Shown: positions 1 through 64,000 of the stretch, piece by piece | Position numbering within the stretch: position 1 is the stretch's first letter | Layout: every line of letters starts with the position of its first letter | Assembly (NCBI RefSeq): GCF_040529065.1 | Contig: NZ_CP132343.1 | Span: 4,526,001-4,590,000 of the forward strand | Length of the DNA: 64,000 nt | Source: Xanthomonas sacchari | GTDB taxonomy: Bacteria > Pseudomonadota > Gammaproteobacteria > Xanthomonadales > Xanthomonadaceae | Reading direction: 5' to 3' | Translations under genes and position numbers: made by a program | The notes under the pieces: model-generated | What the model was told of the DNA's origin: nothing | The model's input: the letters and a program-made list of their open reading frames with translations, nothing else | Database searches by the model: none

Positions 1-2437
1 CGGCGCGCTTGCCGGTGTTGGCCACCTCCACCTGCAGCTTGAGGCGGCCGTCGTCGGCGATGCGCGGCGCATCCAGGTGCAGCTTGCCGTAGTCGAAGCG
101 CGTGTATGACAGCCCGTGGCCGAACGGATACAGCGGCGTGCCGCGGAAGTAGCGGTAGGTGCGGCCTTCCATCGCGTAGTCGTCGAAGGCGGGCAGCGCC
201 TGGTCCGCCCGGTAGAACGTGACCGGCAGGCGACCGGCGGGATTGACCTCGCCGAACAGTGCCTGGCCCACCGCGGTGCCGCCGCGCTGCCCCGGATACC
301 AGCTCATCAGGATCGCCGGCAGATGCGCCTGCGCCCAGTCCACCGCCAGCGCCGAGCCGCCGGTCAGCACCATCACCACCGGCTTGCCGGTGGCGTGCAG
401 CGCTTCCAGCAGGGCGCGCTGCGGCGCCGGCAGGCGCAGGTCGGTGCGGTCGCCGCCAGCGAAGCCCGGGTAGTCCACCTTCATCTCTTCGCCCTCGACG
501 TCGCCGGTCAGGCCGCCGACGAACACCACCACATCGGCGTTGCGCGCGGCATCCAGTGCCTCGTCGAACGGCGGCTTCGCCCCGGGCATGCGCCAGCCCA
601 GGCGCACGCCCGCGTCGCGCTCGGCGTCGTAGTACTCCAGCTTCACCGCATAGGCGCGGCCCGCCTGCAGCTCCAGGTCCACGCCGTCGGCGCGCATGCG
701 GTCGCTGTCGGTCCAGTGATCCAGCACCAGTTTGCCGTCCAGATAGAGGCGGAAGCCGTCGTCGGCCGCCGCCTCGATCCGGTAGCGGCCCGAGACCGGC
801 GGCAGCAGCTGACCACTCCAGCGGATGCTGAAATGATCGTTGGGAATGCCCTGCCCCGGCCCCGCTTCGCCGCGGGCCAGCAGGTTGTCGGTCGGCGAGC
901 CGCGGTCCCAGCGGAAGCCGATCTGCGCGTCGGTGCGGACCAACGCCGGCGTTCCCGACAGATCGGGCGTGCGGAAGTATTCGCCGCGCAGGCCGCGTTC
1001 CGGCGAGTCTGCCGAGGGCCGCAGATACGTCGGCTCGATCAGCGGCGTGGCGCCCGGATCGTCACGCCCTTCGACCAGATCCACGCCGCGCGCATAGCGC
1101 ACCTCGATGCCCTTGGCCGCGTCGCGGATGCCCTGCAGGATCGTCACCGGCGCCGCCGGCGTGCCGAAGTAGTTGCCGAGCAAGGCCATGGTGTCGTCGG
1201 CGGTCGGGCCGACCACGGCGATGCGCTTGAGCGTGCGCGAGAGCGGCAGCACGCCATCGTTCTTCAGCAGCACCAGCGATTCCTGCGCGGCCTGCAGGGC
1301 CAGCGCGTCGTGCGCGGGCACCTGGTTCACCGACGCCGGAATCCGCGCCCAGCGCACGCGCTCGGGTGGGTCGAACATGCCAAGCCGCATGCGCGCGGTG
1401 AACAGGCGCGTCACCGCATCGTCGATCTCCGCTTCGCCGATCAGCCCCTGGCGTACCGCCGCCGGCAGCGTGGCGTATTCCTGGCCGCACTCCAGTTCGG
1501 TGCCGTTCTTGACCGCCAGCGCCGCGGCGGCCTCGCGACTGGGCGCCAGATGGTGATGCTTCCAGATATCGACGATGGCCCAGCAGTCCGACACCACGTA
1601 GCCGGTGAAGCCCCAGTCGCGGCGCAACACGTCGCGCAGCAGGAACTGGCTGGCGCTGGCGGACTCGCCGTACACCCGGTTGTAGGCGCCCATCACCGCA
1701 TCCACCTTGCCCTCCTTCACCAGCGCCTCGAACGCCGGCAGGTAGGTGTCGTAGAGGTCGCGCTTGCTGGGGCGCGCGTCGAAGTGGTGGCGGTCGGCCT
1801 CCGGGCCGCTGTGCACGGCGAAATGCTTGGCGGTGGCGTCGAGCTTGCGGTACACCGGATCGTCGCCCTGCAATCCCTGCACGAAGGCCACGCCCATGCG
1901 CGCGGTGAGGTAGGGATCCTCGCCGTAGGTTTCCTGGCCGCGGCCCCAGCGCGGGTCGCGGAAGATGTTGATGTTCGGCGACCAGAAGGTCAGCCCCTGG
2001 TAGCGGCCATGCGCGCCCTCGCGCAGGAACTGGTGGTGCTTGGCGCGCGCCTCGTCGCTGATGGTGGTGGCCACCTGCCCCATCAAGGGCACGTCGAAGG
2101 TGGCGGCCAGCCCGATGGCCTGCGGAAACACGGTGGCCTGCCCGGCCCGCGCCACGCCATGCAGCGCCTCGTTCCACCAGTCGTAGGCCGGCACGCCCAG
2201 GCGCTCGATCGCCGGCGCGGCGTTCTGCATCTGCGCCGCTTTCTCCTCCAGGGTCATCTGCGCGACCAGCGCCGCCGCCCGGGCCTCGAAGCTGGCCGAG
2301 GTGTCCTGCCACGGCTTGGCGTCGACGGCGTCGGCGGCATGGCCCACGCCGGCCAGCGCGGTGGCGGCGCACAGGGCCAACGTGCGGAACAGGTGGCCAC
2401 GAACACCGCTGCGAAAGGAAGACCTGCGCGTCATCAT
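1..2437 (-). CDS. GH3 beta-xylosidase/beta-glucosidase with PA14 insert (3' end outside window)
   Basis: Glycoside hydrolase family 3 enzyme, probably releasing xylose from xylo-oligosaccharides in the periplasm. The start ATGATG at 2437 follows an AGGAG ribosome site about 7 bases upstream. Residues 1-35 form a signal peptide (basic start, hydrophobic core, Ala-rich end at GHAADA). The N-terminal GH3 barrel carries VVSDCWAI, whose Asp284 is the expected nucleophile. The second domain is split by a PA14 domain at about residues 480-615, a carbohydrate-binding insert known in GH3 enzymes. The PFGHGLSY motif near the C-terminus is typical of the family. It is the last visible gene of the GH67-esterase-GH43 operon and overlaps the GH43 stop. 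The C-terminal fibronectin-III-like part runs off the left edge. Xylosidase rather than glucosidase specificity is inferred from context. Confidence 0.9.
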   Translation of the reverse strand, partial: MMTRRSSFRSGVRGHLFRTLALCAATALAGVGHAADAVDAKPWQDTSASFEARAAALVAQMTLEEKAAQMQNAAPAIERLGVPAYDWWNEALHGVARAGQATVFPQAIGLAATFDVPLMGQVATTISDEARAKHHQFLREGAHGRYQGLTFWSPNINIFRDPRWGRGQETYGEDPYLTARMGVAFVQGLQGDDPVYRKLDATAKHFAVHSGPEADRHHFDARPSKRDLYDTYLPAFEALVKEGKVDAVMGAYNRVYGESASASQFLLRDVLRRDWGFTGYVVSDCWAIVDIWKHHHLAPSREAAAALAVKNGTELECGQEYATLPAAVRQGLIGEAEIDDAVTRLFTARMRLGMFDPPERVRWARIPASVNQVPAHDALALQAAQESLVLLKNDGVLPLSRTLKRIAVVGPTADDTMALLGNYFGTPAAPVTILQGIRDAAKGIEVRYARGVDLVEGRDDPGATPLIEPTYLRPSADSPERGLRGEYFRTPDLSGTPALVRTDAQIGFRWDRGSPTDNLLARGEAGPGQGIPNDHFSIRWSGQLLPPVSGRYRIEAAADDGFRLYLDGKLVLDHWTDSDRMRADGVDLELQAGRAYAVKLEYYDAERDAGVRLGWRMPGAKPPFDEALDAARNADVVVFVGGLTGDVEGEEMKVDYPGFAGGDRTDLRLPAPQRALLEALHATGKPVVMVLTGGSALAVDWAQAHLPAILMSWYPGQRGGTAVGQALFGEVNPAGRLPVTFYRADQALPAFDDYAMEGRTYRYFRGTPLYPFGHGLSYTRFDYGKLHLDAPRIADDGRLKLQVEVANTGKRA

Positions 2438-4128
2438 CGTTTGCTCCTGGGGGCGCGCTCGTCGCGCGCAAAAGGACCGAGCAGGGCGCCCACGAAGCCG
2501 CCTGCATGATCCGTACTCAACACGGTTCCGTCGACGTCGTCGGCGAGGGTCTGCCAACCCTGCCCCGTGCCGGCGTCGAACGCGAACGCATACGTGCCGG
2601 CGTCGCCGGCGATCTTCAGACGCAGCGACGTGGACGCGTCCACTTCGCGGCTGGCAACGGTCCTGGTCGCGCCCTTGCCCGCGCGCGCTTCGAGAAACAC
2701 CACCACGCGATCGCGGCCGAGACTGCGCACGCCGAGGAAGTACCACCAGTCCTCGTTCTGGAACGCCGCCAGCCCGGCCGCCACGCCCGCTTCGGGGCGC
2801 GTCATTGCGGTGCTGGCCTCGAACCGCAGGTGTTGCTGGCGGCGCCCCAGGAACGCGGGGTTGCGCAAAGTGTCCAGGTTCTCCGGCAGCGGATGCACGG
2901 CCAGGCTGCCCGGACGCGTGCGCAGGTCCGCCCAGTCCTGCCTGGGCATGCGCACGCGCAACCAGCCGCGACCAAGTGTCGGTGCGTCGAAGTCGTCGCG
3001 CTCGGCGAAGTTGCCGGTGGACGGCGCCTGCGACGCCTCACCCTGCATCCACGACGGGGCCTTGACCGCATACGGGATGGCCTGCCCGGCGGGCAGGATC
3101 ACCGGCCAGCCGTCGCGCCACTGCACCGGCAGCAGGTAGGTCTCGCGGCCGGTGTTGTAGTGGCGCACGTCGTAGGTGCGGCTGGCCAGGAACACCGCCC
3201 ACCAGGAACCGTCCAGCCCTTCCACCAGGTCCGCATGCCCGGCATTGGCGATCGGCAGCGGCCGAGCGTCGGGCAGGTCACGCTGGGTGAGGATGGGATT
3301 GCCCGCATACGGCTGGTAAGGCCCCCAGACCTCGCGGCTGCGCAGCACCACCTGCGAGTGCTGCGGCCCGGTTCCGCCCTCGGCGTCGGACAGGTAGTAC
3401 CAGCCGTCGCGTCGATACAGATGCGGCCCCTCGATCCAGATCGGATTCTTTGCCGGCTCCACGCCGCCGTCGATCAACACCTTGCGCGGCCCCACCGGGG
3501 TGAAGCTCGCCAGGTCGAGCTGCTGCATCCAGATCGCGCGGTGGCCCTCGTAGCGCGGCGGGCCGGGCGGCGCATCGTTATTGAGCAGGTAGACACGGCC
3601 GTCGGCATCGAAGAACAGCGATGGATCGATGCCACCGATGCCCGGCAGCCAGTGCGGGTCCGACCAGGGGCCTGCGGGATCGCGCGCGGTGGCGATGAAG
3701 TTGCCGCCGCTGTCCACGGTGGTGGTGACCACGTAGAACACCCCGTCGTGATAGGAAATGGCCGGCGCGAAGATGCCGCGCGACACGCTCAGGCCATCGA
3801 ACTCCAGTTGCTCCGGCCGCTCGATCACGTTGCCGATCTGCGTCCAGTGCACCAGGTCGACGCTCTCGAACACCGGAATGCCCGGGAAGTAGGTGAAGCT
3901 GGAATTGACCAGATAGAACCGCCCGTTCGCGCGAACAATGCTCGGGTCGGCGTGGAAACCGGCCAGGATCGGGTTGCGGTAATGCCCGGCCGGCAACGGC
4001 GCCGCGAAGGCCGCATCGCGCCCGGCGTAGTCGAACCAGTCGAAATAGACCGGCGGTGCGGGCGCGGCCCACAGCGGCTGCAACGCCGCGGACAGCAGCA
4101 GGACGGCCATGGCGATCAGCGCACGCAT
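2434..4128 (-). CDS. GH43 beta-xylosidase/arabinofuranosidase
   Basis: Secreted five-bladed propeller glycosidase of family 43, 564 residues, acting on xylo-oligosaccharides or arabinose side chains. Residues 1-21 are a signal peptide ending in WAA. The three expected acidic residues are visible: the base Asp in GFHADPSIV, the pKa-modulating Asp in GGIDPSLFF and the acid Glu in WIEGPHLY. The C-terminal ~190 residues have the beta-sandwich look of GH43 accessory domains. Its ATG overlaps the stop of the upstream esterase (ATGA at 4128) and its own stop overlaps the start of the GH3 gene, so translation of the operon is probably coupled. Exact substrate (xylose or arabinose) cannot be told from the sequence. 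Confidence 0.93.
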   Translation of the reverse strand: MRALIAMAVLLLSAALQPLWAAPAPPVYFDWFDYAGRDAAFAAPLPAGHYRNPILAGFHADPSIVRANGRFYLVNSSFTYFPGIPVFESVDLVHWTQIGNVIERPEQLEFDGLSVSRGIFAPAISYHDGVFYVVTTTVDSGGNFIATARDPAGPWSDPHWLPGIGGIDPSLFFDADGRVYLLNNDAPPGPPRYEGHRAIWMQQLDLASFTPVGPRKVLIDGGVEPAKNPIWIEGPHLYRRDGWYYLSDAEGGTGPQHSQVVLRSREVWGPYQPYAGNPILTQRDLPDARPLPIANAGHADLVEGLDGSWWAVFLASRTYDVRHYNTGRETYLLPVQWRDGWPVILPAGQAIPYAVKAPSWMQGEASQAPSTGNFAERDDFDAPTLGRGWLRVRMPRQDWADLRTRPGSLAVHPLPENLDTLRNPAFLGRRQQHLRFEASTAMTRPEAGVAAGLAAFQNEDWWYFLGVRSLGRDRVVVFLEARAGKGATRTVASREVDASTSLRLKIAGDAGTYAFAFDAGTGQGWQTLADDVDGTVLSTDHAGGFVGALLGPFARDERAPRSKR

Positions 4129-6107
4129 CAGGGAACCTCTGCAGAAAGTGGCAGTTCGAACGGCCCCGCCGGCGCGCCGGCACTGTCGCGCAACGTGCAG
4201 ACCGGGCCATCGGCCCAGCAGTAGCGCACGCGCATGGCGGAGGCGGCCTGCGGGCTGCGCAGCACCACGTCGCGCCCGTCCAGCGCGGCGTCGGCATAAG
4301 TACAGCGCTGCGCCTGCGCGTCGCAGAGTTCGAAGCCGATGGGGCCGTTGGCGCCGGTCGTGACCAGGCGGCCGGCGACATCGTCGAACGCGATCCGCAC
4401 CGCGCCCTGCGCGCGCGACGCCGTGCGCGGGATCGGACCGGATGGTGCCAGTGCGTGTTCGCCATAGACCACGTGGCGCGCCACCTGTGCCAGGCGCCGT
4501 CCCAGTTCCTGTTTGTTCGGCGGATGGATGTCGTAGGCATCACCGATGTCGATGGCCACTGCGAGGCCGCTGTACGGGTCTTCCGCGGCCACGCGGCGCT
4601 GCGCCTCGCGCACCTGCGCCCAGCCGCTCTCCACCGGGGCCTGCGGCGGCAGGCCGTAGCCGGCGAGCTGCACCACCAGCAGCGGCATCTTTGCGCCGAA
4701 CTGCCGGCGCCAGTCGTCGCGCAAGCCGCGCAGCCGCGTCGCATAGGCCGCGCCCTCGCCGGTGTTGGATTCGCCCTGGTACCACAGCATGCCGCGCAGC
4801 CCGTAACGTCCCAGCGGCGCGATCATGCCGTTGTACAGCGTCGACATGCCGGAGGCGGCATGCCACGGCGCCAGCGGCGGTGACTGCGGATCGGGCGCAA
4901 TGCGGTACTGCCAATGCCGATCCAGGACGATGCGCGTGCCGTCGGCCAATTCCACGGCATGCGCACTGGCGGGGCCTGCCAGTCCGCCTTCGCCGTAGGT
5001 ATCCAGCACGTTGACGACCACCGTGTTGGTGCCGGCCTTCAACAGGCCGGGCGCAAGCGCATACCGGCGTGGATCGCTCGGCGCGTTCTGGCTGCCCACG
5101 GCCACGCCATTCACCCAGGTCACGTCGGTTTCGTCGACCGGCCCCAGCACCAGCCGTGCGCCCTGCGCCGCCTGCGCGGCGGTGAGGGTGACCTGCGTGC
5201 GATACCAGACCATGCCGTTGTAGTCGGCCAGCGCCGGTACGCCCCAGCGCTCCCACGCGCCGAGCGCCTCCGGCGCGTCCTGCCACCCCGTGCTGTCAGC
5301 ATCCGGTTGCCATGGCATATCGCCCGGCCTGGCGCCGGCGCGTGTGGTCCACCACTGCTGCCAGTGCCGGCCCCAGCGCGCGCTCGCCGCGATAGGGTCG
5401 GTGGCAGACAGCGCCAGCACGTCCAGCGCCGCATCCATGCCACCCTGCGCACGCAGGGCGTCGGCGCTGGTCCAGGCCTCGATCCGCGCACCGCCCCAGG
5501 CCGACTGGATCAGCCCCATCGGCACCTTGACCGTCTTCTGCAGCTCCCGCGCGAAGTAGAAGCACGCGGCCGAAAACTCGCGCACCGTGTCCGGCGCCGC
5601 GGGTTGCCACGCGACCGCAGCCGCGAACGCCTCCTGCGGCGCGACCGCCGCGGCCTTGGGCACGGTGAGCAGACGGATGCTGGGCTGGGCGGCCGCGGCC
5701 AGTTCGCGGCTCGCATCCAGCGCGCGCCACACCGGCAGCTCCATGTTCGACTGCCCGGAACACAGCCACACATCGCCCACCAGCACATCGCGCACGACCT
5801 GGCGCGCCTGTCCCGCGCGCACCGTCATGTCGTAAGGACCGCCCGCGGCGACCGGCTTGAGCGTGGCACGCCAGTGGCCGCCGGCATCGGCGCGTGCGCT
5901 GACCGACTGCCGGGCGAAGGTCACCGACACCGTGGCACCCGGCGCGGCGTTCCCCCACACCGGCATCGGCCGGTCGCGCTGCAGCACGGCGTGATCCTGG
6001 AACAGCGCATGCAACAGCGGCGTCGCCGCGTCCTGCGCCACGCAGGGCGTGGCGCTGCACCCCAAGGCCGCCGCCAGCAACCAGCCCGTCCACGTGGTCG
6101 GCTTCAT
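4128..6107 (-). CDS. Sialate O-acetylesterase-like SGNH esterase
   Basis: A 659-residue secreted esterase of the sialate O-acetylesterase family. In this operon it most likely removes acetyl groups from acetylated (glucurono)xylan oligomers; that role is inferred from neighbours. Residues 1-24 are a signal peptide (ends PCVAQ). The catalytic Ser lies in CSGQSNMELPVW at about residue 117. A beta-sandwich insert (about 310-420, GPVDETDVTWVNG) interrupts the hydrolase fold, as is usual in this family. The active-site Asp-His end is in the region around DIHPPNKQELGRR. Start is fixed by the ATGA overlap with the GH67 stop at 6104-6107, and it ends in another ATGA overlap with GH43. Confidence 0.9.
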   Translation of the reverse strand: MKPTTWTGWLLAAALGCSATPCVAQDAATPLLHALFQDHAVLQRDRPMPVWGNAAPGATVSVTFARQSVSARADAGGHWRATLKPVAAGGPYDMTVRAGQARQVVRDVLVGDVWLCSGQSNMELPVWRALDASRELAAAAQPSIRLLTVPKAAAVAPQEAFAAAVAWQPAAPDTVREFSAACFYFARELQKTVKVPMGLIQSAWGGARIEAWTSADALRAQGGMDAALDVLALSATDPIAASARWGRHWQQWWTTRAGARPGDMPWQPDADSTGWQDAPEALGAWERWGVPALADYNGMVWYRTQVTLTAAQAAQGARLVLGPVDETDVTWVNGVAVGSQNAPSDPRRYALAPGLLKAGTNTVVVNVLDTYGEGGLAGPASAHAVELADGTRIVLDRHWQYRIAPDPQSPPLAPWHAASGMSTLYNGMIAPLGRYGLRGMLWYQGESNTGEGAAYATRLRGLRDDWRRQFGAKMPLLVVQLAGYGLPPQAPVESGWAQVREAQRRVAAEDPYSGLAVAIDIGDAYDIHPPNKQELGRRLAQVARHVVYGEHALAPSGPIPRTASRAQGAVRIAFDDVAGRLVTTGANGPIGFELCDAQAQRCTYADAALDGRDVVLRSPQAASAMRVRYCWADGPVCTLRDSAGAPAGPFELPLSAEVP

Positions 6108-8248
6108 CGTCCATCTCCCGGTGCGGAAGGAAACTGCAGCGCCTGGTACCAGGCCAACGGATGCGGCGGCGCGGCTTCGCCCGCGGGCAACGGCCGTCCG
6201 CTCACCGACTGGAAATACGCCACGCTGGCATCGCGCCACCACTGCGCTTCGCGCAGCTGGATGCGCAGGAACGCCGCCACCTGCGCGTGCCGCTCGGCAT
6301 CCACCTTGCCGCGCAGCCCGTCCCAGGTGGACTGCATGGCCTGCACCTGGCGCACGCCTTGCGTATAGCGCCCAACCAGTTCGTCCCACAACGGTCGTCC
6401 GGAGGCCATGCGGTGGTCCCACGGCACGTGGTGGAACCACAGCAGCAGCGACTCGGGCACCCGCGCCGGATCGCCATATACGGCCGCCACGTCCGGTGCG
6501 TACTGGCTCACCGCATTGCTGCCGCGCGCGGTGCGGTCGAAACCGATGCCATCGCGATCGGCGCGGTGGTAGTACACCGCCGTCCAGTCCGCGCGCGGGC
6601 CGCCGTCCACCCACGGGCCGGGACCGTAGTGGTGGCCGCGCGCCATCAGGTGGTGCAGGCCCAGCGGGGTCATGTAGTTCACCGCTGCCTCGCGCGAGCC
6701 CATCATCATCCCCACGATGGGCTGCACCACCTCCGGCGCCGGCGAGAACGTCATCGCCACCCAGTCCTCGGCGATGGCGCGGGCGGATTGGTGCGGATTC
6801 CAGGCCAGGCGGCCGAAGGCGTACCAGTTGGCCTGGTCGAAGTGCGAGCCGCTCCAGGTGCGGTCGTTGCCGATGTTGGCGACGCCGGCGATGCCGGTCA
6901 GGGCATGGCCCTCCAGCGTTCCGTCCACCACGTCCGCCACCGTGGAGCCCGCGCCGCGGGCACGGGTGTCGGACTGCAGTACCTCCTCGTACAGCGGCCC
7001 CAGGTACACCAGGTGCGTGGCGAAGCCCAGATACTCCTTGGTGATCTGCACCTCCAGCATCAGCGGCGTGCGCGGCATCGCGCCGAACAGCGGATGCAAG
7101 GGCTCGCGCGGCTGGAAGTCGATGGGCCCGTTCTTGACCTGCACGATCACGTTCGGGCGGAAAGCACCGTCGAGGCCGACGAACTCGGTGTACGCCTGCA
7201 TGGCGCGATCCACCGGCACGTCGTGGGCATAGACGAAGGCCCGCCACATCACCACGCCGCCGTGCGGCGCCAGCGCATCGGCCAGCAGGTTGGCGCCGTC
7301 GGCATGCGAGCGGCCGTAGTCCTGCGGGCCGGGCTGTCCTTCGGAATTGGCCTTGACCAGGAAGCCGCCGAAATCCGGAATGCGCGCGTAGATCTCGGCG
7401 GCCTTGTCGCGCCACCAGCGCTGCACGGCCGGGTCGTGCGGATCGGCGGTCTTCAACCCACCCAGTTCGATCGGCGCGCTGAAGCGTGCGCTCAGGTACA
7501 CGCGGATGCCGTAGGGCCGGAACACGTCCGCCAGCGCCGCCGCCTTGGCGAGGTAGGCCGGCGCCAGGCTCTGCGCGTTGGCATTGACGTTGTTCAACAC
7601 CGTGCCGTTGATGCCGACCGAAGCATTGGCGCGCGCGTAGTCGGTGTAGCGCGGGTCGCGCCACTCCGGCAGGCTCTGCCAGTCCCACAACGAGCGGCCG
7701 GCATAACCGCGCTCGACATGGCCGTCCAGGTCGTCCCAATGGTCGAGCACGCGCAACTGGATCCGTGGCGACTCGCGCACCGCGAGCGCTTCGAGCGATG
7801 CGCCGGTCTGCAGCAGGCGCAGCAGATGGAACACCCCGTACAGCACGCCGATGTCACGCGGTGCCGCCACCAGCAGCACCGCGTGTCCGTCGATACGCGT
7901 GCGCTTGAGCAGGTAGCCCTCCTCGCCCAGCGCCGCGATCTCCTCGCGGAATGGCGCAAGCGCTGGCGACGACTGTGGCGTGCCCAGCACCACAGCGTGG
8001 TCGCCGGTCGCCGCGGCCCGCATCGCCGGCGCGCGTCCGAACAGGCCGCTAAGGCCACGCTCCAGTTCGTCGCGCGCCACACGCTGCGTCGGGCTCTGCT
8101 CCGGCGCCACCACTTCATCCAGGCGCATGCGCGCGTCTGTCGTGGGCGCAGCGCCTTGCGCCGGCACGTAACGCATCCACAGCGCAGCGCCGTCCTCCGC
8201 ACGCACGCCGCCCGCGCAGGCCATCAGCGCGATGGCAGCACACGCCAT
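6104..8248 (-). CDS. agu67A: GH67 alpha-glucuronidase
   Basis: Releases 4-O-methyl-glucuronic acid from the non-reducing end of aldouronic acids derived from glucuronoxylan. The 714-residue protein has a short signal peptide (residues 1-17, ending GGVRA). Family hallmarks are the central barrel segment VKANSEGQPGPQDYGRS, with the proposed acid Glu, and the pair of acidic residues in NGPIDFQP and EVQITKEYLG that serve as base. Length and domain order (alpha/beta N-terminal domain, TIM barrel, helical C-terminal domain) match characterised GH67 enzymes. First gene of a four-gene operon, divergent from a LacI regulator with about 110 bp between them. The start at 8248 is the only ATG before the signal peptide but its ribosome site is poor. 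Confidence 0.95.
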   Translation of the reverse strand: MACAAIALMACAGGVRAEDGAALWMRYVPAQGAAPTTDARMRLDEVVAPEQSPTQRVARDELERGLSGLFGRAPAMRAAATGDHAVVLGTPQSSPALAPFREEIAALGEEGYLLKRTRIDGHAVLLVAAPRDIGVLYGVFHLLRLLQTGASLEALAVRESPRIQLRVLDHWDDLDGHVERGYAGRSLWDWQSLPEWRDPRYTDYARANASVGINGTVLNNVNANAQSLAPAYLAKAAALADVFRPYGIRVYLSARFSAPIELGGLKTADPHDPAVQRWWRDKAAEIYARIPDFGGFLVKANSEGQPGPQDYGRSHADGANLLADALAPHGGVVMWRAFVYAHDVPVDRAMQAYTEFVGLDGAFRPNVIVQVKNGPIDFQPREPLHPLFGAMPRTPLMLEVQITKEYLGFATHLVYLGPLYEEVLQSDTRARGAGSTVADVVDGTLEGHALTGIAGVANIGNDRTWSGSHFDQANWYAFGRLAWNPHQSARAIAEDWVAMTFSPAPEVVQPIVGMMMGSREAAVNYMTPLGLHHLMARGHHYGPGPWVDGGPRADWTAVYYHRADRDGIGFDRTARGSNAVSQYAPDVAAVYGDPARVPESLLLWFHHVPWDHRMASGRPLWDELVGRYTQGVRQVQAMQSTWDGLRGKVDAERHAQVAAFLRIQLREAQWWRDASVAYFQSVSGRPLPAGEAAPPHPLAWYQALQFPSAPGDGR

Positions 8249-8359
8249 CCAGTGACACCGAATGACATGCGAATGCCCACCAGGCAGCGCCAGCAAACCT
8301 TGTAAGCTGCGGGCGTGCCCGCGGCGCGGCAGCGTCAGCAAAAAGAAAGGGAACGCGTT

Positions 8360-9418
8360 TTGGACAAGCCGAAGAAAGCGGTCCGCCGCAAGACCAGCGG
8401 GGTGACGATCGACGAGGTGGCGGCCCTGGCCGGCGTCTCGCCGATGACCGTCTCGCGCGCGATCAACCAGGGCAAGGTGCGCGACGCCACGCGCGAGCGC
8501 GTGATGCGCGCGGTGCGCGAGCTGGGCTACACGCCCAACCTGGCCGCCAGTTCGCTGGCCGCCGCGCAGCACACGCGCATCGCCCTGATCTACACCAATC
8601 CCAGCGGCGCCTACCTGCGCGAACTGCTGGTTGGTTTGCTGCGCGTGGCGTCCAACGCCGCCATCCAGTTGGTCATCCATTACTGGGAAGACCTGGACGC
8701 CGACGCCGAGCGCAAGGCCGCGCGTGCCCTGGCCGGGCGCGTGGACGGCGTGATCCTGCCGCCGCCGTTGTGCGAGTCGCAGGCGGCGGTGACCGAATTG
8801 GTCAAGGCCGGCATCCCGGTGGTCGCGATCGCCGCGGGGCGCCTCAGCGACGCAATCTCCTGCGTGCGCATCGACGACTTCCACGCGGGCAAGGAGATGG
8901 CCGAACACCTGATCGGCCAGGGCCACCGGCGCATCGGCTTCATCCGCGGCCGCCAGGATCTCAGCGCCAGCGCGCGGCGCTACGAGGGCTTCGTCACCGC
9001 CCTGCAGGAGGCCGGGCTGAAGATCGAACCCGGCCTGGTCCAGCAGGGGGATTACACCTATCGCTCGGGCCTGGCCGCCGCCGAGAAACTGCTGTCGCAG
9101 CGGCGGCCACCGACCGCGATCTTCGCCAGCAACGACGACATGGGCGCGGCGGCGATCTCGGTCGCGCACCGGCGCGGCCTGGAGGTGCCGCGCGACCTGT
9201 CGGTGGTGGGCTTCGACGACACCTCGGCCGCCACCACCGTCTGGCCGGAACTCACCACCATCCACCAACCGATCGCCTCGATGGCCGACGCCGCCATCGA
9301 CATCCTGCTGCGCAGCATCCGCCGCAAGCGCGACGACGCGCGCGTGTCCAGCGACCACGTGGTGCCGCACCGGCTGGTGCTGCGCGGTTCGGTCGCCAGC
9401 CCGCCCAAGGGGCGCTAG
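8360..9418 (+). CDS. xylR: LacI-family regulator of xylan/xylose genes
   Basis: DNA-binding repressor of 352 residues. The N-terminal helix-turn-helix (VTIDEVAALAGVSPMTVSRA) is classical LacI, followed by the hinge and a periplasmic-binding-protein-like effector domain (SVVGFDDTSAATTVWPELTT). I chose TTG at 8360 because AAAGGGA lies 7 bases upstream; a GTG at 8315 would add 15 residues without a ribosome site. It is divergent from the GH67 operon and convergent with the secreted GH3 gene, 14 bp apart. By its position and the xyl-box-like operators in the locus it is the likely XylR; the symbol is inferred from X. campestris gene order. It has a close paralogue at 21816-22877. Confidence 0.85.
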   Translation: MDKPKKAVRRKTSGVTIDEVAALAGVSPMTVSRAINQGKVRDATRERVMRAVRELGYTPNLAASSLAAAQHTRIALIYTNPSGAYLRELLVGLLRVASNAAIQLVIHYWEDLDADAERKAARALAGRVDGVILPPPLCESQAAVTELVKAGIPVVAIAAGRLSDAISCVRIDDFHAGKEMAEHLIGQGHRRIGFIRGRQDLSASARRYEGFVTALQEAGLKIEPGLVQQGDYTYRSGLAAAEKLLSQRRPPTAIFASNDDMGAAAISVAHRRGLEVPRDLSVVGFDDTSAATTVWPELTTIHQPIASMADAAIDILLRSIRRKRDDARVSSDHVVPHRLVLRGSVASPPKGR

Positions 9419-9432
9419 CGCAGGACACAGGC

Positions 9433-11985
9433 TCATGCGCTCGGGCATGCGACGGTGGTCTCCGCTTCGTTAAGCGCGCCGAGCGCGACCCGCGACACCG
9501 ACAGCGTCATCGTGCCCGCCGTCGCCAATGCCCAGGGACGATCCAGCTTGCCCAGATCGGCGCCGGCCGCCGCCAGGCACTTGAGCGGCACGCCCACGCG
9601 CGTCCACTGGCCCAGCGGCAGGGTTGCGAGCGTCGGCCCGATCGCCACGCGCGCGGTGCAGCCGCTGCCGCAGCCGACCGCCAGCCACGCCTCGCCGCGC
9701 GGTGCGGCGTCCACCCGCAGCGTGGTCACCAGCATCAGGTCGCCGTTGCTCTCGCGCTGCAGGTCCAGCGGCGTATGCGACTGCAGCGCGACCACCGCTT
9801 CGCGCCCGCCCGACCAGGCGAGGCGGCGGCCGTCCTCCTGCGCCAGGTGATCGACGCCGGTGACGTTCAACAGCGCGCCGTCGAGCGATTCCGGCACGCG
9901 GGTGACGGTCACGCCCTGCCCGTTGCTTCCTTCCAGGCGCAGGGCCATGCCCGGGCCGGCCGCGCCGCGGGCGAAGAACACGCCGGCCGCACCTTCGTTT
10001 CCGGTGAGGCCGGAGACTTCCGGCAACCTGGCCAAGTTGCCGTTGTCGGCATAGCGCAGGCCGTAGCCGAAGGCGAACAGCGGGTCGTAGCCCTGTTGCC
10101 CCACGTTGTTGACGTATTGCGTGGCCGTGCGCGGCCAACTGAAGCTCAGTTTTCCCTTGAAGTCGTGCTGCACGCCGCCCTGCGCGGTGCGCAGCAACAC
10201 GTCGGCGATACCCGCGCCTTCCGAACCGGGCAGCCATGCGGCCACGAAGGCATCGGCCGCATTGAGTTCGCGGTTGACCCACAGCGGGCGCCCGCTGAGG
10301 AACACCGCGACCACGGGAATGCCGTCGGCCTTGAGCCGCTTGATCAGCGCCAGGTCGGTGTCGTCGCCCGGCTTGTAGGCCAGGGTCGGCCGATCGCCCT
10401 GGAACTCCGCGTACGGGTTCTCGCCGAACACCACCACCGCGACGTCCGGCTTGGTCGTGTACTTGCCGTCGACCGCCAGCACGGCCTCGCCGCCCGCGGC
10501 CTTGGCCTGCTGCGCGAAACCTTCGTAGATGGTGTCCGCATTCGGGAAGTCCTTGCGGGTGGTGCCGGTGCCCTGCCAGTTCAGCGTCCAGCCGCCGGCC
10601 TGCTTGCCGACGTCGTTGGCGCCGTCGCCGGCCACCAGGATGCGCTGCTTCGGCGACAGCGGCAGCAGACCGCCCTGGTTCTTCAGCAGCACCAGCGACT
10701 CGCGCACCGCCTGCCGTGCCACCGCCCGATGCGCCGGTGCGCCGATCAGCGCGAACTGCCCACCGACCGCGCGCGCCGACGGCTTGCCCGCCTCGAACAG
10801 GCCCAGCCGCATCTTGACCCGCAGGATCCGGCGCACCGCATCGTCCAGGCGTTGCCGGGAAATGGTGCCGTTCTTCGCCGCCGCCAGCGTGGTGGTGTAG
10901 AAGCCCTTCCAACTGTCCGAGGCCATGGCCATGTCCAGGCCGGCGTTGATGGTGGTGGGGCAATCGGTCGGCGTGCAGCCCTTGACCTGTCCGTGGCCGT
11001 TCCAGTCGCCGACCACGAAGCCACCGAAGTGCATGCGCCCCTTCAGCGCGTCGGTCAGGTAGGTCTTGTGACCATGCATCTTTTCGCCGTTGACGCTGTT
11101 GAACGAGGCCATCGCGGTCTGCGCACCGGCGGCGATGGCCGGGGGATAGCCCGCGGCGTGGATGCGGACCAGCTCGGCCTCACTGATCCTGGTGTCGCCC
11201 TGGTCACGGCCGTCGGTGGTGCCGCCATCGCCCAGGAAGTGCTTGACAGAGGCGATCACGTGGCGGCCATCGAGGAACGCTGGCGTGCCCACCTTGCCCT
11301 GCAGCCCTTCGACCATCGCGCCGGCGTAGCTGGCCACCACCGCGGGCGATTCGGAATAGCCCTCGTAGGTGCGTCCCCAGCGATCGTCCTGCGGCACCGC
11401 CACGGTCGGCGCGAAGGTCCACTCCATGCCGGTGGCGCGCGTTTCCAGCGCGGTGATTTCGCCGATCCGGCGCAGCAGCGCCGGATTGCGGGTCGCGCCC
11501 AGACCGATGTTGTGCGGGAACAGCGTGGCGCCGACGATGTTGCTCTGCCCGTGCACGGCATCGATGCCGAACAGCACCGGAATCGCCTTGCCGCCGTGCG
11601 AGGTGTCCATCGACACCGCATAGAACGCATCGGCCAGCGCCAGCCATTCGGCCGGCGCGGCGTCGTAGCGGCCGCCAGGATCGGAATTGCCGCCGGCCAG
11701 GATCGACCCCAGGCGATAGGTGCGTACGTCCTCCGGCGTCAGGCTGCCGATATCGCCCTGCACCAGCTGGCCGACCTTTTCCTCCACCGTCATGGTGGCG
11801 ATCAGGTCGGTGAGGCGCTGTTCCAGCGCGGGATCCTCGGGCAGCGGCCAGTTCACGCTGGGCCAGGGGCTGGCCTCCACGCGGGCGGGCGCCGCGGCCT
11901 GGACGTCGCCCTTGCACACGGCGAGCGCGAGCAGCAGCGCGGCCAGCAACGCGCCGCTGTGGCGGGTGGAATCGGTGTCGGTCAC
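9433..11985 (-). CDS. Secreted GH3 exo-1,4-beta-glucosidase/xylosidase (ExoP-like)
   Basis: An 850-residue GH3 enzyme with the layout of marine and xanthomonad exo-glucohydrolases: GH3 barrel, second alpha/beta domain and a C-terminal galactose-binding-like sandwich of about 170 residues. GTG start at 11985 has AAGGAG 7 bases upstream. Residues 1-30 are a signal peptide. The nucleophile is Asp327 in FVVGDWNGHG; KHFLGDGGT and the substrate-binding pattern DDRWGRTYEGY are also present. It lies 23 bp downstream of xylA, so it is co-transcribed with xylB-xylA. It differs from the PA14-bearing GH3 at the left edge and the cytoplasmic GH3 at 31151. Family members hydrolyse beta-1,4 and beta-1,3 glucosides as well as xylosides. 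Confidence 0.92.
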   Translation of the reverse strand: MTDTDSTRHSGALLAALLLALAVCKGDVQAAAPARVEASPWPSVNWPLPEDPALEQRLTDLIATMTVEEKVGQLVQGDIGSLTPEDVRTYRLGSILAGGNSDPGGRYDAAPAEWLALADAFYAVSMDTSHGGKAIPVLFGIDAVHGQSNIVGATLFPHNIGLGATRNPALLRRIGEITALETRATGMEWTFAPTVAVPQDDRWGRTYEGYSESPAVVASYAGAMVEGLQGKVGTPAFLDGRHVIASVKHFLGDGGTTDGRDQGDTRISEAELVRIHAAGYPPAIAAGAQTAMASFNSVNGEKMHGHKTYLTDALKGRMHFGGFVVGDWNGHGQVKGCTPTDCPTTINAGLDMAMASDSWKGFYTTTLAAAKNGTISRQRLDDAVRRILRVKMRLGLFEAGKPSARAVGGQFALIGAPAHRAVARQAVRESLVLLKNQGGLLPLSPKQRILVAGDGANDVGKQAGGWTLNWQGTGTTRKDFPNADTIYEGFAQQAKAAGGEAVLAVDGKYTTKPDVAVVVFGENPYAEFQGDRPTLAYKPGDDTDLALIKRLKADGIPVVAVFLSGRPLWVNRELNAADAFVAAWLPGSEGAGIADVLLRTAQGGVQHDFKGKLSFSWPRTATQYVNNVGQQGYDPLFAFGYGLRYADNGNLARLPEVSGLTGNEGAAGVFFARGAAGPGMALRLEGSNGQGVTVTRVPESLDGALLNVTGVDHLAQEDGRRLAWSGGREAVVALQSHTPLDLQRESNGDLMLVTTLRVDAAPRGEAWLAVGCGSGCTARVAIGPTLATLPLGQWTRVGVPLKCLAAAGADLGKLDRPWALATAGTMTLSVSRVALGALNEAETTVACPSA

Positions 11986-12008
11986 GGCGCTGCTCCTTGC
12001 CGCCGCGC

Positions 12009-13343
12009 TCAGCGCAGCAGGTACTGGTTGATCAGGTTCTCGTAGCGCTCCTGGCGGCCGCTGATCTGCCGCGGCTCGCCGCCCTTCGCGCCTAATGCGG
12101 CCAGCTCGACGAGGCCGAGCGCACCGCGCGCGAAGTCCTGGCCGGCGCCGCTGTCGAAGCTGGCATAGCGCTCCTGGCGCCACTGTTCCCAGGGCGAGTC
12201 GGTGAGCAGCGCGTGGGCCACTTCCAGTCCGCGGGCGAAGGCATCCATGCCGCCGATGTGGGCAATGAACAGATCCTCCAGCTCGGTGGACTCGCGGCGC
12301 ACCTTGGCGTCGAAGTTCAGGCCGCCCTCCAGGCCACCCTGGCGCAGTACCACCAGCATGGCGCCCACGGTGTCGTACAGGTCGGTGGGGAACTGGTCGG
12401 TATCCCAGCCGTTCTGCGCGTTGCCGCGGTTGGCATCGATGCTGCCCAGCAGGCCGTGGTCGGACGCCACCTGCAGGTCGTGTTCGAAGGTGTGGCCCGA
12501 CAGCGTGGCGTGGTTGGCCTCGATATTGAGCTTGAAGTCCTTGTCCAGGCCATGCTGCTTCAGGAAGCCCGCCACCGTCGCGCTGTCGAAGTCGTACTGA
12601 TGCTTCATCGGCTCCATCGGCTTGGGCTCGATCAGGAAGTTGCCCTTCAGGCCGATGCTGCGGCCGTAGTCGCGCGCCATGGTCAGGAAGCGCGCGAAGT
12701 GCTCCAGTTCGCGCTTCATCTGCGTATTGACCAGCGAGGCATAGCCTTCGCGGCCGCCCCAGAACACGTAATGCTCGCCGCCCAGCTCCACCGTCGCCTC
12801 CAGCGCCGCCTTCACCTGCACGGCGGCGCGCGCCACCACGGCGAAATCGGGATTGGTCGCGGCACCGTTCATGTAGCGCGGATGCGAGAACAGATTGGCC
12901 GTGCCCCACAGCAGTTTCATGCCGGTCGCGTCCTGGCGCGCCTTGGCCAGGCCGACCATGTGCTTGAGGTTCTTCTCGTACTGCCCGGCATCGTCGGCGT
13001 CCGGCGCCAGGTCGATGTCGTGGAAGCACCAGTACGGCACGCCGAGCTTGGTGAAGAACTCGAACGCCGCATCCACTTTCGCCTCGGCGCTGGCCAGCGG
13101 CGCACCGACCTCCCAGAGGAAGTGGCGCGTGCCCGGGCCGAACGGATCCTGCCCGGCGTTGCAGAAGGTGTGCCAGTAGCAGACCGCGAAGCGCAGATGG
13201 TCCTGCATGGTCTTGCCGCCGACGACCTTGTTGGCGTCATAGACCTTGAAGGCCAGCGGGTTGTCCGAGCCGCGGCCCTCGAAGGGGATGCGGCCGATGC
13301 CGGGGAAGTATTCCTTGGCGCCGATGAAGGGCTGGGTGTGCAT
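12009..13343 (-). CDS. xylA: Xylose isomerase
   Basis: Converts D-xylose to D-xylulose in the cytoplasm, the first step after uptake. At 444 residues it fits the longer class II isomerases. Metal-binding and active-site patterns are intact: [19 protein letters not shown] (metal-ligand Glu), [12 protein letters not shown] with catalytic/metal-binding residues, and [18 protein letters not shown]. Start ATG at 13343 is preceded by AGGAA. It sits 44 bp after xylulokinase and 23 bp before the secreted GH3 gene, in one transcription direction with the TonB receptor group upstream. Confidence 0.97.
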
Positions 13344-13387
13344 GGTGCGGGTTCCTGTCGTGGTGGGAGGGAGTGCGAAACGGAGGA

Positions 13388-14890
13388 TCAACCGCGGAAC
13401 AGCGGCATGACGGCATCGAGGTAGCGCAGGAAGCGCGCATAGGCCGCGGCATAGGCCTGGGTGCGCGCCGGATCCGGACGGGCGGACAGCTGCGGATCGA
13501 CCGCCACATGCTGTTGCGCGATGTCGGCGATGGAAGCGGCATCGCCGCGTGCCAGGCCCACGGCCCACAGCGCCTGCAAGGCCGCGCCGAACGCCGCGCC
13601 TTCCGGCTGCGCGGGCACGTCCACCGGCAGGCCGAACACATCGGCCACCAATTGCCGCCACGCGCCGCTGTGGCTTCCGCCGCCGGTCAGCACGATGCGC
13701 TCGAACTGCATGCCGGCACGCACGAAGGCGTCGAAGCCGTACTTCAGGCTGTACGTCGCCCCTTCCATCGCCGCGCGATAGAGGTGGGCCGGGGTCATGT
13801 TGTGCGTGTCCAGGCCCGCCAGCACCCCCTTGCCCAGCGGCAGGTCGGGCGTGCGCTCGCCGTTGAGGAACGGCAGCATCACCAGTCCGTCGGCGCCGGG
13901 CGCGGTGGCGTGCAGGTGCGCATCGCCGTCGCGGGTGCTGAAGCCGAACGCGGCGGCGACCTGCTCGGTCGCCACGGTGCAGTTCATCGTGCAGATCAGC
14001 GGCAACCAGCCGCCGGTGGAGGAGCAGAACGCGGCCCACGCGCCGTCCGGGTCGACCACCGGCGTGTCGGAGTAGGCGAACAGGGTGCCGGAGGTGCCCA
14101 GGCTCATCGCCAGGCGGCCGGGCACGACGCAGCCGGTGCCGATGGCCGCCATCATGTTGTCGCCGCCGCCGACGGCGACCTTCAGCGTCGCCGGCACGCC
14201 GAGCAAGTTGGCCGCGGCCGGGTCGATGTCGAACAAGGCATCGGGTGCGGCCAGGCGCGGCAGGCAGTCCGCCAGATCGCGCTGCGGATCGGTGGCGCGC
14301 AGCAGCTCGGTCGACCAGGTGCGGGTGCGCACGTCCAGCCAGCCCGTGCCCGACGCATCGCCGTATTCGCAGAAGCGCTGGCCGGTCAGTACGAAGTTGA
14401 GGTAGTCGTGCGGCAGCAGAATGGTCGCGAGGCGCGCATACGCCTCGGGCCGATGGGTCTTGGTCCACGGCAGCTTGGACGCGGTGTAGCCGGCCAGGAT
14501 CGGGTTGCCCGCCAGCGCGATGGTGCGCGCCGCGCCGCCGAGCGCGTCCATGATCTGCACGCACTCGGCCGAGGTGCTGGTGTCGCACCACAGCTTGGCA
14601 GGTGCCAGCACCTCGCCTGCCGCATCGACCGGCACGAACCCATGCTGCTGGCCCGAGACCGCCAGCGCGGCGATGCACGAGCGCAGCGCAGGGTCGATGG
14701 CGTGGAAGCAGGCCTGCAGGGCCGCGACCCAGTTGGCCGGATGTTGTTCACGGCTGCCATCGGCGGTGGAATGCAACTCCAGCGGCGCGCTGCTGCTGGC
14801 CACGACGCTGCGCCCGACCGGGTCATAGACCACGACCTTCAGGCTCTGCGTTCCCGCATCGATTCCGGCTACCAGTTCCCGTTCTTCCAC
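13388..14890 (-). CDS. xylB: Xylulokinase
   Basis: FGGY-family sugar kinase of 500 residues that phosphorylates D-xylulose to xylulose 5-phosphate. The N-terminal phosphate-binding segment [14 protein letters not shown], the substrate-loop [11 protein letters not shown] and the second ATP-domain signature [15 protein letters not shown] are present. I placed the start at GTG 14890, where AAAAGG lies about 10 bases upstream. The more upstream ATG at 14920 is part of the palindromic operator TGATAGCGCTAAC and would add ten atypical residues. Followed at 44 bp by xylA. Induction by relief of LacI-type repression is suggested by the operator 16 bases upstream of the chosen start. Confidence 0.93.
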
Positions 14891-14906
14891 GTCGTACCGC
14901 CTTTTC

Positions 14907-14920
14907 GTTAGCGCTATCAT
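14907..14920. promoter_or_regulatory. xyl-box-like operator upstream of xylB
   Basis: Reads ATGATAGCGCTAAC on the minus strand, with the central AGCGCT palindrome of LacI-family sites. It matches the xyl-box I recall from X. campestris (TGGTAGCGCTAACA) in nearly every position. It lies in the 54-bp gap between the halogenase stop and the xylB start, implying an internal repressible promoter. Confidence 0.75.
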
Positions 14921-14944
14921 TTTTGGACGGCAGCGTGTGTGCCG

Positions 14945-16474
14945 TTACGCCAGGGACACGCTCCGCTGCCAGACGTCCGGGGTCGCCTTGCAGTAGCGTT
15001 CGATGAACTCCGCCTGCGATGGCATCGCCGCGCTGGCCTGCTGCAGCGGCTGCCGGATCCGCGTCAGCAGCGTGCGCAGATCCGCATCGCCGATGGCGGC
15101 GGCCAGCGGATGCGGCGGTCCCGGCTGGATGCCCTGCCCCAGCAACACGCTGGTCCAGGAATCCACGCGGAACAGCTCGCCCGGGTCCTGCCAGGCGTGC
15201 GCCCGTTCGCGCCAGGCGCGCAGCCGGATCGCCAGCGACTCCGGCAGCGCCATCTCGCGGCAGGCTTTCCACATCGGCTCGTCGCGCTGGGTGGCGTGGT
15301 AGTGCAGGATGATGAAATCGCGTACGTGTTCCATCTCCTGGCGGCTGACCGTGTTGTACAGCTCCACCAGCGCCGGGCTGATGCCGTCGTGGGGAAACAG
15401 CTGGATCAGGCGCACCACGGCGCTGATGGTCAGGTGGATGCTGGTCGATTCCAGCGGCTCGATGAAGCCACTGGCCAGGCCCAACGCCACCACGTTCTTG
15501 TTCCACGCCTGCAGCCTGCGCCCGCTGCGGAACGGCACCAGCCACGGGTCGCGCAGCGGCGGACCGTCGACGTCGCGCAGCAGCTTGGCGTGCGCCTCGT
15601 CGTCGGACATGTGCCGACTGGAGAACACCAACCCGCAACCGACCCGGTGCTGGAGCGCGATATGCCAGCGCCACCCGGCCTCGTGCGCGATGGCACGGGT
15701 ATACGGCACCGGCGGCGCGACCGCCTCGGTCTGCACCGCCACGGCGCGATCGCTGGGCAACCACTCGCGCCAGTCTTCGTAGCCGGTGTGCAGGGTCTGC
15801 TCGGTCAGCAGACCGCGGAAGCCGGTGCAGTCGATGAACAGGTCGCCTTCGATGAGCTGCCCGTCTGCCAGCAGCAGCGACGCGACGGAGCCGTCGTGCG
15901 CATGCTGCCGCACTTCGCGGATCTGCCCTTCCACCCGGCGCAAGCCGTAGCCTTCGGCCTTCCTGCGCAGGAACTTCGCGTAGAGCGCGGCGTCGAAGTG
16001 ATAGGCGTAGTTGACCTGCGGCTGGGTCTCCAGCGAGAACCGGTCCGCACGCGAGGCGACGCTTTCCAGGCAGAAATCGCCCAGGTCCGACGGCATGCCG
16101 CGGCGCAGGCTGTCCAGCCAGAAATGATGGAACGGCGTGGCCCAGGTGCCCTGCCCGATCGTGCCGAACGGATGGATGAAACGATCGCCCGGACGGCGCC
16201 AATGTTCGAACGAGATCGACAGCTTGAACGTGCCGGCCACGGCGCGCAGGAACTCCTGTTCGTCGATCTGCAGAAAGCGGTGAAAGGTGCGGATCGGCGG
16301 CACGGTCGACTCGCCGACGCCCACGGTGCCGATCTGCTCGGACTCCACCAGGGTGATGTCCAGGCGATCGCGGAACTGGTGGGCCAGCGCGCAGCCGGCC
16401 AGCCAGCCCGCGGTGCCGCCGCCGGCGATGACGACCTTGCGGATGCGTCCGTCCGTGGTGTTGGCCAGGTTCAC
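14945..16474 (-). CDS. Tryptophan-halogenase-family flavoenzyme
   Basis: FAD-dependent halogenase-like protein, 509 residues. The GTG start at 16474 follows GGGGAT; the nearby upstream ATG is out of frame. It has the N-terminal dinucleotide-binding motif GGGTAGWLAG. The conserved lysine that forms the halogenating species is Lys84 in AGTFKLSISF, and the catalytic Glu is in GFIEPLESTS. The WxWxIP signature appears as WRWHIA, with Ala for Pro. Halogenases of this clade recur beside TonB receptors in Xanthomonas and Caulobacter carbohydrate loci, and some are reported to brominate indoles in vitro. Its true substrate here is unknown. It follows the cupin-like gene by 13 bp and precedes xylB. Confidence 0.9.
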   Translation of the reverse strand: MNLANTTDGRIRKVVIAGGGTAGWLAGCALAHQFRDRLDITLVESEQIGTVGVGESTVPPIRTFHRFLQIDEQEFLRAVAGTFKLSISFEHWRRPGDRFIHPFGTIGQGTWATPFHHFWLDSLRRGMPSDLGDFCLESVASRADRFSLETQPQVNYAYHFDAALYAKFLRRKAEGYGLRRVEGQIREVRQHAHDGSVASLLLADGQLIEGDLFIDCTGFRGLLTEQTLHTGYEDWREWLPSDRAVAVQTEAVAPPVPYTRAIAHEAGWRWHIALQHRVGCGLVFSSRHMSDDEAHAKLLRDVDGPPLRDPWLVPFRSGRRLQAWNKNVVALGLASGFIEPLESTSIHLTISAVVRLIQLFPHDGISPALVELYNTVSRQEMEHVRDFIILHYHATQRDEPMWKACREMALPESLAIRLRAWRERAHAWQDPGELFRVDSWTSVLLGQGIQPGPPHPLAAAIGDADLRTLLTRIRQPLQQASAAMPSQAEFIERYCKATPDVWQRSVSLA

Positions 16475-16487
16475 GACAATATCCCCA

Positions 16488-17507
16488 TCAGCGGTTGAGC
16501 CGCGCCAGCAACTGCGCGCGCACCCGGCGCGCCCGTGCCTCGTCGAACGGGGCCAGTTCGCCCCGGGCGGCTTCGGGCAGGTGCTGCCCTGCGCGCTCGC
16601 CGGGGCCGAACACGTAGTAATCGAAGAGCTTGGCCCAGGCCTGCTTCTCGCGCGCCGGCAGATCGCGCAGCGCCCACATCGCATGCTGCAGCGCCGTCAG
16701 CGGCGAGGGCAGGAAGGCCGGCGCACTGCGCCACCAGTAGTTCACCAGCACATTGAACTGTGCCAGGCTGCGCACGTGGTGCCACCACATGCTCGGGATG
16801 AACAGCGCATCGCCCGGCTCCAACTCGGCGTGCCGCGCGCTGGCGAGGGCATCGCGGAAGCGCGGATAACGCGCGAAGTCGGGGCGGTCGACATCGACCA
16901 CGCTGACCACCTGGCCGCCCGGCGTGGGGTCCAGCGGCCCCGGATACAGGTTGTCGATCTGCTCCGGCGGAAACAGGGTGACGCGGCGCCGGCCCACGGC
17001 ACAGCAGGCCAGGTTGTCCGGCGTGTCGAAATGGCAGGAGGCGGTCACGCGGTTGCCGATCCAGATGCTCGCCAGTGCATCGATGCCCTGCCCGGCCAGG
17101 CCGGCGTCGTTGGCCTGCGCGAAGCCGGGCAGCGCCCGCGCGATCGGCAGCGAGGCGACATAGTAGGTGGGCGGCCGCGGATCCTCGAAGGTGGCGGCGA
17201 TCGCCTCCAGCACCTGCGTGAGCGGTCCGCGGCGGACCTCGAAATTCAACGCGGTGAACTCGGCGTTGTAGAACGGGCGTCCTTCGATCCTGGGTTCGCC
17301 GAAGGAATACGGAACAGGCACGCCCGCATCGAACCCGCGCAGGTAGGCCATTGCGTCCTGCGTGGAGCGCAGCCCCGCCTGCACCAGCCCCCAGTCGCGC
17401 GCGATGCCGCGCAACACCACCGGCTCCCCCGCCGCCACCAGGTCCTGCAGTGGCAGCGCGGTGGGCTGCACGCCCTCCAGTGTCCGCATGGCGCCGCCGT
17501 CCGGCAT
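16488..17507 (-). CDS. Cupin-like (JmjC-type) protein
   Basis: A 339-residue member of the cupin_8/JmjC-like group, a fold used by Fe(II)/2-oxoglutarate oxygenases and hydroxylases. A possible metal triad is visible: His and Asp in SCHFDTPDN (about residue 183) and His in WWHHVRS (about 264). The pattern DALFIPSMWWHH is typical for this family. It begins 2 bp after the SapC stop with AGGA as ribosome site, so it is coupled to SapC. In xanthomonad and Caulobacter carbohydrate loci this protein, SapC and the halogenase travel together with TonB receptors. No substrate is established; protein hydroxylation or a partner role for the halogenase are guesses. Confidence 0.85.
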   Translation of the reverse strand: MPDGGAMRTLEGVQPTALPLQDLVAAGEPVVLRGIARDWGLVQAGLRSTQDAMAYLRGFDAGVPVPYSFGEPRIEGRPFYNAEFTALNFEVRRGPLTQVLEAIAATFEDPRPPTYYVASLPIARALPGFAQANDAGLAGQGIDALASIWIGNRVTASCHFDTPDNLACCAVGRRRVTLFPPEQIDNLYPGPLDPTPGGQVVSVVDVDRPDFARYPRFRDALASARHAELEPGDALFIPSMWWHHVRSLAQFNVLVNYWWRSAPAFLPSPLTALQHAMWALRDLPAREKQAWAKLFDYYVFGPGERAGQHLPEAARGELAPFDEARARRVRAQLLARLNR

Positions 17508-17509
17508 GC

Positions 17510-18268
17510 TCAGTTCCTGCCTGCCGCGCCGGCGGCATCCTGCAGGCGCAGGCGTCGCTGCTTTTCGGCGATCAGGCGGCGCATGTTATGCAGCGAGGCC
17601 AACATCAGGAACGCCCCTTCCAGATAGCCGGCGCGGTTGAGCGCGGCCAGCGCGGTACCGTCCAATTGGACCAGGCGCTCGCGGTCGATCGCGTGCAAGC
17701 CGTTGACGCCGACCCGATGCTGCGCATCGAGTTGCACGTCGAGCGTCACCGGCTGGATCAGCCCGTGCGCATCGAGCGCGGCGAACATGTCCGCGCCGAA
17801 GGCGTTGCCCTCGTGGATGCCGCGCAGCACCGTGGCGATGTGGTCGAGATAGGGCGTGTTGCCGCCCTGCGGCAGGAACACCGGCTCGCCCTGCATCGCC
17901 GTCACCCGCGGATGCTCCATGTCCACGTGCAGGACCGCTTCCTGAGTGAGCACGCCATCGACCCGCTGCTCCTGGAAGCCGATCAGGAACGGCCCCTTGG
18001 CCGCCGCCCCGGGCAGATACGAGGCCGCCCAGCGCCGCTCCTGCAGGAACAGGTTCTCGTGCTGCTCGAAGCCCAGCAGCGCCACCGACTGCCAGGCGCC
18101 GTCCGCCGGGTCCTTGCGCAGGAAGATCGGATACTCCCGCTGCAACTCGGCGAACTCGCTCGGGTAGGCCGGCAGCATGCCCACCGCGTCGCCGAACTCC
18201 GGCCCGAAGTCGGTGGCCACGCGCAGGTCGCGATGAGCGATGTTGTTGAGCATTTCGTAACGCGGCAT
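17510..18268 (-). CDS. SapC family protein
   Basis: A 252-residue SapC-like protein. The start MPRYEMLNNIAH at 18268 has GGGAG about 12 bases upstream and fits the family length; a longer frame to 18337 lacks a good site. The family is named after a Campylobacter surface-layer export gene, but the role in Xanthomonas and Caulobacter carbohydrate loci is unknown. It has no clear signal peptide or membrane segment. Visible family features are FGDAVGMLPAYPSEFAELQ and the C-terminal HNMRRLIAEKQRRLRLQ helix. It sits 93 bp downstream of the TonB-dependent receptor and 2 bp upstream of the cupin-like gene. Confidence 0.88.
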   Translation of the reverse strand: MPRYEMLNNIAHRDLRVATDFGPEFGDAVGMLPAYPSEFAELQREYPIFLRKDPADGAWQSVALLGFEQHENLFLQERRWAASYLPGAAAKGPFLIGFQEQRVDGVLTQEAVLHVDMEHPRVTAMQGEPVFLPQGGNTPYLDHIATVLRGIHEGNAFGADMFAALDAHGLIQPVTLDVQLDAQHRVGVNGLHAIDRERLVQLDGTALAALNRAGYLEGAFLMLASLHNMRRLIAEKQRRLRLQDAAGAAGRN

Positions 18269-18361
18269 CGTGTTGCGCACTCCCGGTTGACGCCTTGCAG
18301 CGGACGCCGCCGCGAGCGCAGCGGCGTCGGTGGGCACGCGAAGAGAAACTCCCCGCCTTCT

Positions 18362-21300
18362 TCAGAACCTGTAGCGAACGCCCAGCATGTAACGCGGACT
18401 CTGGTCGGCCAGCTTCACGATCATCTGCGAGGTACGCGAGCGCCAGCGCACGTCCTCGCCAGTCAGGTTGATCGCTTCCAGGCCGAACGACCAGTTGTCG
18501 TTCAACGTGTAGTTCACGCTGAGGTCCCACTGTTCGTAGGGTTCCACATAGTACGGGTTGCGGCTGGTGCCCTGGTTGGCCAGGATCAGGTACTGGTCGC
18601 GCCAGTTCCAGGCCAGGCGCACCGACCAGCCGTACTTCTCGTACATCAGCACCGCGTTGGCGGTGTCGCTCAGGCCGGTGAGCGCGAACTGGTCGATGCC
18701 CGGGTCGCCACCGTTGTCGTAGCCGACGTCGCCCTTGACGATGGTGTAGTTGGCGAGGATGCCGAACCCGGTATCGCCGAGGAAGTACTGCCCGCCGAGC
18801 TCCCAGCCGTGCAGCTTGGCCTGGTTCTGGTTGATCGGGCGGTTGACGTTGAACTCGTACAGCGGGTCGTCGGCCTCGCCGTAGAGATCGTAGGCCGCTT
18901 CGGTCGCCAGCACCTGCGCACCGGTGCCGTTGTAGGCAGCCAGGCCGGCCGGGTTGTTGCGCAGCAGGGCCAGCGCGGTGAACAGCGAGGTATCGTTGGC
19001 CGAGCACGCCGCCGCATTGGCCGGGCCGACCTGGGCCAGACAGGCGCCGCTGGTGAGGAACGCCAGCGCCGTCCTCGCGTCCGGACCGGAGGTCGGATCG
19101 CGCAGGCCGTACAGGTTCTCCTGCACCACGGTGTTGCCGATGAAGTTGTTGACCGACTTGTTCCAGTACGTCACCGACAGATAGCTCGCGTCGGCGAAGT
19201 ACCACTCCAGCGCCAGGTCGAGGTTGTCCGATTCCAACGGCTTCAGCGACGGGTTCTGCGCGGTACCGCTGGCGCGCGAGGACGGATCGATCAGCACCGA
19301 GCCGAACGGCTGCTGCGCCCCGGGACCGGCATACAGATTGCCGATCGGCGCACGCGCGATGCTCTTGCCGAACGAGACGCGACCCTTCAGCGTGTCGGTG
19401 AGGTCGATGCTGAAATCCAGGTTGGGCAGGATGTAGCTGTACGTGGTCTTTTCGCTGAAGGGTTGCTGCTCGTTGGACAGCACCACGCGGAAGTCGTTGT
19501 TGGACTGCCACTCGATCGCCTCGGGCGTGGCGATGATCGAGGTCGACACCACGTCGGTGGTCTCGTAGCGCACGCCGAGCCGGGTATTGGTACGCCGACC
19601 GGCCAGCTCGCCATCCAGTTCCACCTGGAAATACGCCGAGCGGGTCTTCTCCTCCACGAAGTTGTCGGCGGCGCGCTGCGGGCTCACGCCCAGGCCGACG
19701 CCGTACTGGCTGGCCGCCCATTCGGCGAGGCGGCCCGCATCGCCGCGCCATGCCGGCCAGCTGGTGCCGCTGTAGTCATGGAACAGGCCAATGATGTTGA
19801 CCGGCTGCATCAGGTTCATCAGGCCGCCGGCGGTATCCCGGTCGACGTTGGCCACGCCCCAGTCGCCCAGGGTGGAATACGCCTCGGCGGCCTGGATGCG
19901 GTGGGTGGTCGACTTGTTGGTGTCCACGCCGAACTGGAAGCGGCCCTGGTCGAAACTCCACTCGCCGTCCACGCGCGCCTGCTTGATCTGGCTGATCTGG
20001 CTCTGCGAATTGACCCGCAGTACCTGCGTGCCGATCTCGCCCGGCACGAAGCCCGGGTTGACCACGCCGTTGACGTTGGCCGCGGCAGCGGCGTCGCTCG
20101 GATACCAGACCTGGGTGCCGATCGGCAGGCCGTTGTTGAAGTTCAGTTCCTGCACCCACGAACCGCCGCAGTGGGGGCCGGTGGTGCAGTTGTTGGTGCC
20201 GGCGATGCTCATGAACAGCGAGCCGCCGCCGGTCAGCGGATCGTTGGGGCGGCTTTCGTTCTTCGAGTCGTGCGCGTCGAAGCTCAGCTTGAGCCGGTCG
20301 GTCACGTTCCACACCGCATTCAGGCCGAGCGAGCCCAGCTTGTACTTTTGCATGCTGCGCTGCTGCTCGAGGCCGAAATCCTTGGTGCCGGCGATTTCGC
20401 GGATATAGGTCGGCACGGCCACCGCACCGCTGGTGTCGAAGGTCACGTCGGTGTAGTTGCTGTTCTGCAACCACATGCCCTGCTCGCCACGATTCTCGGT
20501 GATCTCGTTGGTCGAATAGGTGTAGTCCAGGGTCAGGGTCAGGCTGTCGGTGGGCGCGAACTGCAGCACCGCCTGGCCGTTGACGCGCTCGCGTTCGAAC
20601 TCGGAGAACGCATAGCGCAGGTCGTTCGGGCGCGCGTACAGCGCGCCGATCTGCGGCGCATTCACCACGGTCGGGTTGCCGGGCATCGAGCCGGTCCACG
20701 GCTGCACGTTCCAATAGTTCTCGGTGGCCTGCACCGAGCCGCCCTTGCGCTTCTGGTAGCTCGCGCTCACGCCGACGCCGAAGGTCTTGTCCGGATTGGT
20801 GTAGCTGAAGATGCCCGACAGCTCCGGGGTGATGTCGTCGTCGAACGGCTGGCTGCGGTCGGAAACCGCCTTGGCGCCAGCGCTGGCGACGATGCCCTGG
20901 TGGTCGAACGGGCGCGCGGTCAGGATATTGATGGTGGCGCCGATGCCACCGCTGGGCATGTTGGCCTGGCTGGTCTTGTAGACCTCGATGCCGTTGATCG
21001 CTTCGGCGGCGAGCTGGGCGAAGTTGAAGGCGCGGGTACCGCCGTCGACGCCGCCGATGGCGACCTGCCCGGCGGCGCCGAACGCATCGGCGCCCGGCAT
21101 CTGCCGCCCGTTGAGCGTCACCATGTTGAACTGCGGGCCGAAGCCGCGCGCGGTGACCTGCGCGCCTTCGCCATCGCGCCGCTCGATGGAGATGCCGGTG
21201 ATGCGCTGCAGGGATTCGGCCAGGTTGGTATCGGGGAACTTGCCTATGTCCTCGGCACTGATCGCATCCACCACGCCCGCGGCGTCGCGCTTGATGTCCA

Positions 21301-21499
21301 TCGCCTGGCTGAGGCTGTTGCGCAGGCCGGTGACCTGGACGGTGTCCAGTTGCGTCGGGCTGCTCTGCGCCTGCTGCTGCGCGGCCGGCGCCGGCGCCGG
21401 CGTTGCGGCGTCCTGGGCGAAGGCGGGATTGATGACCAGCACGCCGCCGACGAACGTGAACATGGCCCTGGATTTGAACTTCGCCAGTGCGCGGCTCAT
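18362..21499 (-). CDS. TonB-dependent receptor, carbohydrate-utilisation type
   Basis: Outer-membrane active transporter of 1045 residues, probably for xylo-oligosaccharides given the locus. Residues 1-28 are a signal peptide (ends PAFA/QDA). A TonB-box-like LDTVQVTG follows a Pro/Ala/Gln linker at about 50. The plug domain (about 60-190) shows IGKFPDTNLAESLQRITG and VTARGFGPQFNMVTLNGR. The remaining residues form the 22-stranded barrel, ending in the terminal Phe (VRYRF) needed for outer-membrane insertion. Large receptors of this type recur beside SapC, cupin-like and halogenase genes. Transcription is divergent from the second LacI gene and a palindromic operator lies between them. Confidence 0.95.
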   Translation of the reverse strand: MSRALAKFKSRAMFTFVGGVLVINPAFAQDAATPAPAPAAQQQAQSSPTQLDTVQVTGLRNSLSQAMDIKRDAAGVVDAISAEDIGKFPDTNLAESLQRITGISIERRDGEGAQVTARGFGPQFNMVTLNGRQMPGADAFGAAGQVAIGGVDGGTRAFNFAQLAAEAINGIEVYKTSQANMPSGGIGATINILTARPFDHQGIVASAGAKAVSDRSQPFDDDITPELSGIFSYTNPDKTFGVGVSASYQKRKGGSVQATENYWNVQPWTGSMPGNPTVVNAPQIGALYARPNDLRYAFSEFERERVNGQAVLQFAPTDSLTLTLDYTYSTNEITENRGEQGMWLQNSNYTDVTFDTSGAVAVPTYIREIAGTKDFGLEQQRSMQKYKLGSLGLNAVWNVTDRLKLSFDAHDSKNESRPNDPLTGGGSLFMSIAGTNNCTTGPHCGGSWVQELNFNNGLPIGTQVWYPSDAAAAANVNGVVNPGFVPGEIGTQVLRVNSQSQISQIKQARVDGEWSFDQGRFQFGVDTNKSTTHRIQAAEAYSTLGDWGVANVDRDTAGGLMNLMQPVNIIGLFHDYSGTSWPAWRGDAGRLAEWAASQYGVGLGVSPQRAADNFVEEKTRSAYFQVELDGELAGRRTNTRLGVRYETTDVVSTSIIATPEAIEWQSNNDFRVVLSNEQQPFSEKTTYSYILPNLDFSIDLTDTLKGRVSFGKSIARAPIGNLYAGPGAQQPFGSVLIDPSSRASGTAQNPSLKPLESDNLDLALEWYFADASYLSVTYWNKSVNNFIGNTVVQENLYGLRDPTSGPDARTALAFLTSGACLAQVGPANAAACSANDTSLFTALALLRNNPAGLAAYNGTGAQVLATEAAYDLYGEADDPLYEFNVNRPINQNQAKLHGWELGGQYFLGDTGFGILANYTIVKGDVGYDNGGDPGIDQFALTGLSDTANAVLMYEKYGWSVRLAWNWRDQYLILANQGTSRNPYYVEPYEQWDLSVNYTLNDNWSFGLEAINLTGEDVRWRSRTSQMIVKLADQSPRYMLGVRYRF

Positions 21500-21680
21500 G
21501 GACGAGCCCTCAGGTCTGGCGTACGACGAAACATAGAAGCGCTCATGACTCTCCCCTCTGACATGCGATCAATGGATGTATCGCCCCTCCCCCAAGAGGC
21601 ACGCACGGGCGATGCCCGTTTTCCACGCCGAACATCGCAGCGCGCTGAGCGTTCGCTGCGACTCAAACTCCGTTTCAGGA

Positions 21681-21701
21681 TTGCCAGACCACGTGTGGCA
21701 A
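21681..21701. promoter_or_regulatory. TTGCCA-N9-TGGCAA inverted repeat
   Basis: A 21-bp inverted repeat with 6-bp arms and an inner CCACGTG core. It lies in the 316-bp divergent region between the TonB receptor and the second LacI gene, about 30 bp on the receptor side of the xyl-box-like operator. The rest of this interval holds no ORF. It could be a second protein-binding site or part of the receptor promoter; no known consensus was recognised. Confidence 0.4.
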
Positions 21702-21729
21702 GGCCCCCCTAGGCCCGGCTGTCGCTAAC

Positions 21730-21743
21730 TGATAGCGCTACCA
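21730..21743. promoter_or_regulatory. xyl-box-like operator upstream of TonB receptor
   Basis: Reads TGGTAGCGCTATCA on the minus strand, a near-perfect palindrome centred on AGCGCT and one base from the X. campestris xyl-box as I remember it. It lies between the divergent receptor and lacI genes, so it may control both, including autoregulation of the second LacI protein. Confidence 0.78.
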
Positions 21744-21815
21744 TCACGTCACGGCGCAGACTACGCACCGGCGATATCGCTTGTCATCATGCGTCGCAAC
21801 AAAGGACGGCATTCT

Positions 21816-22877
21816 TTGAACAACACCCCCAAAACGGCGCGTCGCCGAGGGAACGCGGTCACCATCGACGACGTCGCCGCGCATGCCGGCGTCTCGCCGA
21901 TGACCGTCTCGCGCGTCACCCACGGTCACGCCGGCGTGCGCGAGAGCACACGCGAACGGGTGATGCGCAGCGTGCGTGCACTGGACTACCGGCCCAACCC
22001 GGCCGCCAGCGCGCTCGCCGCCGCGCAGCACACCTGCATCGCGTTGATCTACACCAATCCCAGCTCCAGCTATCTGCGCGAACTGCTAGTCGGCGCGCTG
22101 CGCGGCTCCACGCGCGTGGCCGCGCAGCTGGTGATCGCCACCTGGGACGGGCTGGGTCCGCGCGCGCGTCGCGCAGCCGCACGTACGCTCTGCGGCAGCG
22201 TGGCGGGCGTGCTGCTTCCTGCGCCCTTGTGCGAATCGAAGGCCATCGTCGCCGTGTTCGTCGAGGCCGGCATCCCCGTGGTCTCCATCGCGTCGAGCCG
22301 CTTCCGCGACAGGATGTCCTGCGTGCACATCGACGATCGCCGTGCGAGCCACGACATGGTGTCGCACCTGATCGCGCACGGTCATACCCGCATCGGCTAC
22401 ATCGCCGGCGACCCGAACCAGACCGCCAGCGCGCACCGCTGGCAGGGCTACCGCGATGCGCTGGCGGATGCGGGCATCGGCTACGACGCCGCGCTCGTGC
22501 AGCCCGGCGACTTCACCTATCGTGCGGGGCTGGAGGCCGCCGAGCGGCTGTTGGCGCTGCAGCCGCGCCCCACTGCGATTTTCGCGAGCAACGACGACAT
22601 GGCCTCGGCGGTGGTGTCGGTGGCGCATCGTCGGCGTCTGAAGGTGCCGGAGGATCTGTCGGTGGTGGGATTCGACGACACGTCGGCGTCGACGATGGTG
22701 TGGCCGGAGCTGACCACCATCCATCAGCCGGTGGCGGACATGACCGATGCGGCCATCGATCTGTTGTTGCGGGAGATCCGGCAGGCGGCTGGTTCAGAGC
22801 GCGCGTATGTCGATCATGTCGTGCCGCATCGATTGGTCGCGCGTGATTCGGTCTCGCGACAACTGTTGGATCGCTAG
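21816..22877 (+). CDS. Second LacI-family regulator, paralogue of xylR
   Basis: A 353-residue LacI-type repressor, very similar along its whole length to the protein at 8360-9418. The recognition helix is identical (GVSPMTVSR), as are stretches of the effector domain (IFASNDDM, SVVGFDDTSA, VWPELTTIHQP). Start taken as TTG 21816, with AAAGGA 9 bases upstream; an ATG at 21789 would add nine residues. It is divergent from the TonB receptor. Identical recognition helices suggest overlapping operators, while effector-pocket differences may give another inducer. It is the last gene of the sugar locus before the low-GC segment. Confidence 0.88.
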   Translation: MNNTPKTARRRGNAVTIDDVAAHAGVSPMTVSRVTHGHAGVRESTRERVMRSVRALDYRPNPAASALAAAQHTCIALIYTNPSSSYLRELLVGALRGSTRVAAQLVIATWDGLGPRARRAAARTLCGSVAGVLLPAPLCESKAIVAVFVEAGIPVVSIASSRFRDRMSCVHIDDRRASHDMVSHLIAHGHTRIGYIAGDPNQTASAHRWQGYRDALADAGIGYDAALVQPGDFTYRAGLEAAERLLALQPRPTAIFASNDDMASAVVSVAHRRRLKVPEDLSVVGFDDTSASTMVWPELTTIHQPVADMTDAAIDLLLREIRQAAGSERAYVDHVVPHRLVARDSVSRQLLDR

Positions 22878-22966
22878 CGTCATCGCGCAGAGTGGGGACT
22901 GGAAGGACGACGCCGAGGAATTGCTTCTTCTCACGCGTTACACACACTTGCAGAGGGGCCAGCAAG

Positions 22967-23134
22967 GTGCCCAGCGCCGAAGGGTGTGTCGTGCAGGACA
23001 GCGAGGGTCTGCCCGCCGACTTCCGGGACATCGAGGGGCCGGACCTGCCCAAGCTAGTCGAACGACTAAAGGAACAGGGAGACCTTAGTGACGACGAACA
23101 AAGCCTTCGACGCTTTCACGGAAGTCGAGGATGA
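22967..23134 (+). CDS. Small hypothetical ORF (55 aa)
   Basis: A GTG-start frame with GAGGGG about 10 bases upstream, coding an acidic, probably helical peptide (LPKLVERLKEQGDLSDDEQS). It overlaps the next ORF by 47 bp in another frame. No family recognised. It may be a real short gene or a remnant at the edge of the accessory segment. Confidence 0.35.
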   Translation: MPSAEGCVVQDSEGLPADFRDIEGPDLPKLVERLKEQGDLSDDEQSLRRFHGSRG

Positions 23135-23294
23135 ACTGAGGGTAGAAGTCTTCCGCCAGAGCTACATCGGCGCCTTCAATAGCTGGGCGAAACTGGCCGA
23201 GCTTTTAGTTGAAGAGGTCAACCTACTCGACGGCGTCCCGGATAAAATGGCTCGTAGCTTTGATTACGATCGTACGGAAGTGACATACGTATAA
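23088..23294 (+). CDS. Small hypothetical ORF (68 aa)
   Basis: GTG start with GGGAGA just upstream; the product is acidic with an amphipathic stretch FNSWAKLAELLVEEVNLL. No domain recognised and no homologue known to me. It overlaps the preceding ORF and is convergent with the gene at 23320, 25 bp away. Base composition already falls below that of the flanking sugar locus. A pair of short overlapping genes could be a toxin-antitoxin module, but nothing in the sequence proves it. Confidence 0.4.
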   Translation: MTTNKAFDAFTEVEDELRVEVFRQSYIGAFNSWAKLAELLVEEVNLLDGVPDKMARSFDYDRTEVTYV

Positions 23295-23319
23295 GCAGCG
23301 ATGCATGAAGTTCAGAGCA

Positions 23320-23874
23320 TTACCTCTGGGAGCGCTGAAGTGCCAGATATCGCCCGAATACATCTCGCACTCGCTCCCTTGCCTTCTTAACACGCTTTTC
23401 GGCGTCCCGGAGCAACCTGTATTCGGTCTCATGGAGTGTACCGCGGGCTGCAGCAGGTGAAATCCCGGCTAACGAAGAGGCACGCGACTTGATCATCCAT
23501 GCTTCTCCCTCAATTCTACTCATGAAGCGAGCGACATCGTCGTCGAAAAGAAATGGCGCCTCTATTAAGCAATCCTCAAAAGCGTCCTTTACACCTGCAG
23601 GAATATCTGTATAGGGTCTTTCCGGCCGATTCTCATTAGCATGAGCAATTATTCCGGTTCGGTGATATATCTCCGAAATCATGCAATCAAGCATCGCCAC
23701 AGTCGCTTTATACACGCGCAAGCGACGGTCGTAAGAGTCGAGGCGAAGTTTGACATCATTCGTGTGCCACTGGGCAATCGCAACGGCAACGCCAAGCGCA
23801 GCGACACCAGGCCCGAGGCTCGCCTTCAAAATTTCCACTACAGCACGCACGTCAATCTGACCGCCACCAAGCAT
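23320..23874 (-). CDS. Hypothetical N-terminally anchored protein
   Basis: A 184-residue protein of unknown function. ATG at 23874 has GGAG 8 bases upstream (a start at 23916 is less likely). A single hydrophobic segment at about residues 15-32 (LGPGVAALGVAVAIAQW) should anchor it in the inner membrane, with the rest cytoplasmic and helical. The pattern LRLDSYDRRLRVYKA right after the anchor and FLFDDDVARFM later recall a widespread group of uncharacterised bacterial proteins seen in accessory regions. GC content is clearly lower than in neighbouring core genes, indicating horizontal acquisition. The 300 bp upstream, to the SieB stop, contain no convincing gene. Confidence 0.7.
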   Translation of the reverse strand: MLGGGQIDVRAVVEILKASLGPGVAALGVAVAIAQWHTNDVKLRLDSYDRRLRVYKATVAMLDCMISEIYHRTGIIAHANENRPERPYTDIPAGVKDAFEDCLIEAPFLFDDDVARFMSRIEGEAWMIKSRASSLAGISPAAARGTLHETEYRLLRDAEKRVKKARERVRDVFGRYLALQRSQR

Positions 23875-24171
23875 CTTCGCTCTCCAAAGCACGGCGTTTG
23901 ATGCAAGAGCATACATGATTGAGAATTTAGAAACTCAGGGCTAATACTTCGTTTCGAGCACCTCGCGATCCAGCCTCCAACACTTCCTTCTACAACAGCG
24001 ACACGCGGGGCACTGTGAGCAAACGGTAGGAAAGCAACCACCACTGTGGCGTCAAGCATTTGGCGAGCGCATCCTCAACAAGGAAGACAGCCGTTAGCAA
24101 TTCTTCTATGACTAGACCAGAGCGATTGCTAAGGCAGCGGATTTTCCTAGAAATAAAGAAATCGGGTGCTT

Positions 24172-24720
24172 TCAGAACCCCCACGGACTATCCGGCTTAT
24201 CGCAGCGGTAGAAATTGGTCTCACCCAGAAGGACGTGTGGGTTTTCCCGAATTATTTTCCACGCGTAATCGCTAATGTTGTAAGCAAAGCCCTCTGTCAG
24301 CGTGCCGGTGCGAGAAGCGAGGTAGATCACGCCAATCGCTGCCAGTCCAGCTACAACGCCATCTTGATGCCGAAGGAAGTTGGAGCGCGTGTTCTTCGCG
24401 AAGTAGTATCGGAGGATCTGCTTCTCCGGCTCTGTCAGCTTCTGGAGGCGCTCAACTATCGCAGTGCGTTCTTGCTTGGTTTCCCATGCCAGCCTAAGAC
24501 GCCGCCATAGCCAAAGCAGTGCCGATAACGCGGTGAGCACTGCACACACAGCAAACACCAGGCCGACCCAGCTTCTGTAGGCAACTATCCAGTCTGATAG
24601 ACCAAGTTTTTTGTGGACAGTGGTGGGCAAGAATAGCGCCCCGCCGGCTAGCACCATCCCCGCGAAGAGATAGCGCGGGCCGAGCTTCAGCACGTCCGCA
24701 ATGCCCTTGATCCACTCCAT
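24172..24720 (-). CDS. SieB-family superinfection exclusion protein
   Basis: A 182-residue inner-membrane protein resembling the superinfection exclusion protein B family, first described in prophages such as P22, where SieB aborts infection by other phages. Start MEWIKG at 24720. Two membrane segments are clear: about residues 19-31 (YLFAGMVLAGGALF) and 49-71 (WVGLVFAVCAVLTALSALLWLW). The cytoplasmic part shows the family pattern LTEPEKQILRYYF, then VVAGLAAIGVIYLAS and a C-terminal NISDYAWKIIRENP. It is the strongest hint that this low-GC segment is accessory, perhaps phage-derived, although no phage structural or integrase gene is present. Activity against phage is inferred from the family. 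Confidence 0.8.
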   Translation of the reverse strand: MEWIKGIADVLKLGPRYLFAGMVLAGGALFLPTTVHKKLGLSDWIVAYRSWVGLVFAVCAVLTALSALLWLWRRLRLAWETKQERTAIVERLQKLTEPEKQILRYYFAKNTRSNFLRHQDGVVAGLAAIGVIYLASRTGTLTEGFAYNISDYAWKIIRENPHVLLGETNFYRCDKPDSPWGF

Positions 24721-24923
24721 CTTTCGCCCCTGTCGCACCTGGGTTAATCATATAGCGTCAGGCTTTGCACCGAACGCCAACACAATACACGCATCATACA
24801 AACCACAGAACCGCAAAGCATGGCCTTCAGGGGTCGTGACTGCTTGACCACGTCATCCTACGAACTTACTGCGGGGGTGGGTGAGTGTCTGACTATAGAC
24901 GTGCTAGGTCTTTTGCTGTTGCT

Positions 24924-25170
24924 GTTGCTCTGGCTTTTGACTTACCGGGTTCCCTTCCGAAGCGGCGAACTAGGCGGGAAAAATCCGAAGGGCGGCGTAC
25001 ATGGATGTACGCCGTCCGCGGCAGGGGCAGGATGCCCCTTCCGCGGATCCCGTCTGGTTCGCGGACCCGGAGCGCGCAGCGCGGAGGGCGCGTAGGCAGG
25101 GCGCGCTTTCTTTTGGTTACCTTTTCTTTGCGCGAGCAAAGAAAAGTAACTCGCCCGAGAGGGCGAAAGC
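24924..25170. repeat. Left arm of long inverted repeat
   Basis: A 247-bp segment that reappears inverted at 25344-25589 with roughly 90% identity by eye. It contains three nested hairpins: one around GTACATGGATGTAC, one around GGGGCAGGATGCCCC and one around CTTTTCTTTGCGCGAGCAAA. It holds no plausible gene. The interval 24740-25845 as a whole is non-coding repeat sequence. Confidence 0.85.
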
Positions 25171-25212
25171 CTTTGCTGTTGCTTCAAGCTTTCGTGTCAG
25201 ACAAGAAGAACC

Positions 25213-25278
25213 GTAGAAGCGGCTTCAGCCGCGACCAACGTAATCGGTCACGCATGTCGCGGCGTAAGCCGCTCCTAC
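25213..25278. repeat. REP-like palindrome (degenerate copy)
   Basis: Imperfect palindrome beginning GTAGAAGCGGCTTCAGCCGC and ending in GCCGCTCCTAC, located in the spacer between the two inverted arms. It belongs to the same family as the better preserved copies at 29653 and 52902. Confidence 0.75.
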
Positions 25279-25343
25279 AATCCAGCGGCCGCCGTAGTAA
25301 CAGCAAGAGCAAGTGCGATAGCGAGAGCAAGTGCAAGAGCAAA

Positions 25344-25645
<302 letters not shown>

Positions 25646-25845
25646 GCATCTTGCTTGGTGCGGAAACAGTCAATCGGAAAAATCAGACCGCCGAAGACGC
25701 GCTGCCAACACCGAGTTCCCCGCCACCCATCGCATCGGCCAAGTCGTCGACAAGATCGACGCACCAGCGCGCGCCATCCGCCTCGCAACTGCGCTACCTT
25801 GCACCCAGGCGCGCCCTCGCGCTCAAGTCGCCCCCGGAGATCCCC

Positions 25846-26661
25846 ATGCCCCTGCTCCATCGATCCCCTGCAGCGCCACTGCACACCCGCCGCCATCGCG
25901 CCTGGCGCATCGGCCTGGCCCTGTTGTGCGCCCTGATCGCCGCGCCCGGGATGGCCGCCGACACCGCCGTACCGGCCGTGCAGCGCGCGCAGCAGCTGAT
26001 CCTGGTGCTGGCGCCGGACTGGGACAGCCCGCAGGGCACGTTGCAGGCGTTCGAGCGTGATGCACAAGGCTGGCGCGCGCAGGGCAAGGCCTTCGACGTG
26101 AGTCTCGGCAGTCACGGCAGCGCCTGGGGCCTGGGCCTGCATCCGGCGCAGACGGATGGCCCGCAGAAACGCGAAGGCGATGGCCGCAGCCCGGCCGGCG
26201 TGTTCACCATCGGCGACGCCTTCGGCTACGCGCCGCGCATCGACAGCGCCATGCCCTACCAGGCGATGCAGCAGAGCAACTACTGCATCGATGTGCCTGG
26301 ATCGCCGCTGTACAACCAGATCGTCGATGCCGACAAGGTCGGCAGCGCCGCGGTGGCCGGGTCCACCGAACCCATGCGCCTCGACCTGCAACACGCCGGC
26401 GACCAGCGCTACCGCGAAGGCTTCGTGATCCAGCACAACGCGCAGGCCACGCCCGGTGCCGGCAGCTGCATCTTCGCCCACCTGTGGCGCGCGCCCGGCG
26501 CGCCCACCGCCGGCTGCACCGCGATGCAGCCGGCCGACATGCAGCGGCTGCTGGCGTGGCTGCGCCCGTCCGCCGCGCCGCTGTTCGTGCTGCTGCCGCG
26601 CAGTGCCTACCGGCGCCTGCAGGCCGAGTGGGCGCTGCCGGCCGTGGAGCCGGCATCGTGA
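25846..26661 (+). CDS. L,D-transpeptidase family protein
   Basis: Secreted or periplasmic 271-residue enzyme with a YkuD-type catalytic domain, expected to form 3-3 crosslinks in peptidoglycan or attach proteins to it. ATG at 25846 has GGAGA 7 bases upstream. Residues 1-38 are a signal peptide (ends PGMAA). The catalytic signature with the nucleophilic Cys lies at about 215-230 (FAHLWRAPGAPTAGCTAM), preceded by DGRSPAGVFTIGDAFGY. Its stop overlaps the GTG start of the APC permease by 4 bases, so the two are translationally coupled. Confidence 0.88.
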   Translation: MPLLHRSPAAPLHTRRHRAWRIGLALLCALIAAPGMAADTAVPAVQRAQQLILVLAPDWDSPQGTLQAFERDAQGWRAQGKAFDVSLGSHGSAWGLGLHPAQTDGPQKREGDGRSPAGVFTIGDAFGYAPRIDSAMPYQAMQQSNYCIDVPGSPLYNQIVDADKVGSAAVAGSTEPMRLDLQHAGDQRYREGFVIQHNAQATPGAGSCIFAHLWRAPGAPTAGCTAMQPADMQRLLAWLRPSAAPLFVLLPRSAYRRLQAEWALPAVEPAS

Positions 26662-27953
26662 GCCAGGCACCCGCACCCGGACTGGTCCGCGCGGTCAGCC
26701 GCTGGCAGATCGTCGGGTTGTCGATCAACGATGTGATCGGCAGCGGCATCTACCTGCTGCCGGCCGCCACTGCCGCCCTGCTCGGGCCGCTGAGCCTGTG
26801 GGCGGTGTTGCTGGCCGGCGTGGCGGTGGCCCTGCTGGTGCTGTGCTACGCGCAGGCCGCCAGTTACTTCGACGAACCGGGCGGCAGCTATCTGTATGCG
26901 CGCGAGGCGTTCGGCCGCTTCGCCGGCTTCGAGATCGGCTGGATGATCTGGCTGACCCGGATCAGTTCGGCGGCAGCGCTGAGCAACGGGCTGGCCGATG
27001 CGGTGGTGCGCTTCTGGCCGGCCGCGGCCGGGGGCGGCGCGCGCCTGGCCATCGTGGTCGGCTCGCTCGGCCTGCTCACCGCGATCAACGTGATCGGGGT
27101 GAAGTCGGCCGCGCGCACCGGCGTGGCGCTGGTGATCGGCAAGCTGGTGCCGCTGTTGCTGTTCGTGGCGATCGGCGTGTTCTACGTGGACTGGTCGTGG
27201 GCGTTCTCGGGCAAGACCCCGGACCCGCGCGATGTCGGCAACCTCGGCGAGGCCGCGTTGCTGCTGCTGTTCGCCTACGCCGGCTTCGAGAACATCCCGG
27301 CCGCCGCCGGCGAGTACCGCAATCCGCGCCGCGACGTGCCGTTCGCGCTGATCACCATGATCGTCACCGTCACCCTGATCTACGCCGCGGTGCAGGTGGT
27401 GGCGCAGGGCACGCTGCCCAACGTGGCGCAATCGGCGACGCCGCTGGCCGATGCCGCCAGCGGCTTCGGCGGCGAGGCGCTGGCGCTGATCCTCACCGTC
27501 GGCGCCACCATCTCCATCCTCGGCACCACCAGCAACACGGTGATGCTGGGGCCGCGCTTCCTGTTCGCGCTGGCAAAGGACGGCTACGGCCCGGCGTTCC
27601 TGGCGCGGGTGCATCCGCGCTTCCGCACGCCGGCCGCGGCGATCCTGCTGCAAGGCGTGCTGTCGCTGGCATTGGCGCTGTCCGGCTCGTTCGTGCAACT
27701 GGCGCTGCTGTCGATGGTCACCCGCCTGTTCGCCTACATCGGCACCGCCGCGGCGGTGCTGGTGCTGGCACGGCGCTATCGCGACCGGCCCGGCGCGCTG
27801 CGCCTGCCGGGTGGGCCGCTGATTCCGCTGGCGGCGCTGTTGCTGGCGCTGGCGCTGCTGCTCAGCGCCAGCTGGCAGAACCTGGCGGCGGCGGGCGTGG
27901 CGCTGCTGGTCGGCGCGCTGTTCTATCGGTTCCCACGCAAGGACGCGGCCTGA
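26658..27953 (+). CDS. APC-family amino acid permease
   Basis: Inner-membrane amino acid/polyamine permease of 431 residues with about twelve hydrophobic segments. The family signature in the first helix, INDVIGSGIYLLPA, is intact, and segment VGATISILGTTSNTVMLGPR matches the middle of APC carriers. GTG start overlaps the stop of the L,D-transpeptidase gene (GTGA). The substrate is unknown; coupling to a peptidoglycan enzyme might suggest recovery of released D-amino acids, but that is a guess. Confidence 0.88.
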   Translation: MSQAPAPGLVRAVSRWQIVGLSINDVIGSGIYLLPAATAALLGPLSLWAVLLAGVAVALLVLCYAQAASYFDEPGGSYLYAREAFGRFAGFEIGWMIWLTRISSAAALSNGLADAVVRFWPAAAGGGARLAIVVGSLGLLTAINVIGVKSAARTGVALVIGKLVPLLLFVAIGVFYVDWSWAFSGKTPDPRDVGNLGEAALLLLFAYAGFENIPAAAGEYRNPRRDVPFALITMIVTVTLIYAAVQVVAQGTLPNVAQSATPLADAASGFGGEALALILTVGATISILGTTSNTVMLGPRFLFALAKDGYGPAFLARVHPRFRTPAAAILLQGVLSLALALSGSFVQLALLSMVTRLFAYIGTAAAVLVLARRYRDRPGALRLPGGPLIPLAALLLALALLLSASWQNLAAAGVALLVGALFYRFPRKDAA

Positions 27954-28040
27954 ACGCCTTCACGCCGCCTTGCGCGCAGGTCACGCGCGGATAACCGCGG
28001 CGCCCGAACGCTGGACGCCCACCAGCGAGAGCCGCCCGCC

Positions 28041-28538
28041 ATGAAACGACGCCGCGTCTACAGCGCTCCGGATCTGCCCACCGCCACCCGCGCGCTGCAG
28101 GCCGCGCGCGGTGCCGGTCTCGACAACGACGACCTGTCGCTGGTCGCGCGCGGCGACATCGAGCTGGAAGCGATCCCCGACGACCGCAAGGAAGGCAAGA
28201 CCGACACCGTGCCGGCCGCCGCGCGTGGCGCCCTGGGCGGCGGTGCGGCCGGACTGCTGGCCGGGCTGGCGGCGATCGCGGTGCCACCGCTGGGCATCAC
28301 CCTGGCCGGCGCCGGGGTCATGGCGATCGCCGGCGCCCTGGTCGGCAGTTGGTCCTCGGCCCTGGTCGGCTCCACCGTACCGGACCCGGTACGGCGCAAC
28401 TTCGAAGAGGAAATCGAGGCCGGGCGCATCCTGGTGGTGATCGAAGGCGAGCCGGAGCTACTGGACGCCGCCGACGCGCCGCTGCGCGCGGCCGGCACCA
28501 CGGCCTTGCCGTACGAGGCAGCGGCGGCCGCGCACTGA
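28041..28538 (+). CDS. Hypothetical membrane-associated protein, Gly/Ala-rich
   Basis: A 165-residue protein. A soluble N-terminal part is followed by a Gly/Ala-rich hydrophobic hairpin at about residues 60-112 (GALGGGAAGLLAGLAAIAV), then a short acidic beta/alpha end (GRILVVIEGEPELLDAA). This arrangement recalls DUF1269/stress-associated small membrane proteins. It stands alone, 87 bp after the permease and in the same direction. No specific function can be given. Confidence 0.7.
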   Translation: MKRRRVYSAPDLPTATRALQAARGAGLDNDDLSLVARGDIELEAIPDDRKEGKTDTVPAAARGALGGGAAGLLAGLAAIAVPPLGITLAGAGVMAIAGALVGSWSSALVGSTVPDPVRRNFEEEIEAGRILVVIEGEPELLDAADAPLRAAGTTALPYEAAAAAH

Positions 28539-28643
28539 CGCGGCGCCAGGACGCACGCCGCAGCCTGCTTTGCGATCTCGACCGGGCGCGGGATTGCGCG
28601 CAACGGTCTGCACAGACTGCAAGGCCCACCGAGGGCCCCGCGA

Positions 28644-29147
28644 TCAGGCCGGCGTCAGCGCCCGCATGCGGATCAGCAAGCCGGCGGCATACACCAGCCC
28701 GTAGGCGATCAGCGCCGCGGCGATGCTCATGGTCAGCGGACTGGCGTTCTGCAAGGTCTCGGCACTGCCGCCGGCGAACGCCCCGCTGGCCCAGCGCCAG
28801 GCCAGGCGCCCCAGCAACAGCACGCTCAGCGCGGCACCGATCCACGGATTGGGCGTATACCAGCGCGCACCGTCCTGCAGCTCGATGCGGGTGTGGTGCA
28901 GGGCGAAGGCGCCCAGCGCGGCACCGCCCACGGCGCCCAGCGCCATGCCCAGGCGCACGGTCGGCAACTGCACGGCCAGCCAAGTCAGAAGGACCGCGAT
29001 CAGCAGCAGAAACCCCAGCCGCACGGCGGTGCGCCGCGGCTGCCAGGGCTGGCGGCCGAAATAGCGGCGGATGCGTCAGTAATACAGCCAGCCCACACCG
29101 GCCGTGGCCAGGTACGGGGTCAACAAGGCGATGCCGTTGGCGGCCAT
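28644..29147 (-). pseudogene. DUF1453/CcdC-like membrane protein, interrupted by in-frame TGA
   Basis: From ATG 29147 the frame codes MAANGIALLTPYLATAGVG..YY, stops at TGA (29078-29076, codon 24), and then continues without another stop for 143 codons in the same frame. The continuation starts RIRRYFGRQPWQPRR and has four further membrane segments. The two parts together give a 167-residue protein of the size and topology of a small CcdC/DUF1453-type integral membrane protein. A single C-to-T change of CGA would explain the stop. The downstream part could restart at GTG 29024 (126 aa) but would lack the first membrane helix. A sequencing error is the main alternative. Confidence 0.7.
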
Positions 29148-29316
29148 GGGGTTTGCCGGAAGAGAGGGGGCGTAGCGGCGGATCGTAAGCCACCCTGAGC
29201 GCCGGCGCAGCCTGCCAGAAGGCATGAATGTTTCATATCGCGATCACGCCGCGCAGGGGCAGGTTTAACGCAGCTGTGGCTAGCGTGAAGCGCATTCATC
29301 GCCACGGAGAACCATC

Positions 29317-29625
29317 ATGAGCGTTCCGTATCAGATTCCGGGCCGTGCGCCCAACGACGAGGACCGCAACAGCGTCTCGCAGTACTGGCGCGACCGTTTC
29401 GCCGACGAGCCCTATTACAGCGAGGGTGAGCGGTTCGAAGACTACGAACCCGCCTACCACGCCGGCCACGAGGCCCGCATCCGCGATTTCAACCGCGCCT
29501 ACGAGCAGGTGGAAGCGGAACTGCACCGCGACTGGGACAGCAACAAGGGCTCGCAGACGCTGAGCTGGAGCAAGGCCCGCCACGCGGTGCGCCGCGCCTG
29601 GGAGCGTGCCGGCAACGGCGAATAA
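29317..29625 (+). CDS. Small hydrophilic hypothetical protein
   Basis: A 102-residue soluble protein rich in Tyr, Glu, Arg and His (EPYYSEGERFEDYEPAYHAG), with a helical C-terminal half (KARHAVRRAWERAG). The start has CGGAGAA at good spacing. It has no signal peptide or membrane segment. I recall similar short proteins annotated as hypothetical or stress-related in xanthomonads and other bacteria. It is monocistronic, followed by a REP-like palindrome. Confidence 0.7.
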   Translation: MSVPYQIPGRAPNDEDRNSVSQYWRDRFADEPYYSEGERFEDYEPAYHAGHEARIRDFNRAYEQVEAELHRDWDSNKGSQTLSWSKARHAVRRAWERAGNGE

Positions 29626-29652
29626 AGCGACGCGCCACGTTCCAGGGTTGTG

Positions 29653-29718
29653 TAGGAGCGGCTTCAGCCGCGATGGGCTTTCTCGGTAAAACCCGTCGCG
29701 GCTGAAGCCGCTCCTACG
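29653..29718. repeat. REP-like palindrome
   Basis: Perfect outer stem GTAGGAGCGGCTTCAGCCGC against its complement, with a loop of about 25 bases. It lies between convergent genes and may act as a transcript-end hairpin. The same sequence family occurs at 25213 and 52902. Confidence 0.9.
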
Positions 29719-29836
29719 AGGGCAGCACGGCGTTGTTCCTAATAGCACCACGCGCCCGACGAAACCGACGCATCGCCAAGCGCGCGCCATGCCGCTCACC
29801 CAGCAGTGGCGCAACCGCCACTGCCGGATGCCCGCT

Positions 29837-30982
29837 TCAGCTCTCCAGCGGCTGCAGCTTCAACAAGCGCCCACCGGCGCCATCCTCCAACAGCCACAGC
29901 GCACCATCCGGCCCCTGCTCGACCTCGCGGATGCGCTTGCCCATGTCGTAGCGCGCCGCCTCGCGCGCGGTTTCGCCATTGAACTCGATCCGCACCAGCG
30001 ACTGCGAGGACAGGCCGCCGATGAAGCCATTGCCGCGCCACTGCGGGAAGCGGCTGCCGTTGTAGATGACGAAGCCGGCCGGCGAGATCACCGGCGTCCA
30101 GCTCACCTTGGGCGCGGCGAATTCCGGGCGCGTGCTGTGATCGGGAATCGGGCGCCCATCGTAATGGTCGCCGTTGGATACGATCGGATAGCCGTAATTG
30201 GCGCCGCGCTGGATCAGATTCAGTTCGTCGCCGCCGGCCGGGCCCATCTCGTGTTCCCACAATCGGCCATTGGCGTCGAAGGCCAGGCCGAGCACGTTGC
30301 GGTGACCCAGCGACCAGACCTGCGCAGCGACGCCGCCGCGGTTGGCGAACGGGTTGTCGGCCGGCACGCTGCCGTCGTCGTTGAGACGCACGATCTTGCC
30401 CAGGTTGCCGCTCATGTCCTGCGCCGGATCGAACTTCTGCCGCTCGCTGGAACTGATCCACAGCTTGCCGTCCGGGCCGAACGCCAGGCGATGCCCGAAG
30501 TGGCCGTTGCCGGACACCTTGGGCTGCTGCCGCCAGATCACCTGCTGTTGCGACAGGCTGCCGCCGCCGTTGTTGTCCAGCGTCAGCTTGGCGCGCATCA
30601 CCGCCGCGCCGCGGGTGTCGCCGCTGCCGGGTTCGGCGTAGCTCAGGTAGACCCAGCCGTTCTTGGCGAAGCCCGGATGCGGCAGCACGTCGCCGAGACC
30701 GCCCTGGCCGCCGTAGGCCACCGCCGGGATGCCGGTGACCGCACCGGTGTGGCCGCTGACCGGATCGATGCGCTTGAGCGTGCCACCCTTCTCGCTGACC
30801 AGCGCGGTGCCATCGGGCAGGAAGCTCATCGCCCACGGTTCGTTGAAGGTGGCGACCGGGGTCGCCGAGAACGGCCAGTCGCCGCGCCGCTCGGCCGCCG
30901 TGTCGGCGGGTGCGGCCTGTGCCGCAGCGATCGCCAGGCCCATGGCCAGCGCGCAAGCCAAACCCAGGGGAGTCCGTTGCAT
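29837..30982 (-). CDS. PQQ-dependent sugar dehydrogenase (YliI/sorbosone type)
   Basis: Periplasmic six-bladed propeller dehydrogenase, 381 residues, oxidising aldose sugars with PQQ as in soluble aldose dehydrogenase YliI. ATG at 30982 with AGGTG upstream; a GTG at 30991 is possible. Signal peptide residues 1-25 (ends AAQAA). Family patterns include [13 protein letters not shown] at the start of the propeller, the catalytic-His region [28 protein letters not shown] and [14 protein letters not shown]. Single gene, convergent with the small protein gene at 29317. Confidence 0.92.
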
Positions 30983-31150
30983 GACGTGCACCTATCGGTT
31001 GGGGTCGAATCCCGAACCTAGCAGACCCCGCGTACACGGCAAGCATGTCGCGGCCAGGGCGTGGCCGCGGTCACGTCACCGCGACGGGTCCGGTAGACAC
31101 GTCGCGTATTCAACAACGTCGGCGCGGCGGCCACGCCGCCACGCCCGTCA

Positions 31151-33328
31151 TCAACCCTGCGGCAACAACTCGAACGCGACCGGCTCGCCACTGGCCGAGG
31201 ACGCGCACACCCACAGATCGAACAGGCCCGGCTCGGCCACGCACTGCCCGTCGCGGCCGGTGAAGGCCAGCGCGTGGCGGTCGAGGGTGAAGCTGACCTC
31301 CATGCCCTCGCCCGCCGCCAGCCGCACCTTGCGGAACGCCTTCAGTTCGCGCACCGGGCGCACTCGGCTGGCGACGCGGTCGTGGATGTACAGCTGCACC
31401 ACTTCCTCGCCTTCGCGCTCGCCGACGTTGTCGATGCGCGTGGTCACGGTCAGGGTGTCGTCCCAGCCGACCTGGGTGCGGTCGAGCTGCGGCGTGCCGT
31501 AGGCGAACTGCGTGTAGCCGATGCCGTGGCCGAACGGATACAGCGGCGCGTTCGGCACCTCGCGCCAGCGCGACTTGAACTCGCTCATCGTCGGCAGTTC
31601 CGGCCGGCCGGTGCGCGGGTGGTTGTAGAAGTACGGCTGCTGCCCGGCATCCAGCGGGAAGCTCACCGGCAGGCGCGCGGACGGGTTGTAGTCGCCGAAC
31701 AGCACGTCGGCCACCGCCGGGCCGGTCTGCGTGCCCAGGTACCAGGTCACCGCGATCGCCGCGGCATCGCGCACCGCGCCCTGCAGCGCCAGCGCGCGGC
31801 CGTTGCGCAGCAGCACCACCAGCGGCGTGCCGGTAGCGGCGACCGCCTCGGCCAGCGCCTGCTGCGCCGGCGGCAGCACGATCTGGGTGCGCGACTGCGC
31901 CTCGCCGCTGTAGCGCTGCGGCTCGCCCAGCGCCAGCACCACCACGTCGGCGGCGCGCGCAGCGGCCACCGCCGCCTCGATGCCGCCATCCAGCGACGCT
32001 TCCAGCCCGCAACCGGGCACCACGGTCAACGCCTGCGCGTCGTCCAGCGCGGCGCGCACGCCGGCTTCCAGGGTCACGTAGCGGCTCTTGTCGCCGAACA
32101 GGGTCCAGCAGCCTTCGATGTTGTCGCGGTCCTGCACGAACGGGCCGATCAGCGCGATCTTCTGGCCCTGCTTGCGCAGCGGCAGCACCGGGCCGTCGTT
32201 CTTCAGCAGCACGATCGAACGCCGCGCCGCGTCGCGCGCCAGCGCATCGTGCGCGGCGATGTGCGACTGGTCGGCCTCGCGCGCCGGGTCCAGCGAGCGG
32301 TACGGATCGTCGAGCAGGCCGATCGCCTCCTTCAGTTCCAGCACGCGGCGCACCGACGCATCCAGCAGCGCCATCGGCACCTCGCCGTCCTCCACCAGCG
32401 ACGGCAGGTGCGCGGCATAGAAGCCGCTCTGCATGCTCATGTCCATGCCGGCCAGGAACGCCTTCTTGGTCGCGTCGCGCTCGTCGGCGGCATAGCCGTG
32501 CGCGATCAGCTCCATGTCGGCGGTGTAGTCGGAGATCACCACGCCGGGGAATTTCCACTCGCCGCGCAGGATCTCGGTCAGCAGTTCGTGGTTGGCGCTG
32601 GCCGGCACGCCATTGATGTCGTTGAAGGAGGTCATCACGCTCAGCGCGCCGGCGCCGAAGGCGGCCTGGAACGGCGGCAGGTGCACGTCGCGCAGGGTCT
32701 GCGGGGCGATGTCGACGCTGGCGTACTCCATGCCGGCGGCGACCGCGCCATAGGCGGCGAAATGCTTGGGCGTGGCCAGCAACGCGTCGTCGGCGCGCAG
32801 ATCCGGCCCGTGGAAGCCGCGCACGCGTGCAGCGGCGAAGGCGCAGCCCAGCACCACGTCCTCGCCGGCGCCCTCGGCGCCGCGGCCCCAGCGCTGGTCG
32901 CGGGCGATGTCCACCGCCGGCGCGTAGGTCCAGTGGATGCCGGCGGCGGTGGCTTCGACCGCGGTGGCGCGTGCGGTGCGCTCGGCCAACTCCGGCTCGA
33001 AGCTGGCGGCCTCGCCCAGCGGGATCGGGAACACCGTGCGCATGCCGTGGATCACGTCCGCGGCCAGGATCACCGGAATCCCCAGCCGGCTCTCCTCCAG
33101 CGCCACCTGCTGGATGCGCCGCCCCAGTTCCGCGCCGACGCCGTTGAACAGCGAGCCGACCCGGCCGGCGCGCACCTGCTGCAGCACCTCGTCGGCGTTG
33201 CGGACGTTGGCTTCCGGATTCACGTCGGGGGCGAACGGGCGCACCATGTCGGCGAAGACGCCGAGCTGGCCGACCTTCTCCTCGACGGTCATGCGGGCGA
33301 TGAGCGATTCGATACGATCCGAAGCCAT
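31151..33328 (-). CDS. GH3 beta-glucosidase, apparently cytoplasmic
   Basis: A 725-residue GH3 enzyme of the BglX type. In contrast to the two other GH3 proteins here it has no signal peptide: it starts directly with MASDRIESLIARMTVEEKVG, suggesting a cytoplasmic enzyme for imported oligosaccharides. The nucleophile is Asp267 in VVISDYTADMELI. KHFAAYGA and YPFGHGIGYTQF mark the two catalytic domains, and a fibronectin-III-like domain makes up the last ~110 residues. AAAGGA lies upstream of the ATG, and a LacI-type palindrome (AAACGTTT) ends about 14 bp before the start codon, so it is probably repressed without inducer. The natural sugar is not evident. Confidence 0.92.
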   Translation of the reverse strand: MASDRIESLIARMTVEEKVGQLGVFADMVRPFAPDVNPEANVRNADEVLQQVRAGRVGSLFNGVGAELGRRIQQVALEESRLGIPVILAADVIHGMRTVFPIPLGEAASFEPELAERTARATAVEATAAGIHWTYAPAVDIARDQRWGRGAEGAGEDVVLGCAFAAARVRGFHGPDLRADDALLATPKHFAAYGAVAAGMEYASVDIAPQTLRDVHLPPFQAAFGAGALSVMTSFNDINGVPASANHELLTEILRGEWKFPGVVISDYTADMELIAHGYAADERDATKKAFLAGMDMSMQSGFYAAHLPSLVEDGEVPMALLDASVRRVLELKEAIGLLDDPYRSLDPAREADQSHIAAHDALARDAARRSIVLLKNDGPVLPLRKQGQKIALIGPFVQDRDNIEGCWTLFGDKSRYVTLEAGVRAALDDAQALTVVPGCGLEASLDGGIEAAVAAARAADVVVLALGEPQRYSGEAQSRTQIVLPPAQQALAEAVAATGTPLVVLLRNGRALALQGAVRDAAAIAVTWYLGTQTGPAVADVLFGDYNPSARLPVSFPLDAGQQPYFYNHPRTGRPELPTMSEFKSRWREVPNAPLYPFGHGIGYTQFAYGTPQLDRTQVGWDDTLTVTTRIDNVGEREGEEVVQLYIHDRVASRVRPVRELKAFRKVRLAAGEGMEVSFTLDRHALAFTGRDGQCVAEPGLFDLWVCASSASGEPVAFELLPQG

Positions 33329-33340
33329 GGGGTCCTTTGA

Positions 33341-33352
33341 GAAAACGTTTAC
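33341..33352. promoter_or_regulatory. AAACGTTT palindromic operator
   Basis: GTAAACGTTTTC on the minus strand, a near-palindrome with the CG-centred form of LacI/GalR-family operators. It directly precedes the ribosome site of the cytoplasmic GH3 gene. It differs from the AGCGCT-centred boxes of the xylan locus, so a different LacI-type protein is expected. The rest of 33353-33581 shows nothing recognisable. Confidence 0.55.
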
Positions 33353-33581
33353 ATAGCCGCCAATTCTAGCTCTGCGGCCAGTCGATGGGGCAAGTTCCGG
33401 CGCCGGAATCGCCTATTCATAAAACTGTCTACCGACCGGGTCCGGCCCGGCCGCCGCGCACCATACGCCTGCGGACGGATGCCGCATAGGGGGAGCGACG
33501 GGATGGCACGGCCGAGATGCCACGCCTCACAAGGGCCGCATCGCGGCCGCCGGCCACAGGCGCGGCGGCGCCCGCGGCGGC

Positions 33582-34523
33582 TCAGGAGCTGAAGTAGGCC
33601 TCGGCGATGGCGTTGTGCAGGTGGCCGAGGTGGGTCTGGATCTCGTCCATGAACCCGGCCGGGTTGTGCGCGGCCAGGTAGGCCGGGTCGGCATTGCGCA
33701 CCAGCCCGCTGATGCGCATCAGCGCGCGCTCCACCGGCGGCCGCGGCGGCATGGTCGGCAGGATGTGCTGGGCGCGGACCAGGCAGAACTGCACGCTGCG
33801 CGGGAAGTCGTTGTTCTGCAGCAGGAAGCGCAGCGCCTGCTCGCCAGTGACGCGCTGGCGCACGTGGCGGCGGTACATCTGGTAGGCGGCCTGCGCGCGC
33901 AGCACGCTCATCCACTGCATGGCCTGGTAGGCCTCGCGGTCGTCGGCCTGGCGCGGGGTGATCAGGCCCGAGGCGCCGGCATCGATGATGCGCGTGGTCA
34001 TGTCGGCCTGCTCGATCGCCGTGCCCAGGCGCAGGAACTGGAAGCCGATGTCGCGGCTGACGTTGGCGGTCAGCAGCCCGGACACCTTCAGGCAGGCATC
34101 GGTGACATGGGACAGGAACTCCATGCGGTAGCGGCGGCCGACGCTGCGCTCGCCGTTGGCGTCGATGTGCAGGTGCAGGTCGTTGACCGCTTCCCAGATC
34201 TCCTGCGGCAGCGTGTCGCGGATGCTGCGCAGCAGTTCGCGGGCGTAGCGCACCGAGCTGCGCAGCGAGGACGGATTGCGCTCGTCCAGCAGCAGGAAGC
34301 GCACCACGTCGGCGTCGCCGACGTCGTCGCCGGCATTGGGGAACCACAGCGCGAAGATCTCGCCGGCGCCGACCGTGTCGATCATCGGCCGCCAGGCGAA
34401 GCGCACCGAGCGCGGCAGGTCCAGCTGCAGCAGGCTGCCCACTCCCACCAGCCGCGCGGTGGTCTCGGCGCGGCGCACGTAGCGGCTGAACCAGTAGAGG
34501 TTGTCGGCAACGCGCGAGAGCAT
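33582..34523 (-). CDS. Alpha-E domain protein
   Basis: A 313-residue all-helical protein of the alpha-E (DUF403) family, starting MLSRVADNLYWFSRYVRRAE, which is the family hallmark. These proteins occur with circularly permuted ATP-grasp enzymes, transglutaminase-like and proteasome-like genes in predicted peptide-synthesis/modification systems. The start overlaps the stop of the ATP-grasp gene by one base (TGATG), which points to equimolar production and a complex. The transglutaminase partner is not next door in this window. Biochemical role unproven. Confidence 0.9.
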   Translation of the reverse strand: MLSRVADNLYWFSRYVRRAETTARLVGVGSLLQLDLPRSVRFAWRPMIDTVGAGEIFALWFPNAGDDVGDADVVRFLLLDERNPSSLRSSVRYARELLRSIRDTLPQEIWEAVNDLHLHIDANGERSVGRRYRMEFLSHVTDACLKVSGLLTANVSRDIGFQFLRLGTAIEQADMTTRIIDAGASGLITPRQADDREAYQAMQWMSVLRAQAAYQMYRRHVRQRVTGEQALRFLLQNNDFPRSVQFCLVRAQHILPTMPPRPPVERALMRISGLVRNADPAYLAAHNPAGFMDEIQTHLGHLHNAIAEAYFSS

Positions 34524-35971
34524 CAGTCCAGCTCCTCGTCCAGGTCCACCACCCAGGTGTCCTTGGCGCCGCCGCCCTGCGAGGAATTGACCACCAGCGA
34601 GCCCTCCTCCATCGCCACCCGGGTCAGCCCGCCGGTGGTCACGTACACGTCCTCGCGGGAGAGGATGAACGGGCGCAGGTCCAGGTGCCGCGGCGCCGGC
34701 CCGGCCTCGGTCACGATCGGCGCGGTGGACAGGCCCAGGGTCGGCTGCGCCATGTAGTTGCGCGGGTCGGCCAGGATCAGCTTGCGGAACTGCTCGCGCT
34801 GGCGCGTGGTCGAGCGCGGGCCGATCAGCATGCCGTAGCCGCCGGACTCGTTGGCCGGCTTCACCACCAGCTCGTCCAGGTGCTCGAGCACGTACTGGCG
34901 GTCCTTGTCGTCGTGGCACAGGTAGCTGGGCACGTTGGGCAGGATCGGCTCCTCGTCCAGGTAGTAGCGGATCATCTTCGGCACGTAGGCGAACACCACC
35001 TTGTCGTCGGCCACGCCGGCGCCCGGCGCGTTGGCCAGCGCCACCTTGCCGGCGCGCCAGCTGCGGATCAGCCCGGCCACGCCCAGCACCGAATCGGCGC
35101 GGAACGCCTCCGGATCCAGGAACAGGTCGTCGACCCGGCGGTAGATCACGTCGACCCGGCGCGGCCCGTACACGGTGCGCATGTAGGTGCAGTCGTCGTC
35201 GGCCACGAACAGATCGTCGCCCTCGACCAGCTCGATGCCCATCGCCTGCGCCAGGTAGGCATGCTCGAAGTAGGCGCTGTTGAAGATGCCCGGGGTCAGC
35301 AACGCGATCACCGGCTGGTCGCCCGGGCGCGGCGACAGCGCCGCCAGGGTGTCGTAGAGCTGCGCCGGATAATCGTCCACCGGCAGGATCGCGCTGGTCT
35401 CGAACAGCTCCGGGAACACCCGCTTGGCGACCATGCGGTTCTCGAGCATGTACGACACGCCGCTGGGGATGCGCAGGTTGTCCTCCAGCGCGTACAGGGT
35501 GCCGTCGGCATCGCGCACCAGGTCCGAGCCGCATACGTGCGCCCACACCCCCAGTGCCGGGGTGATGCCCACGCACTGCGGGCGGAAGTTGACCGAGTGC
35601 TCCAGCAGCATCGCCGGGAACACCTTGTCCTTGACGATGCGCTGGGCGCCGTAGATGTCGCCGATGAACAGGTTGAGCGCGCGCATGCGCTGCTTCAGCC
35701 CGGCCTCGGTGCGCTGCCATTCGTGCAGCGGGATCACCCGCGGGATCAGGTCGAACGGCAGCGTGCGGTCGACGTTGCGGCCGTCGGAGTACACGGTGAA
35801 GGTGATGCCCATGACCCGCGCGGCGACATCGGCGGCGAGCTGGCGTTCGGACAATTCGCGTCCACTGAGGCTGGACAGGTACTCGATGACCCGGCGCGCG
35901 GCCGGACGTGGCTGCCCATCGGACTGGATCAGCTCGTCGAAGGTGGCCGTGCGGTACTTGCTCCAGTCCAT
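34523..35971 (-). CDS. Circularly permuted ATP-grasp protein
   Basis: A 482-residue predicted carboxylate-amine ligase of the circularly permuted ATP-grasp type (DUF404/DUF407). Characteristic stretches are DGRNVDRTLPFDLIPR, the ATP-contacting DGTLYALEDNLRIPSGVSYM, and VVKPANESGGYGMLIGP near residue 370. It probably forms a peptide-like bond using ATP, but the substrates are unknown. It is translationally coupled to the alpha-E gene. Upstream, 79 bp separate it from mscS, with no clear terminator. Confidence 0.92.
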   Translation of the reverse strand: MDWSKYRTATFDELIQSDGQPRPAARRVIEYLSSLSGRELSERQLAADVAARVMGITFTVYSDGRNVDRTLPFDLIPRVIPLHEWQRTEAGLKQRMRALNLFIGDIYGAQRIVKDKVFPAMLLEHSVNFRPQCVGITPALGVWAHVCGSDLVRDADGTLYALEDNLRIPSGVSYMLENRMVAKRVFPELFETSAILPVDDYPAQLYDTLAALSPRPGDQPVIALLTPGIFNSAYFEHAYLAQAMGIELVEGDDLFVADDDCTYMRTVYGPRRVDVIYRRVDDLFLDPEAFRADSVLGVAGLIRSWRAGKVALANAPGAGVADDKVVFAYVPKMIRYYLDEEPILPNVPSYLCHDDKDRQYVLEHLDELVVKPANESGGYGMLIGPRSTTRQREQFRKLILADPRNYMAQPTLGLSTAPIVTEAGPAPRHLDLRPFILSREDVYVTTGGLTRVAMEEGSLVVNSSQGGGAKDTWVVDLDEELD

Positions 35972-36050
35972 CGCGCCCCTTGTTGCTGTGGGCCGGCGGC
36001 GAAAGGCGCCGGCATGTTGTCCCGCAACATGCCCGCAGTCGTGACGGCCG

Positions 36051-37367
36051 TCAAGCCGCCGGCGGCGGGACGGCGTCCGGGGCGCGGCGGATGCGCGCGC
36101 TGTCCATGAACATCGCGTCGCTGGACGCCTGGAACACGCGCAGGTCGAAATTGGGCAGGATCGCCAGCAGGTGGTCGAACAGGTCCGCCTGGATCTGCTC
36201 GTACATCGCCCAGCGGGTGTCGTTGGCGAAGCAGTACAGCTCCAGCGGCAGGCCGTTGGCGCCCGGCTCCAGTTGCCGCACCAGCAGGGTCATGTCCTGG
36301 CGCACGTGCGGGCTGGCGCGCAGGTAATGTTCGACGTAGGCGCGGAAGGTGCCGAGGTTGGTGATCCGGCGGCCGTTGATCGGCGCCACCCCACGCTCGG
36401 CCAGCGCCCCGTTCCACGCGCCGATCTCGTCGCGCTTGCGGTCGATGTACTCGCGCAGCACGGTCAACTGCCGCATCTGCTCGATCTCGGCATCGTCGAG
36501 GAAGCGCACGCTGTGCTGGTCCAGGTACAGCGCGCGCTTGATCCGGCGCCCGCCGGCCTCGCTCATCCCGCGCCAGTTCTTGAACGAATCGCTGATCAGC
36601 TTCTTGGTCGGGATGGTGGTGATGGTCTTGTCCCAGTTCTGGACCTTGACCGTATGCAGCGCGATGTCGATCACGTCGCCGTCGGCGTTCTGCTGCGGCA
36701 TCTCGATCCAGTCGCCGACGCGGACCATGTCGTTGGAACTGATGGTGACGCTGGCCACCAGCGACAGCAGGGTGTCCTGGAACACCAGGATCAGCACCGC
36801 CATCATCGCGCCCACGCCCGACAGCAGGATCACCGGCGACTTGTCCACCAGCACCGACACCATCAGCACCGCCGCGACCACGCCCAGCACGATCTTGAGC
36901 AACTGCATGTAGCCCTTGATGGGCTTGTTGTGCGCGTCCGGGCGCCGTTCGTACACGTGGTTGAGCAGGTCCAGCACGCGCGACAGGGCCAGCGCCACGG
37001 TCAGCACGATGAAGGCGGCGCAGACGTTGCGCACCACGCTGACCATCGCCGCCGGCAGGTGCGGCACCGCGCCGATGCCCAGCGACAGCACCAGTGCCGG
37101 GATCACGTTGGCCAGGCGCGGGATCACGCTCAGCTTCACTTCCTTGTCGCTGAGCACGGTGGCGCGCAGCGCCCGCCGCAGCCCGCGCAGCAGGATCCGC
37201 TTGGTCACCCAGTTGGCCAGCCACGCCGCCAGCAGCAGCGCCACGATCACCATCGCGTCGTAGGCCCAGGGATACGGCGCCAGGGTGTGCTGCAAATCTG
37301 CGAAAAAGGCCGCGCCGGGCAGCGGCGCCGAGGCGCTGGCGAACGGCGACAACGCCCGCACCATCAT
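36051..37367 (-). CDS. MscS-family mechanosensitive channel (YbdG-like)
   Basis: Inner-membrane channel of 438 residues that opens on membrane tension and protects from osmotic downshock. About five hydrophobic helices fill residues 35-230, ending in the pore helix (VGAMMAVLILVFQDTLLSLV). The MscS beta domain follows (VRVGDWIEMPQQNADGDVID, TIPTKKLISDSFKNW). The long insert around 290-350 is typical of the larger YbdG/MscM branch. Its ATG overlaps the folB stop, so both are translated together although their functions are unrelated. Confidence 0.9.
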   Translation of the reverse strand: MMVRALSPFASASAPLPGAAFFADLQHTLAPYPWAYDAMVIVALLLAAWLANWVTKRILLRGLRRALRATVLSDKEVKLSVIPRLANVIPALVLSLGIGAVPHLPAAMVSVVRNVCAAFIVLTVALALSRVLDLLNHVYERRPDAHNKPIKGYMQLLKIVLGVVAAVLMVSVLVDKSPVILLSGVGAMMAVLILVFQDTLLSLVASVTISSNDMVRVGDWIEMPQQNADGDVIDIALHTVKVQNWDKTITTIPTKKLISDSFKNWRGMSEAGGRRIKRALYLDQHSVRFLDDAEIEQMRQLTVLREYIDRKRDEIGAWNGALAERGVAPINGRRITNLGTFRAYVEHYLRASPHVRQDMTLLVRQLEPGANGLPLELYCFANDTRWAMYEQIQADLFDHLLAILPNFDLRVFQASSDAMFMDSARIRRAPDAVPPPAA

Positions 37368-37717
37368 GCGCGGCTGCGCTCGATGATCACCCCCACCGCC
37401 TGCGCCCCGCGCACCGCGCCCGGCTTGCTCAGCTTCAACCGCAGCCAGCGCACGTCGAACTCCTCCAGCACCATCGCCGCGCAGCGCTCGGCCAGGGTTT
37501 CCACCAGCCCGTACCCGGACTGCTCGACCAGTTCCACCAGGCGCTTGCTCACCGCCTTGTAGTTGAGCGTATCGGCGATGTCGTCACTGGCCGCGGGCTT
37601 GCGGTTGTCGAAGCCCATTTCCAGATCGAAGCGCAGCGTCTGCCGGATCCGCCGCTCCCAATCGTAGATGCCGATCAGCGCGTCGATCTCTAGACCTTCG
37701 ATGAAAACCTTATCCAT
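37364..37717 (-). CDS. folB: Dihydroneopterin aldolase
   Basis: A 117-residue enzyme of folate synthesis that cleaves 7,8-dihydroneopterin to hydroxymethyl-dihydropterin and glycolaldehyde. It is the usual family size. The start MDKVFIEGLEIDALIGIYDWER carries the conserved IG-Y-ER active-site strand, and YGLVETLAERCA with its Glu and the C-terminal KPGAVRGAQAVGV complete the signature. It overlaps mscS at its 3' end. It is preceded by a short intergenic segment with GGGAAT-type repeats and then tsaD. Confidence 0.95.
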   Translation of the reverse strand: MDKVFIEGLEIDALIGIYDWERRIRQTLRFDLEMGFDNRKPAASDDIADTLNYKAVSKRLVELVEQSGYGLVETLAERCAAMVLEEFDVRWLRLKLSKPGAVRGAQAVGVIIERSRA

Positions 37718-37784
37718 GGGCAGGGAATGGGGAATAGGGAGTGAGGAATGGTAAGAGCAGAGGCAAAAACCGGACGTGAGCCGC

Positions 37785-37823
37785 TCACGATTCCCGATTC
37801 TCCATTCCCGATTCCCGAGTTGC
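37785..37823. repeat. GGGAATC repeats forming the tsaD 3' end
   Basis: Degenerate GGGAATC/GGGAATG units on the minus strand read in frame as the last ~12 codons of tsaD. Similar heptamers continue into the folB-tsaD gap (37724-37750) and form a clean array at 52799, so a dispersed intergenic repeat has entered the gene end. Confidence 0.65.
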
Positions 37824-38867
37824 CGCCAGCGGCGGCAACTCCGCCATGTCCCAGCGCGGCGTCACCTGCACCGCGGATGCGGTGTCGTGCAGGCCGGCCT
37901 GCAGGCGCAGGGCGCCGGCGAAGGCGATCATCGCGCCGTTGTCGGTGCACAGCGCCGGGCGCGGGAAGCAGGCGCGGCCGCCGCGGGCCTGCGCCATCGC
38001 CTGCAGCTTGGCGCGCAGGCGCAGGTTGGCGCCGACGCCGCCGGCAACCACGATGGTGTCGCTGCCGGCCGCCTCCAGCGCGCGTTCGCACTTGATCGCC
38101 AGCGTGTCCACCACCGCATCCTCGAAGCCGCGGGCGATGTCGGCGCGCACCGTCTCGGACTGGTCGCTGTCGCGCCAGGCCAGCAGCACCTGGGTCTTGA
38201 GTCCGGAAAAACTGAAGTCCAGGCCGGGCCGGTCGGTCATCGGCCGGGCGAAGCGGAACCGGCCCGAGGTGCCCTGCGTGGCCAGCGCCGCCAGTTGCGG
38301 GCCACCCGGATAGGGCAGCCCCATCAGCTTGGCGGTCTTGTCGAAGGCCTCTCCGGCGGCGTCGTCCAGGGTCTCGCCGAGCAGGCGGTAACGGCCGATG
38401 GCCTCCACCGCGATCAGTTGGGTGTGGCCGCCGGAGACCAGCAGCGCCACGAACGGCGGCGCCGGCGCGCCGTGCACCGGGTCAGGATCCTCCATCAGCG
38501 GCGCCAGCAGGTGGCCTTCCATGTGATGCACGCCGATCGCCGGCACCTCCAGCGCCCAGGCCAGGGCGCGGGCCACGCCGGCACCGACCAGCAGCGCGCC
38601 GACCAGGCCCGGCCCGGCGGTATAGGCCACCCCGTCCAGGTCGCGCACCTGCAGGCCTGCCTCGGCCAGGGTCTGGCGGATCAGCGGCAGCAGCTTGCGC
38701 ACGTGGTCGCGGCTGGCCAACTCCGGCACCACCCCGCCGTACTCGGCGTGCAGGGCGATCTGGCTATAGAGCGCATGCGCACGCAGCGCGGCCGCGCCGG
38801 AACGGGTGGTGTCGTAGACGGCGACGCCGGTTTCGTCGCAACTGGATTCGATGCCGAGAACGTTCAT
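37785..38867 (-). CDS. tsaD: tRNA N6-threonylcarbamoyladenosine synthase subunit TsaD
   Basis: Catalytic subunit that transfers threonylcarbamoyl from TsaC/Sua5 product to A37 of ANN-decoding tRNAs, together with TsaB and TsaE. 360 residues from ATG 38867 ([17 protein letters not shown]). The metal-binding His pair lies in [10 protein letters not shown], the ATP site in [10 protein letters not shown] and [22 protein letters not shown], the last metal ligand in CTDNGAMIA. The final residues ([10 protein letters not shown]) are unlike the family and come from an intergenic GGGAATC-type repeat. It is divergent from rpsU, 122 bp apart. Confidence 0.96.
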
Positions 38868-38912
38868 GGGGTGCATTGTGCGGCCGAATCGGCGGCAGGC
38901 CAAACGGGGTGC

Positions 38913-38940
38913 TTGCAGCCGCGAAATCTGTCGCTATAAT
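38913..38940 (+). promoter_or_regulatory. Promoter of rpsU
   Basis: TTGCAG at 38913-38918, a 16-bp spacer and a consensus TATAAT at 38935-38940, followed by a leader of about 40 bases to the rpsU ATG. This is the best sigma-70-like promoter seen in the window, as expected for a ribosomal protein gene. Confidence 0.75.
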
Positions 38941-38989
38941 GTGCGGCTCGCCGGGCCTGACCCGGTCACCATTGTGTCCCGGAGATTCC

Positions 38990-39205
38990 ATGCCCAGCGT
39001 TAAAGTCCGCGAGAACGAGCCCTTCGAGTTTGCGCTCCGTCGCTTCAAGCGCACCTGCGAAAAGGCCGGCGTGCTGGCCGAAACCCGCAAGCGCGAGTTC
39101 TACGAAAAGCCGACCCAGGAACGCAAGCGCAAGGCCGCTGCCGCGGTGAAGCGCCAGCTGCGTCGCACCTCGCGCGACGTCACCAAGCGCCAGCGTCTGT
39201 ACTGA
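38990..39205 (+). CDS. rpsU: 30S ribosomal protein S21
   Basis: Small basic ribosomal protein of 71 residues ([20 protein letters not shown] start, [15 protein letters not shown] end) that helps 30S subunits in translation initiation. GGAGAT lies 4 to 9 bases upstream of the ATG. It heads the macromolecular-synthesis gene group with yqeY and dnaG, but a strong terminator directly follows, so most transcripts end after rpsU. Confidence 0.98.
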
Positions 39206-39265
39206 GGATCGCGGCCTGCGGTAGCGGGATGTGCCGGTTTCGGCATCCGCTACGGTAAGCCCACG

Positions 39266-39297
39266 AAGCCGGCACGCGCAAGCGTCGCCGGCTTTTT
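39266..39297 (+). terminator. Rho-independent terminator after rpsU
   Basis: Stem AAGCCGGC..GC pairing with GCGTCGCCGGCTT (one bulge), followed by a T5 run ending at 39297. It lies about 60 bp after the rpsU stop. Confidence 0.88.
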
Positions 39298-39453
39298 GTG
39301 CATCTGCCGCTTTGGCCAGGCGATTCGCCCCGCGCCAGGCATCGGCCCCGCCCCTGTTCCCTCGACGCCCGCGCGCCGTCTCGGCCACACGGCCAGCCCG
39401 GCGCGCTTGCCTAGAATGCCCTTTCCCCTTTTCTCTTCCCTGTGGAGCCCCTC

Positions 39454-39900
39454 ATGACCCTCAAGCAGCAGCTCACCGACGACATGAAGGCCGCGATGAA
39501 GTCCGGCGACAAGCACAGCCTGGGCGTGATCCGGCTGATCAACGCCGCCATCAAGCAGAAGGAAGTGGACGAGCGCGTGGAGATGGACGATGCCGCGGTG
39601 ATCGCGGTGATGGACAAGATGGTCAAGCAGCGCAAGGACTCGGTGAGCCAGTACCAGGCCGCCGGCCGCGACGACCTGGCCCAGGTGGAGCGCGAGGAGA
39701 TCGTGGTGATCGAGCGCTATCTGCCGAGCAAGATGGGCGAGGCCGAGATCGTCGCCGCGATCCAGGCGGCCAAGGCGCAGACCGGCGCCGCCAGCCCGGC
39801 CGACATGGGCAAGCTGATGGCCGTGCTCAAGCCGATGCTGGCCGGCAAGGCCGACATGGGCCAGGTCTCGGTACTGGTCAAGCAGCAGTTGGCCGGCTGA
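39454..39900 (+). CDS. yqeY: GatB/YqeY domain protein
   Basis: A 148-residue soluble helical protein homologous to the C-terminal tail domain of GatB, the amidotransferase subunit that handles misacylated tRNA. The stand-alone protein is conserved between rpsU and dnaG in many bacteria but its role is uncertain. Family patterns are LKQQLTDDMKAAMKSGDK, LGVIRLINAAIKQKEVDER and IERYLPSKM. GGAG lies upstream of ATG 39454. A short GC hairpin follows the stop. Confidence 0.93.
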   Translation: MTLKQQLTDDMKAAMKSGDKHSLGVIRLINAAIKQKEVDERVEMDDAAVIAVMDKMVKQRKDSVSQYQAAGRDDLAQVEREEIVVIERYLPSKMGEAEIVAAIQAAKAQTGAASPADMGKLMAVLKPMLAGKADMGQVSVLVKQQLAG

Positions 39901-39922
39901 CGTTACCGAAGGATTGGCGGGC

Positions 39923-39942
39923 GGCGGGCTTCACCCGCCTTT
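39923..39942 (+). terminator. Possible weak terminator after yqeY
   Basis: GGCGGG and CCCGCC arms separated by 5 bases and followed by only three T residues. It might reduce read-through into the yihY-like gene. Confidence 0.35.
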
Positions 39943-40043
39943 CGACGCCGGGCTGCTACAACGCCCGGCAAGCCCGCGCCCTTCCTTCAAGCGTGCAGTG
40001 CGGGACCGGCGTTGCGACGCCGCGCGCCGAAGGTCCCGCGCCC

Positions 40044-40958
40044 ATGTCCCTGCCCCTGTCGTCCGATCGCCTGCACAAACACCTCGACCGCCTGCAGCAG
40101 AGCCTGCCGGCCGCGCTGGTGCGGCGCTTCGTCGAGATCGACGTGATGACCCAGGCGGCCTCGCTGTCGTTCTACGCGCTGCTGTCGCTGGCGCCGCTGC
40201 TGGTGCTGCTGCTGTGGCTCACCGCCTCGCTGTATCCGCAGGCGCAGGAGGCGCTGATCGCGCAGATCGGGCAACTGGCCGGGCACGGCGCGCGCGAAGT
40301 CGCGCAGACGGTGATCGACAACGCCAAGAACCAGCCCAACATCGGCTCGCTGGCCGGGCTATGGAGCACCCTGCTGCTGTTCGTCGGCGCCACCGCCGTG
40401 TTCGCACAGCTGCAGAACGCGCTGAACCTGATCTTCCGCACCGACAAGCAGCGCCTGGACGGCCTCATGGCCTGGCTGAAGAAGCGCGTGTTCTCCTTCG
40501 GCGTGGTGCTGGGGCTGGGCTTCCTGCTGCTGATCTCGATGATCCTGACCACCGTGCTGCAGGTGGTGTTCGCGCGGATGCCGTCGCTGCTGCCGGCGGT
40601 CGGCTACGTCTCGACCCTGGCGATCTACGTGCTGGCCTTCGCGGTGCTCTATCACTACCTGCCCGACCGCCGGGTGGAATGGCGCCAGGCGATCATCGGC
40701 GGCGCGATCACTGCCTGCCTGTTCGTGGCCGGGCGCTACGCGATCGGCCTGTACATCGCCACCGCGGCCCCGGGCAGCGCCTACGGCTCGATGGGCGCGC
40801 TGGTGATCCTGCTGGTGTGGATCTACTACGCCACCGTGGTGTTCTTCGTCGGCGCGCTGATCACCGCGGTGATCGACGAGCGCCTGCGCTCGCACAGCAA
40901 GCTCGTCGCCGCCGGGATCGACCCGCGCAGCGCCGCGCAGGCACCGCCCTCGCCCTGA
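40044..40958 (+). CDS. YihY/BrkB family inner-membrane protein
   Basis: A 304-residue integral membrane protein with six predicted helices, once named after ribonuclease BN and later BrkB; the molecular function is unknown. Family stretches are MTQAASLSFYALLSLAPLLV, NLIFRTDKQR and PGSAYGSMGALVILLVWIYY. It sits between yqeY and dnaG in the same direction, with about 140 bp before and 70 bp after it. The ATG at 40044 lacks a strong ribosome site. Confidence 0.9.
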   Translation: MSLPLSSDRLHKHLDRLQQSLPAALVRRFVEIDVMTQAASLSFYALLSLAPLLVLLLWLTASLYPQAQEALIAQIGQLAGHGAREVAQTVIDNAKNQPNIGSLAGLWSTLLLFVGATAVFAQLQNALNLIFRTDKQRLDGLMAWLKKRVFSFGVVLGLGFLLLISMILTTVLQVVFARMPSLLPAVGYVSTLAIYVLAFAVLYHYLPDRRVEWRQAIIGGAITACLFVAGRYAIGLYIATAAPGSAYGSMGALVILLVWIYYATVVFFVGALITAVIDERLRSHSKLVAAGIDPRSAAQAPPSP

Positions 40959-41027
40959 CCGCACGGCGCTGCCCCACGCAGGCAGCGCGCCCAGCGTGAC
41001 GGCACACGCGCGTGGCATCCTATGCGG

Positions 41028-42770
41028 ATGGCCCGCATCCCCGACGCATTCATCGACGACCTGCTCGCCCGCACCGACATCGTCGAGGTGGTCGGCACGC
41101 GCGTGCCGCTGAAGCGCCAGGGCAAGGAGTACGCGGCGCGCTGCCCGTTCCACGACGAGCGTTCGGCCTCGTTCACGGTGTCGCCGACCAAGCAGTTCTA
41201 CCACTGCTTCGGCTGCGGCGCGCACGGCACCGCGATCAGCTTCCTGATGAACTACGACCGCCTCGAATTCCTCGACGCGGTCGACGAGCTGGCCAAGCGC
41301 GCCGGCATGGAAGTGCCGCGCGACGCCCAGCAGCGCGGCGCGGCCCAGGCCGCCGGCGACGACCACCGCGACCTGTACTCGGCGCTGGAAGCGGCGGCCA
41401 AGTTCTTCCAGCGCCAGTTCGACGGCAGCGACAAGGCGCGCGCCTACCTGGACGGCCGCGGCGTGGATGCGGAGAACCGCGCGCGCTTCCAGATCGGCTA
41501 CGCCCCGGACGGCTACAGCGCGCTGAAGGACGCGTTGGGCACCGACGAACGCCGGCTCAAGCTGCTCGACCGCGCCGGGCTGTTCTCCAAGAACGACCGC
41601 GGCCACGTCTACGACAAGTTCCGCGACCGGGTGATGTTCCCGATCTTCGACCGCCGTGGCCGGGTCATCGCCTTCGGCGGCCGCGTGCTCGACAAGGACG
41701 ACGGCCCCAAGTACCTGAACTCGCCGGAAACCGCGCTGTTCCACAAGGGCCGCGAACTGTACGGCCTGTGGCAGGTGCGCCAGGCCAATCAGAAGATCGA
41801 GCGGCTGATCGTGGTCGAGGGCTACATGGACGTGGTCTCGCTGTTCCAGTTCGGCGTCACCCAGGCGGTGGCGACGCTGGGCACCGCGACCACGCCGGAC
41901 CACGCCGAACTGCTGTTCCGCAATGCGCCGGACGTGTTCTTCTGCTTCGACGGCGATGCCGCCGGCCGCCGCGCCGGCTGGAAGGCGCTGGAATCGGTGC
42001 TGCCGCGCATGAAGGACGGACGCCAGGCGTTCTTCCTGTTCCTGCCCGACGGCGAGGACCCGGACACCATCGTGCGCAAGGAAGGCGCCGCGGCCTTCGA
42101 CGCGCGGCTGGTCCAGGCCACGCCGCTGTCGCAGTTCTTCTTCGACGAACTCTCGCGCGAGATCAACCTCGGCACGCTCGACGGCAAGGCGCGCCTGGCC
42201 GAACGCGCGCGGCCGATGCTGGCGCAGATTCCCGACGGCGCCTTCGGCGACCTGATGCGCCAGCGCCTGGCCGAACTCACCGGCATCGGCGCCGCGGCAC
42301 CGGCGGCCGCCACGGCGGCGGCGAGCCGGCCACCCCCGCGCACGCCGCGCCCGGCGCACAAGCGCAGCCTGGTGCGCGAGGCGATCGTGCGTCTGCTGCA
42401 GGCGCCGTCGCTGGCGCTGGACCTGCCGCCGCCCTACCCGTTCGCCGGCCTGCGCCTGCCCGGCATCGAACTGATGATCGAACTGCTGCAGATCGTGCAT
42501 GCGCGCCCGGAAATCACCACCGGCGCCCTGCTCGAACACTTCCACGAACGCGAGGAACTGGCCGCGCTGCAGAAGCTGGCGGTGCAGGAGATCGCCGGCG
42601 AGACCGCCAGCTGGCGCCAGGAGCTGCATGACGTGGTCGTGCAGCTGGAAAAGCAGACGCTGCAGCAGCGCCTGGATGAACTGCAGGCCAAGCAGCGCGC
42701 GCAAGGCCTGGACGAGACCGACAAGTACGAGCTGCGGGAGCTGTTGAAGGCGCGTGCGGGGCTGCATTAG
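41028..42770 (+). CDS. dnaG: DNA primase
   Basis: Synthesises RNA primers for the replication fork. 580 residues from MARIPDAFIDDLLAR (an ATG six bases upstream would add two residues). Domain order is complete: N-terminal zinc ribbon (CPFHDERSASF then FYHCFGCGAHGTAISF), the catalytic TOPRIM core with Glu in VVEGYMDVVSL (about 260-270) and the metal-binding DGDAAGRRAG, then an Ala/Pro linker (about 425-445) and the C-terminal helical domain that binds DnaB helicase. It is convergent with the lipase gene. rpoD does not follow it in this window. Confidence 0.98.
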   Translation: MARIPDAFIDDLLARTDIVEVVGTRVPLKRQGKEYAARCPFHDERSASFTVSPTKQFYHCFGCGAHGTAISFLMNYDRLEFLDAVDELAKRAGMEVPRDAQQRGAAQAAGDDHRDLYSALEAAAKFFQRQFDGSDKARAYLDGRGVDAENRARFQIGYAPDGYSALKDALGTDERRLKLLDRAGLFSKNDRGHVYDKFRDRVMFPIFDRRGRVIAFGGRVLDKDDGPKYLNSPETALFHKGRELYGLWQVRQANQKIERLIVVEGYMDVVSLFQFGVTQAVATLGTATTPDHAELLFRNAPDVFFCFDGDAAGRRAGWKALESVLPRMKDGRQAFFLFLPDGEDPDTIVRKEGAAAFDARLVQATPLSQFFFDELSREINLGTLDGKARLAERARPMLAQIPDGAFGDLMRQRLAELTGIGAAAPAAATAAASRPPPRTPRPAHKRSLVREAIVRLLQAPSLALDLPPPYPFAGLRLPGIELMIELLQIVHARPEITTGALLEHFHEREELAALQKLAVQEIAGETASWRQELHDVVVQLEKQTLQQRLDELQAKQRAQGLDETDKYELRELLKARAGLH

Positions 42771-42872
42771 CTGCGATGCACCAATGCTTCAGGCATCGGC
42801 GCCAGCCGCGCAACGTGCGTGGCCGGCGCGATGCCAGACATCGTCCCTGCAGTCAGCCGTCGATCAAGACAA

Positions 42873-44081
42873 TCAGCCGCCCGCAGCAGCGGTGGACGCG
42901 GTGAACACCGCACGATCCTTTGCCTGTAGCGCGCGTATGCCCGCAGCAGCCTCGTCCAGACGAGTCGCCTGCACCTGCAACAACGCATCGGTATCGATCT
43001 CCGCACTGCGCAGCGCGTAACCCAACGGCACGACCGGCGTCAGCCAATCAGCGATCAGCGTTTGGTATGCGGTTCCGTGCTGGTTTGCCATCTGCTTGAG
43101 AAACGCGAATGTATCCGTCGGCGGGGAGCCGCTGCGTGTCCCTTGCAAGGATTGATTCGCGATCTGGCTGTAGGTGATGCCGGACGCCAGCGCGTTGATC
43201 CGGGCCAGGAAGACGAACGCCTCCACCCCGGGGATCATTCCGTTGTCGTAGATGTGAGGAATCTCGCTCAGCATCTCCGGGACCCAGGCATGCGGCACCA
43301 CGTCGAGCGTGTTCCACATGTCGTGATTCCATGCCTGATACGGCTTCTCGCCGATGGCCGGCGGCGGCAGCATCTGTGCGCACACTTCCGCGAACGCCGC
43401 ATTTCCCGGCGTGGCGCCAGCAGTGGCATAGCAGTACACATCCTTGCAACCAGCGAGCAGGCCTCTGCTCTTGAACCAGGTCGCCATGGTCGGCGACAAC
43501 GCGCCGCCCAGGCTATGCCCGGTGAAGATCACTGTCGCGCCGCTTTGCTCCACCGTTTTCAGGAACGCGTCGAGCGTGGTGCCGGGGGCCGCTGCCGAGG
43601 CGGGACTCACCATATTGAGCAGGTGCCAGACACCCAGGGCGGTCCCCATGGAAATGACCGGTGTCTTCGGCAGAATCAGCTTGCCCGCCGCAACGGGTCG
43701 AGACGACGCCAACGGGTCGTACTTCGCGAATTCGACCGTGGAAGCGACGTCGAAGTCCTCCACCAACCAATCGTAGGGCGAAGACGGATTGGTCGCGCAG
43801 ATCGCCACCACATACACATCGCCGGCAATGCCATTCACGTCGCTCGACTTGGCGACGAACATCGCGTTATCCGAGCGCACCGACTCCTTCGCTTGCCAGA
43901 TTTGCGGTCCCCATACCACGTCCCAGGTACCGATCGCCGTTTTTGCCGGCTCCGAACCGAGCGTTGCATGCAACACACGTTGATAGTCGGCCTGTATCGC
44001 CGAGGCGACGCCATGCCGGCGGCTGACCCAATTGGCCAGGCTCGAAAGCGCAAAAACGGCCTGATACTGGTCGTACGACAT
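42873..44081 (-). CDS. Lipase class 3 family protein
   Basis: An alpha/beta-hydrolase of 402 residues with the class 3 lipase nucleophile motif in VIFTGHSLGGALSP (Ser about residue 174). Start MSYDQYQAVFALSSLANWV at 44081 has AGGAG 7 bases upstream. There is no signal peptide, so it is either cytoplasmic or exported by a non-Sec route. The catalytic Asp and His are probably within DVVPHAWVPEM and later regions. Single gene between dnaG (convergent) and the symporter gene (divergent). Base use is slightly less GC-rich than its neighbours, which may point to acquisition. Confidence 0.82.
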   Translation of the reverse strand: MSYDQYQAVFALSSLANWVSRRHGVASAIQADYQRVLHATLGSEPAKTAIGTWDVVWGPQIWQAKESVRSDNAMFVAKSSDVNGIAGDVYVVAICATNPSSPYDWLVEDFDVASTVEFAKYDPLASSRPVAAGKLILPKTPVISMGTALGVWHLLNMVSPASAAAPGTTLDAFLKTVEQSGATVIFTGHSLGGALSPTMATWFKSRGLLAGCKDVYCYATAGATPGNAAFAEVCAQMLPPPAIGEKPYQAWNHDMWNTLDVVPHAWVPEMLSEIPHIYDNGMIPGVEAFVFLARINALASGITYSQIANQSLQGTRSGSPPTDTFAFLKQMANQHGTAYQTLIADWLTPVVPLGYALRSAEIDTDALLQVQATRLDEAAAGIRALQAKDRAVFTASTAAAGG

Positions 44082-44329
44082 GTGCAAGCTCCTAGTCCGT
44101 GGCAATGCCTGGAGGAGCGGGAAGCGCAAACGCGTGCACGACGCGCCTGCGTGCCCGGCGCGCTCCCCATCGACCGGGTGGCCGCAATCTAGCAAGCGGC
44201 CGGTGCACGCATTTGACCGAAACGGCCGGCAGCGCAAGATGTCTGCGAGTTGTCTACGTCGTGCGTCCGGATTCGCGCGCGGGCGCCATGCTTTCTAGAA
44301 TGCACGACTCCCCCGCTCGACTTTTCCCC

Positions 44330-45319
44330 ATGCTCAAGTCCTGGCTCGCGCGCCTGCGCATCGAACCGTTCACGCTGGCGCTGCTGTGCACGGTACTGCT
44401 GGCCTCGCTGCTGCCGGTGCAGGGTCGCGCGGCGGCGGTGATGGACGTGGTCACCGACTTGGCGATCGCCGCGCTGTTCTTCCTGCATGGCGCGCGGCTG
44501 TCGCGTGCGGCCATCGTCGCCGGCGCGTTGCACTGGCGCCTGCACCTGACCATCTTTACCGCCACCTTCATCCTGTTCCCGCTGCTTGGCCTGCTGTTCA
44601 AGCCAGTGTCGCACTGGCTGCTCACCCCGGACCTGTACATCGGCGTGCTGTTCCTGTGCACGCTGCCGTCAACGGTGCAGTCGTCGATCGCCTTCACCTC
44701 GATGGCCGGCGGCAACGTGCCGGCGGCGGTGTGCAGCGCCTCGCTGTCGAGCCTGCTCGGCGTGTTCCTGACGCCGATGCTGATGGGCCTGCTGGGCGGC
44801 GCGCAGAGCGCCATGTCCAATCCGCTGGAGGCGATGGGCAAGATCATGCTGCAACTGCTGGTGCCGTTCGTCGCCGGCCACCTGCTGCAGCGCTGGATCG
44901 GCGGCTGGGTCGAGCGCCGCCGCGCGGTGCTGCGCTACACCGACCAGAGCACCATCCTGCTGGTGGTGTACACCGCCTTCAGTGCGGCCGTGGTCGAAGG
45001 CCTGTGGCACAAGACGCCGCTGCCGGCGCTGCTCGGCGTCGCCGCGGTCGGCGTGGTGCTGCTGGCGCTGGCGATGACGCTGATCACCTTCGGCGCGCGG
45101 CGCCTGGGCTTTTCGCGCGAGGACGAGATCCCGATCGTGTTCTGCGGCTCCAAGAAAAGTCTCGCCACCGGCGTGCCGATGGCCAAGGTGCTGTTCGCCA
45201 GCGGCAGCCTCGGTGCGATCGTGCTGCCGGTGATGATCTACCACCAGATCCAGCTGATCGTCTGCGCGGTGATCGCGCAACGCTACGCGCGTGCGGCAAA
45301 GGTGGACGCGCAGCAGTAG
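44330..45319 (+). CDS. Bile acid:sodium symporter family protein (YfeH-like)
   Basis: A 329-residue inner-membrane transporter with nine to ten hydrophobic helices. Family hallmarks are FLHGARLSRAAI in the second helix, LPSTVQSSIAFTSMAGGN (sodium-site region) and FCGSKKSLATGVPMAKVL in the crossing helix. The bacterial branch transports various organic anions; the ligand is not known. Start set at ATG 44330; in-frame ATGs at 44300 and 44291 are alternatives. Divergent from the lipase gene. Confidence 0.9.
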   Translation: MLKSWLARLRIEPFTLALLCTVLLASLLPVQGRAAAVMDVVTDLAIAALFFLHGARLSRAAIVAGALHWRLHLTIFTATFILFPLLGLLFKPVSHWLLTPDLYIGVLFLCTLPSTVQSSIAFTSMAGGNVPAAVCSASLSSLLGVFLTPMLMGLLGGAQSAMSNPLEAMGKIMLQLLVPFVAGHLLQRWIGGWVERRRAVLRYTDQSTILLVVYTAFSAAVVEGLWHKTPLPALLGVAAVGVVLLALAMTLITFGARRLGFSREDEIPIVFCGSKKSLATGVPMAKVLFASGSLGAIVLPVMIYHQIQLIVCAVIAQRYARAAKVDAQQ

Positions 45320-45506
45320 CGCACACCACGCGGCGGCAGCCGATGCGGCGGCCATGCCCGCGCGATCGCAGGGCGAGCGACGTTCCGCGCGACGCCGCCA
45401 CGGCATATGCAGATGCGCAGGCAGCATGTGCAAGCGCGGCAGGGGCTGCGTACAGTAGACGGCCGGCACGGCCGGCGCCGTGCCTCCCTCCCCACCCGGT
45501 GCCCCC

Positions 45507-47093
45507 ATGAGCCGCATGTTCCGCCGTTCCGCGACGATCTCCGCCAGCCTGGCCGCGCTGCTGGCGCTGGGCGCCTGCCAGAAACCGCCCGCGCCTGCCG
45601 CGCCCAAGGCCGCCACGCCGGCGCCCGCCGCCGACAGCGCCGGCATCGCCTGGCGCGAGGGCGACGTCGACGATGCCTTCGCCGAAGCGCGCGAACACGA
45701 CAAGCCGGTGCTGCTGTACTGGGGCGCCGCGTGGTGCCCGCCGTGCAACCGGCTCAAGGCCACGCTGTTCAAGGACCCGGCCTTCATCGCCCGCACACGC
45801 TCTTTCGTCGCGGTGCATCTGGACGGCGATTCGGAAGGCGCGCAGGCCTGGGGCGAACGCTTCGGCATCAAGGGCTATCCGACCATCATCGTGCTGCGCC
45901 CGGACCGCACCGAGATCACCCGCCTGGCCGGCGACAGCGACACCGTGCGCCTGGCCGAGGCCCTGCGCGTGGCCGCGACCCGCACCACCACCTCGGCGCA
46001 GTTGCTGCAGCAGGCGCTGACGGCGCCAGCCACGCTGAGCGCCGACGACTGGACCCTGCTCGGCGAATACGGCTGGGCCGTGGATGCGGCGCAATTGGTC
46101 AAGCCGGGTGAGGCGGCCGACGTGCTCACGCGGCTGGCCGCGGCCGCGCCGCAGCCGGCGTTGCAGCGCCGCTTTGCGCTACAGGCGCTGGCGGCGCAGG
46201 ACCCGGCCAAGACTGCCGCCGTTGACGCCAGGCGCCGCGCCGCCGATCGCGCCCTGCTGCAGGCGGTGCTGGCCGATCCGGCCGAGGTGCGCGCCAATCG
46301 CAGCACGCTGACCTATGCGGCGCGCGAGCTGGTGCAGGCCGCGGCCAGCGACGCCGCCGAGCGCACTGCGCTGTCGAACGCGCTGACCCATGCGCTGGAC
46401 CAGGTCTACGCCGACAGCAGCCTGCCGATCAGCGATCGCCTGGACACCGCCGCCGCGGACATCGCCTTGGCGCGGTTGGCGCAAGGCCAGCCGGCCGAGG
46501 CCGGCGATGGTCCGCATCCGCCGCTGCCGCCCGCGGTGGTCGCCAAAGTTCAGCAGCGCGTGCAATGGGCCGAGCAGGCCGCCAAGACCGACTACGAACG
46601 TCAGTCCACCATCAGCAGCGCCGCCGAGCTGCTCGACGCCGCCGGCGACAGCGCCGGCGCCGAACAACTGCTGCTGGCCGAGCTTCAGCGCAGCAAGACC
46701 CCGTACTACTACATGCCGGAACTGGCCAGCCTGGCCGAGGCGCGCGGCGACAAGCAGACCGCGCTGTTCTGGCTGAAGAAGGCCTACGAGAGCGCACAAG
46801 GCCCCGCCACCCGCGTGCAGTGGGGCGTGCTCTACGTCGACGGCCTGGTCCGGCTGCAGCCGGACAATGCGGCCGCGATCGAGGCGGCCGCCGGACAGGT
46901 GATTGGGGAATTGGCCGGCCAGCCGGACGGCTATCACCAGCGTACCCGGCAGCGCTTCGACACCCTGGCCAAGACCCTGCAGGCCTGGAGCAAGGGTCAT
47001 GACGGCCGCGCGGTGCTGGCGCGGCTGCAGCACAAGATGCAACAAAGCTGCGGCAGCCAGCAGGGCGACGGCTGCCAGCATTGGCTGGGGTGA
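45507..47093 (+). CDS. Thioredoxin-like lipoprotein with helical repeat tail
   Basis: A 528-residue envelope lipoprotein. The lipobox LALGAC places the lipidated Cys at about residue 24. Residues about 40-150 form a thioredoxin fold with active site AAWCPPCNRLK and cis-Pro in GYPTIIVLRP, so it probably reduces or isomerises disulfides, or delivers electrons, in the periplasm. The remaining ~370 residues are Ala-rich helices resembling tetratricopeptide-type repeats (AELLDAAGDSAGAEQLLLAE), likely a protein-binding platform. The last residues contain two Cys. It is convergent with the chemoreceptor gene. Confidence 0.88.
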   Translation: MSRMFRRSATISASLAALLALGACQKPPAPAAPKAATPAPAADSAGIAWREGDVDDAFAEAREHDKPVLLYWGAAWCPPCNRLKATLFKDPAFIARTRSFVAVHLDGDSEGAQAWGERFGIKGYPTIIVLRPDRTEITRLAGDSDTVRLAEALRVAATRTTTSAQLLQQALTAPATLSADDWTLLGEYGWAVDAAQLVKPGEAADVLTRLAAAAPQPALQRRFALQALAAQDPAKTAAVDARRRAADRALLQAVLADPAEVRANRSTLTYAARELVQAAASDAAERTALSNALTHALDQVYADSSLPISDRLDTAAADIALARLAQGQPAEAGDGPHPPLPPAVVAKVQQRVQWAEQAAKTDYERQSTISSAAELLDAAGDSAGAEQLLLAELQRSKTPYYYMPELASLAEARGDKQTALFWLKKAYESAQGPATRVQWGVLYVDGLVRLQPDNAAAIEAAAGQVIGELAGQPDGYHQRTRQRFDTLAKTLQAWSKGHDGRAVLARLQHKMQQSCGSQQGDGCQHWLG

Positions 47094-47114
47094 GGCGAGA
47101 GGCGCGTCACGCAC

Positions 47115-47165
47115 GGCGACCGTGCAACGCGCTGGCGGCGGCCTCCGGCGCGTTGCACGGTCGCC
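47115..47165. terminator. Perfect 18-bp hairpin between convergent genes
   Basis: GGCGACCGTGCAACGCGC pairs perfectly with its complement across a 15-base loop. It lies 22 bp after the thioredoxin-like lipoprotein stop and about 120 bp after the chemoreceptor stop. There is no T run, so it is either a rho-dependent/processing hairpin serving both genes or a small repeat element. Confidence 0.5.
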
Positions 47166-47288
47166 ATTCTCTGCAGATCCGGTGCGCCGCGTCGCCGCGG
47201 CGCGATTGCCACCACGCCGCACGATGAACCGTCGGCAGGCCTCGCGCAGCGGCGCACCATGGCGCGCCGTGCGCTCGACCGTTTCCGA

Positions 47289-49025
47289 TCAGGCCGCCAC
47301 GCGGACCGGCGTCGCTGCCTGAGCGGCGCCCTGGCTGCCGGGGCGGCGGCCGCTGCCGGTATGCGCGTTCAGGCCCTGCGCCTGCCCTTCCAGCGCGCGC
47401 GCGGCCTCGGCCATCTTTTCGACCAGCGACGCGTTCTGCTGCGTGGCGGTGTCCATCTGCACCACGATCTGGTTGACCTGGCCGATACCGGCGCTCTGCT
47501 CGCGGCTGGCGCCGGCGATGTCGGTCATGATGCGCTGCACCTCGCGCACCGAGCCGAGCAGTTCTTCCATGGTGGCGCCGGCGCGTGCGACCAGCGCCGA
47601 ACCGCGATCGACCTGCTCGCTGGAGCTGGCGATCAGGCCGCGCACTTCCTTGGCCGCGTCGGCGCAGCGCTGGGCCAGGCTGCGCACTTCGGTGGCGACC
47701 ACGGCGAAGCCGCGGCCCTGCTCGCCGGCACGTGCGGCTTCCACCGCCGCGTTCAGGGCGAGGATGTTGGTCTGGAAGGCGATGCCGTCGATCACGCTGA
47801 TGATGTCGGCGATCTTGCGCGAGGCGCTCTCGATGCCGGCCATGGTCTGCACCACGTCGCGCACCACCTCGCCACCGCGCTGGGCGACGTCGCTGGCGCC
47901 GTCCACCAGGCGGTTGGCGTGGCCGACGTGCTCGACGTTGCGCTGCACGGTGCCGGTGATCTCTTCCATCGAGCTGGCCGCCTCTTCCAGCGCCGCCGCC
48001 TGCTGCTCGGTGCGCCGGGCCAGATCGCTGTTGTCGTCGACCATTTCCGCGGCGGCGGTCTGCAGGGTGTGCGCGGCCTCGCCAAGCTGGCGCGCGGCAT
48101 GGATGTCCAGCAGGGCACCGACCGCGCGCAGCGGGGTGCCGTCGGCGGCGCGCTTGGTCAGGCCGCGCGCGCGGAACCAGCGGTACTCGCCGTTCTTCAG
48201 CTGCAGGCGGTATTCGATGTCGAAGCCGGTGCGGCCGGTACGGTCGTTGAGGTGCGCGGCGAATGCGTTGAGCGCGAACTGCGCGTCTTCCGGGTGCAGG
48301 CGCGAGGACCAGCTGTCGAGCACGTTGGGGAACTCGGCCTCGGAGGCGAAGCCCAGCAGCGCGCGGAACTGCGGCGACCACCAGAACTCGTTGGACGGAT
48401 TGATCGGGTCGCCGGCGATCACGCTCATGTCCCACAGGCCGTCGTTGAGCATCTGCTGGCCCAGCTCGAAGCGCGTCAGCACGATGTCCAGGAACGCCTC
48501 GCGTTCGCGCCGTTCGGTGATGTCGGTGAGCGCGCCGGCCACGCGCAAGGGCGTGCCCTGGGCATCGCGCTGGGTGGTGCCGATCGCGCGGAACCAGCGG
48601 TACTGGCCGTTCTTCAGCTGCAGGCGGTAGTCCACGTCGTACGGGGTCTGGCCGCTGCGGTCGCCCAGGTGCGCGGCGAACGCGTCCAGCGTGGCCTGCT
48701 TGTCCTCCGGGTGCAGGCGCGAGGCCCAACTGTCGAGCACGTTGGGGAAGTCCAGCTCGGAGGAGAAGCCCAGCATCGCGCGGAACTGCGAGGACCACCA
48801 GAATTCGTTGGCGGGGTTGATCGGATCGCCGGCGATCACGCTCATCTCCCACAGGCCGTCGGTGGTTGCCTTGGTGACCAGATCGAAACGGACGCGCATC
48901 TCGTCCAGATTGGCGAGGGCGCTGTCGGCCTGCGCACGGGTGCGGTCGCGCTCGGCCTCGGCCTCACGCAGGCGCTCGGTCAGTGCCTGCAGCTTCGCCG
49001 CGTCTTGCTTGCTCTTGCCCCACAT
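47289..49025 (-). CDS. Soluble methyl-accepting chemotaxis protein with two PAS domains
   Basis: A 578-residue receptor without any membrane segment, hence cytoplasmic. Start [11 protein letters not shown] at 49025. A short coiled coil (10-45) leads to two PAS domains (about 50-165 and 175-290) that share about three quarters of their residues, for example [10 protein letters not shown] and NEFWW in both. A signalling hairpin of about 260 residues follows with the conserved tip [20 protein letters not shown]. There is no HAMP domain. Such PAS receptors often sense redox state or oxygen through FAD or haem. Its location beside the cytochrome oxidase genes fits energy taxis, by inference only. 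A possible flagellar sigma-28 promoter precedes it. Confidence 0.92.
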
Positions 49026-49065
49026 GAATGTCTCCGCGGCTTTGCCGATTTTGGTCGTTCGTTCG

Positions 49066-49092
49066 GTAGCGACCGCGGCCGGCAACACTTGA
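49066..49092 (-). promoter_or_regulatory. Possible sigma-28 (FliA) promoter of the chemoreceptor
   Basis: On the minus strand TCAAGTGT, exactly 11 bases, then GTCGCTAC, compared with the FliA consensus TAAAGTTT-N11-GCCGATAA (about 11 of 16 positions). It lies about 40 bases upstream of the receptor ATG. Confidence 0.35.
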
Positions 49093-49112
49093 GCGGAAAA
49101 TGAACGAGCCGT

Positions 49113-50006
49113 TCAGGCAATCCAGTGGTCGATCAGCAGGAACGCGAACAGCGCCATCAGGTACACGATGGAGTAGCCGAACATGCGCATCGAGAACATC
49201 TCGTCGGGCGGGTCGAGCATGCGCCAGGCGTACCAGAGGAACACCGCGTCCAGCACCAGGGTGCCGCCGAGGTAGAACACCCCGCTCATGCCCACCGCCA
49301 CCGGCAGCAGCGTCACCACCACCAGCAGCACCGTGTACACCAGGATCTGCCGGCGGGTATGCGCCACGCCGTGGGTGACCGGCAGCATCGGGATCGAGGC
49401 CTTGGCATAGTCGGCGCGGCGGAAGATCGCCAGCGCCCAGAAATGCGGCGGCGTCCACACGAAGATGATCAGCACCAGCAGCGAGGCATAGGCCCAGTCC
49501 CACTGGCCCTGCATGCCGGTGATCGCGGCCCAGCCCAGCAACGGCGGCGCCGCACCAGCCAGGCCGCCGATGACGATGTTCTGCGGGGTGGTGCGCTTGA
49601 GGAACACCGTGTAGATCACCGCATAGCCGATCAACGAGGCGAAGGTCAGCACCGCGGTGATCCAGTTGACCCACACCACCAGCACGGTCATCGACATCGC
49701 GGTCAGCAGCGCCGCGAACAGCAGCACCTGCCAAGGCAACACCTTGCCCACCACCAGCGGGCGCCAGGAGGTGCGCGCCATCTGCGCGTCGATGCGCGCG
49801 TCCAGCAACTGGTTGATCGCCGCCGCCGCCGAGGCCGCCAGCCAGATGCCGAAGAAGCCGAGCAGGCCGGTGCGCACCTGCGCCCAGGTCGGCACGCCCG
49901 GGATCGCCAGGCACATGCCGACCAGGGCGGTGAACACGATCAGCGCCACCACCTTGGGCTTGGTCAGGTCCCAGTAGTCGCGCCAGTGGACGCGGTGCGC
50001 GCTCAT
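49113..50006 (-). CDS. ctaB: Protohaem IX farnesyltransferase (haem O synthase)
   Basis: Integral membrane prenyltransferase of 297 residues that attaches a farnesyl group to haem B, the first step to haem A for the aa3 oxidase. Signature Asp-rich motif [19 protein letters not shown] and the second one [15 protein letters not shown] are intact, with about nine helices. Its ATG overlaps the ctaA stop (ATGA), so both haem A enzymes are made together. It is followed by the chemoreceptor gene 87 bp downstream. Confidence 0.96.
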
Positions 50007-51166
50007 TGCGGCGCCCGCAAGCGCGCCAGCAACGACACCAGCACGAACAGCAGCGCCACCGCGCCGGCGTTGTGCAGCACCGCCACCGGCAAGGGCAGCG
50101 CCAGCTTGACGTTGAGAATGCCGAGGCACACCTGCGCGACCAGCAGCAGCGCCAGCGCCGCCGCCCAGCCGCGCATGCCCGGCGTGCGGCTCAGGCGCCA
50201 GCTCAGCCACAGCAGGTAGGCCGCCACCACCGTCGCCATCATCCGGTGCGCCATCTGGATGGCGATGCGCGCCGCGCCGTCGAGCACGCCGCCTTCGTAG
50301 TCCACGCCGATGCCGCGCCACAGGGTGAAGCCCTCGCGGAAATCGTGCGGCGGCCACCACTGGCTGACGCAGCGCGGGAAGTTGTCGGCCGACCAGCTGC
50401 CGCCGCCGCAGGCCAGCGCCGCGTAGTTGGCGCTGACCCAGCCACCCAGTGCGATCTGCAGCACCAGCACCGCCACGCCCAGGCGCAGCAGCCACTTCAG
50501 GCGCGGCGCATCGGCGAGGGTGATCGGCAGGTGGGTGGCGCGCCAGGCCATCCACACCAGCAGCGAGAACATCAGCAGGCCGCCCAGCAGGTGCCCCATC
50601 ACCACGATCGGCTTGAGCAGCAGGGTCACCGTCCACATGCCCAGCAGGGCCTGGAAGATCACCACCGACAGGGTCAGCACCGCCGCGCGGGCTAGGTCGT
50701 CGTTGGACCAGCGCAGCGCCGCCAGCAGCAGGATCGCCTCGCCACCGACCGCCAGCAGCATCGCCAGCCCCGGCCAGCCGGACATGTACAGCGGGATCGA
50801 CAGCGCCACCAGCGCCGCCGCCGTGACGATCTGGGCGATGCCGAGCCGGCGCCGCCGCGCCGCCAGCAGCGACAGCACCAGCACCTCCACGCCCAGCGCA
50901 CCGGCCAGGAAGCGGTGGATCTGCTCGCGCCAGGCCTTGTGCGTCTCCAGCGGCCGGATCTTGCTGGCGGCGTGGGTATCGGCTTCGGCGCTGGTCTGCG
51001 GCCAGGTGATGCGCCCGTAGCAGGTCGGCCAGTCCGGGCAGCTCATGCCGGCATCGGACAGGCGCACGAACGAGCCGAACATGATGGTGCTGGCGGTGAA
51101 CAGCGCCGCCAGCCAGGCCATGCGGTGGAAATGCCGGAACAGCGCCGGGCGCGCGAACAGGGTCAT
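50003..51166 (-). CDS. ctaA: Haem A synthase
   Basis: A 387-residue inner-membrane monooxygenase (Cox15 type) that oxidises haem O to haem A. Eight hydrophobic helices, with conserved haem-ligand His residues in [26 protein letters not shown]-like and VVMGHLLGG segments and [11 protein letters not shown] near the C-terminal half. [20 protein letters not shown] is the family N-terminal signature. It follows the Sco-like gene by 10 bp and overlaps ctaB. Confidence 0.96.
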
Positions 51167-51176
51167 AGGGAGCGGC

Positions 51177-51752
51177 TCACAGGAGTTTCAGCAGCTTCGC
51201 CAGGTCCGCACGCAGCCCGGCCGGGTCGAACCCGGGGGCATAGCGCAGCACCACGAAACCGTTCGGATCGATGACGTAGACCGGCACGCCGGCCGCATCG
51301 CGCACCCGCGGCAGCGCCGCCAGCAGCGCCGGGTCCGGGCGCAGCGCCTGCACCTCCGGCAAGGCCCGAGCGGCGGCCGGCGGCGTGCCGATCCACAGGA
51401 TCTGCACGTGGTCGGCGTCGTGGCCGAACAGTTGCCAGACCTTGTCCAGGTCGCGCGCCAGCGCCTCGCAGGCACTGCCACAGTCGGCCGGCGGCGCCAA
51501 CGCGATGCGCCACAGCCGCCGCTGCGGCTCCCAGGCGTAGAGGCGGCCATCGGCCAGCCGCGGCTGCAGCGCACGCAGGTCGGCCGGCGGCTGCAGCAGT
51601 TCGCCGTGGTTGCGGCTGGCGGCCGGTTGCCAGCCGGAAAAGCGCAACGCGCCGGCGACCAGCATCGAGCCGAAGAACAGGACGAACAACACGATCAGCG
51701 GCCAACGGCCGCGTGCGGCCGCCGGGCGCGGGGCCGGGGTAGGAGCATTCAT
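51177..51752 (-). CDS. Sco-like/thioredoxin-fold oxidase assembly protein
   Basis: A 191-residue protein with one N-terminal membrane anchor (about residues 17-37, WPLIVLFVLFFGSMLVAG) and a periplasmic domain. The Cys pair in APPADCGSACEAL (CxxxC, as in Sco proteins) and the end VPVYVIDPNGFVVLRYAPGF resemble the thioredoxin-like fold used to deliver copper to the CuA site. It is more divergent than true SenC proteins. Gene position between surf1 and ctaA is the usual one for this oxidase-cluster protein. Confidence 0.75.
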   Translation of the reverse strand: MNAPTPAPRPAAARGRWPLIVLFVLFFGSMLVAGALRFSGWQPAASRNHGELLQPPADLRALQPRLADGRLYAWEPQRRLWRIALAPPADCGSACEALARDLDKVWQLFGHDADHVQILWIGTPPAAARALPEVQALRPDPALLAALPRVRDAAGVPVYVIDPNGFVVLRYAPGFDPAGLRADLAKLLKLL

Positions 51753-51779
51753 GCCGGGGATTTTCTCATGCGCGCGCGC

Positions 51780-52538
51780 TCAGCGCCCGCCCCGCCCCCT
51801 GCGCGCGCGCCAGCTGAGCAGCGCCGCGGTGACCAGCACCGCCAGCGCCAGGCCGAACCATTGCACCGCGTAACCCAAGTGGCGCTCGGGCGGCAGCGTG
51901 TTCGGCAGCAGGTCCAGGTCGCGCGGATAGCCCAGCGGCAGGGCCGGATCCAGACGCAGGACCTGCGACAAAATGTCGCGGCGGCCGAGTGCCTCGCCGA
52001 TCGCTCCCGACTCGATGCGCATCGCCAGCCAGCGCTGCGGTGACGGCGCCGCGACCAGCGCCGGGCCCAGGGTCAATCCATGCGACGGTGGCGGCCCGAG
52101 CAGGCCGACCAATGTGTAGCGGCCCTGCAACGGTGCCGGCTCCGGCAGCGCGCGGTCGGCCGGCAGCGGCAACCAGCCCAGTTCCACCAGCAGCGGCGCC
52201 GCCGCGCCGTCGGCCAGGAACGGCTGGTACACCTTTACCCCGCTGCGGCCCTGCCGCAGCTGGTTGTCGAGCAGGATCTGCCCGGGCAGAAAGCGACCAG
52301 CGCCATGCACCCAGCGCAGTTGTCCCGGCGGCGTCGCACGCAGCGCATCGGCCAGCGTCTGCGGACGATCGCGCACATGCGCCGCTTGCGCCAACAGCGC
52401 CTGCTTCTCGTGCATGCGTTGCAGTTGCCAGCGGCCGAGCATGCAAAAGCACACCGCCACCGCCAGCGCGACGCTCCAGCCCAGCCACAGCGGCATGCGA
52501 CGGCGCGCGCCCACGCGCGAGGCAGCGACGAGGGTCAT
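51780..52538 (-). CDS. SURF1 family cytochrome oxidase assembly protein
   Basis: A 252-residue protein with one helix at each end (about 17-35 and 225-243) and a periplasmic domain, the standard SURF1 topology. Family patterns are LGRWQLQRMHEKQALL, ILLDNQLRQGRSGVKVYQP, LVELGWLPLP and the C-terminal LGYAVQWFGLAL. It assists haem A insertion into subunit I. It begins 30 bp from a divergent small gene and is followed closely by the Sco-like gene. Confidence 0.94.
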   Translation of the reverse strand: MTLVAASRVGARRRMPLWLGWSVALAVAVCFCMLGRWQLQRMHEKQALLAQAAHVRDRPQTLADALRATPPGQLRWVHGAGRFLPGQILLDNQLRQGRSGVKVYQPFLADGAAAPLLVELGWLPLPADRALPEPAPLQGRYTLVGLLGPPPSHGLTLGPALVAAPSPQRWLAMRIESGAIGEALGRRDILSQVLRLDPALPLGYPRDLDLLPNTLPPERHLGYAVQWFGLALAVLVTAALLSWRARRGRGGR

Positions 52539-52568
52539 AATGCGGACACACCATGCGCCGAGACGCCC

Positions 52569-52787
52569 ATGAACGACTCGCTGAAGACTTTGCTGATCGT
52601 CGCGTTCCTGCTGCTCATCCTGTGGAACCTGGGCGCCGGCCTGTACTACCTGTTGGTGGACCGCGGCCAGAGCAAGCGCACGGTGAACGCGTTGACCTGG
52701 CGCATCGGCCTATCGGTGTGCCTGATCCTGCTGGTGATCCTGGGCATCTATACGGGAGTGATCAAGCCTCATGGACTTGGGCGGTAG
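52569..52787 (+). CDS. Twin transmembrane protein (DUF2909)
   Basis: A 72-residue protein with two hydrophobic helices (TLLIVAFLLLILWNLGAGLYY and IGLSVCLILLVILGIYTGV) separated by a short basic loop. This small family is found within cytochrome c oxidase clusters and is thought to help assembly. Unlike the surrounding oxidase genes it is on the plus strand, 30 bp divergent from surf1, so both share one promoter region. Confidence 0.85.
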   Translation: MNDSLKTLLIVAFLLLILWNLGAGLYYLLVDRGQSKRTVNALTWRIGLSVCLILLVILGIYTGVIKPHGLGR

Positions 52788-52798
52788 GCATTGCTGCC

Positions 52799-52826
52799 GG
52801 GATTCGGGATTCGGGATTCGGGATTC
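52799..52826. repeat. Heptamer array, 4 x GGGATTC
   Basis: Four perfect copies just after the DUF2909 stop. Inverted degenerate units (GAATCCCC, CAATCCC) occur at 53006-53035, so the DUF2909-coxC gap is framed by them. Related units form the end of tsaD. Confidence 0.8.
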
Positions 52827-52901
52827 GATAGCAGCATGCCGTTCGCACCGGCACTTTGCACGCGGGCGATCCAGTCAAAGCACCTACGACATGGATTCCC
52901 C

Positions 52902-52963
52902 GTAGGAGCGGCTTCAGCCGCGACGCCTTACCGGTAAAGCATCGCGGCTGAAGCCGCTCCTAC
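52902..52963. repeat. REP-like palindrome
   Basis: GTAGGAGCGGCTTCAGCCGC stem with exact complement, loop of about 20 bases containing TTACCGGTAA. It lies between convergent DUF2909 and coxC genes and may end both transcripts. Confidence 0.9.
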
Positions 52964-53038
52964 AACACACCGCCGCCAGGGACGCCGGCACGCGCGGGAA
53001 CCCACGAATCCCCAATCCCAACTCCCCAATCCCCGCAG

Positions 53039-53920
53039 TCAAAGCACATAGACGAACAGGAACAGCGCCAGCCACACCACGTCGACGAAATGCCAGTACC
53101 ACGCCGCCGCTTCGAAGGCGAAGTGGTTGTCGCGGCTGAAGTGGCCGCGGCTGATCCGCAGCAGCATCACCAGCAGCATGATCGTGCCCAGCAGCACGTG
53201 CGCGCCGTGGAAGCCGGTGAGCATGAAGAACGTGGAGCCGTAGATGCCCGAGCCCAGGGTCAGGTTGAGCTCCTTGTAGGCGTGCATGTACTCCTCGGCC
53301 TGGAAGTACAGGAAGGTGCAGCCCAGCGCCACGGTCAGCGCCTGGAACACCATCAGCCGGGTGCGCTGGCCGGCCTTGAGCGCGTGGTGGGCGATGGTCA
53401 GGGTCACGCCGGAGCTGAGCAGGATCAGCGTGTTGATCAGCGGCAGACCCCAGGCCGGGATGGTCTGGAACTGGCCGCCGATGCCGCCCGGGCCGTTGGT
53501 CGGCCAGGCGGCGGAGTAGCCGTCCCACAGCAGCGCGTTGGTCATCACCCCGTCGCCCTCGCCGCCCAGCCACGGCAGGATGAAGGTGCGGGTGTAGAAC
53601 AGCGCGCCGAAGAAGGCGCCGAAGAACATCACCTCGGAGAAGATGAACCACACCATGCCCATGCGGAACGACACGTCGACCTGGCGGTTGTAGTGCCCGG
53701 CGATCGATTCGCGGATCACGTCGCCGAACCACATGAACAGCGTCGCCACCAGCATCGCGATGCCGGTGAAGAAGGTCCACTTGCCCCAGGACGCGTCGTT
53801 GAGCCAACTGGCCACGCCGATCATGGTCACGAACATCGCGATCGAGCCGATGAACGGCCAGCGGCTCTGGCTGGGCACGTAGTAGGCGTTGGCGGTGGCG
53901 TCGGTGCTGGGCTGGGCCAT
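53039..53920 (-). CDS. coxC: Cytochrome c oxidase subunit III
   Basis: A 293-residue seven-helix subunit of the aa3 oxidase. Start MAQPSTDATANAYY at 53920 (a second ATG nine bases upstream is possible). Conserved stretches include MVWFIFSEVMFFGAFFGALFY, with the Glu typical for subunit III, and LTGFHGAHVLLGTIMLL and AWYWHFVDVVWLALF. It comes after cox11 with a gap of about 20 bp. Confidence 0.97.
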   Translation of the reverse strand: MAQPSTDATANAYYVPSQSRWPFIGSIAMFVTMIGVASWLNDASWGKWTFFTGIAMLVATLFMWFGDVIRESIAGHYNRQVDVSFRMGMVWFIFSEVMFFGAFFGALFYTRTFILPWLGGEGDGVMTNALLWDGYSAAWPTNGPGGIGGQFQTIPAWGLPLINTLILLSSGVTLTIAHHALKAGQRTRLMVFQALTVALGCTFLYFQAEEYMHAYKELNLTLGSGIYGSTFFMLTGFHGAHVLLGTIMLLVMLLRISRGHFSRDNHFAFEAAAWYWHFVDVVWLALFLFVYVL

Positions 53921-53939
53921 GGCAGGCATTCCGGTCGGG

Positions 53940-54530
53940 TCAGGGAGCCGCGCGCGCGGAACCGGCCAGTTTCGGCGATCCCAGTTCCGCGCTCAGCGCA
54001 TCGTTCTTGTAGAAGGTGTAGGACAGGGTGATGGTGCTGATGTCGCTGGGCAGGTTGGGGTCGACGATGAAGCGCACCGGCATGTCGCGTTTCTCGCCGG
54101 CCTGCAGGGTCTGCGCGGTGAAGCAGAAGCACTCGGTCTTGGTGAAGTAGCCCGAAGCGCGCGCCGGCGCCACCGAGGGCACCGCACTGCCGACGATGGC
54201 ATGCGCGCCGTCGTTGTGCGCGTAGTACAGCGCCTCGTTGAGTTCGCCCGGCACCACCTGCATGGTCAGTTGCTCCGGATGGAACGACCACGGCAGCTTG
54301 GAATTCACCCCACCATCGAACTGCACCGTGACCGTGCGCTTGCCCGCCAGCGGTTTGCCGGCCTGCGGCCCTTCGCCTGGGCCGCGTTCCAGGCGCACGC
54401 CGAACACCTTCTCGCAGGCGATGCGGTACAGCGGCACCAGCGAGAACGTCAGCAGAAACACCGCCAGCGCCACGCCGACCAGCTTGAACAGCCCGGCGCT
54501 GCTGTGCACCTGCGGCGCCGGCGCGTTCAT
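53940..54530 (-). CDS. ctaG: Cytochrome c oxidase assembly protein Cox11/CtaG
   Basis: Copper chaperone (196 residues) that helps form the CuB centre of subunit I. One N-terminal membrane helix (about 14-33) is followed by the periplasmic immunoglobulin-like domain. The copper-binding Cys pair is in [14 protein letters not shown], and [13 protein letters not shown] holds the third conserved Cys just after the helix. Its ATG overlaps the stop of the 43-residue protein upstream (ATGA). Confidence 0.96.
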
Positions 54531-54658
54531 CGGCCCAGCACCCCCGACAGGATGAAGCCGACGTAGATCGCCAGCGCCACCGCGCCGACCACCAGCGCGG
54601 TGCGCGCCGCACGCTTGCGGCGCAGGACCAGGTCGTCGAGCGGCGGTTGCGCGGTCAT
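54527..54658 (-). CDS. Cytochrome oxidase small assembly protein (43 aa)
   Basis: A 43-residue single-helix protein: charged start with [11 protein letters not shown], then hydrophobic [20 protein letters not shown]. It shares one base with the coxA stop (TGATG) and four with the ctaG start. Such short proteins are a constant but often unannotated part of proteobacterial oxidase clusters. The double overlap supports that it is a true gene. Confidence 0.85.
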
Positions 54659-56268
54659 CAGTGGCTGATGTCGTCGTGGGCCAGGTCGCCGGGCTTGATC
54701 ACCGGCGGCAGGGTGAAGGTGTGCGCCGGCGCCGGCGACGGCACCGTCCACTCCAGGCCACGCGCGCCTTCCCACGAGCGCGCATCGGCGCGCGCGCCGC
54801 TGCGCAGCGACGCCAGCAGGATGCCGGCCATCAGGAACGGGGTGACGAACATGCCGAACGCACCGATCGAGCTGACCAGGTTCCAGTCGGCAAACACCAC
54901 GTTGTAGTCGGGGATGCGCCGCGGCATGCCGGCCAGGCCGAGGAAGTGCTGCGGGAAGAACAGCAGGTTGACGAACAGCATCGTCCACCAGAAGTGGAAC
55001 TTGGCCCAGGTCTCGTTGTACATGCGCCCGGTCCACTTCGGCCACCAGTAGTACACCGCCGCGATCAGCGCGAACACCGCACCGGTGACCAGCACGTAGT
55101 GGAAGTGCGCGACCACGAAGTAGGTGTCGTGGTACTGGAAGTCGGCCGGCACGATCGCCAGCATCAGCCCGGAGAACCCGCCGATGGTGAACAGGATGAC
55201 GAAGGCGATGGACCACAGCATCGGCGACTCGAAGGTCATCGAGCCCTGCCACATGGTGCTGACCCAGTTGAACACCTTCACCCCGGTGGGGATGGAGATC
55301 AGCATGGTGGCGAACATGAAGTAGATCTCGCCGCCCAGCGGCATGCCCACAGTGAACATGTGGTGCGCCCAGACGATGAAGCTCAGGAACGCGATCGCCG
55401 CGATCGCGTAGACCATCGCCTGGTAGCCGAACAGCGGCTTGCGGCTGAAGGTCGGGATGATTTCGCTGATCACGCCGAACGCCGGCAGGATCATGATGTA
55501 GACCTCGGGGTGCCCGAAGAACCAGAAGATGTGCTGGTACATCACCGGGTCGCCGCCGCCGGCGGCGTTGAAGAACGAGGTGCCGAAGAACTTGTCGGTG
55601 AGCAGCATGGTCACCGCGCCGGCCAGCACCGGCATCACCGCGATCAGCAGGAACGCGGTGATCAGCCAGGCCCAGCAGAAGATCGGCATCTTCAGCAGGT
55701 CGATGCCCGGCGCGCGCATGTTGAGCACGGTGGCGATGATGTTGATCGCGCCCATGATCGAGCTGATGCCGGCGACGTGGATGGCGAACACCGAGAAGGC
55801 GACGTTGTAGCCGCCCTGCAGCATCAGCGGCGGATACATGGTCCAGCCGCCGGCAGGCGCGCCGCCGGGCAGGAAAAAGGTCAACAGCAGCAGGGTGAAG
55901 GCCACCGGCAGCAGCCAGAACGACCAGTTGTTCATGCGCGGCAGCGCCATGTCCGGCGCGCCGATCTGCAGCGGGATCATCCAGTTGGCCAGGCCGACGA
56001 AGGCCGGCATCACCCCGCCGAAGATCATCACCAGCGCGTGCACGGTGGTCATCTGGTTGAACTGCTCGGGCTTGATGTATTGCAGGCCCGGCTGCGCGAG
56101 CTCGAGGCGGATCATCACGCTCATCGCCGCACCGACGATGAACATGGTGAAGCTGAAAAGCAGGTACAGCGTGCCGATGTCCTTGTGGTTGGTCGAGAAG
56201 AACCAACGCTCGACGAAGCTCTGCTGATGCCCGTGCTCGTCGTGGTGATCGACTGCCGAATGGGCCAT
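54658..56268 (-). CDS. coxA: Cytochrome c oxidase subunit I
   Basis: Catalytic subunit of 536 residues with twelve helices, carrying haem a and the haem a3-CuB centre. His ligands are in [11 protein letters not shown], in [10 protein letters not shown] with the Tyr of the His-Tyr crosslink, in WAHHMFTVG and in [12 protein letters not shown]. The K-channel and D-channel stretches ([24 protein letters not shown]-like) look normal, indicating a proton-pumping A-type enzyme. It is the second gene of the oxidase operon, 31 bp after coxB. Confidence 0.98.
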
Positions 56269-56299
56269 GGCGGCTACCTCAGAAAAGGAATGCTGGAGA

Positions 56300-57292
56300 T
56301 CAGGCGGCTTGCACGATCAGGTGCGAGTCGGAACGAGGACGCGACAGCCGCGCCTGCGGCGGCGGCGCCGGCGCCTGGGCGTCGGCGGGCGCGGCAGCGG
56401 GTTCGGCGGTGGCCGGCGCAGCAGCCGGGGCCGCTGCCGGCGTGGCCGGCGCAGGCGCGGCGGCGGGCGCCGGCTTGCGCGATGCCAGCCACTTCTGGAA
56501 GTCCTGCTTGCTCACCGCCTCGACCACGATCGGCATGAAGCCGTGGTCCTTGCCGCACAGTTCGGCGCACTGGCCGCGGTACACCCCGGGGGTGTCGATG
56601 CTGGTCCAGGCCTCGTTGATGATCCCGGGGATGGCATCCTGCTTCCAGCCCAGCGCCGGCACCCACCAGGCGTGGATGACGTCGTCGGCGGTGATGACGA
56701 AGCGCACCTTGGTGTTCACCGGCAGCACCAACCGGTTGTCCACGTCCAGCAGGTAGTGTGGGTCGTGCTCGAGCGTGGGCACCGCATGGCTCTGCCGCAG
56801 GCGATCGGAACTGCGCGCCAGGCGGCTGGTGAACGACACGTTCTCGCCCAGGTATTCGTAGCGCCACATCCACTGGTAACCGGTGACCTTCACCGTCATC
56901 TCGGCATCGCGGGTGTCGTACATCGCGATCAGCTTGGCGGTGGCCGGCCAGGCCATCACGATCAGGATCAGCACCGGGATCACCGTCCACACGATCTCAG
57001 CCTTGGTGTTGTGGCTGAACTGCGCCGGCACCGCGCCCTTGGACTTGCGGAACTTGAAGATCGCATAGGCCATCGCGCCGAACACCAGCACGCCGATGAC
57101 CACGCAGACCCACAACGCGACCATGTGCGCGTCGTACGCGTTGCGCGCGCTCTGGGTGACGCCCCTGCCCATGTTGAGCTGCCACGGCTTGGGATCGGCC
57201 GACTGCGCCCACGCCAGCGGTGCGGCCATCGCCGCCGCCAACGCCATCCCGCCCCTGACCGCCTGTTGCACCCACCCGCCGCGTTGCTTCAT
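56300..57292 (-). CDS. coxB: Cytochrome c oxidase subunit II
   Basis: A 330-residue subunit with signal sequence (ends PLAWAQS), two membrane helices (about 55-75 and 95-120) and a periplasmic cupredoxin domain holding CuA. The CuA ligands lie in CAELCGKDHGFM and the His in IHAWWVPALG; the aromatic patch YQWMWRYEY accepts electrons from cytochrome c. No haem c motif is present. An unusual C-terminal tail of about 60 residues is almost only Ala and Pro, then a short charged end. DUF2244 is 20 bp upstream, so it probably heads the operon. Confidence 0.97.
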   Translation of the reverse strand: MKQRGGWVQQAVRGGMALAAAMAAPLAWAQSADPKPWQLNMGRGVTQSARNAYDAHMVALWVCVVIGVLVFGAMAYAIFKFRKSKGAVPAQFSHNTKAEIVWTVIPVLILIVMAWPATAKLIAMYDTRDAEMTVKVTGYQWMWRYEYLGENVSFTSRLARSSDRLRQSHAVPTLEHDPHYLLDVDNRLVLPVNTKVRFVITADDVIHAWWVPALGWKQDAIPGIINEAWTSIDTPGVYRGQCAELCGKDHGFMPIVVEAVSKQDFQKWLASRKPAPAAAPAPATPAAAPAAAPATAEPAAAPADAQAPAPPPQARLSRPRSDSHLIVQAA

Positions 57293-57312
57293 TGCCTAGA
57301 CCCCTTGGAGCG

Positions 57313-57789
57313 TCATCGGTTGCGGCCGGTCACGGCCGCGAGCAAGCCTTCCAGGGTCTGCGCCAGTTGCCGGCGTTCGTCGGGGCCGAGGAATTCGCCG
57401 ACCCGGACCTGCTTGCCGCTGGATGCCAGCACCACCCTGTCGTCGCCTTCGATCCGCAACCGCACCCAATGCGGATGGGCGCGGAACGCCGGCGTTCCTG
57501 CATTCGGACGGGTCACTTCCACGCAGGCCGGACCCACCCGGATATCCTCTTCGCGCTCGCCGCCGCGCCACGACCAATGCAGCGCGAGCGCCACCACGAT
57601 GCTGTGCAACAGGGCGAACGCAGGCGCGAACACATTGCCGGCGAGCCACCCCAGCCCAGCCACGGCCCACATCGCCCCGGCCAGTGCGAGGAACAACAGA
57701 ACGAATTGCCGGGCATTCAACGCCCGCGGCGGTCGCAGCCGCAGCTGCGTACCCGACCCCTCCGGAGAAAACGGAAACATTTCGATCAT
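57313..57789 (-). CDS. DUF2244 membrane protein
   Basis: A 158-residue protein with two adjacent hydrophobic helices at about 27-66 (FVLLFLALAGAMWAVAGL then FALLHSIVVALALHW) and a cytoplasmic C-terminal domain (HPHWVRLRIEGDDRVVLAS, FLGPDERRQLAQTL). The family often precedes coxB in proteobacteria and its function is unknown. It is divergent from putA, with 226 bp between them. Confidence 0.88.
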   Translation of the reverse strand: MIEMFPFSPEGSGTQLRLRPPRALNARQFVLLFLALAGAMWAVAGLGWLAGNVFAPAFALLHSIVVALALHWSWRGGEREEDIRVGPACVEVTRPNAGTPAFRAHPHWVRLRIEGDDRVVLASSGKQVRVGEFLGPDERRQLAQTLEGLLAAVTGRNR

Positions 57790-58015
57790 GTCGAACCGCG
57801 CTTCCGAACCGCTCGCGCCCGAGCCGCGAGCACGCCTGGATGGTAGCCCCCGGCCTGCGCGGCGGCAAGCGCACGTTCACCATAAAAAATGCTGCAGCGC
57901 AACCAGATTCGCGTTCAGCCACAGCGCTGCCGCCGTCGCCTTGCAGAGACCGGCAACCCCCTGCGCGTGCAGGCGCTGACATAAAATGGTGGGCTCTGTC
58001 CCTGGCCTTTCCCGC

Positions 58016-61000
58016 ATGAACGCTCTGCCTGGCGCCGGCTCTGTTCCGGCGATGCCGTCCGCGTCTCCTTCGCCCTTGCTGTCCCCCGAACTCCCGCCCG
58101 CACCGCAGGCTCTGCGCGCGGCGATCACCGCCGCCTGGCTCAAGGACGAAGCCGAACACGTGCGCGAACTGCTCGAGCAGGCGCGCTTGCCCGCGGCCGA
58201 CCAGGCCAAGGTGCAGGCGCTGGCCGCCGACCTGGTCACCCGGGTGCGCGCCCGCGCCCAGGACCAGGGCGCGATCGAAGCCTTCATGCGCCAGTACGAC
58301 CTCGGCAGCGAGGAAGGCGTGCTGCTGATGTGCGTGGCCGAAGCGCTGCTGCGCATCCCCGACCAGGACACCGCCGACAAGCTGATCCGCGACAAGCTCG
58401 GCGATGCGGACTGGAAGAAGCACATGGGCGAGAGCGACTCGATCCTCGTCAATGCCTCGACCTGGGGCCTGATGCTCACCGGCAAGCTGGTGCAGATCAA
58501 CGACCTGACCCGCGCCGACGTGTCCGGCGCGTTCAAGCGCCTGATCGGCCGCGTCGGCGAGCCGGTGATTCGTTTGGCCGTGCGCCAGGCGATGAAGATC
58601 ATGGGCCACCAGTTCGTGATGGGCCGGACCATCGGCGAGGCGCTGACCCGCTCGAAGAAGGGCGACAACGCCCACTACCGCTACTCGTTCGACATGCTCG
58701 GCGAAGGCGCGCTGACCATGAAGGACGCGCAGCGCTATCTCGACGCCTATCGCCAGGCGATCCACGCCATCGGCAAGCATTTCGCCGCGCAGCGCCCGCA
58801 AGGCGGCAAGGACGCGGTGTTCGCTGCGCCCAGCATCTCGATCAAGCTCTCCGCGCTGTACCCGCGCTACGAGCACGCCAAGCGCGCGCGGGTGATGGCC
58901 GAGCTGGTGCCGGGCGTGCTGGAGCTGGCGCAACTGGCCAAGTCCTACGGCATCGGCTACACGGTCGACGCCGAAGAGGCCGACCGCCTGGAACTGTCGC
59001 TGGACATCATCGAGGCCACCTTCTCCGATCCCTCGCTGGACGGCTGGGAGGGCTACGGCCTGGCGGTGCAGGCGTACCAGAAGCGCACCCCGTACACGAT
59101 CGATTTCCTCGCCGACCTGGCCCGCCGCGTCGGCCGCCGCATCCCGGTGCGCCTGGTCAAGGGCGCCTACTGGGACGCGGAGATCAAGCGCGCGCAGGTC
59201 GAGGGCCACCCGGGCTACCCGGTGTTCACCCGCAAGCAGAACACCGACGTGTCCTACCTGGCCTGCGCCAAGCGCCTGTTCGCACACAGCGACGCGCTGT
59301 ATCCGATGTTCGCCACCCACAACGCGCAGACCATCGCCGCGGTGCGCGCCATCGCCGGCGGCCGCGACTACGAACACCAGAAGCTGCACGGCATGGGCGA
59401 CGACCTCTACGCCGAGGTGATCCCCGCCGACCGCCTCGGCGTGCCCTGCCGCGTGTACGCGCCGGTGGGCTCGCACGAGGACCTGCTGCCGTACCTGGTG
59501 CGGCGCCTGCTGGAGAACGGCGCCAACTCCAGCTTCGTCAACCGCATCACCGACGAAGACGTGGCCATCGAAGACCTGATCCGCGACCCGGTCGAAGCCG
59601 TGTCCGCGTTCGCCTCCATCCCGCATCCGAAGATTCCGCTGCCGGTCGATCTGCTGCGCAGCCAGAACCACAACAGGAAGAACTCCATGGGCGCCAACCT
59701 CGCCAACGACAACGATCTGCGCGCGCTGGCCGACCAGCTCAACACCGCGCTCAAGCCCTGGCAGGCCGCGCCGCTGGTACCCGGCGCGGTGATCGCCGGC
59801 GACGCGCTGCCGGTCGCCAATCCGGCCGACCGCCGCCAGATCGTCGGCCACTGGAAGCCGGCCGATACCGCCACCGTGGAGAAGGCGCTGAGCAACGCCG
59901 CAGCCGCCTACCCGGCCTGGAACCGCACCCCGGCCGCCAGCCGCGCCACCATCCTCGAACACGCCGCCGACCTGCTGGAAGCGCGCATGCCCGAGTTCAT
60001 GGCGCTGTGCGTCAAGGAAGCCGGCAAGACCCTGCCCGACGGCGTCGCCGAAGTGCGCGAAGCGGTGGACTTCCTGCGCTACTACGCCGGCCAGGCGCGG
60101 GCGCAGTTCGGCGCCCCCGAGCGCCTGCCCGGGCCGACCGGCGAATCCAACGAATTGCAGCTGCACGGCCGTGGCGTGTTCGTCTGCATCAGCCCGTGGA
60201 ATTTCCCGCTGGCCATCTTCCTCGGCCAGGTCGCCGCGGCGCTGGCCGCCGGCAACAGCGTCATCGCCAAACCGGCCGAGCAGACCAACCTGGTCGGCCA
60301 TGCCGCGGTGAAGCTGCTGCACGAAGCCGGCGTGCCGGAGGCGGTGGTGCAGTTCCTGCCCGGCGACGGCGCCACCGTCGGCGCCGCGCTGACCCGCGAT
60401 CCGCGCGTGGCCGGCGTCGCCTTCACCGGTTCCACCGAGACCGCGCGTGCGATCAACCGCGCGCTGGCCGCGCGCGATGCCGCCATCGGCGTGCTGATCG
60501 CCGAGACCGGCGGCCAGAACGCCTTCATCGCCGATTCCTCGTCGCTGCCGGAAGCGGTGGTCAAGGACGCGATCTCCAGCGCCTTCATCTCCGCCGGCCA
60601 GCGCTGCTCGGCCGCGCGCGTGCTGTTCGTGCAGGACGACATCGCCGACAAGGTGATGACCATGCTCGCTGGCGCCATGGCCGAACTGAAGGTCGGCGAC
60701 CCCGGCTTGCTGTCCACCGACGTCGGCCCGGTGATCGATGCCGACGCGCTGCAGATCCTCACCGACCACGCCGCACGCATGGACCGCGAAGCGCGCGCGA
60801 TCGCCGTGGCCGCCACCGACGCCGCCACCGCGCACGGCAGCTTCTTCGCCCCGCGCGCCTACGAGCTGCAGTCGCTGGCGCAGCTGCAGCGCGAGATCTT
60901 CGGCCCGGTGCTGCACGTGATCCGCTGGAAGGCCGACCAGCTCGATGCGGTGATCGATCAGATCAACGCCACCGGCTACGGCCTGACCCTGGGCGTGCAT

Positions 61001-61243
61001 TCGCGCATCGACGAGACCATCGAGCGCATCGCCTCGCGCGTGGCGGTGGGCAACGTCTACGTCAACCGCAACCAGATCGGCGCGGTGGTCGGCGTGCAGC
61101 CGTTCGGCGGCCAGGGCCTGTCCGGCACCGGCCCCAAGGCCGGCGGCCCGCACTACCTGCTGCGTTTCGCCACCGAGAAGGTGGTGACGGTCAACACCAC
61201 CGCCGCCGGCGGCAACGCCTCGCTGCTGACCCTGGGCGACTGA
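58016..61243 (+). CDS. putA: Bifunctional proline dehydrogenase/P5C dehydrogenase PutA
   Basis: Oxidises proline to glutamate in two steps, giving electrons to quinone through FAD and to NAD. 1075 residues from ATG 58016. The proline dehydrogenase barrel covers about 150-490 (SIKLSALYPRYE, VRLVKGAYWDAEIK, YAPVGSHEDLLPYLVRRLLE). The aldehyde dehydrogenase part covers about 560-1070, with catalytic Cys in SAGQRCSAARVL and Glu in AETGGQNAF. No ribbon-helix-helix DNA-binding domain is present at the N-terminus, so it should not repress its own gene as the E. coli type does. Ends 95 bp before a strong terminator. Confidence 0.97.
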   Translation: MNALPGAGSVPAMPSASPSPLLSPELPPAPQALRAAITAAWLKDEAEHVRELLEQARLPAADQAKVQALAADLVTRVRARAQDQGAIEAFMRQYDLGSEEGVLLMCVAEALLRIPDQDTADKLIRDKLGDADWKKHMGESDSILVNASTWGLMLTGKLVQINDLTRADVSGAFKRLIGRVGEPVIRLAVRQAMKIMGHQFVMGRTIGEALTRSKKGDNAHYRYSFDMLGEGALTMKDAQRYLDAYRQAIHAIGKHFAAQRPQGGKDAVFAAPSISIKLSALYPRYEHAKRARVMAELVPGVLELAQLAKSYGIGYTVDAEEADRLELSLDIIEATFSDPSLDGWEGYGLAVQAYQKRTPYTIDFLADLARRVGRRIPVRLVKGAYWDAEIKRAQVEGHPGYPVFTRKQNTDVSYLACAKRLFAHSDALYPMFATHNAQTIAAVRAIAGGRDYEHQKLHGMGDDLYAEVIPADRLGVPCRVYAPVGSHEDLLPYLVRRLLENGANSSFVNRITDEDVAIEDLIRDPVEAVSAFASIPHPKIPLPVDLLRSQNHNRKNSMGANLANDNDLRALADQLNTALKPWQAAPLVPGAVIAGDALPVANPADRRQIVGHWKPADTATVEKALSNAAAAYPAWNRTPAASRATILEHAADLLEARMPEFMALCVKEAGKTLPDGVAEVREAVDFLRYYAGQARAQFGAPERLPGPTGESNELQLHGRGVFVCISPWNFPLAIFLGQVAAALAAGNSVIAKPAEQTNLVGHAAVKLLHEAGVPEAVVQFLPGDGATVGAALTRDPRVAGVAFTGSTETARAINRALAARDAAIGVLIAETGGQNAFIADSSSLPEAVVKDAISSAFISAGQRCSAARVLFVQDDIADKVMTMLAGAMAELKVGDPGLLSTDVGPVIDADALQILTDHAARMDREARAIAVAATDAATAHGSFFAPRAYELQSLAQLQREIFGPVLHVIRWKADQLDAVIDQINATGYGLTLGVHSRIDETIERIASRVAVGNVYVNRNQIGAVVGVQPFGGQGLSGTGPKAGGPHYLLRFATEKVVTVNTTAAGGNASLLTLGD

Positions 61244-61337
61244 CCGCCCCGCTCGGCGCAGCGTTCCGCCCGGAACCTGCGCCGGCCGCCGCCTGCCGCC
61301 GCCTGCCGCAGCGCGCAGCGCACGCTGCGGACAGCCA

Positions 61338-61368
61338 CAAAAAAAGCCCCGCCGAAGCGGGGCTTTTT
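61338..61368. terminator. Bidirectional terminator putA/fadL
   Basis: AAGCCCCGC and GCGGGGCTT arms with a CGAA tetraloop, an A run on the left and a T run on the right. It can end the plus-strand putA and the minus-strand fadL transcripts. Confidence 0.93.
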
Positions 61369-61391
61369 CGTGAAACGCGAAGCGCCTGCGA

Positions 61392-62732
61392 TCAGAACTT
61401 GTAGTTGACCGAAGCCGCCAGCACGTTGCCGCTCACGTCGTAGTCGCCGACCAGGGTGTTGCCGGTGGCGCTGGTGGTGGCGATGCTCGGATCGTTGGTG
61501 AACAGGTGGGTGTAGCCGAAGCTGTACTCGGCCTGCTCGGACGGCTTCCAGGTCAGACCCAGCGAGACCCACTTGCGGCTCGCGTCCGGCACGCGCACGT
61601 CGCGGTGCTGGTCGGTGGTCGGGGTCTGGTCGTAGGCCACACCGCCACGCAGGGTCAGCGTATCGCTCATGCGGTAGTCGGCGCCCAGCGACACGAAGGT
61701 GGTGTCGCGGTACGAGAAGTCCAGCACGCTGTCGGGCTGATTGGAGGCGAAGTCGACGGTGACCTTGTCGAACTTGCTCCAGGCGGTGCGGGTGACGTCG
61801 GCCATCACCGTCCACTGCTCGTTGATGTTGTGGGTGAAGCTGGCGGTGGCGCTGGCCGGCAGCTTGACCGTGGCGCGGCCCTTGGTGTCGACGAAGGTAC
61901 CGGGCGCGGCGACGGCCAGCACGGTGGCGGCATTGCCCGGCACGGTGAAGTCGGCATCGCCGTCGGTGATCTTGTGCTCGACCTGCGACCGGTAGCTGAA
62001 GCCGATGTGGGTGTTCTCGTCGATGCTGAACAGGCCGCCGAGGGTGAAGCCGACCTCGGTGTTGTCGCCCTTGATGCGCGAGAAACCATCGGCGCTGCCC
62101 GGCGCGAAGCCCGGCACGCGGCGCGAAGCCAGGATGGTGCCGAAGTCGATGGCGTTGGTCAGGTCGATGTCCAGGCGCTCGGCGAACACCGACGCGCCGA
62201 ACGACACGTACGGATTGACGTCGTAGGAGAAGGCGAAGTTCAGGTCGATCGCCTGCAGCTCGGTCTTGACGCCGTTGTAGCGGCCCACCCAGTCGCGGTC
62301 GTATTCGGTCTTGAAGCCGAACGGCACGGTCAGCGAGGTGCCGAAGTGCATGTTGTTGTTTTCGCCGAACGGCATGTGGAAGTACACCGCCGGAACCGGC
62401 GCGATCATGCCGGCGTCGCCACCGCGGCCACCGGAGATCGCCTGGCCGTTGGCGTAGGTGCCGCCGTTACCCTGGTACTTGGCCGAGAACTGGATGGCGC
62501 TGACGTCGGCCTGGAATACCTTGCCGTCGAGCTGGCGCATGCCGGCCGGGTTCACGGCGATGATCGAGGCATCGCCCGGGGCGCTACCGGAGCCGGCGAA
62601 CGCGCGGCCCAGGCCCTTGGCGCTGTTCTCCTTGAGCTGGAACGCGGCGCCGTGCGCCTGGCCCATGGCCAGCGCGCCGACGATGCCGACGGCCAGAGCG
62701 GTGAAACGGACGAACTGGGTTGCGTTTTGCAT
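61392..62732 (-). CDS. fadL: FadL/OmpP1/TodX family outer-membrane transporter
   Basis: A 446-residue outer-membrane barrel for uptake of long-chain fatty acids or other hydrophobic compounds. Signal peptide residues 1-29 (ends GQAHGA). The mature N-terminus AAFQLKENSAKGLGRAFAGS is the hatch sequence typical for the family, with NPAGMRQL next. The end is Phe (ASVNYKF), as needed for barrel insertion. GGAG precedes ATG 62732. A clear promoter with a palindrome lies upstream. The ligand cannot be read from sequence. Confidence 0.94.
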   Translation of the reverse strand: MQNATQFVRFTALAVGIVGALAMGQAHGAAFQLKENSAKGLGRAFAGSGSAPGDASIIAVNPAGMRQLDGKVFQADVSAIQFSAKYQGNGGTYANGQAISGGRGGDAGMIAPVPAVYFHMPFGENNNMHFGTSLTVPFGFKTEYDRDWVGRYNGVKTELQAIDLNFAFSYDVNPYVSFGASVFAERLDIDLTNAIDFGTILASRRVPGFAPGSADGFSRIKGDNTEVGFTLGGLFSIDENTHIGFSYRSQVEHKITDGDADFTVPGNAATVLAVAAPGTFVDTKGRATVKLPASATASFTHNINEQWTVMADVTRTAWSKFDKVTVDFASNQPDSVLDFSYRDTTFVSLGADYRMSDTLTLRGGVAYDQTPTTDQHRDVRVPDASRKWVSLGLTWKPSEQAEYSFGYTHLFTNDPSIATTSATGNTLVGDYDVSGNVLAASVNYKF

Positions 62733-62828
62733 GGCTAGTTTTTCTCCGGAAGACGAAGTGTCTGTGTTCGCGCCTGCGCCTCCCCGAACCGCAACGGCCC
62801 GGGAATGCGCGCCGGAGTCCCCTCCCGA

Positions 62829-62874
62829 CATACGACGCCGTATGCGAGTATACCCCGCACCGTTAACTAAACAA
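62829..62874 (-). promoter_or_regulatory. fadL promoter with adjacent palindrome
   Basis: On the minus strand: TTGTTT (62874-62869), 16-bp spacer, TATACT (62852-62847), then CATACGGCGTCGTATG (62844-62829), a palindrome where transcription should start. A repressor bound there would block initiation. The remainder of the fadL-rhomboid gap is unremarkable. Confidence 0.6.
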
Positions 62875-62978
62875 TAACGACATGATGCGTTCAGGTTCGT
62901 GTGGAGTCGGCGTGCGTTCAGCCGAATGAAGCCCTTATCTTGGCGTCCCTGGCGGTCTCCGGTTCCCCCTTCCCTCGC

Positions 62979-63671
62979 ATGTTCGTTTCCATCCCTTCCC
63001 GCGAACGCACCACGCTGCGCTGGGCCACCCCGCTGCTGTTCGCGGCGATGTGGCTGGCCTTCCTGTGGTCGATCAGCCGTCCCGACGAGGCGCGCGCGAC
63101 CCTGTGGCTGGACTGGGGCGCGCTGTCGGCCGGGGTCGGCAGCCCGCGCGACTGGCTGGCGACGGTGCAGGACGGCAGCGTGCTGCGCCTGTTCACCGCG
63201 CTGTTCCTGCACGCCGACTGGTCGCACCTGCTCGGCAACCTGGTGTTCCTGCTGATCTTCGGCCTGCCCGCCGAGCGCGTGCTGGGACCGTGGCGGTTCC
63301 TGCTGCTGTTCCTGGGCGGCGGGGCGATTTCCAATCTGGCCGCGGTGTTCGCGATCGGCACCCCGGACCGGGTCATCATCGGCGCCAGCGGCGCGGTGTC
63401 GGCGCTGATCGGCACCTACCTGGCGCTGTTCCCGCGGGCCAAGCTCGGCGTGGTGCTGCCGCTGGGGCTGTTCCTGGAATTCGTGCGCGCCCCGGCCTCG
63501 CTGCTGATCGGCACCTGGGCGGCGCTGCAGGTGGTGTTCGCCTACATCGGCCCGGCGTTCGGCATGGTGGCGTGGTCGGCGCACCTGGCCGGCTTCGCCT
63601 TCGGCATGGTCTACGGGCTGTACGTGCGCGCGGCGATCGCGCGGCGGCTGCGCAAGCGCAAGGGTTTCTGA
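62979..63671 (+). CDS. Rhomboid family intramembrane serine protease
   Basis: A 230-residue membrane protease with about six helices. The catalytic Ser is in IIGASGAVSALIG and the His in WSAHLAGFAFG; HADWSHLLGNLVFLLIFG supplies the conserved loop-1 and oxyanion-helix residues. It cuts single-pass membrane proteins; its targets here are unknown. I chose MFVSIPSRERTTLRW at 62979; upstream in-frame codons to 62901 give an atypical extension. It is followed 35 bp later by the DUF1820 gene. Confidence 0.92.
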   Translation: MFVSIPSRERTTLRWATPLLFAAMWLAFLWSISRPDEARATLWLDWGALSAGVGSPRDWLATVQDGSVLRLFTALFLHADWSHLLGNLVFLLIFGLPAERVLGPWRFLLLFLGGGAISNLAAVFAIGTPDRVIIGASGAVSALIGTYLALFPRAKLGVVLPLGLFLEFVRAPASLLIGTWAALQVVFAYIGPAFGMVAWSAHLAGFAFGMVYGLYVRAAIARRLRKRKGF

Positions 63672-63706
63672 GCCGCCTGCGGCAACGGCGCCCGTATACT
63701 GCGCGC

Positions 63707-64000
63707 ATGTTCAAGCACCTGTACAAAGTGACCTTCCTCAACCACGGCAAGGTCTACGAGCTGTACTGCCAGCACGTGGGCAGCAGCCATCTGTGGGGCT
63801 TCACCGAGATCGGCACGCTGGTGTTCGACGTGCACGATGGGCTGGTGATCGATCCCACCGAGGAACGCCTGCGCGAGGAGTTCGGCGCCACCAAGACGCT
63901 GCACCTGCCGATGCAGAGCATCGTGCGCATCGAAGAGGTGGAGAAGAAGGGGCCGTCGGCGATCCGCGACGCGGCCACCGGCGAGAAGGTGGTCACGCTG
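63707..64000 (+). CDS. DUF1820 family protein (3' end outside window)
   Basis: The first 98 codons of a small soluble protein, starting MFKHLYKVTFLNHGKVYELY and containing IGTLVFDVHDGLVIDPTEER, typical of DUF1820, whose function is unknown. A TATACT box at 63695-63700 lies only 6 bases before the ATG and there is no ribosome site, so the mRNA may be leaderless. Confidence 0.85.
   Translation, partial: MFKHLYKVTFLNHGKVYELYCQHVGSSHLWGFTEIGTLVFDVHDGLVIDPTEERLREEFGATKTLHLPMQSIVRIEEVEKKGPSAIRDAATGEKVVTL

Follow-up and report, generated by a model that had tools for sequence, protein, structure and literature searches.

A halogenase-family protein, a JmjC/Cupin_8 protein and a SapC protein linked to TonB-dependent receptors: a candidate receptor-tailoring cassette in a xylan-type locus of Xanthomonas sacchari

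We analysed a 64 kb stretch of the Xanthomonas sacchari genome (the window) that includes a group of minus-strand genes combining sugar uptake, sugar catabolism and three proteins of less obvious function. The group begins with a TonB-dependent receptor of 1045 aa (18362..21499), assigned to the TIGR01782 (TonB-Xanth-Caul) subfamily at 780 bits and carrying Pfam plug and barrel domains. Downstream lie genes for a SapC-family protein (PF07277, 252 aa, 17510..18268), a JmjC/Cupin_8 protein (PF13621, 339 aa, 16488..17507) and a flavin-dependent halogenase (FDH) family protein with a GTG start (PF04820, 509 aa, 14945..16474). These are followed by xylulokinase xylB (13388..14890; TIGR01312, 511 bits) and xylose isomerase xylA (12009..13343; TIGR02630, 668 bits), both over cut-off, and by a GH3 glycosidase with a hydrophobic N-terminus by hydropathy (9433..11985; PF00933/PF01915). 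A LacI-family regulator identified by profile match (8315..9418, plus strand) converges on the GH3 gene, and beyond it lies a GH67 alpha-glucuronidase family gene (6104..8248, minus strand; PF07488, 504 bits). The gaps of 93, 2 and 13 bp from receptor to halogenase given in the earlier note, with xylB and xylA next in line, are exact with the chosen starts. A second LacI-family gene, also found by profile match, diverges from the receptor gene (21789..22877, plus strand). Between the two lies a palindrome, TGATAGCGCTACCA (21730..21743, plus strand), with one mismatch to what we take to be the XylR-box motif; it was the sole match in 64 kb at ≤2 mismatches, where 0.15 were expected and 15 of 100 shuffles contained one. 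By profile searches of the window proteins the region thus combines a TonB receptor, carbohydrate enzymes and a regulator, as expected of a CUT locus.

The FDH covers nearly the entire PF04820 profile (624 bits, profile positions 1-456 of 458), and alignment places its FAD-binding GxGxxG motif at G18-G23. Both catalytic residues previously read from the sequence are present: Lys84 (269 of 285 in an alignment that includes the window protein) and the Glu of PLEST, which is Glu342 (268 of 285). Each is found in all 117 relatives that follow a cupin gene and in 58 of 58 FDHs that follow a receptor gene, and both are missing from 12 of 46 FDHs that come after another FDH. The halogenase signature motif WxWxIP reads WRWHIA in the window protein, with both Trp and the Ile retained and Ala in place of Pro, a substitution also seen in 37 of the 117 cupin-following FDHs. 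Since the motif Pro is replaced we term this a halogenase-family protein and not a proven halogenase. Weak matches to QhpG (29 bits) and LodB (21 bits), far under the curated cut-offs of 240 and 400, connect it to flavoenzymes acting on protein-bound Trp. Its nearest solved relatives are Xcc4156 (6y1w), 9luq and BrvH (6frl), although from scores and alignments Xcc4156 does not seem to be the orthologue of either full FDH in this genome, which has seven PF04820 matches when five weak matches of partial length (E 2e-15 to 5e-4), left out here, are counted. In the available portions of the published work, Xcc4156 and BrvH accept indole and not free Trp, their native substrates are described as unknown and a peptide substrate is considered possible (PMC7336383, PMC5945002).

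The JmjC/Cupin_8 protein (239 bits) carries within its Cupin_8 domain the HxD...H iron triad of a 2-oxoglutarate (2OG) oxygenase, as had been proposed from the sequence; the triad, H159-x-D161...H243, is found in 132 of 132 aligned sequences, and N165 and R174 are likewise invariant. The nearest solved relatives by sequence are the protein hydroxylases FIH and JMJD5 (E 5e-21). R174 aligns with the 2OG-binding Lys of FIH, which we take to be Lys214, and may stand in for it in 2OG binding; because Arg occupies this position the protein was not filed as an FIH-type asparaginyl hydroxylase.

The conservation of both active sites bears on the possibility that the three proteins now have no dedicated chemistry at this locus and are carried along by operon structure, through hitch-hiking or redox side roles. 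The altered WxWxIP-type motif, the loss of catalytic residues from some FDHs placed behind another FDH and the existence of a sister receptor group without a local cassette all fit such a reading. However, Lys84 and Glu342 are intact in every cupin- and receptor-following FDH and the JmjC metal triad in every aligned sequence, and these relatives span several gammaproteobacterial families as well as other classes, which makes this the least likely of the readings considered.

The SapC protein matches its family profile over the full length (216 bits, PF07277 positions 1-220 of 220), and its AlphaFold model is confident (mean pLDDT 97.6). The receptor has an N-terminal hydrophobic stretch followed by AFAQ, whereas the N-terminus of SapC is not strongly hydrophobic and by crude hydropathy alone the N-terminal stretches of SapC, the JmjC protein and the FDH are all less hydrophobic than those of the receptor, GH3 and GH67 proteins. 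The value for the FDH stems from its FAD-binding motif. None of the three has an obvious export signal by this crude measure, and on this sequence evidence they are probably cytosolic.

In the best 80 of 110 relatives, which are close by design, the order and strand of receptor, SapC, cupin and FDH genes were intact in all 80; a good xylB match was in reach in 34, and the four-gene order was kept as well in the 46 without one, a split constrained by the 10 kb reach of the flanks and by the ends of contigs. The recurrence of such modules at Xanthomonas TonB-receptor loci, asserted in the earlier note, is borne out by these loci, and a Caulobacter control genome contains the cassette families. 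Cassette relatives occur in several families of Gammaproteobacteria and in other classes. Across nine genomes 50 of 63 FDHs had a TIGR01782 receptor no more than 6 kb away, where 2-9% would be expected under random placement. Only 36 of the 103 receptors had an FDH inside the same 6 kb limit; an FDH is therefore not a general requirement for receptors. (In this genome TIGR01782 gave 41 matches, only 14 of them over the cut-off used.) A receptor was detected by profile in 99 of 120 FDH regions from Proteobacteria, some of which overlap and which represent part of the listed matches, with the best five candidates scored per genome; another survey scored two per genome. In nine of the other 21 regions a receptor of a different type is present, confirmed by Pfam in seven and by similarity in two, and one of the nine is the region of the second FDH of this genome. 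A search of a limited literature library found no publication describing this association of cassette and receptor.

Seven genomes with two cassettes allowed the partners to be compared between paralogs. Among the 128 within-genome swaps, the native combination with the receptor ranked first for SapC, for the cupin and for the FDH alike. Partners stay with their own receptor, although physical linkage within the operon alone could explain this result. The genes are also tightly packed, with median gaps of 7 bp between SapC and cupin, 43 bp between cupin and FDH and 166 bp between receptor and SapC. This spacing bears on a further explanation, in which the cassette enzymes produce a small halogenated signal or peptide; its synthesis would simply be induced alongside sugar uptake, and the receptor would import or sense it. 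Many PF04820 enzymes belong to natural-product pathways, and a biosynthetic role would suit those loci that have several FDHs in succession and the many cassettes joined by DUF6445, a second predicted 2OG oxygenase. (DUF6445 had no match in this genome, but the control genomes equally gave none, so its absence here is not proven.) However, because the genes abut, a precursor gene would hardly fit between SapC, cupin and FDH, even if the receptor-SapC gap could accommodate a very short one, and no synthetase family appears among the 25 families listed for either neighbour set. We regard a signal pathway as quite unlikely.

The sugar genes differ between loci while the cassette stays constant. 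Among 74 scanned neighbour proteins of the FDH-receptor loci of types B and D (from 323 called flanking genes), 21 were alpha-amylases, and GH31, GH97 and fucosidase genes were also present; at three loci (L048, L040 and L043) the five neighbours scanned included no sugar gene. For type A, 102 of 189 called flanking genes were scanned, and no aromatic-degrading family was found among the listed 25 of 90 neighbour families. The earlier note had suggested ferulate or coumarate esterified to xylan as the target. Because FDHs accompany receptors beside alpha-amylase genes, at GH31, GH97 and fucosidase loci, and next to other receptor types, we rejected this as a general explanation. The four-gene unit is neither a chance arrangement nor specific to xylan, and since it accompanies receptors whatever the sugar served, the three-gene block seems to serve the receptor, or else its cargo, and not xylan as such.

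A cargo-directed role would have imported oligosaccharides carry aromatic or peptidic decorations, with the cytosolic halogenase and hydroxylase converting the released decoration and the pairing with one receptor reflecting cargo specificity. The stable receptor-partner pairing fits this equally well as it fits receptor modification, the probably cytosolic enzymes adjoin both uptake and catabolic genes, and the related BrvH and Xcc4156 are reported, in the parts of those studies available (PMC7336383, PMC5945002), to act on small indoles. It sits poorly, however, with FDHs at alpha-glucan loci, with the loci lacking sugar genes among their scanned neighbours and with the lack of aromatic-degrading families among those listed for type A. 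Alpha-glucan sugars have, to our knowledge, no aromatic group. We consider a cargo substrate possible but doubtful.

The reading we favor, at a probability of roughly 0.4, is that the enzymes of a cassette work in the cytosol on the receptor encoded beside them and modify it before it is exported. It is favored because the linkage of FDHs to receptors holds for different sugar types and receptor subfamilies while partners stay with their own receptor, because protein hydroxylases are the closest solved relatives of the JmjC protein and a peptide substrate is thought possible for Xcc4156 and BrvH, at least in the portions available (PMC7336383, PMC5945002), and because the FDH resembles, if weakly, QhpG and LodB. 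SapC, the JmjC protein and the halogenase would together form a cytosolic oxidative-tailoring cassette for one outer-membrane receptor. Xylose sensing would cause receptor and cassette to be made together, assuming co-regulation, and modification would act on the unfolded receptor chain before or during its export. The JmjC protein would hydroxylate receptor side chains and the halogenase brominate or oxidise them, with SapC as an adaptor or further enzyme helping the other two; the changed side chains might tune the surface loops of the receptor or its resistance to attack, for example by phage. We infer that the enzymes are active and that the receptor is their substrate, and likewise which residues would be changed and to what purpose. 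A more tentative extension, which we think rather unlikely to hold, is that a large class of TonB receptors is matured in the cytosol by a PF04820 halogenase, SapC, a JmjC hydroxylase and sometimes DUF6445, giving brominated or hydroxylated sugar receptors.

Modification of the receptor, raised in the earlier note for its aromatic residues, stands as the leading hypothesis, but no receptor residue was shown to depend on the halogenase or cupin. Six conserved Trp residues (263, 343, 397, 547, 664 and 966) each persist in at least 13 of the 14 receptors whose retrieved flank has no FDH. W664 is present in 49 of 49 receptors with the full cassette and in 1 of 53 without an FDH nearby (40 of the 52 lacking an FDH within 15 kb in eight genomes, plus 13 of this genome), but 13 of 13 receptors of a sister group without a local cassette keep it as well, and we therefore rejected it as a halogenation site in favor of a clade feature. 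F573, F696, F883 and Y918 are lost in most of the 14 receptors without an FDH in the retrieved flank; however, two receptors followed by an FDH (L362 and L363) carry Ala at 918 and one without (L346b) keeps Tyr, again indicating a clade feature, and all four were discarded as targets. At position 669 Glu occurs in 11 of 11 receptors of FDH-SapC-cupin-FDH loci, with 29 Asp and 5 Glu at SapC-cupin-FDH loci and 2 Asp and 1 Glu at SapC-cupin-FDH-FDH loci; a link to the extra halogenase was rejected because the residue follows the tree, which makes the position uninformative.

Asn at 981 was considered as a JmjC target. On one alignment it is found in 50 of 55 receptors with a JmjC gene, thus missing from 5, and in none of 9 without, and no other of the 170 conserved columns was likewise missing in each of the 9 receptors, which come from Cupin_8-negative genomes (none detected at E 1e-25). 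Among the 18 receptors that lack a local cupin, 5 have an NP one residue off in the same loop, one of them belonging to those 9, and once a shift of two residues is allowed retention rises to 4 of 9 and 9 of 18, which does not exceed that of other columns. The losses are also few, on a FastTree tree shown without support values. As the column is not special after the shift, hydroxylation of N981 was rejected, and the residue may serve as a weak lead from sequence at most. Judged from strand order, the loops holding 664 and 981 would face outside.

Placing this halogenase branch in receptor operons matters since BrvH and Xcc4156 are its solved and assayed members and, in the sections of the reports available, lack a known natural substrate (PMC7336383, PMC5945002); its position points to a small set of candidate substrates, either the receptor or its cargo. 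Were receptors modified, outer-membrane proteins would be shown to mature in a new way; were cargo modified, decorated glycans would have been overlooked by sugar-utilisation maps.

The closest described locus is that of the XCC4120 receptor of Xanthomonas campestris, a xylan/xylose CUT locus induced by xylose and xylan and with a shared upstream palindrome, according to the available part of its description (PMC1790865). Both loci join a TonB receptor to xylan-metabolism genes, and the window locus has a LacI gene and the XylR-box-like site as well. Halogenase, SapC and cupin all go unmentioned in the accessible sections of that description, and the word 'halogenase' had zero occurrences in a full-text search (PMC1790865). 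For the FDH, Xcc4156 (6y1w, 543 bits) and BrvH (6frl, 434 bits) are among the closest solved relatives and share its catalytic Lys and Glu, but the motif Pro is Ala in the window protein, whose halogenation activity is predicted from sequence. FIH and JMJD5 belong by sequence to the same JmjC/Cupin_8 family and have the HxD...H triad in common with the window cupin, although the match is limited to residues 147-274 and Arg174 takes the place of the FIH Lys. QhpG and LodB work in a quinone cofactor context that is absent here, but they belong to the same flavoprotein superfamily as the FDH and share with the proposed cassette the idea of protein side-chain modification.

The cassette, in which the earlier note had placed genes for SapC, a cupin-like protein and a halogenase between a receptor and xylB and xylA, is arranged as described on the minus strand of the window. 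The TonB receptor (TIGR01782, 21499-18362) is followed by SapC (PF07277, 18268-17510), a JmjC/Cupin_8 protein (PF13621, 17507-16488), a flavin halogenase family protein with a GTG start (PF04820, 16474-14945), xylB (14890-13388), xylA (13343-12009), GH3 (11985-9433) and GH67 (8248-6104). A convergent LacI gene lies between GH3 and GH67 (8315-9418, plus strand), and a second diverges from the receptor (21789-22877, plus strand). The palindrome between the receptor and this divergent gene (21730-21743) is XylR-box-like, with one mismatch to the motif and 0.15 chance hits expected. Repetitive DNA occupies positions 25180-25680, where several readings give frames such as RQRQRQ, CRCRCR and LPLPLP. 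The genome carrying the window is 4.96 Mb, and its closest named relatives among the best 80 of 110 relatives are Xanthomonas sp. F10 and NCPPB 1128 (97% halogenase identity).

The unit is receptor-linked rather than xylan-linked, and its xylan context is incidental. We scanned genome contigs with the window halogenase, keeping the best 80 of 110 relatives, and the one-strand order receptor, SapC, cupin, halogenase was present in all 80, with the SapC frame split in one. Good matches to xylB and xylA were within reach in 34 and 30 of the 80 respectively, using 10 kb flanks on contigs some of which end sooner. Three loci (L048, L040 and L043) had no sugar gene among the five neighbours scanned, while GH3 and GH9 genes were present at L063 and L083. 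Strong PF04820 matches occurred in 55 of 299 Proteobacteria genomes. Among 120 regions with 8 kb flanks drawn from the listed matches, 99 contain a receptor matching a profile built from the window's receptor type; nine of the other 21 contain another receptor type, four of these with a PF25183 barrel, which we take to be Oar-like, and in 12 no receptor was found within the 8 kb flanks. Across nine genomes 50/63 halogenases lie within 6 kb of a TIGR01782 receptor, where random placement would give 2-9%. In the window's own genome the second full halogenase (L152, G000:C1:210065-227444, 615-9491) sits directly behind a TonB receptor of another type, with a PF25183 barrel, and further upstream a gene encodes a large F5/8 type C domain protein. 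Near one complete cassette a second same-clade receptor has SapC alone behind it (L087:13050-17080).

Receptor and partners are also co-inherited. For 47 type-A cassettes (receptor, then SapC, cupin, halogenase) the receptor and partner distance matrices correlate with r of 0.83-0.89, and in seven genomes with two cassettes no other of the 128 possible within-genome swaps correlated as well as the real pairing, whichever of the three partners was compared. Since the paralogous receptors in these genomes share only 34-41% identity, the units have been together for a long time. Operon linkage alone could give such co-inheritance, which does not prove contact.

The catalytic residues reported in the earlier note are intact and widely kept in relatives. 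Halogenase Lys84 and Glu342 are kept in 269 and 268 of 285 aligned sequences respectively, the window included, and both are present in 117/117 cupin-following and 58/58 receptor-following relatives; the WxWxIP-type motif of the window halogenase ends in Ala, as it does in 37 of the 117. The JmjC protein retains its HxD...H triad, with H159, D161, H243 and N165 kept in 132/132, and Arg174 occupies the position of the FIH Lys. The SapC structure model is confident (mean pLDDT 97.6). Among halogenase-family genes following another halogenase, as the middle one does at L162:9413-10753, 12/46 lack both catalytic Lys and Glu, and some tandem copies therefore look catalytically dead. The best 15-residue N-terminal hydropathy means are lower for SapC (0.6), the JmjC protein (1.2) and the halogenase (1.4, from its FAD-binding motif) than for the receptor (1.8), GH3 (2.5) and GH67 (2.1), so that by this simple measure the three enzymes are probably cytosolic. 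The likeliest reading, to which we give a rough probability of 0.4, is that the cassette would modify the receptor before export. The genes, their families, the catalytic residues, the linkage and the co-inheritance are observed, and regulation, enzyme activity, substrate, the place of the reaction and its purpose are inferred.

The sugar genes beside the cassette vary. Typing of 105 receptors in the 120 regions, some of which overlap, gave 34 of type A, 40 of type B (halogenase only or without SapC), seven of type C (SapC and halogenase, no cupin), 15 of type D (halogenase divergent) and nine with none of these. GH3 (13), LacI-type sensor domains (9) and DUF6445 (9) are commonest among 102 type A flanking proteins; among 74 flanking types B and D, alpha-amylase is commonest (21), with GH31 (3) and GH97, GH9, GH10 and fucosidase (2 each). 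Halogenase and receptor are thus constant and the sugar is variable. That the cassette instead modifies the cargo ranks next, somewhat less likely than receptor modification; the earlier note's suggestion of xylan phenolics gains no support as a general account.

For modification of the receptor, comparison of residue columns across receptors with and without cassette genes yielded several candidates. All 49/49 cassette receptors keep W664, which falls in a predicted surface loop, versus 1/53 receptors without a nearby halogenase; it was rejected as halogenase-dependent because 13/13 sister receptors without a local cassette also keep it. These sister receptors (L346-L357, L361-L364) mostly have no cassette gene in their short flanks, yet the loop motif with W664 is retained; two of them, L362 and L363, have a halogenase frame behind the receptor. 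Six strongly conserved Trp were set aside: of 14 receptors whose examined flank has no halogenase, 13 or all 14 keep each of them, although some of these genomes contain halogenases elsewhere. Y918 and three Phe differ in the 14 receptors, yet L362, L363 and L346b break the link with the halogenase. N981 is lost in 9/9 receptors from genomes where Cupin_8 was not found and kept in 50/55 with a JmjC gene, the sole such column of 170; once loop misalignment is allowed 4/9 keep it and the contrast is no longer special. Its losses on the tree are few, chiefly one nested and one basal clade. These columns therefore demonstrate no receptor target.

A further family, DUF6445 (PF20043), occurs 43 times in the loci examined, some overlapping (for example L022:10285-10968), with 37 of the 43 on the same strand and <=150 bp from a halogenase gene. 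Several relatives, including L023, L026 and L027, carry it between halogenase and xylB; it is missing from the window, and a search without a working control found none in this genome. The 42 distinct members keep the His and Asp of HxD in 42/42, and a later His and an Arg in 41 each. This HxD...H...R arrangement, which we take to be the 2OG-Fe(II) oxygenase pattern, suggests that DUF6445 is probably another 2OG oxygenase.

The halogenases Xcc4156 and BrvH are active on indole and prefer bromide, their native substrates being given as not known and a peptide substrate as possible (PMC7336383, PMC5945002); the word TonB is absent from both papers, as are TonB, SapC and cupin from PMC8269204. 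Halogenases are mentioned only in the xanthomonadin pigment cluster in PMC3838355 and only in a gene list in PMC10110911. On the strength of transcripts, one line of PMC11337851 proposes that an unknown flavin halogenase may influence virus-host receptor interactions, in keeping with the receptor-modification reading. No description of the halogenase-receptor association was found in the literature searched, although it may be in print in subscription journals. The receptor cassette is real, conserved and so far unexplained. A xylan/xylose carbohydrate utilisation locus with TonB receptor (CUT locus) is described around XCC4120 (PMC1790865); for LacI-type XylR control, PMC13282271 gives a summary. 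The cassette locus resembles this known kind of CUT locus, with the halogenase cassette as its variant feature.
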